This document shows positions 1-64,000 of a DNA stretch of 64,000 nucleotides, one piece after another. The DNA comes from Verrucomicrobiia bacterium (lineage in GTDB: Bacteria > Verrucomicrobiota > Verrucomicrobiia > Limisphaerales > JADLHS01). The notes below the pieces were generated by a model that was not told the DNA's origin, searched no databases, and saw nothing but the letters and a program-made list of their open reading frames with translations. Location of the stretch: contig JAHCLO010000013.1 in assembly GCA_026125285.1 (NCBI GenBank), forward strand, positions 62,001 to 126,000. Direction: 5' to 3'. The translations under genes and the position numbers were made by a program. Numbering within the stretch: the stretch's first letter is position 1; the number at the start of each line of letters is the position of its first letter.

Positions 1-63
1 TCTTGTTGACGCTCGCTGGCGGTGGCGCGGCAATTCACGATTCGGGCTGACCGACCGTAATAA

Positions 64-80
64 GCCGGTCACGAACCGGC
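64..80 (-). terminator. weak hairpin downstream of the TIR genes
   Basis: A 6-bp perfect inverted repeat (GCCGGT / ACCGGC, 5-base loop) lies about 60 bases past the stop of the last TIR gene. On the minus strand it is followed by TTATTA rather than a real T tract, so it is at best a weak terminator. Nothing else is recognisable in bases 1-141. Confidence 0.25.
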
Positions 81-141
81 GCGCCGATGAAGCGAGCGTG
101 AATGGTATGGGTCAGTGTTCTGCCGGCCGGATGGAAGCCGA

Positions 142-570
142 CTAAGCCTTGTACCGCAATCCCCAGGTCCTCAGCAGTTCGCGACAGACGCCCGCAAAAT
201 CCCCAGCCGCGTTCACCATCTGGAAGCTGGCCAAGGCCCAATGGAGTTTTTCGTAGTCGCACTTGCGACGAACCACCGGCACGATCCGGTTTTGAAAACG
301 CCGCTGAATGAGCGCGTAGGAGAGTTCCCGTTTCACCCACATGGACCTCACCGCTTGGGGCGTAAGAATGACGACGAACCAATCGCACCGGCGCAACGCC
401 AGCCCAATCTCCTCCTGCCATTGCTGCGCGCCCCGTAGATGCATCCGGCTATACCAAACGCTGATACCATGTCGCCGAAGCACCCGCGCCAGTCTATCGG
501 CAAAACGACGATCACCGGTGGCGTGGGAAAGGAACACTTCCCGGGGCTGGGGCCGAGGTTTGCGTTTCAA
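142..570 (-). CDS. TIR-domain protein (second of an overlapping pair)
   Basis: This is a stand-alone TIR domain of 142 residues. It opens with the first-strand motif VFLSHATGDRRFADRL (residues 12-27), has the ISVWY strand near 36-40, and carries W-V-K-R-E around residue 82, where bacterial TIR NADases place the catalytic glutamate. It has no signal peptide and no fused effector or sensor domain. The only usable start is TTG at 570, which overlaps the TGA of the preceding TIR gene by four bases, so translation is probably coupled. Bacterial TIR domains often hydrolyse NAD+ or make cyclic ADP-ribose signals in antiphage defence, or act as protein-interaction modules. NADase activity is an inference from the retained glutamate. 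No Thoeris-type partner is seen, but the window ends about 140 bases downstream. Confidence 0.8.
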   Translation of the reverse strand: MKRKPRPQPREVFLSHATGDRRFADRLARVLRRHGISVWYSRMHLRGAQQWQEEIGLALRRCDWFVVILTPQAVRSMWVKRELSYALIQRRFQNRIVPVVRRKCDYEKLHWALASFQMVNAAGDFAGVCRELLRTWGLRYKA

Positions 571-977
571 ACTTTGGCAGGGGTGAGTTCGAATCCGTGC
601 TCGACGTAGTCAGCGACCTGACGAGCAGCTTCTGCGATGCCTTTATTGAGCCTAACGATGGGAAACCGTTTCAATATCCAAGGAATGTCGGCTGTGGGTT
701 TTACCATCACCGGGATCAGCCTTCCTCGATACTGGCGCGCACCAAGCGCGAATTCGATTTCCTTACGGACCCAGTCAGACTTCATCGCCTGGGGGGAAAG
801 CAACACCACCAAGGCTTCGGATTCATTCAAGGCTTTACCAACTTCCAATGCCCAATTCTCACCGGGAAAGAGCGTGTCATCCGCAAACCAGACGATGTGT
901 CCCGCGTCTTCCAAGCGGGAAGCCAGTTCCCTTGCGACTTCCCGGTCGGATTCAGCGCTGCTTAGAAAGACTTTCAT
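567..977 (-). CDS. TIR-domain protein (first of an overlapping pair)
   Basis: This 136-residue protein is almost entirely one TIR domain: KVFLSSAESDREVARELASR at the N-terminus, HIVWFADD (27-34), and S-D-W-V-R-K-E with the likely catalytic Glu73. It has about the spacing of the downstream TIR protein but only moderate identity, so the two look like diverged paralogues rather than a recent duplication. It starts with ATG 42 bases after the stop of icd on the same strand, and the upstream sequence TTGACG-17-TAGCTT is only a weak promoter match, so readthrough from icd is possible. It is a cytosolic NAD+-cleaving enzyme or TIR-TIR interaction partner by family analogy; the pair may form hetero-oligomers. 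Confidence 0.82.
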   Translation of the reverse strand: MKVFLSSAESDREVARELASRLEDAGHIVWFADDTLFPGENWALEVGKALNESEALVVLLSPQAMKSDWVRKEIEFALGARQYRGRLIPVMVKPTADIPWILKRFPIVRLNKGIAEAARQVADYVEHGFELTPAKV

Positions 978-1019
978 GTGCCGAAAAGCTAATGCGATCC
1001 GATCAGAGCGTCAACGTGG

Positions 1020-2288
1020 TTACATGTGCGCGATGATGTTGTCGCCGAACTCCGAGCACTTGATCTGCGTGGCTCCGTCCATTTGCCGGGCGAAGTCGTA
1101 GGTAACCTTCTTCGATCCGATGGCGCCGTTGAGTCCTTGGAGAATCAAATCCGCAGCCTCGGTCCAGCCCAGGTAACGCAGCATCATTTCACCGGACAGC
1201 ACAACCGAACCGGGATTCACCATATCTTGGTTCGCGTATTTCGGCGCGGTGCCGTGCGTGGCCTCGAAGATCGCGTGGCCGGTGAGGTAATTGATGTTAC
1301 CGCCCGGCGCGATGCCGATGCCGCCGACCTGCGCGGCCAGCGCGTCGCTCAAGTAATCGCCATTCAGATTCAAGGTGGCGATCACGTCGAAATCCGTCGG
1401 GCGCGTGAGCACTTGCTGGAGCGTGATGTCGGCGATGGCGTCCTTGATGACGAGGCCCGCGCCGGGCTTGCCATCGGGAATCCGACACCACGGGCCGCCA
1501 TCCATTTCCACCGCGCCAAACTCGCGTTTGGCCAACTCGTAGCCCCAGTCGCGAAACGCTCCCTCGGTGAATTTCATGATGTTGCCCTTATGAACAATGG
1601 TCAGGCTCTTGCGGTGGTTGGCGATGGCGTATTCAAGCGCGGCGCGCACGAGCCGTTCCGTGCCGGGCTGGCTCACGGGCTTGATGCCGATGCCCACGCT
1701 GTCGAACGCCTCGGCGCCAAAGCGGATCTTCTTGAAGGCGGACGGCAGTTCCTGTTGCAGCAGGGCAAGAATCTTCTTCGCTTCCACCGATCCGGCCTGG
1801 TAATCAATGCCGGCGTAAATGTCCTCTGTGTTCTCGCGGAAGATGACCATGTTGACCTTCTCGGGATGCTTCACGGGCGACGGCACGCCGGTGAACCATT
1901 GCACGGGGCGCAGGCAGACGTAGAGATCGAGCATCTGCCGCAACGCCACGTTGAGCGAACGGATGCCACCGCCGACCGGCGTGGTGAGGGGTCCTTTAAT
2001 GCCAACGAGATATTCCTTGAACGCCTCGACCGTGTCGTCGGGCAACCAGTTGTCGAACTGGTTCTTCGACGCTTCGCCGGCGAACACTTCGAACCAAGCG
2101 ATCTTGCGTTTCCCGCCATAGGCTTTCTGAACGGCCGCATCGAAGACGCGCTCACTGGCGGTCCAGATGTCCGGCCCGGTGCCGTCACCGCGGATAAACG
2201 GAACCACCGGATTGTTCGGTACGGTTAGTTTGCCGGCTTGGATGGAGATTTTCCCGCCTGCGGGCGGCGTGACGTTTTGGTAGGCCAT
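1020..2288 (-). CDS. icd: isocitrate dehydrogenase [NADP]
   Basis: TCA-cycle enzyme oxidising isocitrate to 2-oxoglutarate and CO2 with NADP+. The 422-residue length and the start near [19 protein letters not shown] match the E. coli Icd type. The substrate-binding loop [13 protein letters not shown] (107-119) is intact and includes the serine (about 111) that is the AceK phosphorylation site in enterobacteria. The metal-binding region near [10 protein letters not shown] and the C-terminal [10 protein letters not shown] segment are present. ATG at 2288 is chosen because the family's N-terminus begins just there; a weak GGGA lies upstream. It is a single gene without TCA-cycle neighbours. No AceK is visible in the window. 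Confidence 0.95.
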
Positions 2289-2500
2289 GGTTCAGTTCCC
2301 GGTTTGGAGTTGCGATTTCAAAACTTAAGTCGGGCAACAGAGTCAAGTTCACCGCGAGAGAAATCAAGGAAAGAAACCTTGAACGCGCACACGCTGGACC
2401 TTCATTGACCGTCAACTGATGCGGCCACGGCTGGTCGTCCGCAAACACATCGCGTCGAGTCCGGGCGCGGGGCAGTCGCAGTGAGCGTGTCCCAAGCAAA

Positions 2501-2522
2501 AGACCGGGCCGAAGCCCGGTCT
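2501..2522 (-). terminator. intrinsic terminator with UUCG loop
   Basis: On the minus strand a 9-bp perfect stem AGACCGGGC / GCCCGGTCT encloses the extra-stable tetraloop TTCG and is followed by TTTTGC. It sits 28 bases past the stop of the secreted-protein gene ending at 2550. An almost identical hairpin closes the neighbouring paralogue. Confidence 0.85.
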
Positions 2523-2549
2523 ATACTGCTGGGTTTGCCGGTTGACCGA

Positions 2550-4310
2550 TCAATCCAGGTGATTGACCAAGCGGAAGTACTGGGCACCGGAATCAATGGC
2601 ATTAGTGTAGGGGCCGGTGGTGATGCCGGTCACATCGGTGTAAGGCCCCAGCACGCTCGTCGCACTTTGGAGTTGGTAACTACCGGTCCAATCAAGAATC
2701 ACATTGTTGCCATCGCGCGTGATGGAGATGTCGCTCGGAACGGGTGAGACAGGCGTGAAACCTGGCGGCGGGATCAGGATCTTAAAGGAGATCGGTTCGT
2801 TCAAGTCCACTTGTGGATTTGCCACGGGCGTGGCGCCGGCGGTGACGAGGCGCAGCCAGCGGTTGAGTGCCGGGGTTGTGAATTGCCAGCGCACCCGCAA
2901 AGACTTGGTACCACTGAAGGCGGTGGCGCTGGTCACTTGCGCAACATTCGGCGCGCCCAGCAAGTTGCCCGAAGTGGTGCCGGAGAAACTGGGCGCCCGG
3001 AATCCGAAATCCACCGCACCCGCTTCGGCGGCTTCAAAGTCTTGAAACACTCCGTTGGTCCCATTTGCCAGATCGTCAATATAGATGTCAAACGGGCCAC
3101 TATCGCCTTCGCAGGCAAAGGCGATGCCGTCCATACCTCCGAAATCGCCGCTGACCATGCCCGGGCTGGCGGGAGTGCCAAACCACGTGGCCGCACCGTC
3201 GGTGTCACGCGAAAAGCTGACGGTCTGCCATTCGGTGCTCGGCTCCAAGATAACGCCTTGCTCCGGACACGAACCCGAGAGCAGCGTGAAGCTTCCCATG
3301 TGATGAATGACGGAACCAGAACCTGCGGCACCGACCGGGCCTGTCAGGGCGGTGTTCTCCCGCATAATCAACGCCACCCGCAAATTCACGTTGGCCCCCC
3401 CACCGACAATGGTACCGGAGGCTGGCACACAACCTTCCTGGCCCGCCACCGTCTGCGTCGCGGCCACCTGAGCATCTTTGAGCAGACCGGAAACGGCCAC
3501 CAGGTTGCTCCCCGCGGCAATGTCACTAGTCTTTTGCCCGACCTGTACCATGCCGGCACCCGAATCCTGATAAACCGTAATGGCGGTGGCGTCGGCATCC
3601 ACTCCCGTCACAACCACTTCATTGGAGTTGGTGGACAACGGCCCCGTAACACCTACAACTGCTGTCTGAAGGCACGGCTCCAGCAAGGTGAAACGCCAGC
3701 AGTCCACGAGCAACCGATTCTGCAGCGTCGCATTGACCAAGCCGCTCTGATAATTGAATCGGAGGTACGGTGTGGCACTGCCGACATCGTTGGTGAGGTA
3801 ACCGATAAATGTCCACTGGTTGGCGGGATTGCCAAACGAACGCTGGAAAGCGGTGGTTTCGGCTACCGACAACGTGGCGTTGGTGCAACTGACAGACATC
3901 ACCACATTCGTGCTGACATTGCCGGCGGTTGAACTGAAGTTGTGATGAATCTGGTAGATTCCTCCTGGTGTTCCGAGGGTCGGAACCACGGCGACACCCA
4001 GGTTGGTGTCGGTAACATCACTGCCGCCCAGCCAGGCGCGTGCGCCACCGGTACCTGGGCGTCCCGGCGCTGAAGCGATGGCACTGGTGTCGCCGAGGTT
4101 GAGCAAGGTGCTATCGAATGGGTCCACACCGAGGTCGTAGTACGTGCCATCAAAGTTTGGGCCGCTGCCCGAAGGTGAAGTCCGGGCGGTCACATACACG
4201 ACTTCCGCCAAAAGAGGTGCCGCGGCAAATGAGACTGACAATAGCAGTACCGCCAGCATGTTAATGGACCTGATTTGTACGAGGAATGGATTTGGATTCT
4301 TGGTTTTCAT
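2550..4310 (-). CDS. secreted protein, tandem paralogue A, with shared C-terminal tail
   Basis: No enzymatic family is recognised. The ATG at 4310 is preferred over the longer frame because it gives a clean signal peptide: basic MKTKNPNPFL, then hydrophobic MLAVLLLSVSFAAAPLLA. The roughly 586-residue mature protein is all-beta and Ser/Thr/Gly-rich. Its middle part (residues about 290-480: IVGGGANVNLRVALI, ALTGPVGA, FDIYIDDLANGTNGVFQDFE) aligns along its length with the adjacent upstream gene, so the two are tandem paralogues. That block ends in a strand-rich segment that could be a galactose-binding-like fold. The last 50 residues (YQLQSATSV...YFRLVNHLD) belong to the tail type seen in eight proteins here. 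Probable envelope or surface protein; function unknown. Confidence 0.75.
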   Translation of the reverse strand: MKTKNPNPFLVQIRSINMLAVLLLSVSFAAAPLLAEVVYVTARTSPSGSGPNFDGTYYDLGVDPFDSTLLNLGDTSAIASAPGRPGTGGARAWLGGSDVTDTNLGVAVVPTLGTPGGIYQIHHNFSSTAGNVSTNVVMSVSCTNATLSVAETTAFQRSFGNPANQWTFIGYLTNDVGSATPYLRFNYQSGLVNATLQNRLLVDCWRFTLLEPCLQTAVVGVTGPLSTNSNEVVVTGVDADATAITVYQDSGAGMVQVGQKTSDIAAGSNLVAVSGLLKDAQVAATQTVAGQEGCVPASGTIVGGGANVNLRVALIMRENTALTGPVGAAGSGSVIHHMGSFTLLSGSCPEQGVILEPSTEWQTVSFSRDTDGAATWFGTPASPGMVSGDFGGMDGIAFACEGDSGPFDIYIDDLANGTNGVFQDFEAAEAGAVDFGFRAPSFSGTTSGNLLGAPNVAQVTSATAFSGTKSLRVRWQFTTPALNRWLRLVTAGATPVANPQVDLNEPISFKILIPPPGFTPVSPVPSDISITRDGNNVILDWTGSYQLQSATSVLGPYTDVTGITTGPYTNAIDSGAQYFRLVNHLD

Positions 4311-4415
4311 AGTCAGTTCGACTCGGTTTGTATATTGCCCTAACCCGCAGAGCACTGTTGAACCTACTCGTAATGCTGTCAACTGAAAGCTTGAAAAGCT
4401 GGTTGGCAAAAGAAG

Positions 4416-4437
4416 AGACCGGGCCGAAGCCCGGTCT
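4416..4437 (-). terminator. intrinsic terminator with UUCG loop (second copy)
   Basis: The stem and loop are the same as at 2501-2522 (AGACCGGGC, TTCG, GCCCGGTCT). On the minus strand it is followed by CTTCTTTTGCC. It lies 31 bases beyond the stop of the gene ending at 4468, so it separates the two paralogous genes. Confidence 0.8.
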
Positions 4438-4467
4438 TGCGTCTCGCTTTGATCCAAGAGCGTCTCT

Positions 4468-6459
4468 TCAAGGAGTCCGCAGGCGGAAGTAGCGGGAGTT
4501 GCCAGCGGAAACCGGCGTAGGATAAGGACTCGTGGCGCCGTTGACATCGGTGTAGGTGCCGTTTACCAGCACGGACTCCTGGAGCACATAGTTGCCTTCC
4601 CAAGTCAGAATCACATTCGGGCTGGCCCATTCGATTTCGATGCGTCCCGGCGGCGGCGGCGCATCGCTAACCGTGATGACGGCAGGCGGACTGACGATGG
4701 TGCAATTCGCGTCCGACACTTGCACGGTGTACACTCCGGCGTTTTCCGGGGACACACTGGCGATGTTGTAAGTGCTGTTCATGGCGCTAGGAATGTCATT
4801 GCCGTCCAGCCGCCACTGATAATTGTAGGGCGGGGTGCCGTTGGCGGTCACGCTCAAGTTGAGTGGATTCCCCAAGTAAGCAGTTTGACTCACGGGTGCG
4901 CTGCTCAAGGTCAATCCGGCGGTGGTGGCGCCCACGGGCAGCACGAGCAACCGGATGGAGATGGGCTGGCTCAGGTCCACCACCGGGAAGGGGCGCACAC
5001 TGCCGTTGGCCGGAGCGCGTTGCCAGATGGTGGCCAGTGAATCGGATAACTGGAAGGAGTAGCGCAGACTCTTGGTGCCGGTGTCCGCATTGTCACTGGT
5101 CACCACCGACACGTTGGGTTGGGCAAGCGGCGGCCCGCCCAAGATGCCCGCGGAGCTGGGATTGCCAAAGATGACGGTGGGTTGGCCGTTGGTGTAGGAC
5201 TCGAACCCTTCGATGAGGGTGTCGCCGTTCACCAGATTATCAATGTAGATTTCAAACGGGCCGGTGTCGGTGGTGTCCTCCACGCAGAAAGCAATGCCGC
5301 CGAACGCGGCGTACGGGTTGCCGTCCGGCAAGCTCGGGGTGCCGCGGAAAGTGAGTTGCGGGTCGCCAAAGAACCCCGGATACACCGTCACCGTCTGCCA
5401 GCACTGCTCGGGATAAATCACAATTCCACCGGCGGGTGCGGTGGCAAATCCGCCGGTAAGTCCAAAGGCGGGAATCCAATACTCGTTGGCCGTTCCGGCA
5501 GAACTGGCGCCGATCGGTCCAGTGAGGGTCGGATCCTGATCCAGAATCAGCGATACGCGGAGATAGGGATTTGGGCCGCCACCCACAATTGGGCCAAAGG
5601 TCGTCGGGTTGGGAGCGCATCCTTCCTGACCCGCAATCGTCTGCGTAGCGACAATCTTCTCACCCTTAACCAGGGCGGTCGTTGTCACCCGATTCACCCC
5701 TTCGGTGACACCACTGCTCAACTGGCCGATCTGCACGCCGTCCGCATAGACAGTCACAGCCGTGGCGGCGGCATCCACGCCGGGAACGTCCACGTAAGCT
5801 TGTCCCGCAGCCACCGGGCCATAAACAGGCGGCAGCGCCGCCGTGTTGATGCAGGGATCACTGATCCCTTTGAATCGTAAAGGGGCAGTATAAACCCGCC
5901 GACTGAAACTCGGCGCACCCTGCGGAGTAACACCATCCATCAGCGTGTCGGAGTAAGTGAAAGTAAGTTCCGGCTCCACCACCCCAACGTCGTTGGTGAC
6001 GTAGCAGACGAAATTCCAGGTGCTCTGGGGACCGCCAAAGCCCAAAGTCTTGTTTGTCGAAAGCGTCCCGCCCACACAGGCGATATCCACGGCAATGTCG
6101 TTGGGAATGGAGCTGGAGACTGGTAAAGTGACCGAGACTTCGTACACCCCTCCGGCGTTGGCGAGGGTCGGACTCACGATCCAAATGGGAACGCCGCCCG
6201 CGCCGAAGCGCGTGCCGTAGGCCGGCACCGGGTCTTGCGCCACGCCGCTGTTGCCACTGGAGTCGGTAAACGTGCCGCTGACTTCCAAATAGGGTGGGTA
6301 GTTGTTCAGCACGCCACCGCTGAGGCGGGATAGCACCAGCACCGTGTCCGCCACGGCGGTTGCCATCGTGAGAACACTCGCCAGCAGAGCCAATGTCAGG
6401 ACTTTGACTGCTGCTGTGGTTGGGGGGTAGTTGGAGAGACTTCGTTTATTCAGTTTCAT
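4468..6459 (-). CDS. secreted protein with Ig-like domain, tandem paralogue B
   Basis: ATG at 6459 (MKLNKRSLSNYPP) is chosen; a TTG 27 bases upstream is possible but unnecessary. The signal peptide runs through VKVLTLALLASVLTMATAVA. The central region matches paralogue A (IVGGGPNPYLRVSLIL, TLTGPIGA, FEIYIDNLVNGD). Unlike A, it carries an extra Ig-like module near residues 500-600 (PYNYQWRLDGNDIP, then ENAGVYTVQVSDANC). The C-terminus YVLQESVLV...SRYFRLRTP is the shared tail. Its role is unknown; the Ig module and lack of catalytic motifs suggest adhesion or structure. It has its own terminator, and about 280 bases without recognisable genes separate it from the tRNA gene. Confidence 0.77.
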   Translation of the reverse strand: MKLNKRSLSNYPPTTAAVKVLTLALLASVLTMATAVADTVLVLSRLSGGVLNNYPPYLEVSGTFTDSSGNSGVAQDPVPAYGTRFGAGGVPIWIVSPTLANAGGVYEVSVTLPVSSSIPNDIAVDIACVGGTLSTNKTLGFGGPQSTWNFVCYVTNDVGVVEPELTFTYSDTLMDGVTPQGAPSFSRRVYTAPLRFKGISDPCINTAALPPVYGPVAAGQAYVDVPGVDAAATAVTVYADGVQIGQLSSGVTEGVNRVTTTALVKGEKIVATQTIAGQEGCAPNPTTFGPIVGGGPNPYLRVSLILDQDPTLTGPIGASSAGTANEYWIPAFGLTGGFATAPAGGIVIYPEQCWQTVTVYPGFFGDPQLTFRGTPSLPDGNPYAAFGGIAFCVEDTTDTGPFEIYIDNLVNGDTLIEGFESYTNGQPTVIFGNPSSAGILGGPPLAQPNVSVVTSDNADTGTKSLRYSFQLSDSLATIWQRAPANGSVRPFPVVDLSQPISIRLLVLPVGATTAGLTLSSAPVSQTAYLGNPLNLSVTANGTPPYNYQWRLDGNDIPSAMNSTYNIASVSPENAGVYTVQVSDANCTIVSPPAVITVSDAPPPPGRIEIEWASPNVILTWEGNYVLQESVLVNGTYTDVNGATSPYPTPVSAGNSRYFRLRTP

Positions 6460-6738
6460 GCCGAGAGATGTTAAAGGTTTCAGCAATTTCCTAGTCCTTT
6501 CTGCCCCTCTGCCCCGAAGCTGTCAAACCTTTTCACTCTGGGTTTCGAGTCGTTCGCTGGTGTTGCATGATGTATCCTTGAGTCCCCGGCAATTCACCAA
6601 GAGCAGCGCTGACAATTGTGAAAGCTCGGCAGCCCCTCTGATGGACATTGGCGGTGATTGATTCGTATCGTGCTTCCCGCTCCGCAGTGGCAGGTGCTCT
6701 GCGACAAGTCAGAGGAACTGGGAGCAGCAGGCGCAGGT

Positions 6739-6813
6739 TGGCGACCCTACCGGGACTCGAACCCGGGCCGCTGCCGTGAAAGGGCAGTGTCCTAACCGCT
6801 AGACGATAGGGTC
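6739..6813 (-). tRNA. tRNA-Glu (anticodon TTC)
   Basis: The full cloverleaf is readable on the minus strand: acceptor GACCCTA paired with TAGGGTC, D-arm GTCT...GGAC, anticodon stem CTGCC/GGCAG with loop CTTTCAC (anticodon TTC), T-arm CCGGG-TTCGAGT-CCCGG, discriminator G, and an encoded CCA at 6739-6741. The length is 75 nt with CCA. The anticodon loop and short variable loop fit tRNA-Glu. Confidence 0.96.
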
Positions 6814-6827
6814 GTCCAAGGCCGCGA

Positions 6828-6855
6828 AATATAAGGATGCGCACCACATTGTCAC
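6828..6855 (-). promoter_or_regulatory. sigma70-type promoter for tRNA-Glu
   Basis: On the minus strand GTGACA (5/6 to consensus) is followed after 16 bases by TATATT (5/6). The predicted start of transcription falls a few bases before the tRNA 5' end at 6813. Confidence 0.55.
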
Positions 6856-6912
6856 GCTAAATTCACGTTTGCGTTGCATGGTCGTTTCCCCTAGGGTGCC
6901 CGGACATTTGGC

Positions 6913-7785
6913 ATGAAGATTTTTCTCGATGGAAGGTATTACGACGAGCGCACCGCAAAGATATCCGTGTTTGATCACGGATTGCTTTACGGTGACGGGG
7001 TTTTTGAAGGGATTCGCGCTTACAACGGTCGCGTGTTCAAACTCAAGGAGCATATTGACCGGCTGTTTTACTCCGCCAAAGCCATCCTGCTGACAATTCC
7101 GATGTCTCACGCGGAGATCATGCGCGCGGTAGTGGAAACCTGCCGCCGCAACCAAGTCCGCGACGGTTACATCCGCCTGCTGGTCACGCGCGGCGTCGGC
7201 ACGCTGGGATTGAATCCCAACCGGTGCAAGCGAGGCTCGGTAATCATCATTGCCGGAAAGATTCAGCTTTACCCGCCGGAGTTATACAAACGCGGGATGG
7301 AAATCGTCACGGTGCCCACGACGCGCAATTTGCACAGCGCGGTCAATCCGGCGATCAAGTCGCTGAATTACCTGAACAACATTCTGGCGAAGATTGAGGC
7401 CAATAACGCGGGTTGCGAGGAGGCCATCATGCTTAACGCCGAAGGTTACGTGGCGGAGTGTACCGGCGACAATGTCTTCATTGTGAAGGATGGCGAATTG
7501 ATGACGCCCCCGCTGTCTGCGGGAGCACTCTACGGGATCACGCGTCGCGTGGTGATGGATTTGGCGCAGGCGGCGGGCCACCGGGTGTCCGAACCGAACC
7601 TCACACGCTACGACCTGTTCAATGCGGACGAATGTTTTGTGACCGGCACGGGGGCAGAGATCGTGCCGATCGTGAAGATTGACGGGCGGGTCATCGGTCG
7701 CGGCAAGCCCGGCAAAATCACCCGCAAACTCGTCGCCCGCTACCATGCCTTGACGAAGGCGTCAGGCGAGCCGATATACGCATAG
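6913..7785 (+). CDS. ilvE: branched-chain amino acid aminotransferase (PLP fold type IV)
   Basis: A class-IV aminotransferase of 290 residues, the usual length for IlvE-like enzymes. Visible hallmarks are FDHGLLYGDGVFEGIRAYNG (20-39), the region RLLVTRGVGTLG, and the PLP lysine in NPAIKSLNYLNN (Lys149). The phosphate/carboxylate region NAEGYVAECTGDNVF (175-189) and the GTGAEIVPI segment near the end are also present. It transfers amino groups between Val/Leu/Ile and 2-oxoglutarate; a D-amino-acid or 4-amino-4-deoxychorismate lyase role cannot be fully excluded from motifs. It is separated by only 5 bases from mcsA and so probably leads the mcsA-mcsB-clpC transcript. Start at ATG 6913; no clear Shine-Dalgarno. 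Confidence 0.88.
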   Translation: MKIFLDGRYYDERTAKISVFDHGLLYGDGVFEGIRAYNGRVFKLKEHIDRLFYSAKAILLTIPMSHAEIMRAVVETCRRNQVRDGYIRLLVTRGVGTLGLNPNRCKRGSVIIIAGKIQLYPPELYKRGMEIVTVPTTRNLHSAVNPAIKSLNYLNNILAKIEANNAGCEEAIMLNAEGYVAECTGDNVFIVKDGELMTPPLSAGALYGITRRVVMDLAQAAGHRVSEPNLTRYDLFNADECFVTGTGAEIVPIVKIDGRVIGRGKPGKITRKLVARYHALTKASGEPIYA

Positions 7786-7790
7786 GACTT

Positions 7791-8303
7791 ATGGTGTGCT
7801 GCATTTGCAAGGCGAAGCCGGCCACGGTGCATTTGACTCAGATCCAGGGGGACAAAGTGCAGAAGGTGGACCTCTGTGAGGAGTGCGCCAAGGACAAGGG
7901 CGTGAACGATTCCACTTTTGCCATTGCCGACATGCTGCTCGGGTTGGGCGCCTCCCAGGAAATTGAACAAGCGGCCGGCGGCCCCGACGTCAAATGCCCG
8001 AAGTGTGGTTTCTCACAATCGGATTTCAAGAAATCCGGCCGGCTGGGTTGCGCCGAGTGTTACACGACTTTTGCCGAGGGACTGGAAGGACTGCTCAAGT
8101 CCATGCACAAGGGCATTCGCCATGCCGGCAAAGTGCCGGAAGGATTGCGCCAGACGCGCGATCTTGTGGATCGCCTGGGCTTGCTGCAAAAGAAACTGGC
8201 CAAGGCGATTGCAACCGAGAACTTTGAAGAAGCGGCGTTGCTGCGCGATGAGATCAAACAGATATCCAGTCGCCCGGCCAACCCCGTGACGACGTCACCG
8301 TGA
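7791..8303 (+). CDS. mcsA: McsA, zinc-finger activator of arginine kinase McsB
   Basis: A 170-residue protein with four Cys-x2-Cys-type clusters (CCICKAKP at the start, LCEEC, KCPKCG, LGCAEC), as expected for the two zinc-binding modules of McsA. A C-terminal UVR motif (LQKKLAKAIATENFEEAALL, about 125-145) is the kind that also binds Clp ATPases and UvrB/UvrC. In Bacillus, McsA activates the kinase McsB and helps regulate CtsR. The TGA overlaps the ATG of mcsB (TGATG), indicating translational coupling. No ctsR gene is in the window. Confidence 0.93.
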   Translation: MVCCICKAKPATVHLTQIQGDKVQKVDLCEECAKDKGVNDSTFAIADMLLGLGASQEIEQAAGGPDVKCPKCGFSQSDFKKSGRLGCAECYTTFAEGLEGLLKSMHKGIRHAGKVPEGLRQTRDLVDRLGLLQKKLAKAIATENFEEAALLRDEIKQISSRPANPVTTSP

Positions 8304-9403
8304 TGGAACTTAACGACTTTCTGATTTCGCCGGCCGAGGTTGCCCGCCGCAAAGGCCCGCATGACCGTATTGTCATGTCCAGCCGCGTGCGTTTGGCACG
8401 CAATATACGCGAGGGGGTCTTCCCGGGCTGGGCCAAAAAGCCGGAAAGAGTCCGTGTGTTGGATCTGGTGCGTCCGGCTCTGGAGAGTCTGCCCGAACTG
8501 AAAGGGGCGTTCTCGGAATCCATGGAACATCTCAGCACCCTGGACAAGAACCTCCTCGTGGAACGCCACTTGATCAGCCGGGAACACGCCGCCAAGCGTG
8601 AGGGCAGCGGTCTGGTGCTGAATCGGGAGGAGAGCTTCTGTGTGATGATCAACGAGGAGGATCATCTACGCATTCAGGCCCTGCGCCCGGGGTTGCAGCT
8701 TCGCCAAGCGTGGGTGGCCGTGGACCACCTGGACTCCGTGCTGGAGAAGAAGTTGAACTACGCCTTCAGCCCCGAACTGGGTTACCTCACCGCCTGTCCC
8801 ACCAACCTCGGCACGGGCATTCGCGTGAGTGCGATGCTGCATCTGCCCGGGTTGGTGCTGGCGGAGCAAATCAACCCCATCATCCAGTCCGTGAACAAAC
8901 TTGGCCTGGCCGTGCGCGGACTTTATGGCGAAGGCACTGAGGCGTTGGGGAACGTTTTCCAGGTGTCCAACCAGATGACACTGGGCGAATCCGAAAGCAC
9001 CATTGTGGAACGCCTGGAGAAGGTGCTGGCCCAGATCATTGAGCACGAGGAGAACGCGCGGGCGACGTTGCTGGAGAAGAAGCCCAAGATGGTGCATAAC
9101 CACATTGGGCGGGCCTACGGGATTCTCGCCAATGCCCACAGCATTTCCTCCAAGGAAACCATGAATCTGCTCTCCCTGTTGCGGTTGGGCGTGGACCTGG
9201 GATCCTTCCCAAGCGTGGAACGATCGCTGGTGGATGAATTGATTCTAATGACCCAACCGGCCCATCTGCAAACCGTACATTCCGGCAAACTATCGGCCGA
9301 GGAGCGGGACTTGCTTCGGGCAGACATGTTGCGTGGACGATTGAAGCCGGTAAGCCGCCCGGTCGCGAAAACCGGCAGCGGATTGGACAAAGCAGACAAT
9401 TGA
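8303..9403 (+). CDS. mcsB: protein arginine kinase McsB
   Basis: A phosphagen-kinase fold enzyme that phosphorylates arginines on proteins, marking them for ClpC:ClpP degradation. The ATP-binding arginines are seen in IVMSSRVRLARNIREG (24-39). The catalytic-domain segments LTACPTNLGTGIRVS and RGLYGEGTEALGNVFQVSNQ match McsB. The 366-residue length is normal. ATG at 8303 overlaps the mcsA stop by one base; a GTG codon directly before it would add one residue. It acts with McsA, and the downstream ClpC in this operon is the expected unfoldase partner. Confidence 0.95.
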   Translation: MELNDFLISPAEVARRKGPHDRIVMSSRVRLARNIREGVFPGWAKKPERVRVLDLVRPALESLPELKGAFSESMEHLSTLDKNLLVERHLISREHAAKREGSGLVLNREESFCVMINEEDHLRIQALRPGLQLRQAWVAVDHLDSVLEKKLNYAFSPELGYLTACPTNLGTGIRVSAMLHLPGLVLAEQINPIIQSVNKLGLAVRGLYGEGTEALGNVFQVSNQMTLGESESTIVERLEKVLAQIIEHEENARATLLEKKPKMVHNHIGRAYGILANAHSISSKETMNLLSLLRLGVDLGSFPSVERSLVDELILMTQPAHLQTVHSGKLSAEERDLLRADMLRGRLKPVSRPVAKTGSGLDKADN

Positions 9404-9421
9404 TAGCAACTTGCAGCAGTT

Positions 9422-11923
9422 ATGGCAGACGATTCACTGAACAATTTCACCCCCCGCGCCCAGCAGGTGCTCGCCTTGGCCCGCAAGGAAGCCGACCGTT
9501 TCAATCACAATTTCGTCGGCACCGAGCATTTGCTCCTGGGCCTGATCAAATTGGGCCAGGGTGTGGCCGTCAACGTCCTCCAAAAACTGGGGTTGGATTT
9601 GGAAACGGTGCGCATGGAAGTCGAGAAACAGGTCGGCACTGGGCCGGACCAGAAGATGATTGGCAATATTCCCTACACGCCGCGCGTCAAGAAAGTGCTC
9701 GCGCTCGCGTCCAAGGAAGCGAAGGCGCTCAATCATACCTATGTGGGCACCGAGCACATCTTGCTGGGCCTGTTGCGCGAAGGCGACGGCGTGGCAGCGC
9801 GCGTGTTGAAAAACCTCGACGTGGACATTGAATTGACGCGGCAGGAGATTCTGAAGGAGTTGGATCCAAACTTCGCGGCGCAAGAAGAGCCGGCTTCCGG
9901 CGAAACCTCCGACAAACCATCCGGCCCTGGCGACAAGAAAGGCGAAGTAAAAACGCCGGCGCTCAAGGCGTTTGGCCGTGACCTGACAGAAATTGCCCGC
10001 AAGGGCGAAATGGACCCCGTGATCGGTCGGCGCAGCGAAATCGAGCGGGTGATTCAGATCCTTTGTCGCCGCACGAAGAACAATCCCGTCCTGCTCGGCG
10101 AGGCCGGCGTGGGCAAGACCGCCATTGTGGAAGGACTCGCGCAGGAAATCGCCCGCGGCAATGTACCCGAATTGTTGCTCACCAAGCGCGTCATCACTTT
10201 GGACCTTGCGTTGATGGTGGCGGGGACCAAGTATCGTGGCCAGTTCGAGGAACGCATCAAAGCCGTGATGGATGAAATCCGCCGCGCCAAGAACATCATC
10301 CTGTTTATTGATGAGTTGCATACCATCGTCGGCGCGGGATCGGCGGAAGGCACCATGGATGCCTCGAACATCATCAAACCCGCTTTGAGTCGCGGTGAAA
10401 TGCAGTGTGTCGGCGCCACCACGCTCAACGAATACCGCAAGTACATTGAGAAGGATGCCGCCCTGGAACGCCGCTTCCAGTCCGTCAAAGTCGAAGCCCC
10501 TTCCATTGAAGACGCGGTGGAAATTCTCAAAGGTCTGCGACCCAAGTACGAAGAACACCACAAAGCGGAATTCACCGACAAGGCCGTCGAGGCGTCCGTC
10601 AAGTTGTCCGATCGTTATATCACGGATCGTTTCCTGCCCGACAAGGCGATTGACGTGCTGGACGAGGCCGGCTCGCGCGCCCGGATCAGCACCATGACGC
10701 GCCCGCCCGAAGTCAAAGGCATCGAAGGCGAAATCGAGGAAATTAAATCCCGCAAAGAGCGCGCCATCAAGAATCAGGATTTCGAGGGCGCCGCCGCCAT
10801 GCGCGACAAGGAGAAGCAAGCCAAGGAACACTTGGAAACTGTGCTCCGCGAATGGCGCGCCAGCCGCGAGGAGAAGCGCGTGGTGGTGGACGAGGACGAC
10901 ATCCTCCAGATTGTCTCCAAATGGACCGGCGTCCCCCTCCAGCGCATGGAACAGGGGGAGATGGACCGCTTGCTCGCCGTCGAAGGTGAAATGGAGAAAG
11001 TGGTCATCGGTCAGCGTGAAGGCGTCAACGCCATCTGCAAAGCATTGCGACGTTCGCGCGCGGACCTGAAAGACCCGCGCCGCCCCATCGGCACCTTCCT
11101 GTTGCTGGGCCCCACCGGTGTCGGCAAGACTCTCCTCGCCAAAACGCTCGCGGAACAAATGTTCGGCGACACCAAATCGCTCATTCAACTCGATATGAGC
11201 GAATACATGGAGAAGTTCAACGTCTCGCGCCTCATCGGTTCGCCGCCCGGTTACGTCGGCTACGAGGAAGGCGGCCAACTCACCGAACAAGTGCGGCGCA
11301 AGCCCTACTCGGTGGTTCTCTTTGATGAAATCGAGAAAGCTCACCCCGACGTGTGGAACATGCTGCTCCAAATTCTCGAAGAGGGCAAACTCACCGACAA
11401 CGTGGGCCGCGTGGTCAATTTCCGCAACACAATCATCCTGATGACCTCCAACGTCGGCTCGGACACCATCCGGCGGCAGTCCACGCTCGGTTTCTCGCCC
11501 ATCACGGACGAGAGCAGCTACGAAAAGATGCGGGACAAGATCCTGGATGAGTCCAAGAAGGTCTTCCGGCCCGAGTTTCTCAACCGGCTGGACGATGTCA
11601 TCGTGTTTCGCTCGCTCACCAAGCCGGACCTCATTAACATCCTCGACTTGGAAATCTCCAAGGTACTGGTTCGCCTCAAGACCCGGAACATTCGCCTGGA
11701 ACTCGACGAGAAAGCCAAGGATTTTCTGGTGGAGAAAGGTTACGATCCGCAGTACGGCGCGCGCCCAATGCGTCGGGCGGTGGAACGCTTCCTCGAAGAC
11801 CCGCTGGCCGAGGAAATCCTCCGCGGTCACTTGCACGAAGGAGAACCCATCCAGGTGACGTCGGATAAGGAGAAGCTGGTGTTCAACCAGACCACGGCCG
11901 CTGAAGGCGCGCTTTCAAGCTGA
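9422..11923 (+). CDS. clpC: ATP-dependent Clp protease ATP-binding subunit ClpC
   Basis: Hsp100/AAA+ unfoldase of 833 residues. Two Clp_N repeats (residues about 5-145, each with F(V/Y)GTEH and LLGL) are the region where phospho-arginine tags bind in Bacillus. The first AAA+ module has Walker A GEAGVGKT near 225 and Walker [13 protein letters not shown]-containing middle domain lies at about 435-480 ([20 protein letters not shown]). The second AAA+ module has GPTGVGKT near 562 and sensor/arginine-finger segments. The LGF loop in STLGFSP fits ClpP docking. It starts 18 bases after mcsB. No terminator is obvious in the 74 bases before the convergent dehydrogenase gene. Confidence 0.97.
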
Positions 11924-11997
11924 CGCTTCCAAAATGTCATCCTCAGACGCTCATCGCCTTGAATATCTTGGACCGATCGCAGATCACCAACGGTGAA

Positions 11998-14499
11998 TCA
12001 GGCAAGAATCCTCCTCCGCTCAGGATCGTAAGGCGGACGCAAATATGCCGTGGCCGGATAGCGCCGGCCGGAGACATTGATCTCGAACCGCCCGGACTGG
12101 ACGAACTCCGGTGTAACGACTCCTGAGTGGCTCACATACCCCATCGCAATGGCACCACCAACCGAATGACCGTAAGAGCCGGAGGTTGTGTAGCCCACGG
12201 GCTTGTCGTCGCGATAAATGGGCTCGCTGCCCCAGAGTACCGGCTCGGGATCTTCGAGAACAAAAACCACAAGCCTCCGCTTCACACCGGCCTGCTTTTG
12301 CGCCAACAGAGCTTCGCGGCCGAGGAAGGGCTTGTTCCAATCAATCGCGAAGCCAAGGCCGGCTTCCAATGGCGTGTCGTCTGGCGAAAGTTCCGCGCCC
12401 CACGCGCGATAGCCTTTCTCCAGTCGCAGCGAATTGATGGCGTAGTGGCCGGCATTGGTAACGCCCAGGTCGGTCCCTGCGGTCATGATCGTGTCATAGA
12501 CGAGCGCGGCTTGCTCCATTGGCGCGTGCAATTCCCAGCCCAGTTCACCAACGTAGGTGAGGCGCACAGCCCGGACAGTCGCGTGGCCGACGCTGATGAT
12601 TCTGGAAGCGAGAAAAGGAAACGCGGCATGGGAAAGATCGGCATCCGTTACGCGGTTGAGCAGCGTGCGCGCGTTCGGGCCCATCACACCAATGATGCTG
12701 TAGGCACTCGTAACGTCCACAAGCTCCGCCCGTTCACCCGTGCGCAGATTGCTCGTGATCCAGTCGAAGTCACGCACGGTCTGCGAACTGCCGGTGATGA
12801 TGAAATACTCGCACGGACTGGTACGAACCACTGTGAGGTCGCTCTCGAATCCGCCCCGTTCGTTGAACAAGCCGGTGTAAACCGCCTGGCCGATGGGCAC
12901 GTCCACGTTGTTGCCGCAAAGCCGTTGGAGGACATTGACCACATCCTCGCCCTTGAAGACGAACTTGGAAAAGCCGGTCTGGTCGAACACGGCGACGTTA
13001 TCGCGCGTGGCGCGATGCTCGGCGGCGTGATTGGCAAACCAGTTTTGGCGGCCGAAGCTGTATTCCATTACGGGTTTCTCAGCGTAGCCGCCGATGAAAA
13101 AAGACGGCGCTTCGGAGGCTGGAGGCGTGCTCGCGCCGTTACCACGGCGGCTGCGCGCGAACCAGTTTGGCCGCTCCCAGCCGTTCTTCACGCCAAAGCA
13201 GGCGCCTTGCGCCGCGAGGCGATCATGCAACGGTGACTTGCGCAAGTTGCGACCGGTTTCGAGTTCGCGATTCGGCCAGGCCATCTGGTAATGCAGCCCC
13301 AGCACTTCGGTCACGCGCTCACGCAGGAACGCGCGGTTGTTGGCCCACGAACCGAAGCGGCGCACGTCCACGGACCACAAATCCATCGTCGGCCGGCCTT
13401 CCAGGATCCATTCGGCGAGATACTTTCCCGCGCCGCCGGAACTCGCGATGCCGATGGAGTTGAAGCCCGTCATCACAAAGAGATTCCGCAGTTCCGGGGT
13501 TTCGCCCATGAGCCAGTTGTTGTCGGGCGTGAAGCTTTCCGGACCGTTGACAAATTTCTCGAACCCGCATTTCTCCAACGCCGGAATGCGCCATCTTCCT
13601 CCCGCCAACGGCTCCTGATATTTTTCCCAATCGGGATCCAGCAGCTTGAAGCTGAAGTCGTCGGGAATCTTCTCCACCCACCAAGGCTTGGTGAATTTTT
13701 GAAACGCGCCCAGCATGATGGCGTTGCCCTCGCCGCGGAAGTAGATGCACAGATCCGGGTCGCGGCCTAGCGGCAGTTCGTCGTAAGCACCCTCAATCGG
13801 TTCGGTAACAATGTAATGATGCTCGACGGGATACAACGGTAGATTGACGCCACAGCGCAAACCGAATTCGCGCGACCACATGCCACCGGTCAGCACGATA
13901 CACTCGGCCTTGATGCTGCCCTGATCGGTTATGACCCCGGTAACGCGTCCGGCCTTTTGTTCAAGGGCCAGCACCCGCACGCCTTCGATAATCTTCGCAC
14001 CACGTTGCTGCGCACCTTTGGCGAGCGCCACGGGGACTTCCTTGGGAATGACCTTGCCGTCATGCGGCAGCCACGCCGCCCCGAGCAGATCGTCGTTGCG
14101 CATCAACGGCCAGCGATGCTGCGCTTCCTCCGCGCTGATGATGTGCGCCTCAACCCCCATCAATTCCGCCATTGCACAAGTGCGCTCAAGTTGAATCATC
14201 CGATCCTTTGATTTGCCGACAATCACGCTGCCCACTTGTTTCCAGCCGACGGAGTGGCCGGTTTCTTTTTCCAGACCGGCGTAAAGTTCCGCGCTGGCCA
14301 TGTTGATCCGCGTCATCGTGTTGGTGGTCCTCAAGCGTCCGACCATTCCGGCGGCGTGCCACGTTGTGCCACCGCCGAGTTGGTTTTGCTCCAACAACAG
14401 CACGTTTTTACGGTCAAGCTTGGTCAGATGATAAGCAACGCTGGCGCCGGCAATGCCGCCGCCGATGATCACAATTTCCGCTTCTGAGGGTAGAGTCAT
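11998..14499 (-). CDS. FAD-dependent oxidoreductase fused to a GcvT domain (sarcosine/dimethylglycine dehydrogenase-like)
   Basis: The N-terminal DAO-type FAD domain starts with EIVIIGGGIAGASVAYHLTK and GGGTTWHAAGMVG, the signature of mitochondrial-type sarcosine and dimethylglycine dehydrogenases. The second half from about residue 430 (MEYSFGRQNWF, then VFDQTGFSKFVFKG) is a folate-binding GcvT/aminomethyltransferase domain ending in the barrel-like C-terminus. The 833-residue length matches this fused class. It would oxidatively demethylate N-methylglycines and pass the one-carbon unit to tetrahydrofolate. ATG at 14499 is used; a TTG two codons upstream is less likely. It is convergent with clpC; no glycine-betaine genes are adjacent, so the exact substrate is uncertain. 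Confidence 0.88.
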   Translation of the reverse strand: MTLPSEAEIVIIGGGIAGASVAYHLTKLDRKNVLLLEQNQLGGGTTWHAAGMVGRLRTTNTMTRINMASAELYAGLEKETGHSVGWKQVGSVIVGKSKDRMIQLERTCAMAELMGVEAHIISAEEAQHRWPLMRNDDLLGAAWLPHDGKVIPKEVPVALAKGAQQRGAKIIEGVRVLALEQKAGRVTGVITDQGSIKAECIVLTGGMWSREFGLRCGVNLPLYPVEHHYIVTEPIEGAYDELPLGRDPDLCIYFRGEGNAIMLGAFQKFTKPWWVEKIPDDFSFKLLDPDWEKYQEPLAGGRWRIPALEKCGFEKFVNGPESFTPDNNWLMGETPELRNLFVMTGFNSIGIASSGGAGKYLAEWILEGRPTMDLWSVDVRRFGSWANNRAFLRERVTEVLGLHYQMAWPNRELETGRNLRKSPLHDRLAAQGACFGVKNGWERPNWFARSRRGNGASTPPASEAPSFFIGGYAEKPVMEYSFGRQNWFANHAAEHRATRDNVAVFDQTGFSKFVFKGEDVVNVLQRLCGNNVDVPIGQAVYTGLFNERGGFESDLTVVRTSPCEYFIITGSSQTVRDFDWITSNLRTGERAELVDVTSAYSIIGVMGPNARTLLNRVTDADLSHAAFPFLASRIISVGHATVRAVRLTYVGELGWELHAPMEQAALVYDTIMTAGTDLGVTNAGHYAINSLRLEKGYRAWGAELSPDDTPLEAGLGFAIDWNKPFLGREALLAQKQAGVKRRLVVFVLEDPEPVLWGSEPIYRDDKPVGYTTSGSYGHSVGGAIAMGYVSHSGVVTPEFVQSGRFEINVSGRRYPATAYLRPPYDPERRRILA

Positions 14500-15004
14500 A
14501 ATCAATCAGGTCGTGGTCCGCTGCCCCAACTTAAGGCAGATGAATGTGCTCATCACTGGTCCGAGCGCAGTTCGTTGGGTTATTGAAACCGGAGTTTATT
14601 GAAAGCGGCTGATTCCACAATCCCCGGTTTTGTCAGTCCACGTCAGACCATGAACTGTTGCGGAATTCGGCGGAGCAATCCGCCGAGTGACTCCACCCAC
14701 TTCAGTCATGACGGAGTCAGCACCATCCGGCAAAGCCGGTGGACTGGGAAAGGCGGATTGGCACCAGGCCGTTCAACCTCAGGGCGACGCCACTCTGCAA
14801 ACCGGGAGCCATCGGTGCATGTTCGTAGGTTGGCTGAGTTTGGCTGCAGCGCGTCTTCAACTGTTCAGTTATTTTGACAATTTTGCACTTCTTTGCAGCT
14901 TCCGCACTGCCCCGTGTTGGCACAACTCTTCGTGCTGGCAGTTATGCCCCCTCACCCAAGCTCGCGGAACCCGCAATCTTGGAACAAATTCCATAAGAAA
15001 CGTA
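14500..15004. other. 505-bp intergenic region with one perfect hairpin
   Basis: No open frame here looks like protein. The one clear structure is a perfect 8-bp hairpin at 14667-14686 (TCGGCGGA, loop GCAA, TCCGCCGA), a GNRA-type tetraloop. Directly after it GACTCC and GGAGTC form a second short inverted repeat. There is no T tract. It could be an untranslated leader or a small RNA, but nothing recognisable supports either. Confidence 0.4.
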
Positions 15005-15033
15005 TTGACTGAATCCCTTGACCTGTCTATTGT
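15005..15033 (+). promoter_or_regulatory. candidate promoter for the PEP-CTERM gene
   Basis: TTGACT (5/6), a 17-base spacer, then TATTGT (4/6). This predicts a 5' leader of roughly 50 bases before the ATG at 15090. Confidence 0.42.
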
Positions 15034-15089
15034 AGCCGCACAGTATTTATCAGGAACAACGGTTTTACCTTAAACAGAAAGCCTTGAAT

Positions 15090-15782
15090 ATGACCAACAA
15101 GATTCGCAAGAAGCTTCAGATTGTGGCAACCCTGACGCTGGCGCTGGCTCTCAACGCATCGGCAGTGGTGGTATATGATAACTCGATCACGGATCTGGAA
15201 ACACGGGTCGCGGTTGGCTTGGGTACGGAAGTCGGTGATGAGATAACACTCACCGCTGGCCCCGAGCGGTACCTGACAGATTTTTCTTTCGAGTATTATT
15301 TGTTGAATGGCGGCAGCGGTATTGGCACACCCGTTGGCACGCCACTAGTGACGGTAAGCTTCTATCTCAATGACGGGCCGTTGTTCAACGGTTATGAAAC
15401 CCCAGGTACAGCGCTCTGGACCAGCACCCCGTTCGCGCTCACCACCCTTACGGAACGCCAAACGCTCAACTTCGACGCCAGCGATTTTGGCGGCGAGCCG
15501 CTCTTCATCCCGGTGGATACCTTCACTTGGGCGGTTTCAATCTCCGGCTTGGGTGCGGGCGATGATTTCGGCTTGGATGTTTACGGCCCGGTTGCGGTAG
15601 GATCCAGCTTCCCGGACTACTGGCTAAACAGCGGTGGTTCTTGGTCTTTGTTGGCCACCGATGTGCCCATCAATTTTGCCGCGAAGTTTGAAGCTGTTGT
15701 TCCCGAACCTTCCACTGCCGTCATCGCCATCTTGGGCGGCTTGGGGCTGTTCGCTGTGGGTCGTCGCATGCGCAAATCTTAA
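15090..15782 (+). CDS. PEP-CTERM sorting domain protein
   Basis: An exported protein of 230 residues. The signal peptide is MTNKIRKKLQIVATLTLALA with cleavage near NASA/VVVYD. The C-terminus carries VPEPSTAVIAILGGLGLFAV followed by the basic GRRMRKS: the Pro-Glu-Pro motif, one membrane span and a positive tail recognised by exosortase. The body is a beta-rich domain (DNSITDLETRVAVGLGTEVGDE, PERYLTDFSFEYYL) like other choice-of-anchor PEP-CTERM proteins. ATG at 15090 is preferred to an in-frame TTG two codons earlier. It is monocistronic, with a promoter and a strong terminator. No exosortase gene is present in the window. Confidence 0.9.
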   Translation: MTNKIRKKLQIVATLTLALALNASAVVVYDNSITDLETRVAVGLGTEVGDEITLTAGPERYLTDFSFEYYLLNGGSGIGTPVGTPLVTVSFYLNDGPLFNGYETPGTALWTSTPFALTTLTERQTLNFDASDFGGEPLFIPVDTFTWAVSISGLGAGDDFGLDVYGPVAVGSSFPDYWLNSGGSWSLLATDVPINFAAKFEAVVPEPSTAVIAILGGLGLFAVGRRMRKS

Positions 15783-15804
15783 TGTAGTCTCAATTCCAAT
15801 GACG

Positions 15805-15834
15805 CGCACCGGTCCAAAACCGGTGCGTTTTTTT
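15805..15834 (+). terminator. strong intrinsic terminator after the PEP-CTERM gene
   Basis: A perfect 8-bp stem CGCACCGG / CCGGTGCG with a 7-base loop is followed by seven Ts, 22 bases after the stop codon. Confidence 0.93.
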
Positions 15835-15874
15835 GTACTGGCCGGAGCCGGAAGGAGTCTGCGCCCAGATTCGG

Positions 15875-17323
15875 TCAGGGAATGACCACGGCGCGGAACA
15901 GTTGGTTCGGAGCGTCCCCGCCGTTCAAATTCGTGAAATTGAACAGGCCGTTGACGAGCTGATTTGTCAGTAGCGGGGACCAAACGGTCAGGTTGGTGGA
16001 GGCTTCAATGATGAATCCCGTCGGCGCTAAGCCCGAGAGCTGAAAAGCAAATCCCGATTCACCCAGCCATCGTGGGTTGCCGATTTCCAAGTACGGCAGA
16101 GTGACGTCCGCAGTCCAACCGATAGTCTGGATGAGGGCGTTCGCGGGGTCCGTGCGCACGAACGGAGTTGGATCCATGATCTGCACGCTGACGGCATTGG
16201 TTCCGCTGCGGAGCAATTCCGGAAGGATTTGGAAAGTGTCTCCACTAGCGTCCGGACACGGCACGCCGTTGGTAAACCACTGGATACTTAGGACCTGACC
16301 CGCAGGCTGAAGCACATCCACCTTGAAATCCAACATTTCGCGGCTGGTCACATGAAGATGTGCGGCAACCGGTGAGTGAGCCTCCACGGGGCGCACCACC
16401 CGATAGAATGACAGCACCAGCGCTTCCGTGCAAACCTCACAAAAGCCGACTCCGTTGTTTCCCATGCGACAATTTAGCTTTGGACGGTACCAGCCGGTTT
16501 CATGATAGTGAGCGCCTTCGAACAAACCGACACGATCGGCGAACTGGCCGAGCGGCGGCGTCGGCACCGGGGTATCCGCCGCAATCCAAGCGTTCCATTT
16601 AATCGCAGCACGGTTGGTTTCCCGGGTGGTGTTTGGCTCCTCGATGTCGGGAAAGCCAGGGTAGGCCATTGTATATTCGTCCCCCAGCCCGGCCAGCACG
16701 TGTCCTGACTCATGTACGATGATGTCCGCCATGCTGTTGGGCGAAACTGAACTGATGGCCACGCCGCCGCCGCCATCTGATCCACCCACCGTATGGTCGT
16801 TCACGAGCATCACCGCGAGATGGCAATCCGGCACCAACGCGGCAAGCAATGCCGCCACCCGCCCCTGCCCGTTGCCGTAATCGGGATCAAACTCGTTGGG
16901 CGGGATACTGATGAGATAGTCGGAATAGCCGTACGTGCTGTTGAAGTACGTGTCGCGGAAACCTCCAGCCCCGTTGATGGGATGATCCGAGCCGGACTGC
17001 ACCGACGGTACGGCGATCGCATACGCGTTGAAGTAGGCCTGATACTCGGCGAAAGGTTGACCACTCAAAAGGTGTTGCAGCGCGTTCGTAGCGTGCGACA
17101 GAAAGCTGCCGTATTCATTGGTGCGATAGCCCTCCGCCAAAAAAACCACGTTCACCCGGTTGGAACTCGGCCCATTGATCAGCATGGCTGAAAAATTCGT
17201 CTGACTCCAACCTTCCCCGGGAACAGCGCCAAACCATGCCGCAGCGAGGAGGGCAACGCCCCTTCTCAATCCAATGCCCCGGCTTCTTCGACCAAGGCCA
17301 GCTTGCCGGAGCATTCTCATCAT
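15875..17323 (-). CDS. secreted M64-family metallopeptidase with shared C-terminal tail
   Basis: A 482-residue exported zinc peptidase of the M64 (IgA peptidase) type. A basic/hydrophobic signal segment (RRGVALLAAAWFGAVPGEGWS) precedes the conserved start NRVNVVFLAEGYR. The zinc motif is HESGHVLAGLGDEY: His204, Glu205 and His208, with the downstream Gly-Asp-Glu. AISSVSPNSMADIIVHE before it is also typical. After the catalytic domain comes an Ig-like stretch and the C-terminal tail (FIIEASTNLTVWSPL...LFRAVVIP) shared with seven other proteins here. Its ATG overlaps the stop of the beta-helix gene by four bases (ATGA at 17320-17323), so the two are probably co-translated. The substrate is unknown. 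Confidence 0.85.
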   Translation of the reverse strand: MMRMLRQAGLGRRSRGIGLRRGVALLAAAWFGAVPGEGWSQTNFSAMLINGPSSNRVNVVFLAEGYRTNEYGSFLSHATNALQHLLSGQPFAEYQAYFNAYAIAVPSVQSGSDHPINGAGGFRDTYFNSTYGYSDYLISIPPNEFDPDYGNGQGRVAALLAALVPDCHLAVMLVNDHTVGGSDGGGGVAISSVSPNSMADIIVHESGHVLAGLGDEYTMAYPGFPDIEEPNTTRETNRAAIKWNAWIAADTPVPTPPLGQFADRVGLFEGAHYHETGWYRPKLNCRMGNNGVGFCEVCTEALVLSFYRVVRPVEAHSPVAAHLHVTSREMLDFKVDVLQPAGQVLSIQWFTNGVPCPDASGDTFQILPELLRSGTNAVSVQIMDPTPFVRTDPANALIQTIGWTADVTLPYLEIGNPRWLGESGFAFQLSGLAPTGFIIEASTNLTVWSPLLTNQLVNGLFNFTNLNGGDAPNQLFRAVVIP

Positions 17324-20073
17324 TCAATACTCAACGTGTAAAAGCGACGATCAGCCTCCCGAGGCAAGCTCACCACCCACTGTCCGTTATTGAGCACCGG
17401 CAGATTTGTCACCGCGGACCAAACCACCGGCGGCGTCAGATCTTCAGTCTCCTTGAGATGGAAGCCGGTGGCGGCGTTGGTCCAGGACAGCACCATCTGG
17501 TTGCCACTGGCCGGCGCGAAGTTCAATCGTGGCTGCGGCAGCACGGTGACGCAGGCGGAAAACTCGGAGGTGTTGTTTGCGGGGTCGGTGGCGGTGGCCG
17601 TAATGACCTGGCCCGGCGGCACGGAAACCGGCAGGCCAGCCACGAATTCAGTCGAACAGTCGTCGCCCGTGGTCACCAAGACGTCCCCAAGGAAAACCTG
17701 GCCTTCACCATAACCGGACGGGTCGCAAGCTGGGTTGGCGAAGAATTGAATCCGATAGGTCCGGCTCGGCTGGCTGTTGAGGCGGCCGCGCACACCGGTG
17801 TTCACGCCACTGAAGGCTTGAGTCAACACCGGAAAATTCTGGCGCAAATTTCCACCCGTGTCGCCGTCACAGGCATCGTTGGGAGTCGCGGAAAGTCCGG
17901 TGAACGCAATGCCCAGCGCGCTGCTGGCAAAAATGGCATTGCCGAGAATTGCATTATTGATGGCGCCGTCGCGCACCCGCACGGCGGCAAACGGTCCGCC
18001 GGCGAAAGTGCCGGTGAAACCCATCCGGTTGCCCGATCCGGCGGACAATCCGCCAATCTGATTGTCATTGGAGTTCGCCTCCAACTCGACGTTGAACTGT
18101 CCGTTGCCGAGCGGCGAGACACCATCCACCGCTGTGCCAAGCAGATTCCCGCGAATGAGATTGTGTGAACTGTTGATCATCCGAATGCCCCGCGTGGTGT
18201 TTGCCGAGATGAGATTACCCATCCCCGGCACCTCGCCTCCGATGCGAGTGTGGTTGACCCCGGTGAGATAAAAACCTTCCGAGCGATTGCCGACCGCCAG
18301 GAGACCCGTAACATCAGTACCCACAAAGTTGCCGGTCAAAGTATTGTTTGTGGCTGACCCTCCCGTTAGATAAACGCCCGCGCCCACCCCGGCGGCGAAA
18401 CCATTGCCGGAGATAACGTTTCTCGCCGCGAACATGCTGCCACCAATCTGGTTCGCAGGGCTGTCCGTAATCCGAAGTCCGTCCAGGGTGTTCCCAAGAC
18501 CATTGGTGCCGCCCACTCCGGTGCCCACGAAATTCCCGGCCACCAGATTCCCGCGCGCCTCCAGGCCGTTGATCCAAATGCCAACGTTGCCGTTGCCTGA
18601 AATCACGCTGCGCACTCCTTCCGGGTTGCCAGTGATTTCATTGAAACTGGAATTGTTGAGCGTGACGCCGGTGAACAAATTCGCCAAAGCAGCGTTACCC
18701 GAAGCGTTGACGCCGATGAAATTTCCGGCCATTACATTTCCCACACTCCCGGCGGAAAGGAAAACGCCGTCCTGCCGGTTTCCAGAAATCACGTTGCGCG
18801 CGGCGGTGAGCGTGCCCCCCACGGTGTTGCTAAGGGCGCCGGACATGGTAATTCCGGCCAAGGCATTGCCGCGGGCGACCATGCCAGTCGGATCGGTGCC
18901 GATGTGATTGCCTTCAACGCGATTACCCGTAGCGCCGGCGCCGTTGAGAAAGAGGCCGGCTTGCCCGTTGCCGGCAATGACGTTGCCCGCTCCCACGAGC
19001 GTACCGCCGATCAAATTGCGCGGCGCACCGTTGAGCGTGATCCCATCGGCGGAATTGCTGACGGGACCGGAACCGTCGTGAGTCAATCCGATGATATTGC
19101 CTTGAATGACATTCCCGTTGGCGCCGGCGTTGTTCAGATTAATGCCGCTGCCGGTGTTGCCGGAGATGACATTGCCTTCGCCCAGGGCGGGCCCGCCAAT
19201 CACGTTGCCCGGGGAATTGAATATGGTAATGCCGTTGTTTCGGTTTCCCAGACTATTGGTACCATGTACCCCGAGGCCCACGTAATTGCCCTGGATGACA
19301 TTACTGCTTCCATTCAGGATGAAGATTCCCGTTTCGTTGGTGCCGGAAATCACATTGCGCTTGCTGGCGGTCGTCCCGCCAATGCGATTTCCCGAAGTGC
19401 CAAACACGAAGATGCCATACTGGCCGTTGCCGCGGGCGAGTGTGCCGGTTATGTCCGTCCCAACGTAATTGCCTTCGAGGACGTGCCCCCCACTGTCGCA
19501 ACGGATGCCATCCGCGGAGAAGCGGTTGATGGCTAATCCGCGCACCGTACAGCCAGCACCGCCCAAGCGGAGTCCGACCACTCCGCCGCCAGCCAAAGCG
19601 CCGTTGATCTCTATTACCGGGCGATCCAGATAGCCGCTTTGGGTGGTGGCATCCACCAAGCCGGCCGTAATCAGCGGCAGCGGGCTCAACGGGCTGATGG
19701 TGTGCGGCCCTGCGCCCGGAATCTGGAAAACAATGGTGTCGGATGCGGTGGTTGCGTCCACGATGGCCTGGCGCAAGGAGCCGGGACCACTGTCGGCAGT
19801 ATTCGTCACCTGGAAAGTGGCGGCGGCTGTTCCCCAACTGGCGGCGATGAGTGCCGACAGAAACGTCACCCGTGCCAATCCTACGCATCGGGCCCGGGAT
19901 TCGTTTTGAAATCTACTGGTTCGTACGATCAATGCGGGCTTACTATAACAGCGAAACTCCTCCGCGCAAGGTGATGCTGACGCAAGCGGTGATTCTCGAA
20001 AATGCTGGCTTTGTGTTTCCATAATCCTCAACTGTGGTCGGTCAATGACTCCTTGAATATCTACATTTAGCAT
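17320..20073 (-). CDS. secreted right-handed beta-helix protein (CSLREA type)
   Basis: A 917-residue protein made largely of parallel beta-helix turns: dozens of repeats of the type NVISGN...GI.ING...N.I.GN.IG between residues about 130 and 700. It opens after the signal segment (VTFLSALIAASWGTAAA) with FQVTNTADSGPGSLRQAI, the CSLREA-like motif. The annotated ATG at 20073 gives an unusually long N-terminus before that hydrophobic stretch; a later start such as Met18 is possible. Near the end (about 790-860) is an inter-strand domain (FFANPACDPSGYGEGQVFLG), then the shared tail (FHLKETEDL...RRFYTLSIE). A helix this long suggests a surface fibre or polysaccharide binding; no lyase residues can be named. 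It is translationally coupled to the M64 peptidase gene. Confidence 0.83.
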   Translation of the reverse strand: MLNVDIQGVIDRPQLRIMETQSQHFRESPLASASPCAEEFRCYSKPALIVRTSRFQNESRARCVGLARVTFLSALIAASWGTAAATFQVTNTADSGPGSLRQAIVDATTASDTIVFQIPGAGPHTISPLSPLPLITAGLVDATTQSGYLDRPVIEINGALAGGGVVGLRLGGAGCTVRGLAINRFSADGIRCDSGGHVLEGNYVGTDITGTLARGNGQYGIFVFGTSGNRIGGTTASKRNVISGTNETGIFILNGSSNVIQGNYVGLGVHGTNSLGNRNNGITIFNSPGNVIGGPALGEGNVISGNTGSGINLNNAGANGNVIQGNIIGLTHDGSGPVSNSADGITLNGAPRNLIGGTLVGAGNVIAGNGQAGLFLNGAGATGNRVEGNHIGTDPTGMVARGNALAGITMSGALSNTVGGTLTAARNVISGNRQDGVFLSAGSVGNVMAGNFIGVNASGNAALANLFTGVTLNNSSFNEITGNPEGVRSVISGNGNVGIWINGLEARGNLVAGNFVGTGVGGTNGLGNTLDGLRITDSPANQIGGSMFAARNVISGNGFAAGVGAGVYLTGGSATNNTLTGNFVGTDVTGLLAVGNRSEGFYLTGVNHTRIGGEVPGMGNLISANTTRGIRMINSSHNLIRGNLLGTAVDGVSPLGNGQFNVELEANSNDNQIGGLSAGSGNRMGFTGTFAGGPFAAVRVRDGAINNAILGNAIFASSALGIAFTGLSATPNDACDGDTGGNLRQNFPVLTQAFSGVNTGVRGRLNSQPSRTYRIQFFANPACDPSGYGEGQVFLGDVLVTTGDDCSTEFVAGLPVSVPPGQVITATATDPANNTSEFSACVTVLPQPRLNFAPASGNQMVLSWTNAATGFHLKETEDLTPPVVWSAVTNLPVLNNGQWVVSLPREADRRFYTLSIE

Positions 20074-20296
20074 TTGTCAGACCAATGATAACCAGGTGCG
20101 GGGCGGGAAGCCCAGCGATGCTCTGGAACCTGCCCAGTGCTGCACAGAGTAATTGTCAACGTCTGCCGCCGCCTGTAGTCTCCCTAGCACGACATGGGCA
20201 GGAACTCGCCAGCACGCGCCCACGAATGAGGCAACCGTGCCGGGCCGGTTTCGCCAACCATGTCCGTGGTCAAACCAGCAAACTAAACCAGCAGCC

Positions 20297-20899
20297 ATGA
20301 AGCAAATCCTCGCCACCCTTCTAATCGTCACCACCTGTTATTTCGCCGCCAGTCAGGAGCAATTGCCCCGCCGGGAAGCGTTGAAATACGCCTTCCTCGT
20401 CAGCGCCGACCTCAAGACGCTGCAAAACACCCCCATCACCACGGACGTGGATTTGAAACAACCCGTGGCGCTGCGCGATGGCGATTACGGTGCCTTGCTA
20501 CTGCCAGAGTCCAAATTGACGGCGGATGCAATTGCGAAGGCCGGCGAGCAGATCGTGCCCATCGGTCAATTGTGGTTACACAAGCTCACTCCCATGCGCG
20601 AAAGCGGCGGGGTGCCGAGCCATCAACTGCGCCTGGTGCGCGTGGTCGGGGAGGAAGAATCCGGCGAGGCAGTGCAATGTGCCCTGGGCGTGAAAAGCAA
20701 CGGTGCGGGCGGACTTGATCTGCTCGTGTTCGGCAAGGAAAGAACCCCGTTGCTGAAAGTGCCCCTCAAGCAAACGGAACGCACGCAACAACTGCCCATC
20801 GCTCTGCGGGCCGAACGCGAATATGAGTCCGGGCGACTCACGCTGAACCTGCTGGGCCGCTACGAAGCCAGTTTCCGCGTTACCGAACTGGAATTCTAA
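20297..20899 (+). CDS. small secreted protein of unknown function
   Basis: ATG at 20297 gives a short, typical signal peptide (MKQILATLLIVTTCYFAAS/QEQ); the open frame extends upstream but without protein-like sequence. The mature 180 residues are mixed alpha/beta and polar (ALKYAFLVSADLKTLQNTPI, LRLVRVVGEEESGEAVQCAL, YEASFRVTELEF), with one cysteine near the middle and no membrane span. I recognise no family. It is not linked to neighbours by spacing and is followed by a short hairpin. Confidence 0.65.
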   Translation: MKQILATLLIVTTCYFAASQEQLPRREALKYAFLVSADLKTLQNTPITTDVDLKQPVALRDGDYGALLLPESKLTADAIAKAGEQIVPIGQLWLHKLTPMRESGGVPSHQLRLVRVVGEEESGEAVQCALGVKSNGAGGLDLLVFGKERTPLLKVPLKQTERTQQLPIALRAEREYESGRLTLNLLGRYEASFRVTELEF

Positions 20900-20914
20900 C
20901 CGGCTTCGGTTTTT
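20898..20914 (+). terminator. possible short terminator
   Basis: A 5-bp stem AACCG/CGGTT with loop GCTT is followed by a few Ts immediately after the stop codon. The stem is short, so this is tentative. Confidence 0.35.
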
Positions 20915-21565
20915 ACCACCCAATGGGAGACTTTCCCCCCGGTGCAGACCCTGCCGGCTCGAATGGGCCGGCTGTGTTGTCACGGCACCGCGCCAGACAC
21001 TCTCCTTGAACCGCTGAGTCCGCACGAACTTGAGGACAACAACTCGCGGACAAGGCTGTTCGCGCTCCTGCGGTTCATGGCACCGATGCGCGTACGGCAA
21101 ACGTGAAAGCTTCCCAGGAACCTTAACGTGCTACCGCGCGTCCCGCCGGCAGTGCTCACGCACTACAGAATAAATGGATCTCCCGGCCAGAGGCACGGCA
21201 GCACGTTGTTCCTGGCCCCAATGCGCTCTCGTTTTCGAAACTGGGAGGTTCTCCATGGGCCGGAACGCGACTATGTGGAAAGTCAGTCGCGGCGCAATCC
21301 AACCTGCTGCGGCTGGTTTGCGACACGCCCGCGCTCCAGTTCCAGGGTTCAAGGCGCGAAATTCCATTTGGGAGTATCCTCCCGCCACAACAGTTGCGAA
21401 ACCAGACCCCGCTCCAACTCTCAATCTCCGTGGGAACATTCCAATGTTTTTCCTTGTCAGAACGCCTGGCGCGTAGTATGCCCGTAACCAGTTGATGCAA
21501 TTCCCAGCACCAGTGGGAGCTGTGTGACATCGGTGGACCCAACAAACTTCAAATCCAGCAAATAT
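20915..21565. other. 650-bp gene-free region containing a dispersed repeat arm
   Basis: No convincing gene is present; overlapping frames on both strands have no protein character. At 21046-21068 the sequence GCGGACAAGGCTGTTCGCGC matches one arm of the inverted repeat at 57136-57210. A further short inverted repeat (GCCGGC...GCCGGC) lies near 20956-20977. The rest is unexplained leader or decayed sequence. Confidence 0.45.
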
Positions 21566-24500
21566 ATGAAGCTCAATCCATTCAAGCTGTACTCAAACCT
21601 TGGCAAGCTTGTCGCGTGTGCGTGCGCGGCGGGCTGGCTTGCGGGTCAGGTCGTTCTCGGCCAGACCATTCCCAATCCCAGTTTTGAAGCCGACACTTTT
21701 ACAGTCTTTCCCGGCTACATCAGCGGCAACACGGCCATCACCGGTTGGACGGGAACCCCGGCAGATCGCGTGGGTCTGAATCCCTCCGATGGCTCGCCGT
21801 TTGCCAATAACGGCACCATCCCCGATGGCAACCAGGTGGCTTTTATCCAGTGCAACGTCAGCGATCCCGGAACGCCCTCCACGTTGAGCACCACCATCAG
21901 CGGACTCACTCCCGGCACCACCTACCGGGTCACTTTTCGCGCCAACGCAAGATCCGATGCCACGGCCAATACCCCGAATGTGAAGGTGCAGATTGACGGC
22001 ACGCCGGTGCTTCTTGCCGGCAGCGGGTGGGTGGATGGATTATCCACTCGGGCGGTTGGTACTACGCTGCCCTATTTTCACATTGCCTTTGAGTTCACCG
22101 CCGCAGCGGCCTCACAGACCCTGGCCATCGTCAACGATGTCGCCGAAGGTGATCACACCCTGTTGGTGGATGACTTTCAGATCGCTCCCGCCTCCGACCG
22201 GTGGGCGGTGGAAGCGTGGAATTCAGACGCCGATTCGGGTGTGGATTCGACCTACTTTTACACTCATGCTTACAACTTCGGCACCGCCGCGAATGCCACG
22301 ATCAACGGCATCCCCTTCACGGGCGTCAGTGGCGCCTCGCCCAGTGTGCCCGGAAAGTTTTCCACGACGTTTTTCGGCAGCCTGTATGCAGACAACGATC
22401 CCAATGCCTTTGATTTTAGCGGCGAGGGTAGTGAAACCTTGGCCAACAACTTCGTGTATGGCGGAGACGTTCCGGCGGGCTCATTTCAAAGCATCTCCCT
22501 CACCGATTTGACACCCAATACGGACCATGTGTTTACCATCTACTCTGTGGGTTGGGAAGACCCCAGGTTGGACGCCCGTTGGGTCACGTTCAGTTTTGGG
22601 GACGATTACCTGACCATCAATCAAGATGACTCTTTCGACAATTTCGGCATTCGCATTTCCTGTCGCTACACTTCGGACGAGAACGGCGAAGCCACGATCC
22701 GGATTTCTCCCCTCATCCAGAACACCACCTTCCACGCTTATGGATTCAGCAATCGCGAAGCCGAATCCCGCCTCGCCATCAGCGGGCATCCACGGGGCGC
22801 GATTGTCTCGCCGGGTGTTTCGCAAACCTTCACGGTCACGGCGGCGGGCTTGCCGGTGCTCGAATACAAATGGCGGCTGAATGGCAACGAAATCAATGGC
22901 GCCACGGAAGCCAGCTACACCATCCCGTCAGTTTCCGCTGCGGACGCCGGCTTGTATGATGTGATTGTGTCCAATGCCTCCGGCTCGCTCACCAGCCAGG
23001 TCGCGCGGCTCACGGTAGGCGACATTGCCATTGCCAATGCCAGCTTTGAGGTTGGCGCTGAACTCTTCTTCGTCTGGCCTGGCTACGTCAATGCCAATGG
23101 CCCAATTGCCGATTGGACCTCGCTTGGCGGTCATGGTCTGAATCCGGTGCAGGATAACACAGGCCGCAGCCCCTTCGCCGACAACGGCGCGATTCCGCAC
23201 GGGGCGCAGGTGGCCTTCATGCAGGATAACGGGGCGCTCAGTCAGTCGCTGAGTGGCTTTACGGTCGGTGGCCATTACTACGTGCATTACTATGAGAATG
23301 CCCGCGGCGGAAACTCGCCGGCTGTGGAAGTCCAGGTGGGTGGCAATACCGTAATGCCAGCCCGCGTCGTAACTTCAGTCGGTGGCGGCAATCCGTATCG
23401 TGAAATCTCCAGCGCCATGTTCACGGCGTCGGCCACAGACCTGGAACTGGCCTTCATCAAGAGCAACCCGTTGGGCGGCGACAACACCGCGTTGATTGAC
23501 AACGTCGCCATCATTCAGGTGGCCGCCGGCACGCCCCCCACCATCAGCCAGCAACCGCAGTCCACAACCGTTTATACCGGCCAGTCGGCGAGCTTCAGCG
23601 TGGTGGCGCAAGGCAGTCTGCCGCTCGTTTATCAATGGCAACTCGATGGCCAGCCACTAACCGGCGCAACCGCCTCGACCCTCTCCATCGCAGAGGTGGG
23701 CCTGGCTGACGAAGGCGACTACACACTCGTGATCACAAATAGTTCCGGCTCGGTGACCAGTGCGGTAGCCCGGCTTTCATTATTGGAGTCAATTCCTTCG
23801 CTGCGCAACACGGGCATTGACGCCGGTGGCAACGCTCAACCCGGCGGCGCGGTCAGTCCGTTCTGGACTCTTCCCATCAACGCGGACACCAACTCAACCG
23901 ATGCTTTTGTTGGCAATGAAGGTTTCCCCATCGGCACCTGGCTGAACAACAGCGCAGTCTCAAAGTGGATCGGGCCGCGCGCCGCTCTCGGCGAAGCGAT
24001 TGCCGCGGGTGATTACGTGTATCGCACCACGTTTGATTTGGCGAACCGCGATACCAACACCGTCGTAATCGTTGGCCGTTGGTCCACGGATAACAACGGC
24101 ACCGCCGTCTATTTGAACGGCACCCAGCTAAACGTTCCCTTGAGTACATCGTTCACGGCCTGGACTTCGTTTACACTTGGCACCAACAACGCCACGTTCC
24201 TTCCCGGCATCAATACTCTTGAATTCGCAGTAAACAATGCGGAGCCGCCGGGGCCGACCGGGTTGCGGGTGGAATTCACCCAGGCCAGCGCACGCACGTT
24301 ACCCGGCGTGCCGGCGACCGTGGCCTCCAGTCCGCAAGGCGCAAAGATCGCCGAGGGCGACAGCATCACCCTCAACGTTAGTGCCAACGGTACCCTGCCC
24401 ATCAGCTACCAATGGCGGAAGAACGGCGTGGATATCCAGAACCAAACCGGTCCCAGCCTGACACTAAGCAATGTAACCACGAACGACACGGGCAACTACA

Positions 24501-25300
24501 GCGCCCGCGTTTCCAATGCCTGGGGTTCTCAAGTCAGCGCCAACGCGTTCGTCAACGTTGGCTTACGCCCGATTCCCGGCGTCTTCGGCACCGGCGTGGA
24601 CGCCAACGGACAATTGCTGGCGGATGGTGCGGTTGATCCTCACTACATCATGTCCGTCAGTGCCGATGGTTTCTATCCGGGGCCGGAGGCGATTGTGGTG
24701 AACAACGCGTGGCCCATTGCGCCCGCCGGACCGTGGCTGGCCAATGGTCCGGACTCAAGGTGGATTGCGCCGCAGGCCAATCAGAACCAAAGCGCCGATC
24801 CCAACGGCGTCAACGCCCAGGGGGATTACACCTTCCAAACCTCATTCGATCTTTCCGGTTATGACATCGGCAAAGTCAGTTTGGTAGGCAGCGTAGCCGT
24901 GGACAACACCCTGTCTGACGTTCTCATCAATGGCGTGAGCACCGGCATCACTTCGCCTGGCTTTGAAGCCTACGTGCCGTTCACGATCACCACCGGCCTG
25001 GTCGCGGGAAACAATACGCTCGACTTCCTCATGGCCAACGCCGGAGATGCTCCCAGCCCGATGGGGCTGCGCGTGAACTTGAAGGCTCTGCTGGATATTG
25101 CCCCCGCAGAACCGACGGTCACCCTGGCCGTCGGCATCACCGGCAACACGGTGTCCATCTCCTGGTCGCCTGCGTCAGCCGGCCAGACCCTCCAATGGGC
25201 GCCGAGCGTGACGGGCCCCTGGACGGACATCCCGGGCGCCGCAAATCCCTACACCGCCACCGCGAGCGAGCCGATGCGCTACTACCGCGTCGTGGAGTAA
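21566..25300 (+). CDS. large secreted multidomain Ig-like protein with shared tail
   Basis: ATG at 21566 (MKLNPFKLYSNLGKL) gives the signal peptide ending at GQVVLGQ. Of 1244 residues, two jelly-roll-like modules start with PNPSFEADTFTVFPGY (N-terminus) and NASFEVGAELFFVWPGY (near 490). Three Ig-like domains show the YxWxxNG...DxGxYxxxVSN pattern (LEYKWRLNGNEING; LVYQWQLDGQPLTG; ISYQWRKNGVDIQN). Two modules of about 170 residues begin NTGIDAGGNAQP and GTGVDANGQLLADGAVDPHY and contain TFDL..., NG... and NTL(E/D)F; the second is also in the next gene. It ends in the tail LQWAPSVTGPWTDI...RYYRVVE. Probably a surface adhesin or glycan-binding protein; no catalytic domain is seen. It is monocistronic with a strong terminator. 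Confidence 0.82.
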   Translation: MKLNPFKLYSNLGKLVACACAAGWLAGQVVLGQTIPNPSFEADTFTVFPGYISGNTAITGWTGTPADRVGLNPSDGSPFANNGTIPDGNQVAFIQCNVSDPGTPSTLSTTISGLTPGTTYRVTFRANARSDATANTPNVKVQIDGTPVLLAGSGWVDGLSTRAVGTTLPYFHIAFEFTAAAASQTLAIVNDVAEGDHTLLVDDFQIAPASDRWAVEAWNSDADSGVDSTYFYTHAYNFGTAANATINGIPFTGVSGASPSVPGKFSTTFFGSLYADNDPNAFDFSGEGSETLANNFVYGGDVPAGSFQSISLTDLTPNTDHVFTIYSVGWEDPRLDARWVTFSFGDDYLTINQDDSFDNFGIRISCRYTSDENGEATIRISPLIQNTTFHAYGFSNREAESRLAISGHPRGAIVSPGVSQTFTVTAAGLPVLEYKWRLNGNEINGATEASYTIPSVSAADAGLYDVIVSNASGSLTSQVARLTVGDIAIANASFEVGAELFFVWPGYVNANGPIADWTSLGGHGLNPVQDNTGRSPFADNGAIPHGAQVAFMQDNGALSQSLSGFTVGGHYYVHYYENARGGNSPAVEVQVGGNTVMPARVVTSVGGGNPYREISSAMFTASATDLELAFIKSNPLGGDNTALIDNVAIIQVAAGTPPTISQQPQSTTVYTGQSASFSVVAQGSLPLVYQWQLDGQPLTGATASTLSIAEVGLADEGDYTLVITNSSGSVTSAVARLSLLESIPSLRNTGIDAGGNAQPGGAVSPFWTLPINADTNSTDAFVGNEGFPIGTWLNNSAVSKWIGPRAALGEAIAAGDYVYRTTFDLANRDTNTVVIVGRWSTDNNGTAVYLNGTQLNVPLSTSFTAWTSFTLGTNNATFLPGINTLEFAVNNAEPPGPTGLRVEFTQASARTLPGVPATVASSPQGAKIAEGDSITLNVSANGTLPISYQWRKNGVDIQNQTGPSLTLSNVTTNDTGNYSARVSNAWGSQVSANAFVNVGLRPIPGVFGTGVDANGQLLADGAVDPHYIMSVSADGFYPGPEAIVVNNAWPIAPAGPWLANGPDSRWIAPQANQNQSADPNGVNAQGDYTFQTSFDLSGYDIGKVSLVGSVAVDNTLSDVLINGVSTGITSPGFEAYVPFTITTGLVAGNNTLDFLMANAGDAPSPMGLRVNLKALLDIAPAEPTVTLAVGITGNTVSISWSPASAGQTLQWAPSVTGPWTDIPGAANPYTATASEPMRYYRVVE

Positions 25301-25325
25301 TGGCCTAGCTGGCAACCCTGCATTG

Positions 25326-25358
25326 GGCCGGGAGCGCGCAAGTGCTCCCGGCCTTTTT
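25326..25358 (+). terminator. strong intrinsic terminator
   Basis: A perfect 10-bp stem GGCCGGGAGC / GCTCCCGGCC with an 8-base loop is followed by five Ts, 25 bases after the stop of the 1244-residue protein. Confidence 0.93.
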
Positions 25359-25540
25359 CGCAGTCTGAGCTTTCAAACCTCCGTCGCTTCTGGCTCAATT
25401 GCCGTCGCATGGGCTTTTTCGGCTTTGTCGTAGATTCTGGAAACAGGGAGCGCACTTCACTCGCGTGCCGGTTGGTTCAACTTGCGTCGGGCTGCGTCGC
25501 GAATTTCAGTTCCCGGCTGCTCTCACGCACCAGCGTCCTA

Positions 25541-25612
25541 GAGTGCGGTAGCCCTTTGCCGCTTTCGAGCACTTACAACACCCAAAGCGACGGAGGACCG
25601 CCGCACGCCAAA
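25541..25612. repeat. candidate dispersed repeat upstream of the LTD/CotH gene
   Basis: A segment with imperfect inverted pieces (GCGGTA...TGCCGC, then AAAGCGACGG...CCGCCGC) lies in the 278-bp gap before the ATG at 25637. If translated in the extended frame it reads LECGSPLPLSS, a peptide that, from memory, recurs as a translated intergenic repeat in Verrucomicrobia. Only one copy is visible in this window, so the call rests on that recollection. Confidence 0.3.
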
Positions 25613-25636
25613 ACCTTGCCGCGGCAGGTACCACTC

Positions 25637-28600
25637 ATGGCGAGGATCACGTTGCTCGCCGGGATGTTCGCTCTGTTGTTGTTTCACCCGGCCCTGACCG
25701 CTCGCGCGGACAGCGTCGTCGTCTTCAACGAAATCATGTATCACCCGCCGGCGAACGAGGCGGTGATGGAATGGGTCGAGTTGCACAATCAAATGGCGGT
25801 CAATGTGGATTTGTCCGGCTGGTCCATTACCAGTGGCATCAGTTACCAGTTCCCGGAAGGCACGGTCATTCCTGGGCGCGGCTATCTGGTGATTGCCTCG
25901 TCACCGGTGGACCTCATGGCAGCCACGGGGCTGACGAATGTGCTCGGCCCGTTCACCGGCCGGCTCTCGAATGACGGCGAACAGTTGAACCTGCGCAATC
26001 GCAATCAGCGCCTCATGGACAGTGTCACCTACGGTGTGGACGGTGACTGGTCCGCCGCGCCGGACGACTCCGGCGTGTCGCTGGCCAAACGGGACGAAGA
26101 CCTCGCCAGCGCGCCGGCTGAAAACTGGACCATCAGCGCAATGATCGGCGGCACGCCCGGCCAACGGAATTTTGCCCTTCAGCCGTACGAGACCACCACC
26201 ACCAAACCGCTCATGCTGGACGGCACATGGAGATTCGATGCCTCCGGCGACGACTTGGGCACCGCGTGGCGGCAACCAGGGTTCGACGATAGTGCGTGGG
26301 CTTCGGGGCAGGGTTTGTTTCAAGCTGGAAATGTGACCACACCGGCGGGCGATCCACAGCCGGTGCCGACAGTGTTCAGCACCGGGATGGACGCCAATGG
26401 CAGCGTGCTTCCGCCGGGCGTTCCGGATCCGCATTACCAGTTGACGTTATCCGCCCACAGCACACCGCCACCACCGGCCATTGCCGCGACCGTGATTCAG
26501 AATCACCCGGCTTGGGCGGCCAACGACCCGCTTTCCAGTTGGATCGGCCCGGTGAATCCGGGTACGGAAAACGTGGCGGCGGGCAACTATCACTACCGCA
26601 CCAGCTTTTCGCTGGATGGATTTGACGCCGCGTCGGCCGCGCTCACCTTGCGGTTCGGGGCGGACAATCGGCTGAACGACGTGCTGCTCAATGGCGTTTC
26701 GCGAGGCATCTCCTACGTGGGTTTCTCCTCCCTCAGCGGCAGCTTCACCATCACCAACGGTTTCGCGTCGGGCAACAATACGCTGGAGTTTCTTACGGCC
26801 AACGACGACACAAGCGCCAACCCGGCTGGCTTCCGCGTCCGCATGAGCGGCACGGCGCGCAAACAAATGACCGGCCACACCCCGTTGCCGGCCGGGCGCA
26901 CAAACTACTATTTCCGCATGCAGTTTTCACTGGATGCTTTGCCCCAGCTCGCCGCGCTGCAACTCAACACGGTCATTGCCGATGGCGCGGTGTTCTACCT
27001 CAACGGCGCGGAAGTGTTGCGGTGGAACATGCCGTTGGGAACGGTGACCGCTGCGACCCTGGCAGTGTCCAATGTCCCCAATCCCGTTTTGCTCGGACCA
27101 TTTGAACTCGCGAACTCCGCATTGGTCAGCGGCACGAATGTCCTCGCCGTCGAACTCCATGCCGCGCTGGGCGGCCTGACTAACGTGCTCTTTGGCGCAG
27201 AACTGCAATTGACCACCACCAACATGCTCGTGCCGCCGCCCTTCCCGATCGCGTTCAACGAAATTTCCTCGGGCACGAACGGCGAGTTCTGGGTGGAATT
27301 GATCAACCACGGCTCCAACACGCTTGACCTCGCCGGCTGCACACTGGCACGGCGCGGCGGGGGCACCAGTCCCAGTTATGTCTTCCCCTCGCAAACACTC
27401 GCGCCTGGCGAACTCGTGCAGGTCACACAGGCCACGCTCGGGTTCGGGGCGGTGCCCGGCCAGCGTTTGTTTCTCTATCGTCCTGGCGGACTCAGCGTTC
27501 TGGACGCGGTGGTGGTCAAGGACCAGGCGCGCGGTCGCTGGCCTGATGCCATCGGTCGCTGGTGGTTTCCCACCACGCTCACCCCGGGCGGCTCCAATCA
27601 TTTCGTGCTTCGGGACGAGATCGTGATCAACGAAATCATGTATCATCCGCCCGACCTGCCGCCCGTGCCGCCGGCCTACGGCACGAATGTCCTGGTCAGC
27701 ATCACCAACGCCTGGAAATACCACGCGCTGGGTCAAAACCTCGGGACCGGGTGGCGTGCGCCGGGTTACGACGACAGTGCCTGGCCGGCGGGACCAGCCC
27801 TGTTCTACAACACCACCTCGGTGTTGCCGGCGCCGAAGAACACGGAACTGCCGCTCATTGACTCCGGCGGCACGCGCATCATCACTTGGTATTTCCGCGC
27901 GCCGTTTGTCTGGAGCGGTCCGTCGGGCAACGCCGAGTTGGTGTTCAATTCCATCGTGGATGACGGCGCGGTTTATTACTTGAATGGAGTGGAGATTCAC
28001 CGCCAGAACATGCCGGCGGGGACAATCCAGTATTCAACGCTGGCCAGCGCCGGGGTGGCCACGCCGGCCTACAGCGGTCCCTTCCCGGTGACGGTGAACA
28101 ATCTGCTGACGGGAACGAATCTCCTGGCCGTTGAGGTCCACCAATTCACCACCAACCCCATCGCCGCGGACATGGCCTTCGGGGTGCAGGTCGCCACCCT
28201 CGGCCCGCTCGATCCTGGACTGCCGGTTCGGCCCGCGCCGGACACCTGGGTGGAATTGTTCAATCGCAGCACGAACGCCGTGGACCTTACCGGCTGGCGC
28301 TTGGACGAGGGGATTGATTTCCGATTCGCGCACGGCACAACGATTCCCGTAGGCGGTTTTCTGGTTGTCGCCAAGGACGTGAGTTACATGCAGTCCAATT
28401 ATCCCGGCCTCAACGTCGTCGGACCGTTCAACAACCGGCTCTCGCGCAGCAATGACCGGTTGGTGCTGAAGGATGCAATGAACAATCCTGCGGACGAAGT
28501 CCACTACTTCGACGGCGGACGCTGGCCCGCGATGGCCGACGGCGGCGGCAGCAGTCTCGAATTGCGAGATCCAATGGCCGACAACACGCGCGCCGAAGTG

Positions 28601-31564
28601 TGGGCGGCCAGTGACGAAACCAGCCGCTCTGGCTGGACCAACATCACCTATCGTGCGGTCGCGCAAAACGTGCTCGGTCCGACGCTCTGGAACGAGTTCG
28701 TCATGGGCTTGCTCGACGGGGGCGAGTGTCTCATTGACGACTTGAGTGTGATCGAGTCGCCGGACACCGCGCCGGTCGAATTGTTGCAGAACGGATCGTT
28801 TGAATCCGGCCTGACGGCTTGGCGGGTGCGCGGCAATCATGGCCGCAGCCGGGTGATCGCGGACCCGGATAATCCGGGCAATCAGGTTCTGCATTTGGTG
28901 GCCACCGGTCCGACTGGCCACATGCACAATCATTTGGAGACCACCTTCGCCGAAGGCCGATCGGTGGTGGACGGGCGGACGTATCAGATTTCGTTCCGGG
29001 CCAAATGGCTCACTGGGAACCATCGGCTCAACACCCGGCTCTATTTCAATCGGGTCGCGCGGACCACTCCGCTGCCCATGCAGGGCGTGCGCGGCACACC
29101 TGGCGCGCCGAATTCGACTTTGGTGGCCAATGTTGGCCCGACGTTTGACGGCTTTCAACACAGCCCCGTCGTGCCGCAGGCGAATCAACCGGTCACGATC
29201 AGTGTCCATGCCAGCGACCCGCAGGGTGTGAACGCCGTGACGCTGCATTGGTCGGCTAATGGCGGGCCCTGGCAGACGACACCGATGACGCCGGGCGCGC
29301 TTGCCGCACCGCCGGGCTACGCTAATTATTCGGCCACGCTCGCCGGGCAGGCAGCCGGGACGCTGGTGCAGTTCTATGTTCAAGCCGCGGACGGCCTGGG
29401 CGCGAGCGCAGCGTTTCCCGCCGGCGGCACGAACTCCCGCGCGTTCTTAAAGGTGGACGAGGGCAAATCGCTGATGACGCAGTTACATCGCTTCAGCCTG
29501 CTCATGTCCGCCGCCGACGCCAACCTGCTCCACGCGCCGACCAACGTGATGAGCAATGAGCGGCTGGGGCTGACAGTGGTGTACAACGAGCGCGAAGTCT
29601 TTTATGATGTGGGCCTGCATCTCCAGGGCAGCCAGCGCGGTCGCAACGCTTCATCGCGCGTCGGCTTCACCCTCCGGTTCAACGAGGATCAACTGTTCCG
29701 CGGCGTGCAGCGAGGCATCAACCTCGACCGTTCCGGCGGCTACTCCGGCAATGGCGGGCGGCACGATGAAATCCTGCTCTGGCACGCGGTCAACCACGCC
29801 GGCGGGGGCTTGCTGGGTCTGGAGTGCGACCTGGTGCAGGTGTTCGCCCCGCGCAGTCAGGAGGACAGCACCGCGCTGATGCGGATGGAGGCGTTCAACA
29901 ACGATTATTTCGACAGCCAGTTCCCGAACGGCGGTGACGGGCAGCGTTACATGCTGGAGTTGATTTATTATCCCATCACGACCCTGACCGGTGATCCGCA
30001 ATCGCCGAAGCTGCCGCAACCCGATGATGTGTTGAATGTGGAAATTCAGAACCGGGGCGGTGATAAGGAGATTTACCGTTGGAATTTTGAGCAGGAGAAC
30101 CACGCTGACCTTGATGATTACAGCCAGATCGTCGCGCTCAATCAGGCCTTCAGTCTCACCGGCGCGGCGCTGGACGCGCAGACACGACAACTCATGGACG
30201 TGGATCAATGGATGCGCACGCTCGCCTTCAAGGCGTTCACCGGCGACGGGGACACCTATACCGCCGGCCTGAATCACAATTGGAAAATCTATTTCCGTCC
30301 GGGTGACGGCAAGGCGTTGGGCCTGCTTTGGGACATGGATTTCGCGTATGTGCAGCCCGTCAATAGCAGTTTCCCCGGCGGTGGTTCACCAAACACTTAC
30401 CGCATCGTCGCGCTACCGGATAACCTGCGACGCTATTACAATCACCTGCTTGATCTCGCCACGACCACGGTGAATGTCAGTCACCTTGCTCCCTGGGCGG
30501 CGCATTACGCGGGCTTGCTCGGACAGAATTGGAGCGGCGTGGTGAATTACCTGCAACAGCGGGCGGATTACATCCGGAGCCGTTTGCCGCTGACCATGCC
30601 CTTTGCCATCACCAGCAATGGCGGCAACAACTTTGCCACCACCAACAGCCAGGTGCCGCTCGCCGGCACCGCTCCCATTAGCGTCAGAGAAATCGAAGTC
30701 AACGGTGTCTCGCTACCACTGACGTGGACGAGCCTGACGAACTGGACCATGACGGTGACGCTACCCGGCTTCGTCAACCTGCTCGTGCTGCACGGTCTGG
30801 ACAACGACGGCAACCCGATCAGCAACGCCGTGGATTCCATCACGGTCACCAACCTGGGCACGTTGCCGCCCGGGCCGGTGGTCATCAACGAGTGGATGGC
30901 CGACAACGCCGGGCCGGGTGGGTTTGCTGATCCGCTGGACGGTTTGTTCCAGGACTGGTTTGAACTGTTTAACCCGAATGACGTGGCAGTGAACCTCTCT
31001 GGCTTCTATCTCACCGACATTCTGTCGCAAGCGACGAAGTGGCAAATTCCCGCCAACACCGTCATTGCCCCACACGGCTTCCTGCTGGTTTGGGCGGATA
31101 ATAATGTGAATCAAAACGGATTGGGCAGCCACGGTGATCTCCATGCCAACTTTGCCTTGAGCTTGAGTGGCGAGGCGATTGGCCTGTTTGCGCCAGACGG
31201 CACCCCGCAGCATCAGGTCGTGTTCGGCCAGCAATTCCAAAACGTGAGTCAGGGCCTTTTCCCCGACGGGAACACCAACGCCATTCACTTCATGACCAAC
31301 TGGTCGCCGCGAGCCAGCAACCGGCTCGGAGCGCCGCCCGCGCCGCAGCTTTCCGGGTTTACGCTGGCAACCAATGGAGCTGTGCAGTTCGAGTCCGAAG
31401 TTATTCCAAACCGCACCTACCGTGTGGAGTACAAGGAGGACCTGAACGCTCCATCATGGCTACCGCTGGGGGACACGCGCACGGCGAACGGTTCACGGCT
31501 GACCGTGGCCGATCCTGTCGCTGACCGACCGCAGCGGTTTTATCGAATGGTCTTGTTGCCGTAG
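25637..31564 (+). CDS. giant secreted lamin-tail domain / CotH kinase-like protein with shared tail
   Basis: 1975 residues from ATG 25637; this start gives the signal peptide MARITLLAGMFALLLFHPAL. At least four lamin-tail-like domains are recognisable by VVFNEIMYHPP...WVELHN (about 28), AFNEISS...FWVELINHG (about 535), VINEIMYHPP...WVELFNRS (about 665-880) and VINEWMADN...DWFELFNPND (about 1755). Between them are a GxDxNG...DPHY module (about 255-415) homologous to those in the preceding gene, and NG-containing jelly-roll segments. A CotH-kinase-like domain lies at about 1275-1640 (LHLQGSQRGRN, GLLWDMDFAYVQP). The end is the shared tail YRVEYKEDLNAPSW...RFYRMVLLP. CotH-family proteins can phosphorylate secreted proteins; activity here is unproven. 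It is convergent with the ceramidase-like gene, 10 bases apart. Confidence 0.87.
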   Translation: MARITLLAGMFALLLFHPALTARADSVVVFNEIMYHPPANEAVMEWVELHNQMAVNVDLSGWSITSGISYQFPEGTVIPGRGYLVIASSPVDLMAATGLTNVLGPFTGRLSNDGEQLNLRNRNQRLMDSVTYGVDGDWSAAPDDSGVSLAKRDEDLASAPAENWTISAMIGGTPGQRNFALQPYETTTTKPLMLDGTWRFDASGDDLGTAWRQPGFDDSAWASGQGLFQAGNVTTPAGDPQPVPTVFSTGMDANGSVLPPGVPDPHYQLTLSAHSTPPPPAIAATVIQNHPAWAANDPLSSWIGPVNPGTENVAAGNYHYRTSFSLDGFDAASAALTLRFGADNRLNDVLLNGVSRGISYVGFSSLSGSFTITNGFASGNNTLEFLTANDDTSANPAGFRVRMSGTARKQMTGHTPLPAGRTNYYFRMQFSLDALPQLAALQLNTVIADGAVFYLNGAEVLRWNMPLGTVTAATLAVSNVPNPVLLGPFELANSALVSGTNVLAVELHAALGGLTNVLFGAELQLTTTNMLVPPPFPIAFNEISSGTNGEFWVELINHGSNTLDLAGCTLARRGGGTSPSYVFPSQTLAPGELVQVTQATLGFGAVPGQRLFLYRPGGLSVLDAVVVKDQARGRWPDAIGRWWFPTTLTPGGSNHFVLRDEIVINEIMYHPPDLPPVPPAYGTNVLVSITNAWKYHALGQNLGTGWRAPGYDDSAWPAGPALFYNTTSVLPAPKNTELPLIDSGGTRIITWYFRAPFVWSGPSGNAELVFNSIVDDGAVYYLNGVEIHRQNMPAGTIQYSTLASAGVATPAYSGPFPVTVNNLLTGTNLLAVEVHQFTTNPIAADMAFGVQVATLGPLDPGLPVRPAPDTWVELFNRSTNAVDLTGWRLDEGIDFRFAHGTTIPVGGFLVVAKDVSYMQSNYPGLNVVGPFNNRLSRSNDRLVLKDAMNNPADEVHYFDGGRWPAMADGGGSSLELRDPMADNTRAEVWAASDETSRSGWTNITYRAVAQNVLGPTLWNEFVMGLLDGGECLIDDLSVIESPDTAPVELLQNGSFESGLTAWRVRGNHGRSRVIADPDNPGNQVLHLVATGPTGHMHNHLETTFAEGRSVVDGRTYQISFRAKWLTGNHRLNTRLYFNRVARTTPLPMQGVRGTPGAPNSTLVANVGPTFDGFQHSPVVPQANQPVTISVHASDPQGVNAVTLHWSANGGPWQTTPMTPGALAAPPGYANYSATLAGQAAGTLVQFYVQAADGLGASAAFPAGGTNSRAFLKVDEGKSLMTQLHRFSLLMSAADANLLHAPTNVMSNERLGLTVVYNEREVFYDVGLHLQGSQRGRNASSRVGFTLRFNEDQLFRGVQRGINLDRSGGYSGNGGRHDEILLWHAVNHAGGGLLGLECDLVQVFAPRSQEDSTALMRMEAFNNDYFDSQFPNGGDGQRYMLELIYYPITTLTGDPQSPKLPQPDDVLNVEIQNRGGDKEIYRWNFEQENHADLDDYSQIVALNQAFSLTGAALDAQTRQLMDVDQWMRTLAFKAFTGDGDTYTAGLNHNWKIYFRPGDGKALGLLWDMDFAYVQPVNSSFPGGGSPNTYRIVALPDNLRRYYNHLLDLATTTVNVSHLAPWAAHYAGLLGQNWSGVVNYLQQRADYIRSRLPLTMPFAITSNGGNNFATTNSQVPLAGTAPISVREIEVNGVSLPLTWTSLTNWTMTVTLPGFVNLLVLHGLDNDGNPISNAVDSITVTNLGTLPPGPVVINEWMADNAGPGGFADPLDGLFQDWFELFNPNDVAVNLSGFYLTDILSQATKWQIPANTVIAPHGFLLVWADNNVNQNGLGSHGDLHANFALSLSGEAIGLFAPDGTPQHQVVFGQQFQNVSQGLFPDGNTNAIHFMTNWSPRASNRLGAPPAPQLSGFTLATNGAVQFESEVIPNRTYRVEYKEDLNAPSWLPLGDTRTANGSRLTVADPVADRPQRFYRMVLLP

Positions 31565-31574
31565 CGCGAACCGC

Positions 31575-33092
31575 TCATTTGCCGGATTGCTCGACCGTCA
31601 CTTCGCGGCAGAGTTCCGCCAGCGCGGCATGGATGATCCGCCCGGCATCGGGCCCGCAGGAGTTGACTTCACCATAGACGCCATTGGAAACGTAGAGGAA
31701 CGGCGGTTTGACATCCCATTCGCTCTTGGGAATGAGATAACCCAGTTCATCGTTGGCCAGCCCGAACACAAACTTCAGCCGACCTGGCATCAACTCGCGC
31801 AGTGGCGGCACTTCCACCGGCTCGATGTCGAAATCCGCGCCCGGCGGAGTTTCGATCCCGCCATTGATGATTTCGGGATAAATCTCGCCCGGCACACAGG
31901 CAATGCTGGCCTCGCCAATCGTCAGCAGCGCCACTTCGGTGCGCATTCGTTTCCACCGCACGTGCCCACGGTCAATCACTCCGAGGTAGGCCGCCGCCAG
32001 GAAGAGGTTGTTCTCGATGGGCATTTCGATGGTGCGTGCCCGTATTCCAATCGGTGCGAAATCATACCGCGCGACATTCGGCTCGTGCAGCGCTGGCAGC
32101 AGGCGCGCGGCAAGTTGATGGCCGACGGCGCGCGATTTTTCGTGGGACGGAATCTTATACTCATGCTGCAAATAAGGATCGCGCACCGTCACACTCGGAT
32201 GCGTGGTCATCAAGCCGCCGACCGCGCCGTTGACGTAAACGTGGATGCCACCCAGACCGGCGGCCAGTTCCCGGCCTTGGTGGTGGACACCGCGTTCGAG
32301 TGCGTCACGCAGAAAACCGCAGAAATCCGCCGTCAGTTCGGTGTTCTGGCTCCACGGTGTCTCAGGGTGGTTTGCCCATCCGACAATGGTGCCGAGGGTG
32401 CTCGCATCGGTGACGCGGCTGAAGTGCATCACGCGAACATCCGGATCGAAAACTATTGGTTTGCGGGTGTCCGCCACCAAGCCGTCCGTGGGCATGGAAA
32501 GTTCGTGATAAGCCACGCGCGCGGGTTGCAGCGCGGCTACCGCGTCGCCCAACGCTTTCACGGCCGCGGCGATGACCTGTTCACGATACACTGGGTCCAC
32601 ACCTGAGCGAAGGGGATGCGGCCCCCACAATCCCATCAGGTCGGGCGTGGAATGGTTATGCGTCGAGGAGACAACCACATAGTTGAGTTTCCATGCTTCC
32701 GCGCAAGCCCGCCGCACCGCCACGACGTCATCGTGGAAAAATCCAATGGCATCCAGGGCTACGATTCCCAGCCGGGCGTGGCCGTCATCCACCACACACG
32801 CAATGGCCCAGAGATCATCGTGAATTCCAGTGGCGGCCCGTTTCTGCCCAAAGCCGGCGATCCAGACCGGTCGCTTGGGGTCGGCAAGGTCGGGATTGAT
32901 CTTGACGCGCCCGAAACCGACCTGCAAAGGGCGGGGGTCGGCCTGTGATTCAGCGGCGTCAATCTTCAGGTCAAGCTGATAACCCGGGACGCGGTCACGG
33001 AAGGCATAAATACCGCGGGCAACCAGCGCCACGACCAGCAATAGGAACAAAACGGCCGCCCACCGAAGCAGCCGGCCCAGGAATCTTTTCAT
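31575..33092 (-). CDS. membrane-anchored neutral/alkaline ceramidase-like hydrolase
   Basis: 505 residues from ATG 33092; longer frames lack protein character. One N-terminal membrane anchor (LLRWAAVLFLLLVVALVARG, about 8-27) puts the enzyme in the periplasm or on the surface. The body matches the N-terminal catalytic part of neutral ceramidases: VGFGRVKINPDL, then DLWAIACVVDD, then the zinc-site-like VVVSSTHNHSTPDLMG. GTIVGWANHPETPW and VNGAVGGLMTTHPS follow. It is shorter than full ceramidases and seems to lack the C-terminal Ig-like domain. It may hydrolyse N-acyl sphingolipids or another amide; the substrate is inferred from family only. Confidence 0.8.
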   Translation of the reverse strand: MKRFLGRLLRWAAVLFLLLVVALVARGIYAFRDRVPGYQLDLKIDAAESQADPRPLQVGFGRVKINPDLADPKRPVWIAGFGQKRAATGIHDDLWAIACVVDDGHARLGIVALDAIGFFHDDVVAVRRACAEAWKLNYVVVSSTHNHSTPDLMGLWGPHPLRSGVDPVYREQVIAAAVKALGDAVAALQPARVAYHELSMPTDGLVADTRKPIVFDPDVRVMHFSRVTDASTLGTIVGWANHPETPWSQNTELTADFCGFLRDALERGVHHQGRELAAGLGGIHVYVNGAVGGLMTTHPSVTVRDPYLQHEYKIPSHEKSRAVGHQLAARLLPALHEPNVARYDFAPIGIRARTIEMPIENNLFLAAAYLGVIDRGHVRWKRMRTEVALLTIGEASIACVPGEIYPEIINGGIETPPGADFDIEPVEVPPLRELMPGRLKFVFGLANDELGYLIPKSEWDVKPPFLYVSNGVYGEVNSCGPDAGRIIHAALAELCREVTVEQSGK

Positions 33093-33366
33093 TGTATGAT
33101 CATTTCGCCCGCCAGCCTGGCGGGAAATGGCGATGTTGGGCGTCTGCACCTTGGGTGTCAAAGCATACTGTCCGGTCATACTGTCCGGACGACGATATCG
33201 CCAGTCTTGGTTATCAGGGCAGTACGAAGGCTGGGACTTCTGCGTGCCGCCCCGACCGTTGTCCGGTGCGACCGTAACGCACAGAAGTTCCCGCGTCCCA
33301 CCATTCGATCCTCCACAACGGAGTGGCGACCGATGTCCGCGCTGCCAACCCCGACTGGCAGGATAA
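33093..33366. other. divergent intergenic region rich in short inverted and direct repeats
   Basis: Between the ceramidase-like gene and uvrA. At 33108-33124 there is a perfect 8-bp inverted repeat CCCGCCAG/CTGGCGGG with a one-base centre. At about 33168-33193 a 13-base unit CATACTGTCCGG(T/A) is repeated in tandem and partly self-complementary. No gene is recognised, and no LexA-type box (CTG...CAG or GAAC...GTTC) was seen. Confidence 0.4.
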
Positions 33367-33394
33367 TTGACAACTGCTTCCCCTGCTCTACTTT
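33367..33394 (+). promoter_or_regulatory. candidate promoter of uvrA, near-leaderless
   Basis: A perfect -35 TTGACA, a 16-base spacer, then TACTTT (4/6). The -10 ends only nine bases before the ATG at 33404, so the transcript would be leaderless or almost so, consistent with the absence of a Shine-Dalgarno sequence. Confidence 0.5.
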
Positions 33395-33403
33395 CGGCCC
33401 GCG

Positions 33404-36400
33404 ATGCCAGAATCACGTTCCAACGCCGTCATCCGTCTGCGCGGAGTGCGGCACAACAATCTTAAGAACTTCGATCTCGATCTGCCGCTGCACCGGCTCA
33501 TCGTTATCACGGGCTTGAGCGGTTCCGGTAAAAGTTCGCTGGCTTTCGACACACTCTACGCCGAAGGGCAAAGGCGCTACATCGAGACTTTCTCGCCTTA
33601 CGCGCGGCAGTTCTTCGACCGGATGGACAAACCGCAAGTGGACAGCATTGAAGGCATCCCGCCGGCCATCGCCATTGAACAGCGGAACACCGTCCGCACC
33701 ACCCGCTCGACTGTCGGCACGATGACGGAGATTTGCGATCACATGAAAGTGCTCTGGCCGCACCTGGCGCAACTGCACTGTCGCGGCTGCGGCCAACCCG
33801 TGCGGAAGGACTCACCGCAAAGCGTGTGGGGAACCATCCTGAAATCCGAATTCCGAAATTCGAAATCCGAGCTTCTCATCACCTTCGATGTCCCGCTCTC
33901 GGAAAAACTCCCACTGGCCGAATCACTCGCGCTGGTTGCCAAACAGGGCTACCAGCGCCTGTTGCTGAACGGAAACCTCATCCGCCTCGAGGACGCGCTC
34001 AACCATTCCGCACTCCGCTCCCCGTGCTCCATGCTCGCTGTGGTCCAGGATCGCCTCAAGCTCACACCCGCCGCCCGCCCCCGTTTCGTCGAAGCCTGCG
34101 AACAAGCCTACCACTTCGGCAAAGGCAAGCTGGCGATTTGGGAAATCCATCCGCCTTCCTCCATCCTCCATCCTCGCCTGTTCTCCAACCTTCTGCACTG
34201 CGCGCATTGTAACGTCGAATACCCCGACCCCTCCCCTGCCCTGTTCAGCTTCAACCACCCCGCGGGCGCGTGCCCGGCGTGCAAGGGTTTTGGCCGAACC
34301 ATCACCATTGATTACGACCTCGCGCTTCCCGACCGCTCGCTCACCCTGGCGCAAGGCGCGGTGAAACCGTGGCGCACGGGCTTCAGCGCCGAATGCCAGA
34401 GTGATTTGAGGAAGTTCTGCAAAGCCCGCGAAGTCCCCATGGACGTGCCGTTCCGCCAGCTTTCGGCCGAGCACCAGCGCTGGATCATTGAGGGCGACAA
34501 GGATTACGGCATTGATGAAGAGCACGAATGGCCGCGCGCGTGGTATGGCGTGAAGGGCTACTTCCGCTGGCTGGAATCCAAATCCTACAAAATGCATGTC
34601 CGCGTGTTGCTTTCCCGCTACCGTGCCTACGCCAAATGCCCGGATTGCCAGGGGGCGCGGCTCAAACCGGAAGCGATGCTTTACCTGCTGAGGATGGAGG
34701 AGAGTGGTTTGAACAGGGGACGTGACACCGGCGTGCGTCCACCTTTTTCCCGCCTCACCCTCCCCGACTTCTACGCCCTGCCCGTCCGCGACGCGCTCGC
34801 GCTGATTGACTCCTTGGAACACTCCCGGCTTCGGGTTCGCGGCCCTCGTCAGCAGCCCAGTGACCCCATCACTCACGCGTTGTCCGAAGTCCGTGCCCGC
34901 CTCGGCTACCTCGACGAAGTCGGCCTCGGCTACCTCACGCTCGACCGGCCAACGCGCACGTTGAGCGGCGGCGAAACAGAACGCGTCAATCTCACCACCT
35001 GTCTCGGCACGCGGCTGGTAAACACGCTGTTCGTCCTCGACGAACCCAGCGTCGGCCTGCATCCACGCGACACCGATCGCCTGGTGCGCATCCTCGAGAA
35101 ACTCCGCGACACTGGAAACACCGTCGTCGTCGTCGAACACGAGGCCAGCGTCATCCGCGCGGCGGATCAAATCGTGGACATTGGCCCGGGCCACGGTGCG
35201 ACCGGTGGCGAAGTTGTGTTCCAAGGCCCGTTGTCTGAATTGTTGAAATCGCCGCGCTCCCTCACCGGCCAATACCTAAGCGGACGGCAGCGGATTCAAC
35301 TGCCCAAGCGACGGCCCGTAGCCGACGATCTAAGGAGGCGGAATCGCGCAACAACTCAAAGCGAAATCCGCCTCCTCACGGCGGCGGCTACATTGCGCAT
35401 CGAGAATGCCACCCGCCACAATCTGAACAACGTCTCGGTGGCGATCCCGCTGAACCGCCTCGTTGCGATTACCGGCGTCAGCGGATCGGGCAAATCCACA
35501 CTCGTGCGCGACGTGCTCCTGCCCGCCCTGTCCGAACGGCTGAAGGGCGCTACCGTCACACGCCGTCCGACCGACCTGGAGTCTGACGACAGCTCGACCG
35601 ACGAGAATTCCTCACGCCTCACGCATCACCCATCACGCATTACCGGCTACGAATCCCTCGGCCAGGTCGTCCTCGTGGACCAATCCGCCCTCGGCAAGAC
35701 CCCGCGCTCCAATCCCGCCGTTTACATCGGCGCGTTCGACGACATTCGCGAAGTCTTCGCGCAATCCGAAGTCGCGAAACAACGCGGTCTCAACGCCAGC
35801 GCGTTCAGCTTCAACTCCGCCGCAGGTCAGTGCGAAAAGTGCCGCGGTGCCGGGTTCGAAAAGATTGAGATGCAATTCCTCAGCGACATTTTCATCCGCT
35901 GCCCGGACTGCAATGGCCGTCGCTATCGCCAACACATTCTGGAAGTAAAAATAAGTAGCCAGCGAGGTAACGAGGTGGAAGTCACAAAATCCGTCCCAAA
36001 CCGCCTGCTCACGTCGGCGGCTACGATAGAGTGGAGCATCGGCGACCTGCTCGAAGCCACGGTGGACGAGGTGATTGAGTTTCTTTCCGGCTTCACGGAT
36101 TCCAATTCCGCCCTACGCGCCGTCGCCAGCCTGAAACTCTTGCAGGAAGTCGGCCTCGGATACCTGCGTCTCGGCCAGCCCATCAATACCCTCTCCGGCG
36201 GCGAGAGCCAGCGCCTCAAACTCGTGCGCCATTTGGCCGAGGTAACTCAATGCCCTGTAACAGCGGACGTGGGTCCGCTCACATCAAACAGCCGCCCGAG
36301 TCAGAGCCGCCTCACGTCGGCTGCTACATTGTTCTTGTTCGACGAGCCCACCACTGGCCTGCACTTTGACGACGTGCGCGTGTTGCTGCAGGTCTTCCAG

Positions 36401-39400
36401 CGACTCGTGGATGCCGGCCATTCGGTCATTGTCATCGAACACAACCTTGACGTCATCAAATGCGCCGATTGGGTGATTGATCTCGGCCCGGAAGCCGGCG
36501 ATGGCGGCGGAAAGATTGTCGCGTGCGGCACGCCAGAGGAGGTCGCCGCTTGCCCGGCAAGCCACACGGGCAGCTTCTTGCAAGCCGTATTTCGTGATGA
36601 GGAACACAGGAAGAAGGCGGAAGGAAGGAGACCGCCAACGCGCACAAAACCGATTCCGTCTTCCATTCTTCGTTCGCCGTCCGCCATTGCCATAAGCGGC
36701 GCCCGCGAGCATAACCTCAAGAATCTCTCCCTCGAAGTCCCGCGGGACCGGTTCGTCGTCATCACCGGTGTCAGCGGTTCGGGTAAGAGTACGCTCGCGT
36801 TTGATCTGCTGTTCAACGAGGGCCAGCGGCGGTTCTTGGACTCGATGAACCTTTATGCGCGACAGTTCGTGGAGCAAATGGCGCGACCGGACGTAGATTT
36901 GATCACGGGTATTCCACCCACGGTCAGCATCGAGCAACGCACCACGCGCGGCGGTGGCAAAAGCACGGTGGCGACCGTCACCGAGATTTATCACTTCATT
37001 CGTCTGCTCTTTGCGCGACTCGGCACACAGTACTGTCCCGACTGCCAGTTGCCCGTCGAACCCCAGACGCGCGACGAACTCGCCCGACATCTGCAGGCCG
37101 AACTCAAACGCCGGGGCGACTTGCTGCTGCTCGCGCCCGTCGTGAAGAACCGGAAAGGCTTCCATTCGGACGTCGCGGAGTGGGCGTTCAAGAGTGGCTA
37201 CAAAGAAATCCGCGCGGACGGAAAGATGTACGACACCAGCAAGCCGTTCCGGCTCGATCGGTTCAAGGAACATGATGTTGAGATTGTCGTGGGCGTGGCA
37301 CAGTCAGGCAGGGCGCGCAGTCCTCTGCGCGCCGCCACTGCGACGGGAACCGCCGGCGCGCACCGAGTGACGCGCCCTACCAGCCTCACTGAAATCGTGG
37401 ATACAGCCCTCAAACTCGGCAACGGCACGCTCTACGCCCTCGACCATCGCAGGCAACTCTCCGTCCACTCCACCGAACGCGCCTGCCCTGGCTGCGGCAA
37501 ATCTTTCGCCCCGCTCGATCCCAAGAACTTCTCCTACAACTCCGCGCAGGGCTGGTGTCCCAAGTGCCGCGGCTTCGGCGAGCTGTTCTACCTGCCCGAT
37601 GTCGAACGCGGCGCGAATGCCGATTCAATAGAGGAAAGCTGGTGGGGCTGGGCGCAGGAACGCGAGGTTTGTCCCGAGTGCCACGGCGCCCGGCTGAATC
37701 CCGTGGCTCGGGCAGTGCGGCTAAACGCCGGACACACGCCGCGCCCGTCACCAGCTTCGGCTAAAGGAGTCAGAGCCAGACGCGATGCCTGTCCGACGAT
37801 AAACGCCTTCTCCGCGCTGGACGTCGAGGCGGCGCTTGCGTTTGTCCGCCAATTGAAATTCACCGGACGCGCGGCAGACATCGCCCGCGACATCCTCCCG
37901 GAAATTCGCGAGCGCTTGAAGTTCCTCAACGAAGTCGGCCTCGGCTACCTCCAACTTGGACGCGGCATGCCGACGCTTTCGGGGGGGGAAGCCCAGCGTA
38001 TCCGGCTCGCCGCGCAACTGGGTTCGAACTTGAGCGGCGTGCTGTACGTCCTCGACGAACCAACCATCGGCCTGCACGCGCGCGACAATGAACAATTACT
38101 CGACGTGCTCCAGAAACTCCGCCGTCGCGGCAATTCCGTGGTCGTCGTCGAGCACGATGAGGACACGATGCGCCGCGCGGATCACGTCATTGATCTTGGT
38201 CCGGGCGCGGGTGTGCATGGTGGACAGGTGGTGGCCAGCGGCACATTGGCCGAACTGGCCAAGCATCCTGAATCTGTCACCGGTCAGTGCCTCCGGACCG
38301 AAAAGAAATTTCCGGCGCGCGGGGAACGGCGGGTTTCCGCCGTAGCCGCCGAGGTGAGGAGGCGGAAGGTCACGAGCACAAAACCGGCCGACCACGTCCT
38401 CACGTCGGCGGCTACGCACGGACGGCTCACGCTACGAGGCGCGGCATTGAACAACCTCAAGAATCTCACAGTGACTTTTCCTCTGGGCCGGCTTGTGCTT
38501 GTAACGGGCGTGAGCGGTTCGGGCAAGAGCACGTTGGTCCGGGAGTGTTTGTTGCCGGAATTGCAGGCGGCACTCAAGGCGGGGCGGGCGTCCGCGCGAG
38601 CCGCCGCCTCGAAACCACCCCAAGGCTCGCGCGGACGCTCGCTCCACCTTTCCGGCTTTGAATCCTTGAAGGCAGTTTATGAAGTGGACCAATCGCCCAT
38701 CGGGCGGACGCCACGCTCGATTCCCGCGACCTACGTGGGATTCTTCGACGACATCCGCGCCTTGTTCGCGCAAGTGCCGGAAGCGCGGATGCGCGGTTAC
38801 TCTGCCAGCCGGTTTTCCTTCAACAGCGCGCAAGGCCGTTGTCCGGAATGTGAAGGGGCCGGCCAGATCAAACTGGAGATGAACTTCCTGCCGCCGGCCT
38901 TTGTGCGTTGCGAAACCTGCGAGGGAACGCGGTTCAATCGCGAGACACTCGACATCGCCTACGGCGGGAAGAACATCGCGCAGGTGCTGGACCTTTCCGT
39001 GGAGGAAGCCCTCGCGTTCTTTGCCAGCGTGCCGAAGATCAAACGCGCGCTTGAAGCCTTGCACGACACCGGGCTGGATTATCTCAAGCTCGGTCAACAA
39101 AGCCCGACCCTGAGCGGCGGGGAAGCGCAACGCGTGAAACTCGTCACGCATTTGCTGACCGGATTAAAGCCCGCCCCCGCCGCAAGCCTCACGCCGCACG
39201 CCGCACGCAACACCAATCTCTTCATTCTGGAAGAACCCACCATCGGCCTGCATATCGCCGACGTGCGCCGGCTCGTGGAAGTCTTGCAGCGCCTGGTGGA
39301 CGCCGGCCATTCGGTGATTGTGATCGAGCATAACCTGGATTTGATCGCCGAGGCGGATTGGGTGATTGACCTCGGCCCGGAAGGTGGCGAGGGCGGTGGC

Positions 39401-39493
39401 CGGATGGTCGCCGAGGGCACGCCCGAGCAAATCGCGCGCAACCAACACTCGCACACCGGACGCTTCCTGCGCCGGCTGTTGCACCTTCCATGA
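33404..39493 (+). CDS. uvrA: double-length excinuclease ABC subunit A with in-frame repeat inserts
   Basis: DNA-damage recognition ATPase of nucleotide excision repair. The 2029-residue chain is two fused UvrA units with four ABC ATPase modules: Walker A at residues 37-45, about 691, 1122 and 1702; signatures LSGGETERV, LSGGESQRL, LSGGEAQRI and LSGGEAQRV; and DEPT/EEPT Walker B segments. Several zinc modules are present (CPACKGFG, CEKCRGAG, CPECEGAG). Chlamydial UvrA is likewise tandem-duplicated, at roughly 1,800 residues from memory. The excess length here is partly explained by non-homologous inserts coded by palindromic DNA, in linkers and loops: residues about 639-663, 851-874, 952-975, 1302-1326, 1647-1671 and 1729-1745. 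Other inserts are simple-sequence-like (SEFRNSKSELL, THHPSRITG). The frame is open throughout and all catalytic motifs are kept, so it is probably functional. The stop overlaps the Uma2 gene. Confidence 0.95.
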   Translation: MPESRSNAVIRLRGVRHNNLKNFDLDLPLHRLIVITGLSGSGKSSLAFDTLYAEGQRRYIETFSPYARQFFDRMDKPQVDSIEGIPPAIAIEQRNTVRTTRSTVGTMTEICDHMKVLWPHLAQLHCRGCGQPVRKDSPQSVWGTILKSEFRNSKSELLITFDVPLSEKLPLAESLALVAKQGYQRLLLNGNLIRLEDALNHSALRSPCSMLAVVQDRLKLTPAARPRFVEACEQAYHFGKGKLAIWEIHPPSSILHPRLFSNLLHCAHCNVEYPDPSPALFSFNHPAGACPACKGFGRTITIDYDLALPDRSLTLAQGAVKPWRTGFSAECQSDLRKFCKAREVPMDVPFRQLSAEHQRWIIEGDKDYGIDEEHEWPRAWYGVKGYFRWLESKSYKMHVRVLLSRYRAYAKCPDCQGARLKPEAMLYLLRMEESGLNRGRDTGVRPPFSRLTLPDFYALPVRDALALIDSLEHSRLRVRGPRQQPSDPITHALSEVRARLGYLDEVGLGYLTLDRPTRTLSGGETERVNLTTCLGTRLVNTLFVLDEPSVGLHPRDTDRLVRILEKLRDTGNTVVVVEHEASVIRAADQIVDIGPGHGATGGEVVFQGPLSELLKSPRSLTGQYLSGRQRIQLPKRRPVADDLRRRNRATTQSEIRLLTAAATLRIENATRHNLNNVSVAIPLNRLVAITGVSGSGKSTLVRDVLLPALSERLKGATVTRRPTDLESDDSSTDENSSRLTHHPSRITGYESLGQVVLVDQSALGKTPRSNPAVYIGAFDDIREVFAQSEVAKQRGLNASAFSFNSAAGQCEKCRGAGFEKIEMQFLSDIFIRCPDCNGRRYRQHILEVKISSQRGNEVEVTKSVPNRLLTSAATIEWSIGDLLEATVDEVIEFLSGFTDSNSALRAVASLKLLQEVGLGYLRLGQPINTLSGGESQRLKLVRHLAEVTQCPVTADVGPLTSNSRPSQSRLTSAATLFLFDEPTTGLHFDDVRVLLQVFQRLVDAGHSVIVIEHNLDVIKCADWVIDLGPEAGDGGGKIVACGTPEEVAACPASHTGSFLQAVFRDEEHRKKAEGRRPPTRTKPIPSSILRSPSAIAISGAREHNLKNLSLEVPRDRFVVITGVSGSGKSTLAFDLLFNEGQRRFLDSMNLYARQFVEQMARPDVDLITGIPPTVSIEQRTTRGGGKSTVATVTEIYHFIRLLFARLGTQYCPDCQLPVEPQTRDELARHLQAELKRRGDLLLLAPVVKNRKGFHSDVAEWAFKSGYKEIRADGKMYDTSKPFRLDRFKEHDVEIVVGVAQSGRARSPLRAATATGTAGAHRVTRPTSLTEIVDTALKLGNGTLYALDHRRQLSVHSTERACPGCGKSFAPLDPKNFSYNSAQGWCPKCRGFGELFYLPDVERGANADSIEESWWGWAQEREVCPECHGARLNPVARAVRLNAGHTPRPSPASAKGVRARRDACPTINAFSALDVEAALAFVRQLKFTGRAADIARDILPEIRERLKFLNEVGLGYLQLGRGMPTLSGGEAQRIRLAAQLGSNLSGVLYVLDEPTIGLHARDNEQLLDVLQKLRRRGNSVVVVEHDEDTMRRADHVIDLGPGAGVHGGQVVASGTLAELAKHPESVTGQCLRTEKKFPARGERRVSAVAAEVRRRKVTSTKPADHVLTSAATHGRLTLRGAALNNLKNLTVTFPLGRLVLVTGVSGSGKSTLVRECLLPELQAALKAGRASARAAASKPPQGSRGRSLHLSGFESLKAVYEVDQSPIGRTPRSIPATYVGFFDDIRALFAQVPEARMRGYSASRFSFNSAQGRCPECEGAGQIKLEMNFLPPAFVRCETCEGTRFNRETLDIAYGGKNIAQVLDLSVEEALAFFASVPKIKRALEALHDTGLDYLKLGQQSPTLSGGEAQRVKLVTHLLTGLKPAPAASLTPHAARNTNLFILEEPTIGLHIADVRRLVEVLQRLVDAGHSVIVIEHNLDLIAEADWVIDLGPEGGEGGGRMVAEGTPEQIARNQHSHTGRFLRRLLHLP
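35318..35391 (+). repeat. palindromic repeat family A, copy in uvrA (linker between ATPase modules 1 and 2)
   Basis: Two 24-base arms (35318-35341 and 35368-35391) are 19/24 complementary around a 26-base centre. Arm 1 starts GTAGCCGACG; arm 2 ends GGCGGCGGCTAC and is read as LLTAAAT. The element sits just before LRIENATRHNLNN, where the second ATPase module begins. Confidence 0.8.
35955..36024 (+). repeat. palindromic repeat family A, second copy in uvrA
   Basis: Arms 35955-35978 and 36001-36024 are 17/24 complementary. Arm 2 (CCGCCTGCTCACGTCGGCGG...) is read as LLTSAAT. It replaces the short loop after HILEVK and before IGDLLEATVDE in the UvrA fold. Confidence 0.72.
36257..36327 (+). repeat. 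palindromic repeat family A, third copy in uvrA
   Basis: Arms 36257-36280 and 36304-36327 are 19/24 complementary. Arm 2 is read as RLTSAAT. It sits in the loop between the ABC signature helix (LKLVRHLAE) and the Walker B strand (LFLFDEPTTG). Confidence 0.8.
37307..37381 (+). repeat. repeat family B (reverse orientation) inside uvrA
   Basis: A 75-bp element (25 codons) is bounded by an 11-base terminal inverted repeat with one mismatch (GGCAGGGCGCG / CGCGCCCTACC). Its reverse complement, GGTAGGGCGCGTCACTCGGT..., resembles the core of the repeats at 41403-41525 and 47310-47432 (GGTGGGGCGCGTCACTCCGT...). It codes for the non-conserved insert after EIVVGVAQSG and before TSLTEIVDTALKLG. Confidence 0.7.
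38342..38415 (+). repeat. palindromic repeat family A, fourth copy in uvrA
   Basis: Arms 38342-38365 (GTAGCCGCCGAGGTGAGGAG...) and 38392-38415 are 21/24 complementary, the best pair in this gene. Arm 2 is read as VLTSAAT. It sits in the linker before GRLTLRGAALNNLKN, the start of the fourth ATPase module. Confidence 0.85.
38588..38638 (+). repeat. perfect 15-bp inverted repeat inside uvrA
   Basis: GCGTCCGCGCGAGCC (38588-38602) is exactly complementary to GGCTCGCGCGGACGC (38624-38638) around a 21-base centre. It encodes a low-complexity loop (RASARAAASKPPQGSRG) before LHLSGFESLKAVYEVD. Confidence 0.8.
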
Positions 39494-39972
39494 ACCAGCC
39501 CTACGAAGAAACGTTTGACGGCGTGACCACTCCGCGCCTCGCTCCGGGACCAAGACACGAACTGATTTGCGCCCGTCTCCACGCGATCCTTGGCGCATGC
39601 CTGATCGGGATTCCCAGCACCCGCCTCTTGCCGCCTCGCGACGAGGTTCGCGTGTCTCCGACCACAACATTACGCCCTGATCTTGCGCTCGTCGCTCAAG
39701 CCACCGGCAAGTTGTGGCTCGCTGTCGAAATCATCAGCTCCGACGATCACCGCACCGATACGGTCATCAAAAAGCAGATCTACGAGGATATCAGAATTCC
39801 TCGGTTGTGGATGATTGATCCCCGTTATGACAACCTGGAGGTTTATCAATGCGGGCCCTACGGATTGGCGCTCAAGGCCATCCTTGCGGGGCGCGAGCAG
39901 TTGACCGAGTCTTTGCTCCCGCAGTTGAGCCTGGTGGTGGCGGACTTGTTTGCCGCCGACACGGCCAATTGA
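39490..39972 (+). CDS. Uma2-family (DUF820) PD-(D/E)xK endonuclease-like protein
   Basis: A 160-residue Uma2 fold. The motif series is seen in LRPDLALVAQ (Asp of the active site), then LAVEIISSDD (Glu of the ExK-like position), then DTVIKKQIYEDIRIPRLWMIDP and LEVYQ. Members are predicted nucleases of unknown substrate, abundant in cyanobacteria, Planctomycetes and Verrucomicrobia. Its ATG lies inside the uvrA stop region (ATGA, 39490-39493), so translation is coupled to uvrA. That position suggests, but does not prove, a link to DNA repair. About 160 bases follow before enolase, including an 8-bp inverted repeat (GGGCGCTG/CAGCGCCC, 40000-40037) with no T tract. Confidence 0.85.
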   Translation: MNQPYEETFDGVTTPRLAPGPRHELICARLHAILGACLIGIPSTRLLPPRDEVRVSPTTTLRPDLALVAQATGKLWLAVEIISSDDHRTDTVIKKQIYEDIRIPRLWMIDPRYDNLEVYQCGPYGLALKAILAGREQLTESLLPQLSLVVADLFAADTAN

Positions 39973-40059
39973 ATCTGGCCCGGCTCGATCGCCAATTGCG
40001 GGCGCTGGGCAGGGCCCTCGATTCCAACACAGCGCCCGGCCCCCTGGACGACGGTTTCC

Positions 40060-40087
40060 TTGACTCAACGGAAGTGCTTTCTATCAT
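40060..40087 (+). promoter_or_regulatory. sigma70-type promoter of eno
   Basis: TTGACT (5/6), a 16-base spacer, then TATCAT (5/6), with a predicted leader of about 40 bases before the eno ATG at 40135. Confidence 0.62.
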
Positions 40088-40131
40088 GCGCGTGCCCTCG
40101 GGGCATCTGACATTCCCGAAATTGAAATTGA

Positions 40132-41525
<1,394 letters not shown>

Positions 41526-41600
41526 GGGTTTGCGTTCCAAGCTGGCAGGCGCGGTGCAGGATTTTCACATGGGTTCGTTTGGCAAAAATGCCCTTGGAGA

Positions 41601-42503
41601 TTATGACCGTTCGGCCACCTCCATCGTCAGCGGGGCGGGAATCGCCTCGCCCTGCCGCATTCGCTGCAGCCGTTCCAGTTGGTTCATCGCCCGGAACATT
41701 TGCCGCTCCAGTTTCGTTTCGTAGCGCTGGATTTTCTCCAGCGTCTCCGCCGCGGGCAGCACCGCCGCTGCCTGGCGCGCCTGCTCCTCCTTTGCTTCCC
41801 GCTCCTTGCAATCAGTTTTTGTCCATGAAATTAAGCGCAGTTTCTGGTCGAGGTAAGCCAGGGTCTCCTCCTTCTGTCTGGCGCGCAGGGCCGCGGGCTC
41901 CAGCCCTTCTGGATTCTGCTGCAACTGGGAACGCAGTGTCTCCAGTTCCTTCGTCAGCGTGTTGGGCTTGTCGCCGAAGCGCCGCACGAGCGCTTGGATC
42001 ACGTTCTCCGTCAATTCCCCCTCCCGCTCCACGTCAGACTGAAGGTCTGCCAGCCAGCGCTCAATGATCCCGTTGCCCAAGGCCGAATCCTGCATCAAGG
42101 GAACCGGATCCCCCAGCGCATCCCATTTGCTCCATTGCACGAGGGGATGCGGCGGCCGGTCGCGGTTCCACGCGCCTTCATCCACGCTGAGCGCGATTTC
42201 GCCTGACTCTGCCGTGAGCGCCCGCCGCAAGCGCCAGTGCGCCGTCACGATCTGGTCCACCAGCATCTCCTCCACCGGCCCGACCGGTTGCAGGGATTCC
42301 ACAAACCGCGCGTGCAGGGCGGCGAATTCGCGCGGGTTCTCCCGGATGTGCAAGCCGCGCACGACGACCTCCTGCGAGAGGATGCCATGTTTGACCGCGT
42401 TCATTTTGGCGACCGCCTTGCCGTTGACGGTTCTCGGGCCGGTGGATTTGCCGGCGTTCCGCCGATTGGCGGCCAGTTGTTTCAAGGACATGGTTTTGCG
42501 CAT
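41601..42503 (-). CDS. conserved hypothetical protein with N-terminal NRRNAxKSTGPRT motif
   Basis: 300 residues, highly charged and helical. The N-terminus SLKQLAANRRNAGKSTGPRT followed by NGKAVAKMNAVKHGIL is a pattern I know from many uncharacterised proteins of Acidobacteria, Planctomycetes and Verrucomicrobia, often in accessory regions. No function is established. The rest is predicted helix with long Glu/Gln/Arg-rich stretches (TLEKIQRYETKLERQMFRAM), probably coiled coil. The start is ATG 42503 or Met5. It lies 5 bases downstream of the KTSC gene on the same strand, so they may be cotranscribed. Confidence 0.6.
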   Translation of the reverse strand: MRKTMSLKQLAANRRNAGKSTGPRTVNGKAVAKMNAVKHGILSQEVVVRGLHIRENPREFAALHARFVESLQPVGPVEEMLVDQIVTAHWRLRRALTAESGEIALSVDEGAWNRDRPPHPLVQWSKWDALGDPVPLMQDSALGNGIIERWLADLQSDVEREGELTENVIQALVRRFGDKPNTLTKELETLRSQLQQNPEGLEPAALRARQKEETLAYLDQKLRLISWTKTDCKEREAKEEQARQAAAVLPAAETLEKIQRYETKLERQMFRAMNQLERLQRMRQGEAIPAPLTMEVAERS

Positions 42504-42507
42504 GGGT

Positions 42508-42702
42508 TCAGAGATATCGCCCCCGGATGTTTTGGTTGTAGTACGCGCCCATGGACGCAGCGGCCATCAGGCCCTGGAAGACCCAACGCGGCACACCGGG
42601 ATGCGTATAGACGGTGTCGCGGCTGTGAAACAACACCGCCAGCGTATAGCCGTCGTAGCCGACGGCCCGGATCGCGGATGAGTTGACGGGGATCATGCTC
42701 AT
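42508..42702 (-). CDS. KTSC-domain small protein
   Basis: 64 residues that form a complete KTSC domain: MIPVNSSAIRAVGYDGYTLA, then VLFHSRDTVYTHPGVP, then MAAASMGAYYNQNIRGRYL. The domain is named from its occurrence at the end of some lysyl-tRNA synthetases. Stand-alone copies are common in phages and genomic islands, with unknown role, probably nucleic-acid or protein binding. ATG at 42702; a second Met two codons later is also possible. Confidence 0.82.
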   Translation of the reverse strand: MSMIPVNSSAIRAVGYDGYTLAVLFHSRDTVYTHPGVPRWVFQGLMAAASMGAYYNQNIRGRYL

Positions 42703-42736
42703 GGCGGTGACACTGTAAACGACTCACGAGTTAGTT

Positions 42737-43366
42737 TCATTCCGGGTTGAATTCCGATTTGTTCCGACTTTTTCCGACCGCCCCTCGAAGCGCGATGAAC
42801 CCTCGGCGCCGGGTATCGAAGAGGCGTTTGTAGGCGGCGCGTTGATTCAAGTCATCAAACGCCTTGCACGGATGCCGGTAACCGCCACAGATATTTAGCA
42901 GGGTTGCATCCTTACTGCTCAGTCCGTTTAGTCCCTTCTCATGTGCTGTGTGAACCAGAGCAAGGATGTACGGCAAGACGCCACCGAGCGAGATGGCCTC
43001 GCCGGTGTCTGGCTTGATTTGCGTGAAACTACTGTCGTGGACCCACCCGCAGACAGAGCAGGCGCAGCCTGTGGCACTGGCCATGGCGGCCCCAGCCTCT
43101 TCGACAGCAAAAGCCCGCACCCCACCGATGCTCGCGAGACTGGCAATGATCTGCTGAACCACAGCGGAAGTGTTTTCATCTTCCCCATGCCGGATGGGCA
43201 CGCCGAGGAGGGCACGCACCGAAAGGAGTACCAAATTGCTTTCGCCGCCCTCTGTCTTCCGCTGCTCCGCCGGCGGTTCGGCTGGCGCAGAGGCGGAGGC
43301 TTGCGGGCCGCGCCTGGGGACAGGCGGGCCGAGCAACATCGCTGTTTCAGGTGCGCGTTTCTGCAC
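42737..43366 (-). CDS. hypothetical protein, possibly DNA-island encoded
   Basis: 209 residues with a GTG start at 43366 or ATG at 43339. The first 45 residues are Pro/Ala/Glu-rich and disordered. The remainder looks like a folded helical domain (LVLLSVRALLGVPIRHGEDE, then GEAISLGGVLPYILALVHTA, then KRLFDTRRRGFIAL). Four cysteines occur in the middle and end (CACSVC, NICGGYRHPC), which could form a metal site. No family is recognised. It is 34 bases from the KTSC gene on the same strand. Upstream, bases 43367-43607 contain CTGCAG/GCTGCAAC-type short repeats and no gene. Confidence 0.5.
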   Translation of the reverse strand: MQKRAPETAMLLGPPVPRRGPQASASAPAEPPAEQRKTEGGESNLVLLSVRALLGVPIRHGEDENTSAVVQQIIASLASIGGVRAFAVEEAGAAMASATGCACSVCGWVHDSSFTQIKPDTGEAISLGGVLPYILALVHTAHEKGLNGLSSKDATLLNICGGYRHPCKAFDDLNQRAAYKRLFDTRRRGFIALRGAVGKSRNKSEFNPE

Positions 43367-43607
43367 GCCCCCACTCTACCAAGTCGGGTAGTGACGATTC
43401 TGCGGAATGCATATCATACTGAAGTCAAGCGTGATAGCCGGTTATTGTGATTTATGACATTCTTCTGCAGTGCCGCTGCAACGGTTCTGCAGGACTGTTG
43501 CAGCCGTTTGGCCCGAAAACCACGTTGGGGCGTGTCAATAACAATCTTTAAGTAATCCGCCAAAAACTCTCACTGATGAAGGAAGCAAACCAGCCCGATC
43601 CGTTGTG

Positions 43608-44141
43608 TCAAATGCCGGCGCGCATAAAACGCCCTTCCCAAGCCCGCTTCGTGACTTCCCACCGGCACCGAGACTTGCGCCGCCCCCGCAGCTTACCTTG
43701 CCGGATAGCCTTCACGATGAGCGATGGGTGGCATGGGACCAGGCGCGCGAGTTCCCCCGGCGTTAGGGCCTCGCGATTCGCAGGCCACGAAAAGCGAGCA
43801 CGGTCAAGACGGGCAAAAGGGAGCGCGAACATTCGCGTCCCCGCCAAGCAACGTCGCGCGTAAGTCTTGTGGCTATACGGTACCGCGCGTTTTGCCAGCC
43901 ACGCCACGAAACGATCCACTTCCACCTTGTTGAGTTGGTGGCGCGGTCCATCCGCACGGAGATACCCTGTCTTGATCCAGTTCCGCAGCGGCTGCGTTGA
44001 GACACCTAACATTTTAGCGGTCTGTCGCAGGCTGAAAAAACCCCGCGTGGCCCGGTCCAGCGCGGCACGAATCTCGTCTGACCGGCAGGCCACCTTCCAA
44101 GCGACCGGTCCGCGCTTCCAAGGCAGACGAGGTTTGCCCAT
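43608..44141 (-). CDS. protein with two HTH_17/MerR-like helix-turn-helix motifs
   Basis: 177 residues. The first HTH is at about 34-60 (FFSLRQTAKMLGVSTQPLRN, then WIKTGYLRADGPRHQL), the classical excisionase/MerR-type DNA-binding fold. A second similar segment is at about 126-165 (LTPGELARLVPCHPSLIVKA, then IRQGKLRGRRKSRCRW). Between them is a basic linker. It starts 9 bases after the stop of the restriction-methylation gene on the same strand, so it probably belongs to that transcript and may be its controller or an island excisionase-type factor. The basic C-terminus supports DNA binding. Confidence 0.72.
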   Translation of the reverse strand: MGKPRLPWKRGPVAWKVACRSDEIRAALDRATRGFFSLRQTAKMLGVSTQPLRNWIKTGYLRADGPRHQLNKVEVDRFVAWLAKRAVPYSHKTYARRCLAGTRMFALPFARLDRARFSWPANREALTPGELARLVPCHPSLIVKAIRQGKLRGRRKSRCRWEVTKRAWEGRFMRAGI

Positions 44142-44150
44142 GCTCTGACT

Positions 44151-47147
44151 TCAAATTGTTGGCCGGATACAATCCGTCGTCAGCAACCGCTGTGGTTCGG
44201 GATAACCGGGCGGAACGCCGGGGGCGGTGACGGGTTCGCCGCGCTCGATCTTCGCGGCGACTGCGAGGTTCAGGGCGAGGAGTTGGGCGAGCAAATCCTG
44301 TTTGGCGCTGAAACCGTAGGCGGCGAGGACGGCAGCGTCCAGGGCGGCGTGGGCGTCCCGCAACGGATTCGCGCCGGGTAATTCGAGCGTGCGATAGAGG
44401 GCGCGCAGGCCGCCTTTCAAATTCCGCAACGCCTCGGCGCGCACATGGCGCACTTCCCGCGCGGCGGCGGCCACGGCGTCAATCTTCGCGATTGTAGCAG
44501 CGGACGTGAGTCCGCTCTGATTTTTCGGGGAAGAAGTTTGAGCCGACTCACGTCGGCTGCTACCAAGCTCAAATTGCGGCCACGGGAACGTGTCGAAGAC
44601 GGTGTCGGAAGTGTAGCGAAAATCTGATTTTAACTTGGAACACTTCTCGATGAACCAAGCCCAGTGGGCACTCGATTGAAGCACTCCAAAACTGTAGTCA
44701 TCATCAAAGGCGAAAACAGAAAGCGAGCCGTCGGGATGAACTTCTCGTGAAACGAATGCAAACGTTGGCCGTTTGGTTACGCGAGGGCAAACAATGTAAC
44801 GCGAACGCGAAAGAACCGCAGCCATCGTGCCCGGCATCCAATCGCGAAACTGCCACCACCGTTCCGCCATCCGTGTCCAGCGTGTGCTTTCCTTTCCCGT
44901 TGTGATTTTCTCCTTCTCGGCTTTCGCAAGCACGTCAGGCATCACCTTCGTTTTCAAGATTTCAAATGCCGCCGAGTATTTCGCGGCGTCGAGCATGTTT
45001 CGCTGGCCGAAATCAATTACCCACTGAGTGGGTGTGCCGACCGTAACGAGATCCAGCCCGATCAAATAAGGAAAGAGAACGTCCCGGTGGTCAGGTAACT
45101 TCCGCAACAGGCTGTCAGCTTCCTCGGGGCTTAGCTTGAATCCTTCGTGAACCGGATTCTGCCCTTGGAATACTCGCTTCGGTTCTGCATTTGCGGCTAG
45201 CACGACTGCCCCACCGACATCGGTTTCATCTGAAAGCGCTGCGTTGATAAATTCGCACTCTCGGAAGTCCAACTCGTATTGGGGTGCAGCCGAATTGCTG
45301 GCTTTACGAAGTTTCTTCGCCGTATGTGCTGGCGGCACTTTGAACCAAAGCTTGCGGGCCTTCGGCAACAAAGCGATGTCTTGCGTCTTTATCCAATTTG
45401 CAATCGAGACGTGAACCTTCGCTTCGCCTGACCACGGTTGATTGTCCACGGCTTCCGTAATCGTTCCGTCCTTTACGACGTGGTCGAGCCCGCCGACGCG
45501 AGATTCGTTGTTGCGAATGTTCTGTGTGCCGACGAGCCCAGCACGGCCAGCGACCGGATCGTCAGCCGTGCAAGCGGGCAAATGGTCGGCGGCTTTGCGA
45601 AACCAATACACGCAGAAGTCTGCCATCTTTGGCACGTCGGGAAAAGCAGCGTGAACTTTCCGCACGTATTCGTAGCCGTGTTCCTTCGCGAAGTAGCGTG
45701 AGCCAAGGAACGGCGGGTTGCCGATAATGACATCGGCCTTGGGCCATTGGGCCGGCAGACCTTCGGGCGTGAGCAGCGCGTCGGCGGCGATGAAATTATT
45801 ATCGAGATTGTCGAGCGGCAGCGGTGGTTCGGTGATGTGCAGTTCGTCAATCGCCAGCTTGCGGCCAATCATCATCGTCACCTTGGCGATCTCGACGGCG
45901 AAGGGCAGGATGTCCAGCCCGTAAAAGTTTTGCGCGCTCAGGTAGCTGAAACGAATCTGGTCGGGCGTGGCGTGTTTGGGAAATTCCGTGTCAATGCGCT
46001 CGTAGATGCGCGCCTCCAGCCGTTTCAGCTCGCGATAGGCGATGTAAAGGAAGTTGCCCGAGCCGCAGGCGGGATCGAGCACGCGGAAGGTGTGCATCCG
46101 GTCGCGGAGTTCGCGCAGGCGCTTGAACGTCTTGGCGCTTTCAATCTGCTCCGACCACGGATCGGTGATCGTCGGCTTGACGATCTTCATGATGTCGGAC
46201 GGGTGCGTGAAGTGCGCGCCGAACGCGTGGCGTTCCTCGTCGTCCATCGAATGTTGGAAGAGCGTGCCGAAGATTTCCGGCTGGACCTTGTTCCACTTGA
46301 ACTTTGCCGCTTCGCGCAACAGGACGAGTTCACGGTCCTGAATCTCGATTTGAGCGGGATTGGCGAACAGGCCGCCGTTGAAATAGGGGACTTCCTTGTA
46401 GCGTCCGCCCTTGGCCGCGTGGCGTTGGTTCATGGCGCGGAACAGGCCGCCAAGCAATTCATAGCTGTCTGCCGGAGTGGTGCATTCGTCGAGCAGGTTG
46501 GTGACGAAATGTTTCGGCAGCAGGTCAATGTCCTCGGCAAAGAGGGCCACGAGCATTTGCAGGATGAAACGCTGGGCTTCCGCGCGTTCGACCTGCGGCT
46601 TGCGATCTTTGCGCAACATCCATTTGAAACAATCCGCCAGCTTGTCGGCAGCCTGGGTGGTGACTTCAACGCGGTCGTGATCAAAATGCGGTTTGGGATT
46701 GCCCGGCGCGAGGAATTCGAGCGGTCCCCAGCGCTCGGGCAAATCCTTGAGTGCGAGTGTGTCCTTGGGCGTGTCGAGGTCGGTGTCGAAATCATAGACG
46801 CGGAACTCGTCGAAGTTACAGAGCACGACGTAGCGCGGGCGATTGGGCACGAGGCGCGTCCAGTAGTCGAAAGCCTGGCGATAATGTCTCTGGAGATTCT
46901 CGCCGCGCTTCTTCATTTCGATGAGCACGATGGGTTTCCAGACGTAATCGGCGAACGCCGTACCGCCGCCGTCTTCATCGGCTTTGCGGATGCGGAATTC
47001 GGTGTGCCCGCCGACGTCGAGACAGCCGGGCTGGCCGAAGGCTTGAAAGAGGCGATCCAGGAAGATTTGCGCCTGGCCCTTTTCGTCGCCGGTGATGTGG
47101 TTGGAACACCAACTGATGAATTCGGCGAGTTTTTCGCGGCCCGGCAT
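44151..47147 (-). CDS. MmeI-like type IIG/IIL restriction-methylation enzyme
   Basis: A single-chain R-M enzyme of 998 residues. The N-terminal PD-(D/E)xK nuclease is seen in FADYVWKPIVLIEMKKRG (about 63-81). The adenine methyltransferase has motif I DPACGSGNFLYIAY (about 357) and motif IV NPPFLGSRYF (about 475). GTLFQHSMDDEERHAFGAHF before motif I and NIRNNESRVGGLDHVV after it are as in MmeI relatives. The C-terminal half is the target-recognition region, then a helical tail. ATG 47147 is preferred; a TTG at 47189 would add 14 residues. A palindromic repeat of family A (44494-44563) is inserted in frame near residues 862-884 (SSRRESAQTSS, SGLTSAATI). It would methylate and cut a specific site; activity is unknown. 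Confidence 0.87.
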   Translation of the reverse strand: MPGREKLAEFISWCSNHITGDEKGQAQIFLDRLFQAFGQPGCLDVGGHTEFRIRKADEDGGGTAFADYVWKPIVLIEMKKRGENLQRHYRQAFDYWTRLVPNRPRYVVLCNFDEFRVYDFDTDLDTPKDTLALKDLPERWGPLEFLAPGNPKPHFDHDRVEVTTQAADKLADCFKWMLRKDRKPQVERAEAQRFILQMLVALFAEDIDLLPKHFVTNLLDECTTPADSYELLGGLFRAMNQRHAAKGGRYKEVPYFNGGLFANPAQIEIQDRELVLLREAAKFKWNKVQPEIFGTLFQHSMDDEERHAFGAHFTHPSDIMKIVKPTITDPWSEQIESAKTFKRLRELRDRMHTFRVLDPACGSGNFLYIAYRELKRLEARIYERIDTEFPKHATPDQIRFSYLSAQNFYGLDILPFAVEIAKVTMMIGRKLAIDELHITEPPLPLDNLDNNFIAADALLTPEGLPAQWPKADVIIGNPPFLGSRYFAKEHGYEYVRKVHAAFPDVPKMADFCVYWFRKAADHLPACTADDPVAGRAGLVGTQNIRNNESRVGGLDHVVKDGTITEAVDNQPWSGEAKVHVSIANWIKTQDIALLPKARKLWFKVPPAHTAKKLRKASNSAAPQYELDFRECEFINAALSDETDVGGAVVLAANAEPKRVFQGQNPVHEGFKLSPEEADSLLRKLPDHRDVLFPYLIGLDLVTVGTPTQWVIDFGQRNMLDAAKYSAAFEILKTKVMPDVLAKAEKEKITTGKESTRWTRMAERWWQFRDWMPGTMAAVLSRSRYIVCPRVTKRPTFAFVSREVHPDGSLSVFAFDDDYSFGVLQSSAHWAWFIEKCSKLKSDFRYTSDTVFDTFPWPQFELGSSRRESAQTSSPKNQSGLTSAATIAKIDAVAAAAREVRHVRAEALRNLKGGLRALYRTLELPGANPLRDAHAALDAAVLAAYGFSAKQDLLAQLLALNLAVAAKIERGEPVTAPGVPPGYPEPQRLLTTDCIRPTI
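44494..44563 (-). repeat. palindromic repeat family A inside the restriction-methylation gene
   Basis: Arms 44494-44517 and 44540-44563 are 22/24 complementary around a 22-base centre. In coding orientation the distal arm reads GLTSAATI, the same frame as in the uvrA copies. It lies between the target-recognition region and the C-terminal helical tail. Confidence 0.88.
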
Positions 47148-47223
47148 GGGGAGGTTGTAGCCAAAGCCGGGCGTGGCGGCAATGCGCAAACGCGCTCAAA
47201 CGCGGTCAGTTCCCAGTCGTCCG

Positions 47224-47304
47224 GTGATCGCCACCGCGGACGTGAGTTGGCGGAGGAGGTCCGGGAGCCAACCTCCTTCCGCCGACTCACGGCGGCGGCG
47301 ACAC
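47224..47304. repeat. palindromic repeat, diverged family A copy, upstream of the restriction-methylation gene
   Basis: Arms of about 34 bases (47224-47260 and 47271-47304) fold back on each other with a few gaps. The core GCGGACGTGAGTTGGCGG matches the family A arm. It directly abuts the family B copy. The 378 bases between 47148 and 47525 hold these two repeats and no gene. Confidence 0.7.
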
Positions 47305-47309
47305 TCCTG

Positions 47310-47432
47310 CGCGCTGCCCAAAGCGCGGCGGTAAGTGGTGGGGCGCGTCACTCCGTGCGCGCCGAGGCTCGCAGCGGACTGCGATCCCTACCGGCAGATT
47401 CCAAACCCCGGAAGTCAGGCGACTGGCTTCCG
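47310..47432 (+). repeat. repeat family B, copy 2
   Basis: A gap-free 123-bp match to 41403-41525 with seven mismatches. It includes CGCGCTGCCCAAAGCGCGGC, equivalent to the last enolase codons, although no eno gene is here. The final hairpin retains a GNRA loop (GCGA). Confidence 0.9.
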
Positions 47433-47525
47433 ACGTTATCATTCGGCGTCGTTGACGAAGCAGGGGGGGCAAGTTCACGCCGCGCGGAACAGCGCAAGCA
47501 ACGCAAGCAAGCCCGTCGCCTCACG

Positions 47526-50399
47526 TCACCGCAACATCAACCGATAGAAACGAAGGGATTGGCCCGGAGTGTCGTCGTGGAACCCAGCCGTTCCATCGGC
47601 GCTGATCTCGTTGGTCGCAGTGGTCGTCCAATTCGTCAAATTGGTGCTCACTTGCAGGCAACATTCCTGACCCGAAATACCGCAGGCCAGAATGTCCACG
47701 CCGCCACCTGGCGACGCGCTGGCCTTCGCGGTCAGCCAGTACTCGTACGCGCCGATGTCGGCGGCCGCACCGTACGGGCGAGGAACACCACGTTGATCGG
47801 TGGGCGGGGCAGCAGCGGAATCGCCAGCATCAATCGCGGGACTGCCGGGTAGCAGGGACATTGTGAGTGTCGGACCGCCATTGTTGGCGAGAGGACCCAG
47901 TTTGGGATCGGTGTGGTTGAGACTGCCGAGGTTGGTGAACGTGCAACTGTCATCGGAACTGAGGTTGTGGCCTGCATCCGAGATGAAGCCGGTACTATTG
48001 GTCGGAATGTTGTTCGCAAGCAGCGTATTCTTAAGCACTCCGCCTAGAGTTGCGATGCTACCCAAGGCCAGGCCCTTCGTGCCATCGTCGCCACTCCGGC
48101 CAGGGTGAGCTCCCTCACCTGCCGGACCGCCCAAGCCGCCGGGACCGCCACTGCCAGAGTTAAAAGCCACCGTGCAATTGGTCATGCTTAGCCGGCTGGC
48201 GTCGTCCCAAACGGCGCCGACAGCGGAACCTCCGAAGCCTCCATCGCCGCCTTGTCCACCGTTGTAGAGGGGCGCGCCGCTCGGACCGCCCGGAGCGCCG
48301 CTTCCTCCCTTTCCGCCAAGACAATAGTTCGAAACGATGGTGCAATTGGCCCACGCAACCGCTCCTTCGTTGCCCAGCGCGCTGCCTCGGGCTGAACCCC
48401 CCGCGCCGCCAATTCCACCGGTGCCGCCAGAGATGCCACCACAAAATCCACCTTGTCCACCCTGTCCGCCTTCCGCGATATTTCCGACAACGGCACTGCC
48501 TTCAATTATTAAGACGCCTGCGTTGCAGATAGCTCCTCCGCGGGCTGCGCCTCCGATTCCGCCCGGAACGCCTTGAGGTGTATAATAACCCGCTTCATCC
48601 GGGCCGGCACCTCCGCCAAGTCCGCCCGTGGCGGAATTCTCCACAAACGTGCAGGTACTTGCTTGCAGTGTGCCAGTGCTGTAAACGGCCCCGCCATAAC
48701 CCAACCCGCCACTGGTGCCGGGGTATGGTTCGGGCAGGCCAGTGCTGCCGCCGGCCCCGCCGACGACCGAGTTCCGCCGGAAAGTGCAAGCGAATGCCTT
48801 CAGGTTGCCACTGCTGTAAATCGCGCCGCCGTAAGCGTCCCTTCCAGGTTCCGGAGGAACAACCCCAAACCGGCCTCCACTACCTTGCACGCTGTTTTCG
48901 GAGAACAGACAATCGAACAGGTTCACCTGGCCGCCCTCATTCCAAATCGCAGCTCCGCCATTGGTGCTGAATCCGTTGGCAACGGTCAGGTTCATCAGCG
49001 TGAGGCTCGCGTTGCTATGCACATAAAACGCTCGAACCGTCTCCGCTCCGCTGATCGTCACCTGATGGCCGCCGCCATCCAGCACGCTGTTGTTCGTAAT
49101 CGCAATGGTGTTGGTCAGGGCGATCGTGCCATCGCAGGTGAAGGTCACCTGGTAGGATGCAGCGAGTGCCTCCCGCAGCGATTGCTCGTCACAACTCGTC
49201 ACCAGCACCAGCCCCCATTGAGATGATGAAGTGTCATCCTGGAAAGCCGCAAAGATAACACCGCAATTCACCAGGATGGAGTTTCTGCCGACCACGTAGA
49301 TATCGCGGCCACGACCGGCTCTGCCATGGTTGCCGTTCTCGCCAAGGACACCTACTCCGCCCGCCCCGCCGCTGCCGGGAAAGTTACCTCTGACTGTGCA
49401 GTTGGTCAGCGCCAAACCACCAGAACTAAAGACGCCGCCTCCGTTACCGCCATTTCCGCCATCGCCACCGTCAAGGCTGTCCACACCGCCGTGGCCACCG
49501 TCACCCGCAACGTTGTCGCTGATCGTGGACCTGATCGCCGCAAAAATGCCGCTGTTCCAGATGCCGCCACCGGCGCCACCATGTCCACCTCTCGCTTCCC
49601 GGGGCGTATCGCCGCCGCTACCTGCGACGTTGCCACTGACCATGGAGTGGTCAAGCCAGAGGGTTCCCGCGTTATAGATGCCGCCGCCCTCACCGCCGGC
49701 ACCACTTATCGGGCTGAAGGTCAACGCGCCACTCACGCCGCCATTGCCGGCGGCGTTGCCACTGACGACGCAGTTGCTCAGGTACATCGTTCCAATATTG
49801 TAAATGGCTCCTCCTGATCCGCCGTTTCCGCCAGCGGTGATAACCATATAGACGTCATTCCCAATGCCATGCCCACCCTGTCCAGCGGCATTGGAGATCA
49901 CCCGACAATCGTTCAAGGTCAACGTACCCGCGGTGTAGATCGCCCCGCCCGCCTGGCCTGGCCCACCTGGGGTTCCCTGGCCTTCAACCACTGTGCCGAC
50001 GACGCCATTGGAAGCCTTGCCATCGCGCAGATTCAGCCCGGAAAGGGAGGCGACGACATTGGATTGCACCTTGAGCAGCCGGCTGGCGTGATTGCCACTG
50101 ATCGTCAGATTGCCAGCCTCCGGGCCGATGATGTTCAGACTCTTAACCAACAGCAGTTCGCCACTGGTCAGCGTGATGGTGCCCGTGACACCGAATATCA
50201 GTGTATCCCCCGAAGCAGCGTCGGTGATCATTTGACGCAACGAACCGGGGCCGTTATCGGCCAAGGAAGTCACGACATTCGTGGCGGTCCACGCTTTGAC
50301 TGGCCACAAGCCCAGCAACAAAAGGGCCCACCCTATCTGCAGAAAAGAGGATCCTCCATGCCCGCCAGCATGCGCTCGAGTTTGATTCGTTGTTTTCAT
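47526..50399 (-). CDS. secreted glycine-rich beta-helix protein (choice-of-anchor Q type) with shared tail
   Basis: 957 residues. The signal segment SFLQIGWALLLLGLWPVKAW ends near TAT. It is followed by the CSLREA-like VVTSLADNGPGSLRQMITDA, then polymorphic-outer-membrane-like beta-helix turns (GGAIYNIGTMYLSNCVVSGN and variants) with long Gly-rich loops to about residue 830. The choice-of-anchor Q segment GSPAIDAGD...TDQRGVPRPYG...DIGAYEY follows at about 860-895, then the tail CCLQVSTNLTNWTT...RFYRLMLR. Probably exported to the surface; no catalytic residues seen. It lies 15 bases after the GloVer gene and shares its ribosome-binding leader. Confidence 0.88.
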   Translation of the reverse strand: MKTTNQTRAHAGGHGGSSFLQIGWALLLLGLWPVKAWTATNVVTSLADNGPGSLRQMITDAASGDTLIFGVTGTITLTSGELLLVKSLNIIGPEAGNLTISGNHASRLLKVQSNVVASLSGLNLRDGKASNGVVGTVVEGQGTPGGPGQAGGAIYTAGTLTLNDCRVISNAAGQGGHGIGNDVYMVITAGGNGGSGGAIYNIGTMYLSNCVVSGNAAGNGGVSGALTFSPISGAGGEGGGIYNAGTLWLDHSMVSGNVAGSGGDTPREARGGHGGAGGGIWNSGIFAAIRSTISDNVAGDGGHGGVDSLDGGDGGNGGNGGGVFSSGGLALTNCTVRGNFPGSGGAGGVGVLGENGNHGRAGRGRDIYVVGRNSILVNCGVIFAAFQDDTSSSQWGLVLVTSCDEQSLREALAASYQVTFTCDGTIALTNTIAITNNSVLDGGGHQVTISGAETVRAFYVHSNASLTLMNLTVANGFSTNGGAAIWNEGGQVNLFDCLFSENSVQGSGGRFGVVPPEPGRDAYGGAIYSSGNLKAFACTFRRNSVVGGAGGSTGLPEPYPGTSGGLGYGGAVYSTGTLQASTCTFVENSATGGLGGGAGPDEAGYYTPQGVPGGIGGAARGGAICNAGVLIIEGSAVVGNIAEGGQGGQGGFCGGISGGTGGIGGAGGSARGSALGNEGAVAWANCTIVSNYCLGGKGGSGAPGGPSGAPLYNGGQGGDGGFGGSAVGAVWDDASRLSMTNCTVAFNSGSGGPGGLGGPAGEGAHPGRSGDDGTKGLALGSIATLGGVLKNTLLANNIPTNSTGFISDAGHNLSSDDSCTFTNLGSLNHTDPKLGPLANNGGPTLTMSLLPGSPAIDAGDSAAAPPTDQRGVPRPYGAAADIGAYEYWLTAKASASPGGGVDILACGISGQECCLQVSTNLTNWTTTATNEISADGTAGFHDDTPGQSLRFYRLMLR

Positions 50400-50414
50400 G
50401 AAACATTCCTTTGT

Positions 50415-51770
50415 TCAGGGCAACCGGAGGCGGAAAAAGCGGGGTGCGTTGTTCGTCATTGGGATACAGCACGAAACGAGCGATCCATCGCCGGTCACAG
50501 TGTGGTGGAACAGCCAGCTCGCCGCGCTCAAATCGTCGCTGTACTCCACGGTATAGCTTTCCCCGGTTTCGCTCTGGAAGGAGAAGGTGAAGTTCGTGCT
50601 GTTGCAGGCGGGGTTGACCAGGTGCGGGGCAAGCGACAGGCTAAAGATGACGCCATTCCCATGTTCACCGCCCAGTACTGTCGTTCCATAAAGAACGCTT
50701 TCGGATAACAGGAGTCCCCTGCAATCTCCACTGCCATCGTAACCGTTAAACTGCTGTTTGAGCGCCGTGAAGCCGCCCCCTTTGAGATCAATTTTGAAGA
50801 TGACCGGGTAGTTTCCGGCACCGCTTCCGTAGAGGGTGTCCCCGGACAATACCAGGCTCTTTGCCCAATCACAAAACGCCAGCAGGGCGAAATCGCTCCC
50901 ATCCGTGTTCATCTTGAACACGGTGCCACGATACCAGAGATCCGGAGCGCCGTACGTGGTGCCATAAAGCGTCGTGCCGGAGGCCACCAGTCCCCACCAA
51001 GGAACCGCGCCTTCATCGGGAGGCCCGAAGTGTTTGATGACCTGGAAGTCGCTGCCATTGGTTGAGAGCTTGAATAGAGTTCCTACACTCCCATTGCCGT
51101 CACAGCAGGTGACTCCATACAGTGCGGCACCTGATAGCGCCAACTTCCCCATAGGCCCTTTTCCGTCACTACCGCCGCTGAAGTGCTTGAGCACCGTGAA
51201 GTCACTTCCATCAACGCTCATTTTGAAGACGGTGCCATTCCGAAATTCGCCGCCCGCGGATGCTGTTCCATAAAGCGTCGTGCCCGACAACAACACTGGG
51301 CCACTCAACAAACAGCCATCTTGTACTTCGTCGAAGATCCTTAGCACGGTGAAATCAGTGCCGTCGGCAGCTATTCTGAACACCGTACCTCCGCCCCCAG
51401 CATAGGTGGTTCCATAGAGTGTCGCGCCGGCCATTACCAGACCAGCTTCGGGATACGCGCCATCGCTACCGGCAAAGTGTTTGAGCACCTGGTGCCCGCT
51501 GCCGTCGCTCCTGATCGAATATACGGTGCCACGATTGGAGTAGCCACCGCTTTGAGTCGTGCCGTACAAGATGTTGCCGGACTTAATCAGGCCACCCATG
51601 GGATTGGCACCGTCAGCGTTCGTCATTCCGCCGAAGTTGTGCAATATCGAGTACGTCTGAGCCTTAACAACAAAACTCGTCAGGCTCACGAGGATCAGAC
51701 ACACCACCACCCTGGCAACAGGAAACTCGCGCAGTATGGTCCAGTCCGTGATTCTTGTAGTTGTCTTCAT
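50415..51770 (-). CDS. GloVer (Gloeo_Verruco) tandem-repeat secreted protein with shared tail
   Basis: 451 residues. The signal peptide is in VARVVVCLILVSLTSFVVKA/QTYS. About ten repeats of roughly 35-50 residues follow the pattern LxxxGxxLYGTTxxGGxxxxGTVFxxxxDGxxFxxLxxF, which is TIGR03803 (Gloeo_Verruco), probably forming a beta-propeller. The C-terminus YTVEYSDDLSAASW...RFFRLRLP is the shared tail. ATG at 51770 is preceded by AAAGGAATGTTTC, a good Shine-Dalgarno with normal spacing. It is first in a two-gene unit with the beta-helix gene. Surface-exposed role presumed, function unknown. Confidence 0.9.
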   Translation of the reverse strand: MKTTTRITDWTILREFPVARVVVCLILVSLTSFVVKAQTYSILHNFGGMTNADGANPMGGLIKSGNILYGTTQSGGYSNRGTVYSIRSDGSGHQVLKHFAGSDGAYPEAGLVMAGATLYGTTYAGGGGTVFRIAADGTDFTVLRIFDEVQDGCLLSGPVLLSGTTLYGTASAGGEFRNGTVFKMSVDGSDFTVLKHFSGGSDGKGPMGKLALSGAALYGVTCCDGNGSVGTLFKLSTNGSDFQVIKHFGPPDEGAVPWWGLVASGTTLYGTTYGAPDLWYRGTVFKMNTDGSDFALLAFCDWAKSLVLSGDTLYGSGAGNYPVIFKIDLKGGGFTALKQQFNGYDGSGDCRGLLLSESVLYGTTVLGGEHGNGVIFSLSLAPHLVNPACNSTNFTFSFQSETGESYTVEYSDDLSAASWLFHHTVTGDGSLVSCCIPMTNNAPRFFRLRLP

Positions 51771-52096
51771 GAAACATTCCTTTGTTGTGGGTTGCTAAAA
51801 CGACAGTCGTTGGGAATCAACGTTATAGCGGAGGTTCGCGGCGAGGTGGGACCAAAGGAGACAACACCTTCCGCCCTCTGGGAAATCCAGAAGCTGAAGC
51901 GCATACTGTAACCTTTCTGTCGTGATGGAGTTGGCGACCAATTACGGGCCAACATTGCTCCCCTACGCCTGCGCCAGGGTTGGCACAAGCCGGAATTCAA
52001 GGCCGCGTCACGATTTCAGTTTCGCTGCTCCATTGATGAAGGACTAGTCCTAACACGGGTTGGCATCTCCAGGCCAAATCCGGTCAGGCGGACGGA
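51771..52096. other. 326-bp intergenic region
   Basis: It contains the leader of the GloVer gene (Shine-Dalgarno AAAGG) and, on the minus strand, a TATAAC at about 51817 with no good -35. A 12-base perfect palindrome AGGACTAGTCCT lies near 52042. No gene or clear terminator for either neighbour was seen. Confidence 0.4.
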
Positions 52097-55000
52097 TCAA
52101 GGCAGGTAAGGCGAGGCAAATTCATAGCGCCCCGGTTCGAGGTGAAACCTCGCCCCCTCCGCTGTAACCTTGTCGGGTGAGATCACCCTGCCACCCTCCG
52201 TGATCCGAGTGGCGTCGCTGGCGGGTAGCAATAGGCTGGCCGTGGTGTTCGGCGGCACGAGGACGTGAACCGCAAGTTCCCCAGACTCGATCCTCCAATC
52301 ACATGCAATCCGACCGCGAATAGATTGATACTCGGCCTTGGACCACGTCACGCCCCCACCAGGCCTCGGTGCAATGGTGAAGTGTTTCCAGCCGGGCTGG
52401 GTTTCATCGGGGTTGAAGCCGGCGAGGTTGCGCCATATCCATTCGCCCACCGCGCCAAAGGCCCAGTGGTTGAAGGAGTTCATGCCGGCGTCCTGAAAAC
52501 CGCGCCCCTGCACATAGCCATCCCAGCGTTCCCAGATCGTCGTGGCGCCGTTGTCAATCATGTAGCGCCACGAGGGAAACGTGCGGTTGGTGAGAAGCTG
52601 CCAGGCGAGCGCGGATTCGCCGTGACGCGTCAATTCCAGCATCGCGCGATGGGTGGTTTGAATGCCGGTGGAAAGATGCGTCTGGTAGCGGTGGATGTTC
52701 TCGACGAGATGTTGGGCAGCCCGCGGACGAAGTTCCTCGGGCAACAGATCGAAATTGAGCGCCAGCGCGTAGCCACCCTGAGTGTCCCCTTCTATGCGGC
52801 CATCGGGCTGCACGAACTTCTCGTTGAAAACCGTCTTGATGCGATGGAACAACTCGCGATAGCAGCGGGCGTCTTCGTGTCGCCCAAGCACCGCCGCCAT
52901 CTTCGCAACGATATCCGTGGAATGGGCAAAAAAAGCGGTGGCGAAAAGCTCCTTGGGCACGGAACCGCCTTCGGTGGGCCAGCCGGCTTGTTTGATCCAA
53001 TCGCCGTTAAGCCAGTCGTTGTAGTCGTTGTTGCGCCCTTTGCGCCAGACCAGTTCGGGATTGTTCGTGTGGATGTAATCCACCCAGCGAGAGGCCGCGG
53101 CGAAGTGTTCCGCGAGCAGACGCGCGTCAGCATAGTTTTGAAACGCGCGCCACGGGACGATCGTGCCGGCATCACCCCAAGCTGGCACGCCGGAGAAATT
53201 CTGGTTGGGATCGCCGGGATGTGGGGCGAAGTCCGGGAAACGTCCATCGTCCGCCTGATCGTCCCGAATGTCCTGCGCGAACTTGGTGAAGAACGCGGCG
53301 AGATCCATGTTGAAGATGGCGGTTTGCGCGAACGCCTGAATGTCGCCCATCCAGCCGAACCGTTCATCCCGTTGCGGACAATCATTGGGTGAACTCATCA
53401 GATTGCCGCGTTGCGTCCAGAGAATGTTCTGCATGAGACGATTCAACGAAGGTTCGGAGCACTCGAACCGGCCGACGACGGGTGACGACGAGTGAAACAC
53501 GCGACCCAGCACCGCGTCACGACCGGGCCGTTCGGCCAGGCCGGTCAACTCGACAAACCGGAAGCCGTGATAAGTAAAACGCGGCTCAAACACAAACTCG
53601 CCATCAGCGCGCGGCGTGTAGCGATCAACTTGCGGCGCGCCACGGAGATTGGCCGTGTAGAGCGTGCCATCGTCGTTGAGCATTTCGGCATGTCGAATCA
53701 CCACGGTTTGGCCGGCCACTCCGCGGGCCTTCACGCGGCACCAACCCACCATGTTTTGGCCAAGATCGAAAATATACACCCCGGGTCTGGGCTCCGAGAG
53801 TTGGCGGGGGAAAAGTTCCTTCATCACCTGGATGGGTTCGTTGCGCTGCCAGATCAGTCGTCGTGAATCGAGGTCAAAGGCCGTTGCCGCGTTCCACTGA
53901 TGGTCATCGAATCCGGGTTCGTCCCAGCCGGGCATTTCCCTGCGTGCGTCATAGGTTTCCCCATCGTATATGCCGCTGGCAAGGAGCGGGCCGGTGCTGG
54001 TGCTGCGCCAGGAATCATCAGAGACCAGCGTCTGCTTCGAGCCGTCAGCCAGTTCGATTTCGAGTTGCAGTAGAAAGCGCAGGTGGTTGCCATAGGGAAA
54101 GCGCGGCATGGCCATCAGCCGACCAGCATACCAGCCTTCACCCAGCAGCGCGGCCAGAACGTTCTCACCGGAACGCAGCAGTCCGGTGACGTCGTGGGTC
54201 TGGTAATGCACTCGCTGGCGATAACTGGTCCACTCCGGCGCCAGCAATTCGGTTCCTACGCGCCGGCCATTGATGCGGAGCTCGTAAAGTCCGAGGGCGG
54301 ATGCATAAACGGTTGCGCGACGGATTGCGGTGGGCAAGGTGAACGATTTGCGAACCATCGTGCCGGGCAAGGCCGCGGAAGCCGCCCCCGGTTTGACCGT
54401 CGCCGTGACCCCATCGGTCAGATTTGTCAGTGCCCACGCACCCGATTCAATCGAATCCAGCGCGGTGACCTTGGCGCCGACGGCGAGATTCAGTTCTCCA
54501 CGCAAGACCTGCATTTCGGCCAAGGCCAACGCGAAGTTCGTACCATCGCGCCGATTCAATCGTGTTGCCGTCAACCGCACGAACCGGGCAGTGACGGTGG
54601 AGAAGGGATAGCTGGGCGCATTGGTGCCGGGATTCAATACCTCGCTTTGAGTGCGATCCACCACCAGCTTTGAGTCGGAAAAGTTGGGTTGATGAGCAAC
54701 TTCAATTCTAAACCGCAAGGGAAACAGGAAACCCGGCGTGTCCGGCTGCCAATCATACGGCCGGGCGGGAAACAACCGCACAGTGTCGAAGCTCCTCGAT
54801 TCGCCGAGATTAATTGCGACCCATTTCGTGGCGTCCGCCGTATTGGTAATCTGGCTGTGGTAGCCATTGAGCGGGCCACGCGGAGCAACGTTGGTCGTGG
54901 AGGACGGATCAGCAATCCACTTTGCCTGCCAGTCGGATTGGTTGAGCAGCCCCATGCTCCAGGCCGCAGGGGAAGTCCACGCCGTCGGTTGGCCGTCTTT

Positions 55001-55393
55001 GTCCCACACCCGAACCTTCCACCAGGCGCGCATTCGCGACGGCAACGGTCTCCCAGCGTAGGCGACGTGGAGCGTGGCGTCGGACACCACTTTGCCGCTG
55101 TCCCACAAGTCACCCGTGTCTCGGTCCAGAGTCTCGACCGACGACGCCACGAGAACGTGGTAGGCGGTTTGCTTTTGACCGCGCTGATCGGAAGCCAGGG
55201 TCCAACTCAGCCGCGGCTCAACCACATCCATCCCGACGGGACGGACGCGATACTCACAACGCAAATGCTCAACCTGCAATCCGCCAGAAGCCGCAACCGT
55301 GGCGGGAGCGGCGTTGAGGCGCAAATGGGGGAACAGGCAGACGACCAATGCACAAACCATCACGCGCCGACAGAAAACACGCCGAGTAATCAT
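52097..55393 (-). CDS. secreted GH78 alpha-L-rhamnosidase
   Basis: 1098 residues from ATG 55393; this start gives the signal peptide MITRRVFCRRVMVCALVVCL, cleaved near NAAPA. The domain order is as in bacterial rhamnosidases: an N-terminal fibronectin-like part (LRCEYRVRPVGMDVVEPRLS), then a galactose-binding/F5-8-like insert (KWVAINLGESRSFDTVRLFP). The Bac_rhamnosid_N part follows (ASALGLYELRINGRRVGTEL), then the (alpha/alpha)6 catalytic barrel. The barrel motif NDCPQRDERFGWMGDIQAF at about 667-685 contains the general-acid glutamate. It would release L-rhamnose from pectin or other plant or microbial glycans in the periplasm or outside. It lies 108 bases downstream of the PQQ-propeller gene on the same strand. 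It lacks the RFYR tail. Confidence 0.92.
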   Translation of the reverse strand: MITRRVFCRRVMVCALVVCLFPHLRLNAAPATVAASGGLQVEHLRCEYRVRPVGMDVVEPRLSWTLASDQRGQKQTAYHVLVASSVETLDRDTGDLWDSGKVVSDATLHVAYAGRPLPSRMRAWWKVRVWDKDGQPTAWTSPAAWSMGLLNQSDWQAKWIADPSSTTNVAPRGPLNGYHSQITNTADATKWVAINLGESRSFDTVRLFPARPYDWQPDTPGFLFPLRFRIEVAHQPNFSDSKLVVDRTQSEVLNPGTNAPSYPFSTVTARFVRLTATRLNRRDGTNFALALAEMQVLRGELNLAVGAKVTALDSIESGAWALTNLTDGVTATVKPGAASAALPGTMVRKSFTLPTAIRRATVYASALGLYELRINGRRVGTELLAPEWTSYRQRVHYQTHDVTGLLRSGENVLAALLGEGWYAGRLMAMPRFPYGNHLRFLLQLEIELADGSKQTLVSDDSWRSTSTGPLLASGIYDGETYDARREMPGWDEPGFDDHQWNAATAFDLDSRRLIWQRNEPIQVMKELFPRQLSEPRPGVYIFDLGQNMVGWCRVKARGVAGQTVVIRHAEMLNDDGTLYTANLRGAPQVDRYTPRADGEFVFEPRFTYHGFRFVELTGLAERPGRDAVLGRVFHSSSPVVGRFECSEPSLNRLMQNILWTQRGNLMSSPNDCPQRDERFGWMGDIQAFAQTAIFNMDLAAFFTKFAQDIRDDQADDGRFPDFAPHPGDPNQNFSGVPAWGDAGTIVPWRAFQNYADARLLAEHFAAASRWVDYIHTNNPELVWRKGRNNDYNDWLNGDWIKQAGWPTEGGSVPKELFATAFFAHSTDIVAKMAAVLGRHEDARCYRELFHRIKTVFNEKFVQPDGRIEGDTQGGYALALNFDLLPEELRPRAAQHLVENIHRYQTHLSTGIQTTHRAMLELTRHGESALAWQLLTNRTFPSWRYMIDNGATTIWERWDGYVQGRGFQDAGMNSFNHWAFGAVGEWIWRNLAGFNPDETQPGWKHFTIAPRPGGGVTWSKAEYQSIRGRIACDWRIESGELAVHVLVPPNTTASLLLPASDATRITEGGRVISPDKVTAEGARFHLEPGRYEFASPYLP

Positions 55394-55501
55394 CGCGGAG
55401 TCAGAAGACGGTCTCACGGATTCGATCCAGTAACGTTTCAGAAACGCACGGCTGTTGAAATCCTCGTCAGTGACCGCACCGCTCAAATTGATGGTCAATC
55501 T

Positions 55502-56797
55502 TCACTCGCCAGACGGAGCGGCTTTCACATCGTAACAATAAAGCATCTGTTGATCGCGGATGTAGAGGCGGCCATGAGAAACCACGGGGTAGGTCCAGGC
55601 CTTCTCCATCGGCTGAGTTCGCGTCGGGAGGTCGGGCGGAGTGAAGCGGCCTTTCTCGCGGTAGCCTTCAACAGTCGCCTCCACCAACGCCACCTGGCCG
55701 TTCTCGCCGTGGAGATAAAGCCGGCCATCCGCCAGGCACAAGGACGCGGCACCCAAAGACGGGTTGTCCCACTTGAATTCGCCGGAGGCAAAATCCACGC
55801 ACAGCAGACCGGAGTTGGCGGTGCCGAACAGGTGATCGCCCATCACCACCGCGCCACCAATGGTGGCCGGCAGCTTGGGCGAGAAGTAACCCGGCTCGGG
55901 GGACACGCTTTCTGCGTCGCGCCGGAGCCGGACCACGCCGCCGCCCGTACCCGCACCGGCGCTGTAGATGAGATCGCCCCGCGCCACCGGCGTGGGAATG
56001 TTGGCCTTGAACCGGCTCACGGTCCGGTCGTAGCGCCAGAGGAACTTGCCGGTTTGCGCGTCCACCCCGACGAGGCCGCGTGCCAGCATTTGGACGTATT
56101 GTTTGACGCCAGCCGCTTCGACCAGGATGACAGAAGTGTAGGCGGCATCGTCGCCGCCTGGCACGGCGCATTTCCAAATCACTTCACCGGTCCGTTTGTT
56201 CAGCGCAACAATCGTTGCCGTTTCGCCGCCGGGCGTGCAGACCAGCTTATCGCCGTCCACCAATGGCGATTCGGTATAGGCCCAGGTGCCGGGTTTGCCC
56301 CCAAAGTCGGCCCGCAGGCTCTTTCGCCACCGGACCTCGCCCGTGGCGATTTCCACGCAGGCCAGATCGCCGTCCGAGCCCAGGGCGAAGAGCACTTCGC
56401 CAACCACGGTGGGTGTCGAACGGGCGGCGGGGAATTCAGGTTTTTGATCGAGGTTGCCCACCTTCCCAAGACGTGCCTGCCACAACCGCCGGCCATCCGA
56501 CGTCGCGAGCGCCTGGACGAATTCGTTTTCCAGGCCCTCGTTGCTGCAAAGGTAGAGACGCTCGCCGACAACCGACGGAGTTGAGTACCCCGATCCGATG
56601 TCCTTCGCCTGCCACAAAAGTCTGGGGCCATCCTTGGGCCATGCTTTCAAGAGCCCGCGCTCGGCGGAAAGCCCATTGCGGTTCGGCCCACGCCACTGCG
56701 GCCAGTCGGCCGCCGGAAGCAGGTTGGCAAAGAGTGAAAAGGTGAACGCAAAAACGAGCGCAGGGTGAGTTGAGTTGCTGGGGCAGAGGTTCTTCAT
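55502..56797 (-). CDS. exported PQQ-like beta-propeller protein
   Basis: 431 residues from ATG 56797. The signal peptide is HPALVFAFTFSLFANLLPAA followed by DWPQWRGPNRNGLSAERGLL, the usual N-terminus of this planctomycete/verrucomicrobial family. Repeated propeller blades are visible (GERLYLCSNEGL...ALATSDGRRLWQARLG; LACVEIATGEVRWRKSL; IVALNKRTGEVIWKCAVPG; LLCVDFASGEFKWDN). No dehydrogenase residues or heme motif are seen, so it is more likely a scaffold or binding protein than a quinoprotein enzyme. It sits upstream of GH78 on the same strand and may be cotranscribed. Confidence 0.87.
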   Translation of the reverse strand: MKNLCPSNSTHPALVFAFTFSLFANLLPAADWPQWRGPNRNGLSAERGLLKAWPKDGPRLLWQAKDIGSGYSTPSVVGERLYLCSNEGLENEFVQALATSDGRRLWQARLGKVGNLDQKPEFPAARSTPTVVGEVLFALGSDGDLACVEIATGEVRWRKSLRADFGGKPGTWAYTESPLVDGDKLVCTPGGETATIVALNKRTGEVIWKCAVPGGDDAAYTSVILVEAAGVKQYVQMLARGLVGVDAQTGKFLWRYDRTVSRFKANIPTPVARGDLIYSAGAGTGGGVVRLRRDAESVSPEPGYFSPKLPATIGGAVVMGDHLFGTANSGLLCVDFASGEFKWDNPSLGAASLCLADGRLYLHGENGQVALVEATVEGYREKGRFTPPDLPTRTQPMEKAWTYPVVSHGRLYIRDQQMLYCYDVKAAPSGE

Positions 56798-57266
56798 AGA
56801 GCATGACGGCGCTGGGCCGGGCGGTTGAGGGTGACGCCACCACCAGCCGACAAAGTCCGGCCCCGTGTGGCGCATTGACTGGTTTAATGGCATGGATTCG
56901 CTTCGGCCTCCATTTAGCCTCGTCGGCTGCGGAAAGCAAGTCGCGGAGTTGGCTAACGTCGCAGAAGATGGAGGCAGAAACAGGATCGGGTTGACCCGAT
57001 GGTGGGACACGGCGCTCGTGAACCCTACCACAGGCCGCTTGGTTCTGTCTTGAAGCTGGAAGCAATCGCGCGCGGTTCAATCCACATTCCGCAGGGCCGC
57101 TGCGCACGACAAGCGAACCGGGAGCCGCAAGCAAAGGAGCGTGAACAGCGATGTCCGCGTGTGGCCTGCGGGCATTGCCCGTCTCTTGCGGACATAGCTG
57201 TCCGCGCTCCTGAGAATTCTGGCGGTAGCCGATGAAGTCGAGGGCTGGCCCATTTTGGATTCCACC
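56798..57266. other. 469-bp gene-free region with repeat family C
   Basis: No gene is seen. The segment contains the inverted repeat at 57136-57210 and a partial family-A-like string (GGCGGTAGCCGATGA, near 57222). The rest has no recognisable structure. Confidence 0.4.
57136..57210. repeat. inverted repeat family C
   Basis: Arms GGAGCGTGAACAGCGATGTC... (57136-57158) and ...CATAGCTGTCCGCGCTCC (57188-57210) are 20/23 complementary. A single related arm occurs at 21046-21068. Confidence 0.72.
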
Positions 57267-57971
57267 CTACCGTTTCTTCATGGTGATGCTGATGCCCGAG
57301 TCGCCGGCGCTGACGAACAACGTCTCGAGTTCCGGGTTGGTAGTGATGGCTTTCACGTATCTCGGATCGGCCTGGCGTTGGCTCATGTTATGCGCAAGGA
57401 CCAGTCCGCCCGGACGCACTTTGGGCAACAGCTTTTCCAAGTAATCCAAATAACCCTGCTTGTCCGCGTCGAGGAACACGATGTCCACCGGGCCTTCCAC
57501 AGCAGACACCATTTCGTGCGCATCGCCGAGAATCAGTTTCACGCGATGCTCGACTTCGGCGCGTTTGAAATTGGCGCGGGCCATGGCGGCGCGGCCTTCG
57601 TCAATCTCGAATGTGGTCAGCTTGCCGCCCGTCTGCTCCATGCCGAGGCAGAACCACAGTCCGGAATAACCGATGGACGTGCCCAGTTCGACGACGTGCT
57701 TGGCGCCGGTGGACTCGGCGAAGATGCGGAGCAGACGACCGTCGTTGACGGGTACGCTCATGCTGCCGCGGCGTTGCGCCTGGTCCATGTCGTTCAGCAC
57801 GGCGAGAATCTTCTTCTCACGCTCGCTCTTAGGCACGGTCTGCGAGGGGAAAAGGGCTTCGCCGCCGGCGCCCGGTTCACCGCGCGGGGGACGGCCGGGT
57901 TGGGCGAGGAGGGAGGCGGATAACATGAGGAGGAACATCAAGGTCGTACTGAGCGGTGCGATGATTTTCAT
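57267..57971 (-). CDS. exported O-methyltransferase (class I SAM, caffeoyl-CoA/catechol type)
   Basis: 234 residues from ATG 57971. The N-terminus MKIIAPLSTTLMFLLMLSAS, then LLA/QPGRPPRG, is a signal peptide or lipoprotein-like leader without the lipobox cysteine. The rest is a typical family-3 O-methyltransferase: VELGTSIGYSGLWFCLGM (SAM-binding motif I), TFEIDEGRAAMARANFKRA, LGDAHEMV, and VDIVFLDADKQGYLDYLEKL with the metal-binding Asp. The C-terminal VLAHNMSQRQ is also typical. Such enzymes normally work in the cytosol, where SAM is, so the leader is unusual. The longer upstream frame has no coding character. Confidence 0.83.
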   Translation of the reverse strand: MKIIAPLSTTLMFLLMLSASLLAQPGRPPRGEPGAGGEALFPSQTVPKSEREKKILAVLNDMDQAQRRGSMSVPVNDGRLLRIFAESTGAKHVVELGTSIGYSGLWFCLGMEQTGGKLTTFEIDEGRAAMARANFKRAEVEHRVKLILGDAHEMVSAVEGPVDIVFLDADKQGYLDYLEKLLPKVRPGGLVLAHNMSQRQADPRYVKAITTNPELETLFVSAGDSGISITMKKR

Positions 57972-58046
57972 ATAAGCAATCGCTGTGTTTTTGTTTTTGC
58001 GTGCAACTGGTTCCCCAGCCGCCGTTCTCGCGGACTCCTGGGAACA

Positions 58047-58457
58047 TTGGTTTCCCTCTGGAACCGAAGCAACAACTTTGTGGTCTTGCGCAAGTTGCAG
58101 AGTCTGCCGCCCCACGTCATCCTGTGGGCGATGAATCACGGCGGGGTGAACGCCAAACAGTTCGGCACCCTCGTCGCCATTGAGATGGGGAGGGCGATGC
58201 TCTGTTACATCCCGGTCGCGCGGCTGGCGGACCAATACGGCCAGCGTCCGATCGTGCTGGCCACGTTCGGATTCAACACGCTGTTTCCACTAACGCTGCT
58301 TTGGGCGCCCAACTTCGCCTGGCTGGCGGTGGCGTTTGTGGTGCGCGGGCTGAAGGAATTTGGCGAACCGGCGCGCAAAGCCCTCATTATCGCGCAAGCC
58401 CCGCCCGAGCACCGCGCGCGGACCTACGGCGCTTACTATACACAACGTCAGAAGTAA
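58047..58457 (+). pseudogene. fragment of a major facilitator superfamily transporter
   Basis: About 136 residues resemble the central part of an MFS transporter: AKQFGTLVAIEMGRAMLCYI, then PVARLADQYGQRPIVLATFG (the intracellular DxxGRR-like loop), then AFVVRGLKEFGEPARKALII and RARTYGAYY. The N-terminal helices and everything after GAYY are missing; the frame ends in TQRQK and stops. A perfect 10-bp palindrome begins 18 bases later (58475-58498), suggesting that the truncation occurred at a repeat. Confidence 0.75.
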
Positions 58458-58778
58458 CGCCGCGTGAGGGCACGCGGCCTACAAGGTTTTGTAGGCCGGC
58501 TGCCGCAGCGATTGAAGTTCGCGGGAAACCGGTTCGCGAAGCGGTTGCCGTTCTCGCCAGAGGATTATTCCGTGAGAAGTTGGACGAAGTCTTTTCACAA
58601 ACCTTTTCATCTGGGCCACCCCCGGTTCGCCGTGCTCCGGTGGTGGCCGCAGAAGTGCCAGGAACGGTGTTGCTGATGCGCGTTAGGAGAGCTTCCGAAT
58701 CCGCGCGGCGAACTCAGATACAAATTCCCATTCGCGTCGTTCGCACAAATTTCTTTTTGGGAATCAACGGAATGGTCA
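58458..58778. other. 321-bp decayed region with a perfect palindrome
   Basis: It contains CGGCCTACAA / TTGTAGGCCG (58475-58484 and 58489-58498, four-base loop), probably another dispersed repeat. The remaining bases up to the parA remnant carry no recognisable gene. Confidence 0.45.
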
Positions 58779-59315
58779 GTGCTCACGATGGACGATCTCA
58801 TCCGTTGGTTCAACCCACAGGACATACTCCGCCGCGCTCTCACGCCCGTCATAGACCGGTATGATTTTGTGATTATTGATTGCCCACCAAGCCTCGGAAT
58901 TGTGACGAAGAATGGGCTGCGATTCTCAACGCACTACGTCATTCCGACGATTCCCGACATCGTTTCTACGTGGGGCATTTTCCAGATTGTGAACAGTGTC
59001 TCGGTTTTTGCTTAGGACACAAATCGCGTCATCAGCCCGCTTGGAATTGTCGCGACAAAAGTGAATGGCCAGAACACGCTTCATCCTCAAGTGATGGACA
59101 CACTCCGGCAGGGGCGGCTCTTTGCGGGGAAGAAAACAGAACTGAGGCAACCGCCACTTTTCAACAGCCACATCAAGGAAGCAACTGCGACGGCGCGTGG
59201 TGCGGAGTTCACTGCACGCATTTATTCATTGAAGGACAAATACGGCCCGAATGCTGACACTCTCGTTAACTTGACCAAAGAAATCCTCGAAAAATGCAAC
59301 CCGCCAAAAAGCTGA
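58779..59315 (+). pseudogene. parA-family ATPase remnant with an in-frame stop
   Basis: The first part reads DDLIRWFNPQDILRRALTPV, then IDRYDFVIIDCPPSLGIVTK, the Walker B region of ParA/Soj. A TAG at 59013 interrupts the frame. Beyond it the same frame continues DTNRVISPLGIVATKVNGQN, then LHPQVMDTLRQGRLFAGKK and ATARGAEFTARIYSLKDKY, the C-terminal part of ParA. The N-terminal Walker A is absent. Nonfunctional as a partition ATPase; a short C-terminal peptide from 59061 could still be made. Confidence 0.72.
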
Positions 59316-59716
59316 CTCGCAGTCTCCGAAAACTCGCCGACTTGCTTGAACGAGAGGCAGCCAGAAACCCAGCCTTTGCTGATGAACTCGCAATTGTTTT
59401 GGGCGAAGCGTTGCGAAGTGAGGGAGGCGGGAAGCGCAAGCCTATGGGAACTGAGCCGGAGCGCGATATTCCTGATGTCTTCCAAACCTTGGAAAAAGTT
59501 GGCGAAACTGAGTTTCGATTCTGGCTTCGTGGCCTCGATACCCAAACGCTGAAGCTGATAATCAAAGCGAACGGCTTTGATCCAGCCAAGACCTCTGCGC
59601 GGTGGAGTGACAACGATAAATTCGTTGAACTGGTCGCTGAACAGGCTGTTGCTAGGATGCAGAGAGGTTCTGCGTTTCTCGCCCCAAGAGCGAAACCACA
59701 ACAGCCGAGTGAATGA
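59294..59716 (+). CDS. hypothetical protein beside the parA remnant
   Basis: 140 residues, helical and basic at both ends (QPAKKLTRSLRKLADLLERE; TQTLKLIIKANGFDPAKTSA). It overlaps the end of the parA remnant by 22 bases, as a partner gene in an operon would. No family is recognised. The position suggests a component that went with the ParA protein or the restriction cassette. The frame is intact and protein-like. Confidence 0.6.
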   Translation: MQPAKKLTRSLRKLADLLEREAARNPAFADELAIVLGEALRSEGGGKRKPMGTEPERDIPDVFQTLEKVGETEFRFWLRGLDTQTLKLIIKANGFDPAKTSARWSDNDKFVELVAEQAVARMQRGSAFLAPRAKPQQPSE

Positions 59717-59753
59717 ATCCAGGACGAGCAAGGCCGAATACACGAAAAGCAAC

Positions 59754-59867
59754 ATGAAAACCCTCGACCGCCAAAAGCTGGATGTCGTCAACAAGACGCG
59801 GAGCAACATCTTCGGTTGGCGCGGCCAGTTCACGCCGGAGTTCGTCGCCATTTACCTCAATGCCTGA
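59754..59867 (+). pseudogene. N-terminal fragment of a DNA-methylase-like gene, left copy
   Basis: 37 codons read MKTLDRQKLDVVNKTRSNIF, then GWRGQFTPEFVAIYLNA, and stop. This looks like the first residues of a DNA (cytosine-5 or adenine) methylase whose body is missing. A diverged copy of the same start begins at 61871, on the other side of the restriction-modification genes. Confidence 0.6.
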
Positions 59868-59888
59868 ATCTGGCAGAATCATCGCACG

Positions 59889-60720
59889 ATGTCGCCCTAC
59901 AATGATTTTACCGCCCGCCTGAAGCTGCTGATCAGCAAGAATCCGCATCTCATCACGACGACGTTTAGCAACATTTTCACGATGCGCCTGATCGGGAACA
60001 AGACGCACGGCGACCTGGCTGAAATCGCGATTGCCGAGTTCATCAACCAGTTCATGTATGACTTCAAGTCGGTGCATGTCGGCAAAGACCTCTATCGCGC
60101 CAAGGAGCGCGAGGAGGACATCAAAATCATCAACGAAAACAAAGTCAGAGTTTCATGTCAGTCTGAAGGCTTACGGTGATGGGCCGCTTCAGCTTTCCAC
60201 GGACAAACACTTCCAGATGTTCCCGAAACTCAAATCGCTGGGAACTATGATTGAAGGCAAAGCACTCGCGCGGGTTTGGGCCGACCCGGTTTTCACCGAG
60301 TTTGGCAGCCTAAATGTCTTGCCGCTCATCTACGATGAGATGAAACAGCGGTGCAACATCCTCGTCTTTGATTCTGAGACCGCCCGAAAGCGCGTGGCAC
60401 GCATCGCTTTGGAGGAAGCGGGTCATGGTCGCAAGCATCCGGTCTTTCGTTTCCACCACGGCGATGGCGATTACGTTTGTGAAGTGCGCTACGGAAGCGG
60501 GACGGCCAACGCTTTGCAGCGCGGCCTTTGGACGAACACGAAGAACGGGCTGAAATACTTCGAGAGCGTCACGAACGGCTGGATTGATTACTCCCACAAT
60601 CACATACTCGTGAAGTTGTTTTCACACGCCCTCGTGGCGACAAGCAAAGGCCACGAGGCGGCGCTGGAGAAGCTCAAGCAGGACATCGAGGAACAGAAAA
60701 TGCAGTCGAAACTGGCATGA
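59889..60720 (+). pseudogene. type II restriction endonuclease gene with a frameshift
   Basis: Frame 1 (59889 to about 60140) reads SPYNDFTARLKLLISKNPHL, then TFSNIFTMRLIGNKTHGDLA and VGKDLYRAKEREEDIKIINE. The continuation, SEFHVSLKAYGDGPLQLSTD to the stop at 60720, is in the frame one base later. One extra base in the A-rich stretch around 60135-60143 (GAAAACAAAG) accounts for the break. The putative PD-(D/E)xK residues (EED and SLK) lie on opposite sides. Together the two parts would make about 275 residues. The end overlaps the methyltransferase ATG (ATGA). A sequencing error, an inactivating mutation or a +1 shift would all give this picture. Confidence 0.7.
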
Positions 60721-61856
60721 GCGCTCAGACCTTGAATTTGTTTCAGGACATCGTGGTGGATGCCCCCACGACCGAGGGGATCAAATACGCCGGCTCAAAG
60801 CTCAAGCTGCTGCCCTACATCCTGCAACTGGTTCGGAAGGTGAAGCCGCGCACCGTGCTGGACGGCTTCTCGGGCACGACACGGGTTTCCCAGGCGTTGG
60901 CGCAAACCGGACATCGCGTCATCGCCAACGACCTCTCAGCGTGGTCGGAGATTTTTGGAAAGTGCTACCTGCTCAACACGTATCCGCCTGAACACTACCA
61001 ACCATTGGTTGACCATCTCAATGCATTGCCCGGACGAGATGGCTGGTTCACCGAACACTACGGCGGCGAACCCAACGGCGGCTGCTCTGTGAGCGATGAT
61101 GGTCTCAAGAAGCCGTGGCAAAGACACAACACGCGGCGTCTGGATGCCATCCGTGAGGAAATTGACCGGCTCTCGCTCCCGGATGTGGAGCGGGCCGTTT
61201 TGTTGGCGAGCCTGATTCTGGCGTTGGACGAAGTGGAAAGCACGCTCGGTCACTTTGCCTCCTACCTCAATGACTGGTCGCCGCGCTCCTACAACAAGCT
61301 GCACCTGCAAGTGCCGCGCCTGATTCCGAGCACGGCGGAGCATTCCGTCCACCGTGGGGATATTTTTGGCGTGCTGCCGCAAGTCGAAGCCGACCTCGCC
61401 TATTTCGATCCGCCCTACGGCTCGAACAACGAGAAGATGCCTCCCTCACGGGTGCGCTACGCCGCCTATTACCATATCTGGACAACGGTTTGCCTGAACG
61501 ACAAACCGCCTGTTTTTGGTAAAGCAAAGCGTCGTGCTGATACTTCCGACACAGTGACCTGCTCACCGTTTGAGGAATTCCGACGTGGCGAGTCAGGCCA
61601 CTTTCTTGCGGTCGAGGCGATTGGGCGATTGCTGCGCGAAGTTCGCGCCCAGCACATCATCCTTTCCTACAGTTCCGGCGGGCGCGCGACGGCCGAGGAA
61701 TTGAACGATGTCATTTCGTCGGTTGGCCGAGTGGTCGAGGTTTTGGAGGTTGATTACCGCAAGAACGTGATGGCTGGAATGCGTTGGACGAACGAATGGA
61801 TTGCCGAAGCTGAAGCACCGAACAGGGAGTTCCTTTTCCTGATTGAGAAATCGTGA
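60717..61856 (+). CDS. D12-class adenine-specific DNA methyltransferase
   Basis: 379 residues. The N-terminal motif X GIKYAGSKLKLLPYILQLVR (about 20-39), motif I TVLDGFSGTTRVSQAL, and the catalytic DPPYGSNN near 231 are all present. YSSGGRATAEELNDV near the end is the C-terminal part typical of D12 methylases. It protects DNA by N6-adenine methylation at the site of the adjacent nuclease. The start overlaps the nuclease stop by four bases, so the pair was a unit. With the nuclease frameshifted, the methylase may be an orphan. Confidence 0.9.
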   Translation: MSAQTLNLFQDIVVDAPTTEGIKYAGSKLKLLPYILQLVRKVKPRTVLDGFSGTTRVSQALAQTGHRVIANDLSAWSEIFGKCYLLNTYPPEHYQPLVDHLNALPGRDGWFTEHYGGEPNGGCSVSDDGLKKPWQRHNTRRLDAIREEIDRLSLPDVERAVLLASLILALDEVESTLGHFASYLNDWSPRSYNKLHLQVPRLIPSTAEHSVHRGDIFGVLPQVEADLAYFDPPYGSNNEKMPPSRVRYAAYYHIWTTVCLNDKPPVFGKAKRRADTSDTVTCSPFEEFRRGESGHFLAVEAIGRLLREVRAQHIILSYSSGGRATAEELNDVISSVGRVVEVLEVDYRKNVMAGMRWTNEWIAEAEAPNREFLFLIEKS

Positions 61857-61870
61857 GGTGCGAACGCGCA

Positions 61871-62068
61871 ATGAAACCCCTCGACCGCCAAAAGCTGGAT
61901 GTTGACCACCAGATGCGGAGCAACCCGTTCGGCCGGCGCGATCCGCTCACGGAGGATTCTAAACCCATCGAATTCGAGGGGTTTGGCAGTTGTGGGGAAG
62001 TCGGCGAGTTGGAAAGCTTGCCAGCGCGGCCAGTTCAAGTCGGGTTTCAGCCCCATAACACGCCATGA
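61871..62068 (+). pseudogene. diverged right copy of the methylase-like N-terminal fragment
   Basis: It begins MKPLDRQKLDVDHQMRSNPF, matching 59754-59867 in the first 25 or so codons at DNA level (ATGAAAcCCCTCGACCGCCA), then diverges. Near 62020 a piece GCCAGCGCGGCCAGTTCAAG again resembles the left copy. It overlaps doxX by four bases and is unlikely to be functional. Confidence 0.5.
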
Positions 62069-62544
62069 ACCTTCTCCAGCGTGTCACGTCCACCCAGGCC
62101 CCCGCGTCCGTCGTGCTCATTCGGATCATGGTGGGCGCGGTTTTTCTCTCCGAGGGCATCCAAAAGTTCCTGTATGCTGCCGACGTGGGGAGCGGACGTT
62201 TCGCCAAGATCGGACTGCCCAATCCGGAGTTCCTCGGCCCGTTCGTGGGCGGATTTGAAATCGTGTGCGGCGCGCTGGTGTTGCTGGGGTTGTTCACGCG
62301 ACTCGCCGTGCTGCCGTTGCTCGTCATCATGGCCGTGGCCATCCTCAGCACGAAAATTCCGATTCTTCAGGAAAGCGGGTTCTGGAAGATGGCGCACGCG
62401 TCGCGCAATGATTACTGCATGGTGATGGGCAGTATCTACCTGCTCGTGGTCGGCGCGGGCGCGTGGTCGTTGGATGCGAAGTGGTCAAGGCAGGCGGCGC
62501 GCGATGCGAAGGCGAAAAACGGTCCAGGCCCCGCGCCGCATTGA
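62065..62544 (+). CDS. DoxX family membrane protein
   Basis: 159 residues with four predicted membrane helices (SVVLIRIMVGAVFLSEGIQK; FVGGFEIVCGALVLLGLFTR; LAVLPLLVIMAVAILSTKIP; MVMGSIYLLVVGAGAWSLDA), the DoxX fold. Members are linked to quinone-dependent redox and stress responses; the function here is not defined. It is followed 18 bases later by the chromate transporter gene, so they are probably cotranscribed. Confidence 0.85.
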   Translation: MNLLQRVTSTQAPASVVLIRIMVGAVFLSEGIQKFLYAADVGSGRFAKIGLPNPEFLGPFVGGFEIVCGALVLLGLFTRLAVLPLLVIMAVAILSTKIPILQESGFWKMAHASRNDYCMVMGSIYLLVVGAGAWSLDAKWSRQAARDAKAKNGPGPAPH

Positions 62545-62562
62545 TTTCGAGTAACACGTCCG

Positions 62563-63756
62563 ATGTATCACAAGCTCCTCGAAATAATCCGCGCCTTCCT
62601 CAAGCTGGGGCAGATCTCCTTTGGTGGTCCGGTCGCGCATATTGGCTATTTGCGTGAGGAGTTCGTCAGCAGGCGGCGCTGGCTGGACGACGCGGCTTAC
62701 GGGGATCTGGTGGCGTTGTGTCAGTTCCTACCCGGGCCGGCCAGCAGTCAGCTCGTGTTTGCACTGGGATCACATCGGGCCGGGTGGCTGGGCGGATTGC
62801 TGGCGTCCGTTTGTTTCACGCTGCCGTCCGCAGCATTGATGATTGCGTTTGGTTACGGCATGGCGGCGTTGGGCGACCTGCGGCATGCGGGTTGGATACA
62901 CGGACTGAAGCTGGCGGCGGTGGCGGTGGTGGCGCAGGCCGTCTGGGGCATGGGCCGCAATCTGTGTCCGGACCGCACGCGATTGACCATCGCGGTGGTG
63001 GCGGCGGCGCTGTTGCTGGCCTTTCCGGGCGCGTGGATTCAGATCGGCGTCATCGTGGGCGGCGGGGCCGTTGGCTGGTGGCTGTATCGTCGGAGCATTC
63101 CCGCTTCTGAGCCGGTCAGCCCCGCGGATTGGCGGCATCATCTCGTTGCGGCGGGAATTCTCGGCGTGTTCTTTCTGTTACTCCTTTTGCTGCCGGTGGT
63201 GGCTTCCGCCAGTGGCCGGAAGGACATCGCGGTCTTCGACGGCTTTTATCGCGCTGGCTCGCTGGTATTCGGCGGGGGACACGTCATGCTGCCGCTGTTG
63301 CGAGCGGAGGTGGTGCCACCGGGCTGGGTGACGGACGACGCGTTTCTGGCCGGTTACGGCGCGGCGCAGGCATTGCCCGGACCGTTATTCACGTTCGCTG
63401 CGTATCTCGGGACGGCCATGAACCCCGGGCCGAATGCGTGGATGAACGGGCTCTGGTGTTTGCTGGGCATCTTTCTGCCGGGGTGGCTGTTGATTGCGGG
63501 TGCGCTGCCGTTCTGGCATCAATTGCGGGCAAAGACCTGGACCCAGGCCGCCCTGCGCGGGGCAAACGCGGCGGTCGTCGGCATCTTGCTGGCGGCGCTC
63601 TACAATCCGGTGTGGAAAGAGGGCGTGCGAAACGCGCCGGACGTGGCGGCCGTCGTCCTCATGTTTTCGGTATTGCATTGGTGGAAGATGCCTCCGTGGC
63701 TGGTGGTCATCGTGGCGGCGGTTGCTGGCCAGTGGGTTTTGCCCCGCGCGGGCTGA
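62563..63756 (+). CDS. chrA: chromate transporter, long-chain ChrA type
   Basis: 397 residues with two homologous CHR halves. Half 1 has LGQISFGGPVAHIGYLREEF and FLPGPASSQ (about 17-70). Half 2 has GSLVFGGGHVMLPLLRAEVV and QALPGPLFTFAAYLG (about 238-290). Each half carries about five membrane spans. Long-chain CHR proteins export chromate or transport sulfate-like anions. No regulator (ChrB) is adjacent. After it, bases 63757-64000 contain no gene. Confidence 0.92.
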   Translation: MYHKLLEIIRAFLKLGQISFGGPVAHIGYLREEFVSRRRWLDDAAYGDLVALCQFLPGPASSQLVFALGSHRAGWLGGLLASVCFTLPSAALMIAFGYGMAALGDLRHAGWIHGLKLAAVAVVAQAVWGMGRNLCPDRTRLTIAVVAAALLLAFPGAWIQIGVIVGGGAVGWWLYRRSIPASEPVSPADWRHHLVAAGILGVFFLLLLLLPVVASASGRKDIAVFDGFYRAGSLVFGGGHVMLPLLRAEVVPPGWVTDDAFLAGYGAAQALPGPLFTFAAYLGTAMNPGPNAWMNGLWCLLGIFLPGWLLIAGALPFWHQLRAKTWTQAALRGANAAVVGILLAALYNPVWKEGVRNAPDVAAVVLMFSVLHWWKMPPWLVVIVAAVAGQWVLPRAG

Positions 63757-64000
63757 GAATGGCAAGGTATCCCCGTCAGGCTCGGCGGCGTGTGGTTGAT
63801 TTACTCCGCGATTTGAAGGCAGAGGCGATGCAAAACTCAATGGCCACAAAGGAACGCAAAAGCCCGCAAAGAGTTCAACCGCTGATTACGGCGGATAAGC
63901 GTCGCGCCAACCGCGCCAACCGCGCTTCTTTACCCTCTCCGCCTCGACCAGGGAGAGATTTCCCCGAAAGCGGTTTCGCGCTTTGAACCCCTGAACCAGC

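Follow-up and report, generated by a model that had tools for sequence, protein, structure and literature searches.

Gene 3′-ends are classical attachment sites, and prophage e14, at icd, carries a replacement 3′-end of its target gene. Another arrangement, insertion with long target duplication, is reportedly the subject of Nobusato et al. 2000 (Gene 259:99) and Furuta et al. 2010 (NAR). In other papers on this mode of insertion, a restriction-modification unit lies between target-duplicating direct repeats of about 100 bp, without an insertion sequence (IS) or integrase (PMC1643837, PMC3031569, PMC3874152, PMC4978471). The recA genomic island of Vibrio cholerae carries an integrase and uses a fixed site, and its essential target gene stays functional (PMC4405046). 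In the open-licence literature we found no paper describing integration at eno, nor any describing a pattern of gene-end insertions in Verrucomicrobiota.

In the stretch of 64,000 nucleotides analyzed here (the window), a block of 5.8 kb follows the essential enolase gene eno (Table 1) and is probably a restriction-modification island that was inserted at the 3′-end of eno; for its integration we favour homologous recombination. The preliminary description had bounded this block by two direct repeats of 123 bp, about 94% identical, at 41403 and 47310, and both are present as described: the copies share 94.3% identity over 123 bp in direct orientation (91% over 135 bp in an ungapped alignment) and are spaced 5907 bp from start to start. 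It had also called them copies of a repeat "family B"; they do not belong to a dispersed family, since full-length matches occur at only two places in the 7.16-Mb assembly (E = 2.8e-49 for copy 2). A further 40 matches are confined to some 24-40 bp in the central part, which corresponds to a short repeat found commonly in this genome. The first 25 nt of copy 1 are the end of eno and include its last seven codons; thus, the repeat consists of the eno 3′-end, the 3′-untranslated region and a terminator hairpin. Copy 2, in which the lower stem of this hairpin is broken, represents an eno 3′-end that has been displaced and is decaying. The seven codons differ between the copies by one synonymous change and, being so few, do not distinguish a foreign allele from a copy for this island.

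Table 1. Features of the island at eno and of its surroundings (positions in the window)
Feature	Position	Strand	Basis or description
eno, complete enolase gene, insertion host	40135..41427	+	430-aa ORF; TIGR01060 above cut-off
Copy 1 of repeat	41403..41525	+	final 25 nt of eno including the stop, then 3′ UTR and intrinsic-terminator-like hairpin
300-aa protein, NRRNA motif	41601..42503	-	open ORF; no family match
KTSC-domain protein, 64 aa	42508..42702	-	PF13619, E 1.7e-15
209-aa protein	42737..43366	-	open ORF; no Pfam match
177-aa helix-turn-helix protein (HTH_17, excisionase-like)	43608..44141	-	PF12728, E 1.6e-9; phrog_66, E 1.3e-7
MmeI-like type IIL restriction-modification enzyme, 1012 aa	44151..47189	-	Pfam MmeI domains, PADLOC
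Copy 2 of repeat	47310..47432	+	truncated and displaced 3′-end of eno; terminator damaged
957-aa glycine-rich repeat protein, right-hand neighbour outside island	47526..50399	-	ORF; no Pfam match

All five genes listed between the repeats in the preliminary description are open and lie on one strand, the minus strand. The product of the largest is predicted to be a type IIL enzyme, a single polypeptide that combines an N-terminal nuclease with spacer, methyltransferase, target-recognition and C-terminal domains: four of the five Pfam domains (MmeI_N, MmeI_hel, MmeI_Mtase and MmeI_TRD) score above cut-off, and PADLOC assigns REase_MTase_IIG over the full length (1079.7 bits). It shares the domain order and family matches of MmeI-like type IIL enzymes, the C-terminal match (MmeI_C, 20.4 bits) lying under the curated cut-off of 27. 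The NRRNA-motif protein matches no Pfam and no PHROG family at E 0.1; the helix-turn-helix protein is present in 7 of 196 genomes, and the 209-aa gene adjoins the helix-turn-helix and KTSC genes in two other genomes, G062 and G087. Base composition (59.7% GC in the island, 59.8% in the window) is uninformative as evidence of foreign origin. Among the five proteins, Pfam and PHROG revealed no tyrosine recombinase and no transposase, and Pfam no serine recombinase; none of the 27 PF00589 matches of the genome (G000) falls on the island contig (C5). A composite IS or transposon was rejected, the ends of the block being eno 3′ sequence and no transposase being found among the five proteins, as was a prophage, for which Pfam and PHROG gave no such proteins among the five. 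The glycine-rich neighbour outside the island had been called beta-helix-like in the preliminary description.

Insertions of this kind are recurrent at eno across the order, and frequent and directional in the genome itself. Displaced eno ends were found in 5 of 30 genomes of the order chosen by eno score and in 8 of 42 loci in all, downstream of eno every time; none was found at 80 loci of a public collection. In G062, which belongs to another family, eno is accompanied by a KTSC-like gene and by the remnant of an MmeI gene; 4 bp from the called start of this remnant lies a displaced eno end of 55 bp (90.9%). The displaced eno end in the window, its recurrence in G062 and the similar insertions elsewhere lend good support to the earlier proposal of a restriction or defence island inserted beside eno and marked by repeats. 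Relatives with eno joined directly to the beta-helix gene, another expectation of that proposal, did not appear: at 40 other loci examined, the gene was never located behind eno, so that no empty site was found for this island. An empty/filled pair does exist in genus g47, where G193 is filled at eno relative to G053, G120 and G173, with new cargo at an old junction. Gene order is not strictly tied to the repeats, for G001, the sister species, has retained an MmeI-like gene (82% protein identity) behind eno but lacks an eno-derived repeat. Certain units are shared between genomes, pgi with an eno end by G002 and G003, and a protease-like gene with an eno end by G004 and G095; no gene is common to the cargo across insertions. 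As a separate observation, identity at four-fold sites between families peaks at eno codons 300-372, for which nucleotide-level constraint is a possible cause.

The pattern extends to other genes. In 1.67 Mb surveyed of the same genome, C-terminal gene pieces lay downstream in 18 of 18 rows and N-terminal pieces upstream in 10 of 10. These counts exclude rows that the script's rule had discarded as paralogue-like (C-terminal downstream 7 and upstream 5, N-terminal upstream 6 and downstream 4, internal 46) and include six rows (C1:185526, C23:304766, C34:7596, C12:309977, C23:331163 and C23:57295) that were later dropped on visual inspection, as they probably represent paralogues or antisense calls, and without which the counts become 15 and 7. 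In 500 kb of E. coli, four rows were removed by the same rule and none was left. A strict 3′ bias, first suggested by eno, where all pieces are C-terminal, was abandoned in view of the 10 upstream N-terminal rows; the rule is thus preservation of an intact gene rather than exclusive use of 3′-ends. The cargo often comprises toxin-antitoxin or restriction genes.

Differences between displaced ends and resident genes fall mainly at synonymous sites. The dN/dS ranged from 0.06 to 0.37, with one case at 0.85, and was 0.23 when pooled over the 28 survey rows less the six dropped by eye; dS was similar to that between species, and the displaced branch carried synonymous and nonsynonymous changes at 47:46. 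For the eno pieces, the nearest relative was the eno of another genome in four of eight cases and the genome's own eno in the other four, including G193 (92%). Taken together, these sequence comparisons suggest that several displaced ends are alleles from another lineage, and the patterns therefore favour homologous recombination for integration.

We give about even chances to the event itself having been a homologous recombination of the resident gene with incoming DNA made up of a gene end and cargo. The incoming DNA, a gene end with neighbouring cargo, could have arrived as a circle or as an end-joined fragment; recombination with the resident gene would add the cargo and keep both gene ends, and the island would have entered at the eno 3′-end, leaving the complete enolase gene on the left and the truncated second end (copy 2) on the right. 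The direct repeats could let RecA excise cargo and gene end as a circle, which could then enter any homologous gene end, and addictive cargo (restriction-modification, toxin-antitoxin) would hold the insertion in place. More tentatively, such blocks may be integrase-free gene cassettes, cargo bounded by copies of one housekeeping-gene end, that move between species as circles via homologous recombination, enter at the end of the intact gene, swap that end each time and push older ends outward, eno and argininosuccinate synthase being docking sites across the families of the order. Against recombination stand the shortness of the seven repeat codons and the lack of an empty site among the 40 loci, the repeat-free MmeI-like gene of G001, the four of eight eno pieces whose own gene is nearest, as for a copy, and the clustering of left ends described below.

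A less probable account, though the strongest of the alternatives, is long target duplication in its original sense, in which repair of a break or staggered cut at the eno end would have captured cargo and duplicated about 100 bp of target, the right copy then decaying neutrally. The structure is identical and has been described for restriction genes in Helicobacter and other genomes; the copies in the window are 94% alike in coding and noncoding parts, the displaced end of G193 is nearest its own eno, and the gene-preserving directions (18/18 and 10/10) would be expected equally. The displaced-branch ratio, together with a dN/dS well below the expectation for neutral decay, speaks against it, as do the four eno pieces for which the own gene is not nearest and the presence of the same units in different families. 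Homologous recombination remains our preferred reading, also over a site-specific integrative element carrying a replacement 3′-end of its target, with its recombinase lost or acting in trans, which we consider unlikely. In several families the displaced eno pieces have left ends clustered at eno nt 1127-1155, and the argG pieces in G000 and G036 begin at the same short sequence; this clustering hints at a specific site, and gene 3′-ends are known for that role. Other left ends, however, lie at 916, 930, 948, 1090, 1109, 1239 and 1269, N-terminal pieces occur too, the cargo has no common gene, and PF00589 has no match on contigs C1, C5 and C34 of G000 or on the eno contigs of G002, G003, G004, G010 and G036. 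Very improbable are an assembly artefact and an ordinary tandem duplication of the eno end together with its neighbours and with subsequent loss: direct repeats are the usual residue of tandem duplication and the assembly is in 79 contigs, but the genes on the two sides are unrelated, G193 shows new cargo at an old junction relative to G053, G120 and G173, and the same structure is found in independent genomes.

The recurrent gene-end insertions suggest that such blocks may spread in a simple manner, with no integration enzyme of their own. If this is true, it would account for the settling of restriction and toxin-antitoxin genes next to essential genes although they bring no such enzymes; truncated gene ends, ordered by age, would form a readable record of past insertions; and a comparison of both gene ends in fresh insertions would put the mechanism of long target duplication to a direct test. 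Defence islands overlooked by integrase-based searches could likewise be found through gene-end duplications.

Prophage e14 at icd and the V. cholerae recA island resemble the present case in that an essential target works beside a divergent piece or copy of itself; they differ in having an integrase and a fixed site, whereas here there is no tyrosine-recombinase gene on the contig and the lengths of the pieces vary. The insertion at eno can be classed as a variant of the long-target-duplication type: its repeats, at 123 bp, are of the order of 100 bp and are made of target-gene sequence, and the restriction-modification unit lies between them without an IS or integrase. It departs from the described cases in occurring in another phylum, in having as repeats the ends of housekeeping genes, reused at the same gene, in the many toxin-antitoxin genes of the cargo, and in that several of the ends resemble foreign alleles rather than copies.

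The two 123-bp repeats bounding the 5.8-kb block behind eno (the island) are in direct orientation and 94.3% identical, in agreement with the 94% of the preliminary description; after ungapped extension they span 135 bp at 91% identity. An intergenic repeat family ("repeat family B"), as had been proposed, was rejected, as the repeat is the 3′-end of eno and has only two full-length places in the 7.16-Mb assembly; forty further matches of about 24–40 bp cover the middle part only, where the sequence is that of a short repeat found widely in this genome. Copy 1 starts within eno, taking in its final 25 nt, and the repeat is thus made up of the last seven codons and the stop codon of the enolase gene, followed by its 3′ UTR and terminator hairpin. 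In copy 2 this sequence recurs with a damaged hairpin stem and without the remainder of eno; since this copy holds text of the eno end only, and the assembly has just two full copies, copy 2 is a displaced eno 3′-end, lying apart from the complete resident gene. On the favoured reading, the island inserted at the 3′-end of the essential gene eno, which stayed whole, and a spare end was left over. The two repeats may also allow the block to excise, as the preliminary description suggested.

Features of the eno island and of related loci (window positions unless a contig or locus is named)
Feature	Position	Strand	Remarks
2029-aa ORF	33404-39493		upstream of eno; internal repeats in four places
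eno	40135-41427	+	
Repeat copy 1	41403-41525		
Repeat copy 2	47310-47432		
300-aa protein	island	-	without family match
KTSC protein	island	-	family match
209-aa protein	island	-	without family match
HTH_17 protein	island	-	family match
MmeI-like restriction-modification enzyme, 1012 aa	island	-	family match; activity predicted
86-bp direct repeat	59754-59839 / 61871-61956		80%; ATG at start; 2.1 kb apart
argG series	10540-16302 (L149, own genome, C34)		
Second MmeI-like gene	5307-9147 (L113, own genome, C78)		decayed
MmeI of the sister species	10852-13881 (L077, G001)		
Three truncated MmeI 3′-ends	14883-16520 (L077, G001)		

The one-strand content described earlier (NRRNA-motif, KTSC, unknown, HTH and MmeI-like genes) was recovered as five minus-strand genes. 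Family searches revealed no integrase or transposase among the five proteins; the genome has 27 tyrosine-recombinase matches, all of them on contigs other than that of the window. The HTH, 209-aa and KTSC genes look like a module, possibly defensive or regulatory, since their relatives adjoin one another in unchanged order in two other genomes, G062 and G087 (L262 and L263), at a distance from eno; in G087 the group adjoins a large methyltransferase-like gene. The pieces of the second MmeI-like gene, N-terminal and C-terminal, are separated by other genes. The long ORF upstream of eno presumably corresponds to two UvrA proteins fused into one chain.

In the sister species (G001), whose eno is 96% identical at the protein level, an MmeI-like gene 82% identical to the island enzyme lies behind eno, and the eno-derived repeat is absent; the truncated MmeI 3′-ends are arranged serially between MmeI and eno, and thus the restriction gene too is a host for such insertions. 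In G062, of another family, eno precedes a gene of 202 aa and a KTSC-like gene; further genes separate these from an N-terminal remnant of MmeI, and 4 bp past the called start of the remnant lies a displaced eno end of 55 bp (90.9%), with a nearly identical terminator beyond it. In G005, an MmeI and KTSC island lies at a transporter-like gene between 204-bp direct repeats (93%), the second of which stops at the contig edge. The beta-helix gene on the right flank, envisaged in the preliminary description as directly joined to eno in relatives, was found at none of 40 other loci in a search with the right-flank proteins, so that no empty site of this island was observed.

A single DNA test applied throughout detected displaced eno pieces within 10 kb, always downstream, at eight of the 42 eno loci from the order; three of these eight (G193, G095 and G062) were fetched because earlier searches had indicated them, and the first 30 loci, picked by eno score only, gave five. 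The same test found none at 80 loci of a public collection; 71 of these came from more distantly related bacteria and covered 604 kb of sequence downstream, and the nine closer ones covered only 53 kb, most being on short contigs. G010 carries three pieces at 2.3, 6.2 and 8.5 kb (94, 85 and 70% identity, respectively), as if older ends had been moved outward by newer insertions. In genus g47, eno is directly followed by a member of a 164–182-aa gene family in G120, G173 and G053, whereas in G193 an 861-aa gene and an eno end come between the two; judged by gene order, G193 is the filled site and the others are empty sites. A comparison of eno between families, in 18 genomes of the order, showed that codons 300–372 are up to 100% alike at four-fold-degenerate sites (about 55% elsewhere in eno) and that this block ends near codon 372–376, the start region of many displaced pieces.

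In the genome of the window (G000), 1,666,808 bases with 1122 called genes of at least 120 aa were surveyed for local direct copies of gene parts within 15 kb, with paralogues taken out by rule. All 18 rows with C-terminal pieces had them downstream of the host gene, and all 10 with N-terminal pieces had them upstream; six of these 28 rows look doubtful on inspection. Eight rows were internal pieces, and 500 kb of E. coli K-12 gave no such copies. Besides eno, the hosts are presumably argG, mutS, asd, nuoL, sucC and purN. Family-supported cargo includes toxin-antitoxin types (a PemK-like toxin, PIN-domain and ribbon-helix-helix partners, HicA, zeta-toxin-like and Gp49, HigB-like) as well as McrBC, ORF6N and AAA_21 proteins. 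Serial copies occur at mutS and at argG; at L149, argG is followed by ORF6N, an AAA_21 ATPase, a small gene and ORF6N, and a truncated argG 3′-end follows each of them. Several argG pieces share one short starting sequence in G000 and in G036, which is of another family; in both genomes a closely similar gene end stands ahead of one piece, and in G000 that gene end comes from an ORF6N gene. The 86-bp repeat in the window is either another 5′-end repeat or two related genes.

A displaced end may be a copy made at insertion and decaying since; changes would then be largely code-blind, whereas the differences from the resident gene are mostly synonymous. Pieces of eno, argG, purN, MmeI and a 990-aa gene have dN/dS of 0.06–0.37, apart from a single value of 0.85, and pooled pN/pS in G000 is 0.23 with six rows dropped; the island repeat has zero nonsynonymous changes, but its coding part is seven codons. 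Moreover, dS of many displaced ends (0.45–0.6) is similar to that between genomes of the order (0.49–0.63). When changes were polarised on the majority state of the other genomes, 47 synonymous and 46 nonsynonymous ones fell on the displaced branch and 40 and 9, respectively, on the resident branch, a pattern that fits partial constraint in the past and subsequent decay. Eight eno pieces could be compared with their resident gene; four of them (G036, G003, the second copy of G010, and G095) are nearest to the eno of a different genome and the other four to their own.

Units of cargo and end also recur: G002 and G003 both carry a pgi-like gene with an eno end, and G004 and G095, of different families, a protease-like gene with an eno end. 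Homologous recombination with DNA of relatives fits best, given the synonymous bias, the foreign nearest relatives and the units common to different lineages. A site-specific enzyme may instead mediate insertion, as the left ends of displaced pieces cluster at eno nt 1127–1155 in several families. All five genomes searched have a ComEC-type uptake gene; such genes occur in most bacteria, and its presence therefore says little.

According to passages in four papers, restriction-modification genes can insert in such a way that a long target stretch of variable length, on the ~100 bp scale, is duplicated (PMC1643837; PMC3031569; PMC3874152; PMC4978471), and the island has the repeat by which those passages characterise such insertions. 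Relative to the insertions described there, the new features are recurrence at the same genes in different families, toxin-antitoxin cargo, serial ends and signs, in sequence comparisons, that some displaced ends are foreign.

Follow-up and report, generated by a model that had tools for sequence, protein, structure and literature searches.

In-frame REPINs in conserved genes of a Limisphaerales-type genome and a family-specific bias in their reading phase

The palindromic element at positions 44494-44563 of the window, which is the whole 64,000-nucleotide stretch of DNA analysed (contig 5, 62001-126000, of a 7.16-Mb Verrucomicrobial genome of the Limisphaerales type in 79 contigs), is a REPIN, a small bacterial mobile element of a known kind that is present in several hundred copies. 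It consists of two REP hairpins with GTAG tags, which face each other in inverted orientation across about 22 nt. Overall, the data are best explained by a REPIN with many insertion sites whose survival is filtered by frame, stop codons and peptide tolerance, an explanation that we regard as likely. When both REP families of this genome are pooled, phase use is what stop codons and element length allow. Family A, to which the element belongs, is read as LTSAAT in about 78% of the in-gene copies collected. This is due mainly to stops and length, and in part to the alternative readings, which look harder for the protein to tolerate. LTSAAT as such is not favoured everywhere: the second arm of family B also yields this peptide, without any excess.

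Element anatomy, REP families and transposases

The two arms of the element (44494-44517 and 44540-44563) are 24 nt long and 22 nt apart, and recomputation confirmed the 22/24 complementarity (92%) of the original prediction. Each arm forms a hairpin behind its tag (GTAG-CA-GCGGAC-GTGA-GTCCGC), and the arms are inverted with the tags pointing outward. Predicted folding energies were −8 kcal/mol for single REP units (z about −4) and −23.4 for the long two-unit fold (z −7.1). The assignment to the REPIN class is based on how the elements are built, how numerous they are and how their units pair. A conserved GTAG (or GTGG) tag marks each unit at its outer end, both units are short imperfect palindromes that fold into hairpins, copies are dispersed through the genome in high number (1-4 hits for the control pattern), and inverted pairing of the units predominates, with 125 of 152 sampled elements being inverted dimers. 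No Rfam match was obtained across 33000-48000 of the window. In the following, F and R stand for the codon positions taken by the first and the last base of an element, respectively, and the LTSAAT reading corresponds to R1.

44494..44563, family-A REPIN, 70 bp, in frame in an MmeI-like methylase gene, read as GSSRRESAQTSSPKNQSGLTSAAT on the minus strand (F1R1)
44494..44517, plus strand, REP unit 1 (G type), a GTAG tag followed by a hairpin with a 7-bp stem and a GTGA loop
44518..44539, variable REPIN spacer, 22 nt
44540..44563, minus strand, REP unit 2 (C type), a GTAG tag followed by a hairpin with a 7-bp stem and a GTGA loop
47230..47302, family-A REPIN in degenerate form, with 5 and 3 mismatches, just beyond the 5' end of the methylase ORF

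Because the methylase gene lies on the minus strand, unit 2 is read as the first arm (GSSRRESA) and unit 1 gives SGLTSAAT.

The genome contains two related REP families, A (GTAGCAGCSGACGTGAGTCSGC) and B (GTAGCCGCCGACGTGAGGAGGC). The family-A arm had 147 matches at no more than two mismatches, compared with one in a reversed-pattern control, and arms of the GTAGCSGC type added 145 more. The own-genome sample consisted of 98 stretches around such matches plus the window (968 kb), chosen in listing order and not by phase. Elements were called by an exact mismatch scan, and the phase table was built from the stretches around matches. The scan identified 152 elements, mostly 61-97 bp long; the reversed-sequence control gave no arm at three or fewer mismatches. 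In the window, family A is represented at 44494 (methylase) and 36257 (uvrA), and family B at 35318, 36003 and 38342 (all uvrA). The copies of the window, treated as a single element in the earlier statement, are of two kinds. Intergenic family-B copies (e.g., L047, L098 and L106) are nested in a larger conserved palindrome, CCCCCGAACCCTTCGCTC-REPIN-GGTTCGGGGG; the in-gene family-B copies inspected (e.g., L064, L072, L092 and L108) are devoid of the outer CCCCCGAACCCTTCGCTC/GGTTCGGGGG palindrome.

A RAYT-type gene, which the original prediction suggested looking for elsewhere in the genome, is present, and none is flanked by REPs of family A or B. Eleven Y1 transposase genes were found, four ORFs scoring above the RAYT cut-off (NF047646) others being IS200-like or weaker and one being a RAYT embedded in dnaE; family A or B arms were absent within about 1.5 kb of all of them. 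Hence, the link between transposase and REPs is one of type only. REPs and RAYTs are listed apart in PMC3733652, and judging from these lists flanking REPs are not universal in the class. The palindrome GTRGGACAGGCG was considered as a RAYT partner and discarded, as no close match lies near any RAYT except for hairpins of the related GTGGCACGGGCG type around the one in dnaE. This RAYT is contained in frame in a dnaE ORF (DNA polymerase III alpha, 1531 aa; L040 1-2892, plus strand; contig 37, 19187-22078), in the loop between VLAPDVNESRVTFAP and IRFGLAAIKGVG, where hairpins with GTGG/GTAG tags that belong to a different REP family border it; judged by its sequence, the HUH motif and the Tyr look intact. 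A same-genus genome (L405) has an in-frame RAYT in the same dnaE loop. The divergence between the two RAYTs (pS 0.71) greatly exceeds that of the surrounding dnaE (pS 0.29), which suggests separate insertions. In other members of the family, the dnaE loop is empty or filled with different repeats.

Host genes and turnover of the inserts

Placement in ORFs, assessed with a codon-usage gene model trained on the sampled stretches, assigned 59 of the 152 elements of the 968-kb sample (about 39%) to genes. Among 40 host ORFs scanned, 39 had a Pfam match at 1e-4. The hosts include AlaRS, LeuRS, PheT (phenylalanyl-tRNA synthetase), MutS (two REPINs), UvrB, IspG, a class-III aminotransferase, a carbamoyltransferase and several DNA methylases. 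In a number of cases the insert sits within one continuous Pfam domain match, which shows that the host genes are real and that the inserts interrupt them in frame. The hosts and their insertions in the window are:

44151..47189, minus strand, methylase host, MmeI-like restriction-modification enzyme (PF20473, PF20464, PF20465, PF20466)
33404..39493, plus strand, uvrA host, long double UvrA of 2029 aa, carrying in frame three REPINs plus a REP arm that stands alone
35318..35391, family-B REPIN in uvrA, 74 bp, VADDLRRR...RLLTAAAT (F0R1)
36003..36024, minus strand, lone family-B REP arm in uvrA, RLLTSAAT
36257..36327, family-A REPIN in uvrA, 71 bp, VTADVGPL...SRLTSAAT (F0R1)
38342..38415, family-B REPIN in uvrA, 74 bp, VAAEVRRR...HVLTSAAT (F0R1)

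In the methylase, the insert occupies approximately residues 876-898, directly after the target-recognition domain, and the orthologue in a same-genus genome (G001) has the same insert in the same phase. At a second locus (L128 5707-5777), the flanks on both sides of the REPIN are nearly identical to those of 44494-44563; the frame corresponding to the methylase is broken there by a stop, which suggests a decayed paralogue. The uvrA gene at 33404-39493 contains more in-frame low-complexity inserts (e.g., LTHHPSRITG, PRPSPASAKGVRARRDACPT and SLTPHAARN), in which it is unlike a normal UvrA.

The corresponding loops of orthologues in related genomes hold other REPIN copies, other phases, decayed remnants or unrelated repeats. 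For instance, the carbamoyltransferase loop reads PPRHLGGY here and LTSAAT in genome G007. Some orthologous loops have no element or other repeats, in relatives too distant to define exact junctions and net insertion size, and several inserts apparently replace part of a variable loop when divergent relatives are compared. The repeats TGVAPV...RRDACPT, NPKSEIRNPKSE and PLTPSLSLSDGER were found in frame in orthologous loops of relatives at L203, L211, L213, L216, L219, L226, L178 and others. As the same loops accommodate other repeat families, several unrelated repeats share insertion-tolerant loops. The shared methylase insert together with the varied orthologous loops indicates that the inserts are of old date and inherited, that they drift and that they can be replaced, and this speaks against a function that the host requires.

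Reading phase and the cause of its bias

As originally noted, the second arm is stop-free in all three frames (EPTHVGCY, SRLTSAA and ADSRRLL), and the five coding copies of the window use a single phase, giving LTAAAT, LTSAAT, LTSAAT and LTSAAT in uvrA and LTSAAT in the methylase. The chance probability of about 1% assigned to this agreement was wrong, because the GTAG tag shuts one phase and the length sets the phase of the second arm. The first arm contains TAG/TGA in one frame, F2 places the TAG in frame, and none of the in-gene dimers uses F2. Length ties R to F, which leaves a dimer some two pairs of phases on each strand instead of three free choices. Calculated from the elements' own open frames, the probability of LTSAAT is 0.50 for each of the three uvrA dimers and 0.67 for the methylase copy; multiplied over the four dimers this gives 0.083, and counting the lone arm at 1/3 lowers it to 0.028. 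Nor are the copies independent, since four of the five lie in uvrA, where a REPIN-like peptide is present at sites 1, 3 and 4 in other genera as well. Tabulating phase across the own-genome sample also overturned the claim that the element is always read as LTSAAT: R1 was used by 26 of 52 dimers and, after near-duplicate genes had been dropped, by 23 of 47 non-redundant dimers of both families, compared with 22.0 expected (P=0.44). These expected counts derive from each element's own stop-free frames, a null that rests on present-day sequences already edited by selection in the used frame.

Family A alone showed a slight R1 excess in its own genome, which was then tested on new data comprising 60 stretches from relatives, 72 loci obtained by scanning a public collection of genomes and 30 order-wide loci. 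Same-site copies were collapsed before the phases were counted by family. R1 was used in 16/23 cases in the own genome, 15/16 in relatives and 20/26 order-wide. This corresponds to 35 of 42 out of sample (25.8 expected, P=0.0003) and to 51 of 65 overall (37.5 expected); with independent coding evidence required in both flanks, the count was 45 of 57 (32.3 expected, P=5e-5). In family B, R1 showed no excess (8/24, 10.7 expected), and R2 (PPPHVGGY) was used in 14/24. The R1 reading of family A was reached via F1 at element lengths L=1 mod 3 (37/44) and via F0 at L=2 mod 3 (14/17). Since it is reached from two left-end phases, the constraint acts on the reading of the second arm and not on that of the first. 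Family-A dimers with L=1 mod 3 made up 44 of 65 in genes versus 18 of 52 among copies away from genes (P=4e-4). The enrichment is as frame selection predicts, net insertions that keep the frame being selected; their size most often appears to differ by −1 or +2 from that of the visible element.

Other readings of the second arm and one junction codon are under-used. Readings with Cys were rarer among used than among open but unused frames in family A (8/65 versus 26/103, P=0.049) and in family B (0/24 versus 12/59, P=0.015). At the F1 junction, a T that makes TGT (Cys) occurred in 1 of 41 cases, whereas 13 were expected from a model of target-site choice, in which extragenic flanks of 2, 4, 6 or 8 bases are weighted by real codon contexts. 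R2 is THVGCY, with Cys, in family A and is rare; in family B it is HVGGY, with Gly instead, and common. The Cys effect is modest in family A and cannot by itself account for the shortage of R0 (ADSRRLL), which is Cys-free and was used 8 times instead of the 17.6 expected. Selection against poorly tolerated peptides fits the family-A excess best.

It is unlikely that there is no phase preference at all, with the five copies of the window reflecting chance plus stop-codon and length constraints. The pooled own-genome count and family B agree with this explanation, but the family-A excess replicates in relatives and survives the strict coding criteria. The original prediction had named target-site or codon-phase preference and selection for a tolerated peptide as possible causes; the former is not supported, and the latter gained indirect support from the under-use of readings with Cys. 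If target sequences of the transposase occurred in one codon phase, the phase would be fixed at insertion, and the extragenic flanks do show a base preference, with pyrimidines at −1 and −2 and A nearly absent at −1. However, the weights derived from these flanks are nearly flat across phases and predict only 35.6-38.5 R1 readings among the 65, compared with the 51 seen (P about 1e-4 or less), and the arrival at LTSAAT from F1 or F0 depending on length is not predicted by targeting of the left end. We therefore consider codon-aligned target choice improbable. A positively useful peptide, in which LTSAAT would be retained for its function as a tag or linker, could be suspected from the persistence of in-frame inserts between species (the methylase in G001 and the uvrA sites in other genera) and from hosts that are often DNA- or RNA-acting proteins. 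Against this stand the orthologous loops with unrelated repeats, other phases and decayed remnants, the predominance of PPPHVGGY in family B and the diversity of host functions, which make it very improbable.

Filtering of many insertions by frame, stops and peptide tolerance would proceed as follows. Mobilisation in trans is presumably the work of a RAYT, a tyrosine transposase (Y1/HUH) associated with REPs, and the REPIN would insert at many places in the genome. A copy inside a gene would survive only if its net length can be divided by three, if the used phase avoids the TAG of the GTAG tag as well as spacer stops, and if the 20-30 extra residues do no harm and fall in a loop that tolerates them. 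The first two conditions alone would leave LTSAAT in about half of the copies. In family A, purifying selection at the peptide level is the best explanation of the remaining excess, with protein fitness as the probable cause, as suggested by the avoidance of the THVGCY and ADSRRLL readings of the second arm and of the TGT junction codon. Family A might even be adapted to genes, its arm, lengths and spacer being shaped so that coding insertions most often give a short, polar, Cys-free peptide (SSxRESA...SRLTSAAT), with coding DNA as a main habitat, although we give this idea a rather low probability.

Relation to known intragenic repeats

GTAG REPs within genes are already published, double insertions in Verrucomicrobial uvrA among them. 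Di Nocera and colleagues describe REPs of the GTAG type that lie in ORFs; the verrucomicrobium Opitutus terrae has the largest number of these, and both of its uvrA genes carry double REP insertions (PMC3733652). The elements analysed here resemble the GTAG REPs and REPINs (BIMEs) with RAYTs described in PMC3733652 and PMC3116915 in the GTAG tag, the short hairpins, the inverted pairs, a copy number above 100 per genome, the presence of RAYT genes and insertions in ORFs including uvrA; with the O. terrae families described there, the likeness is one of features. They differ in the share of sampled copies in ORFs (about 39%), the absence of a REP-flanked RAYT and the family-specific phase bias. 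In-frame palindromes were known earlier from Rickettsia (reviewed in PMC2229807). The Rickettsia palindromic elements (RPE-1 and others; PMC2229807, PMC3733652) are likewise palindromic repeats in frame in conserved genes and apparently tolerated, but as described in these sources they are 105-146 bp long or carry a CGTC tag, whereas the Verrucomicrobial elements measure about 60-97 bp and carry GTAG. ORF-compatible MITEs (PMC2229807) are also non-autonomous repeats whose open frames are fused to host ORFs while stop-rich relatives remain intergenic; the unit here is instead a REP pair, for which terminal TA and target-site duplication are not established.

Relative to the intragenic REPs described in PMC3733652, the present work adds the order-wide phase table, its null, and a bias that is family-specific and unexplained by target sites. 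It also corrects a statistical trap, as a call of phase preference requires both arms and the length to be considered jointly. The result is a large collection, spanning the order, of REPINs that are inserted in frame in conserved genes, with the phase bias measured and stops and target sites controlled. With this set one can ask how peptides encoded by transposons are tolerated by proteins, a question for which the palindromes of Rickettsia have so far been the main material.
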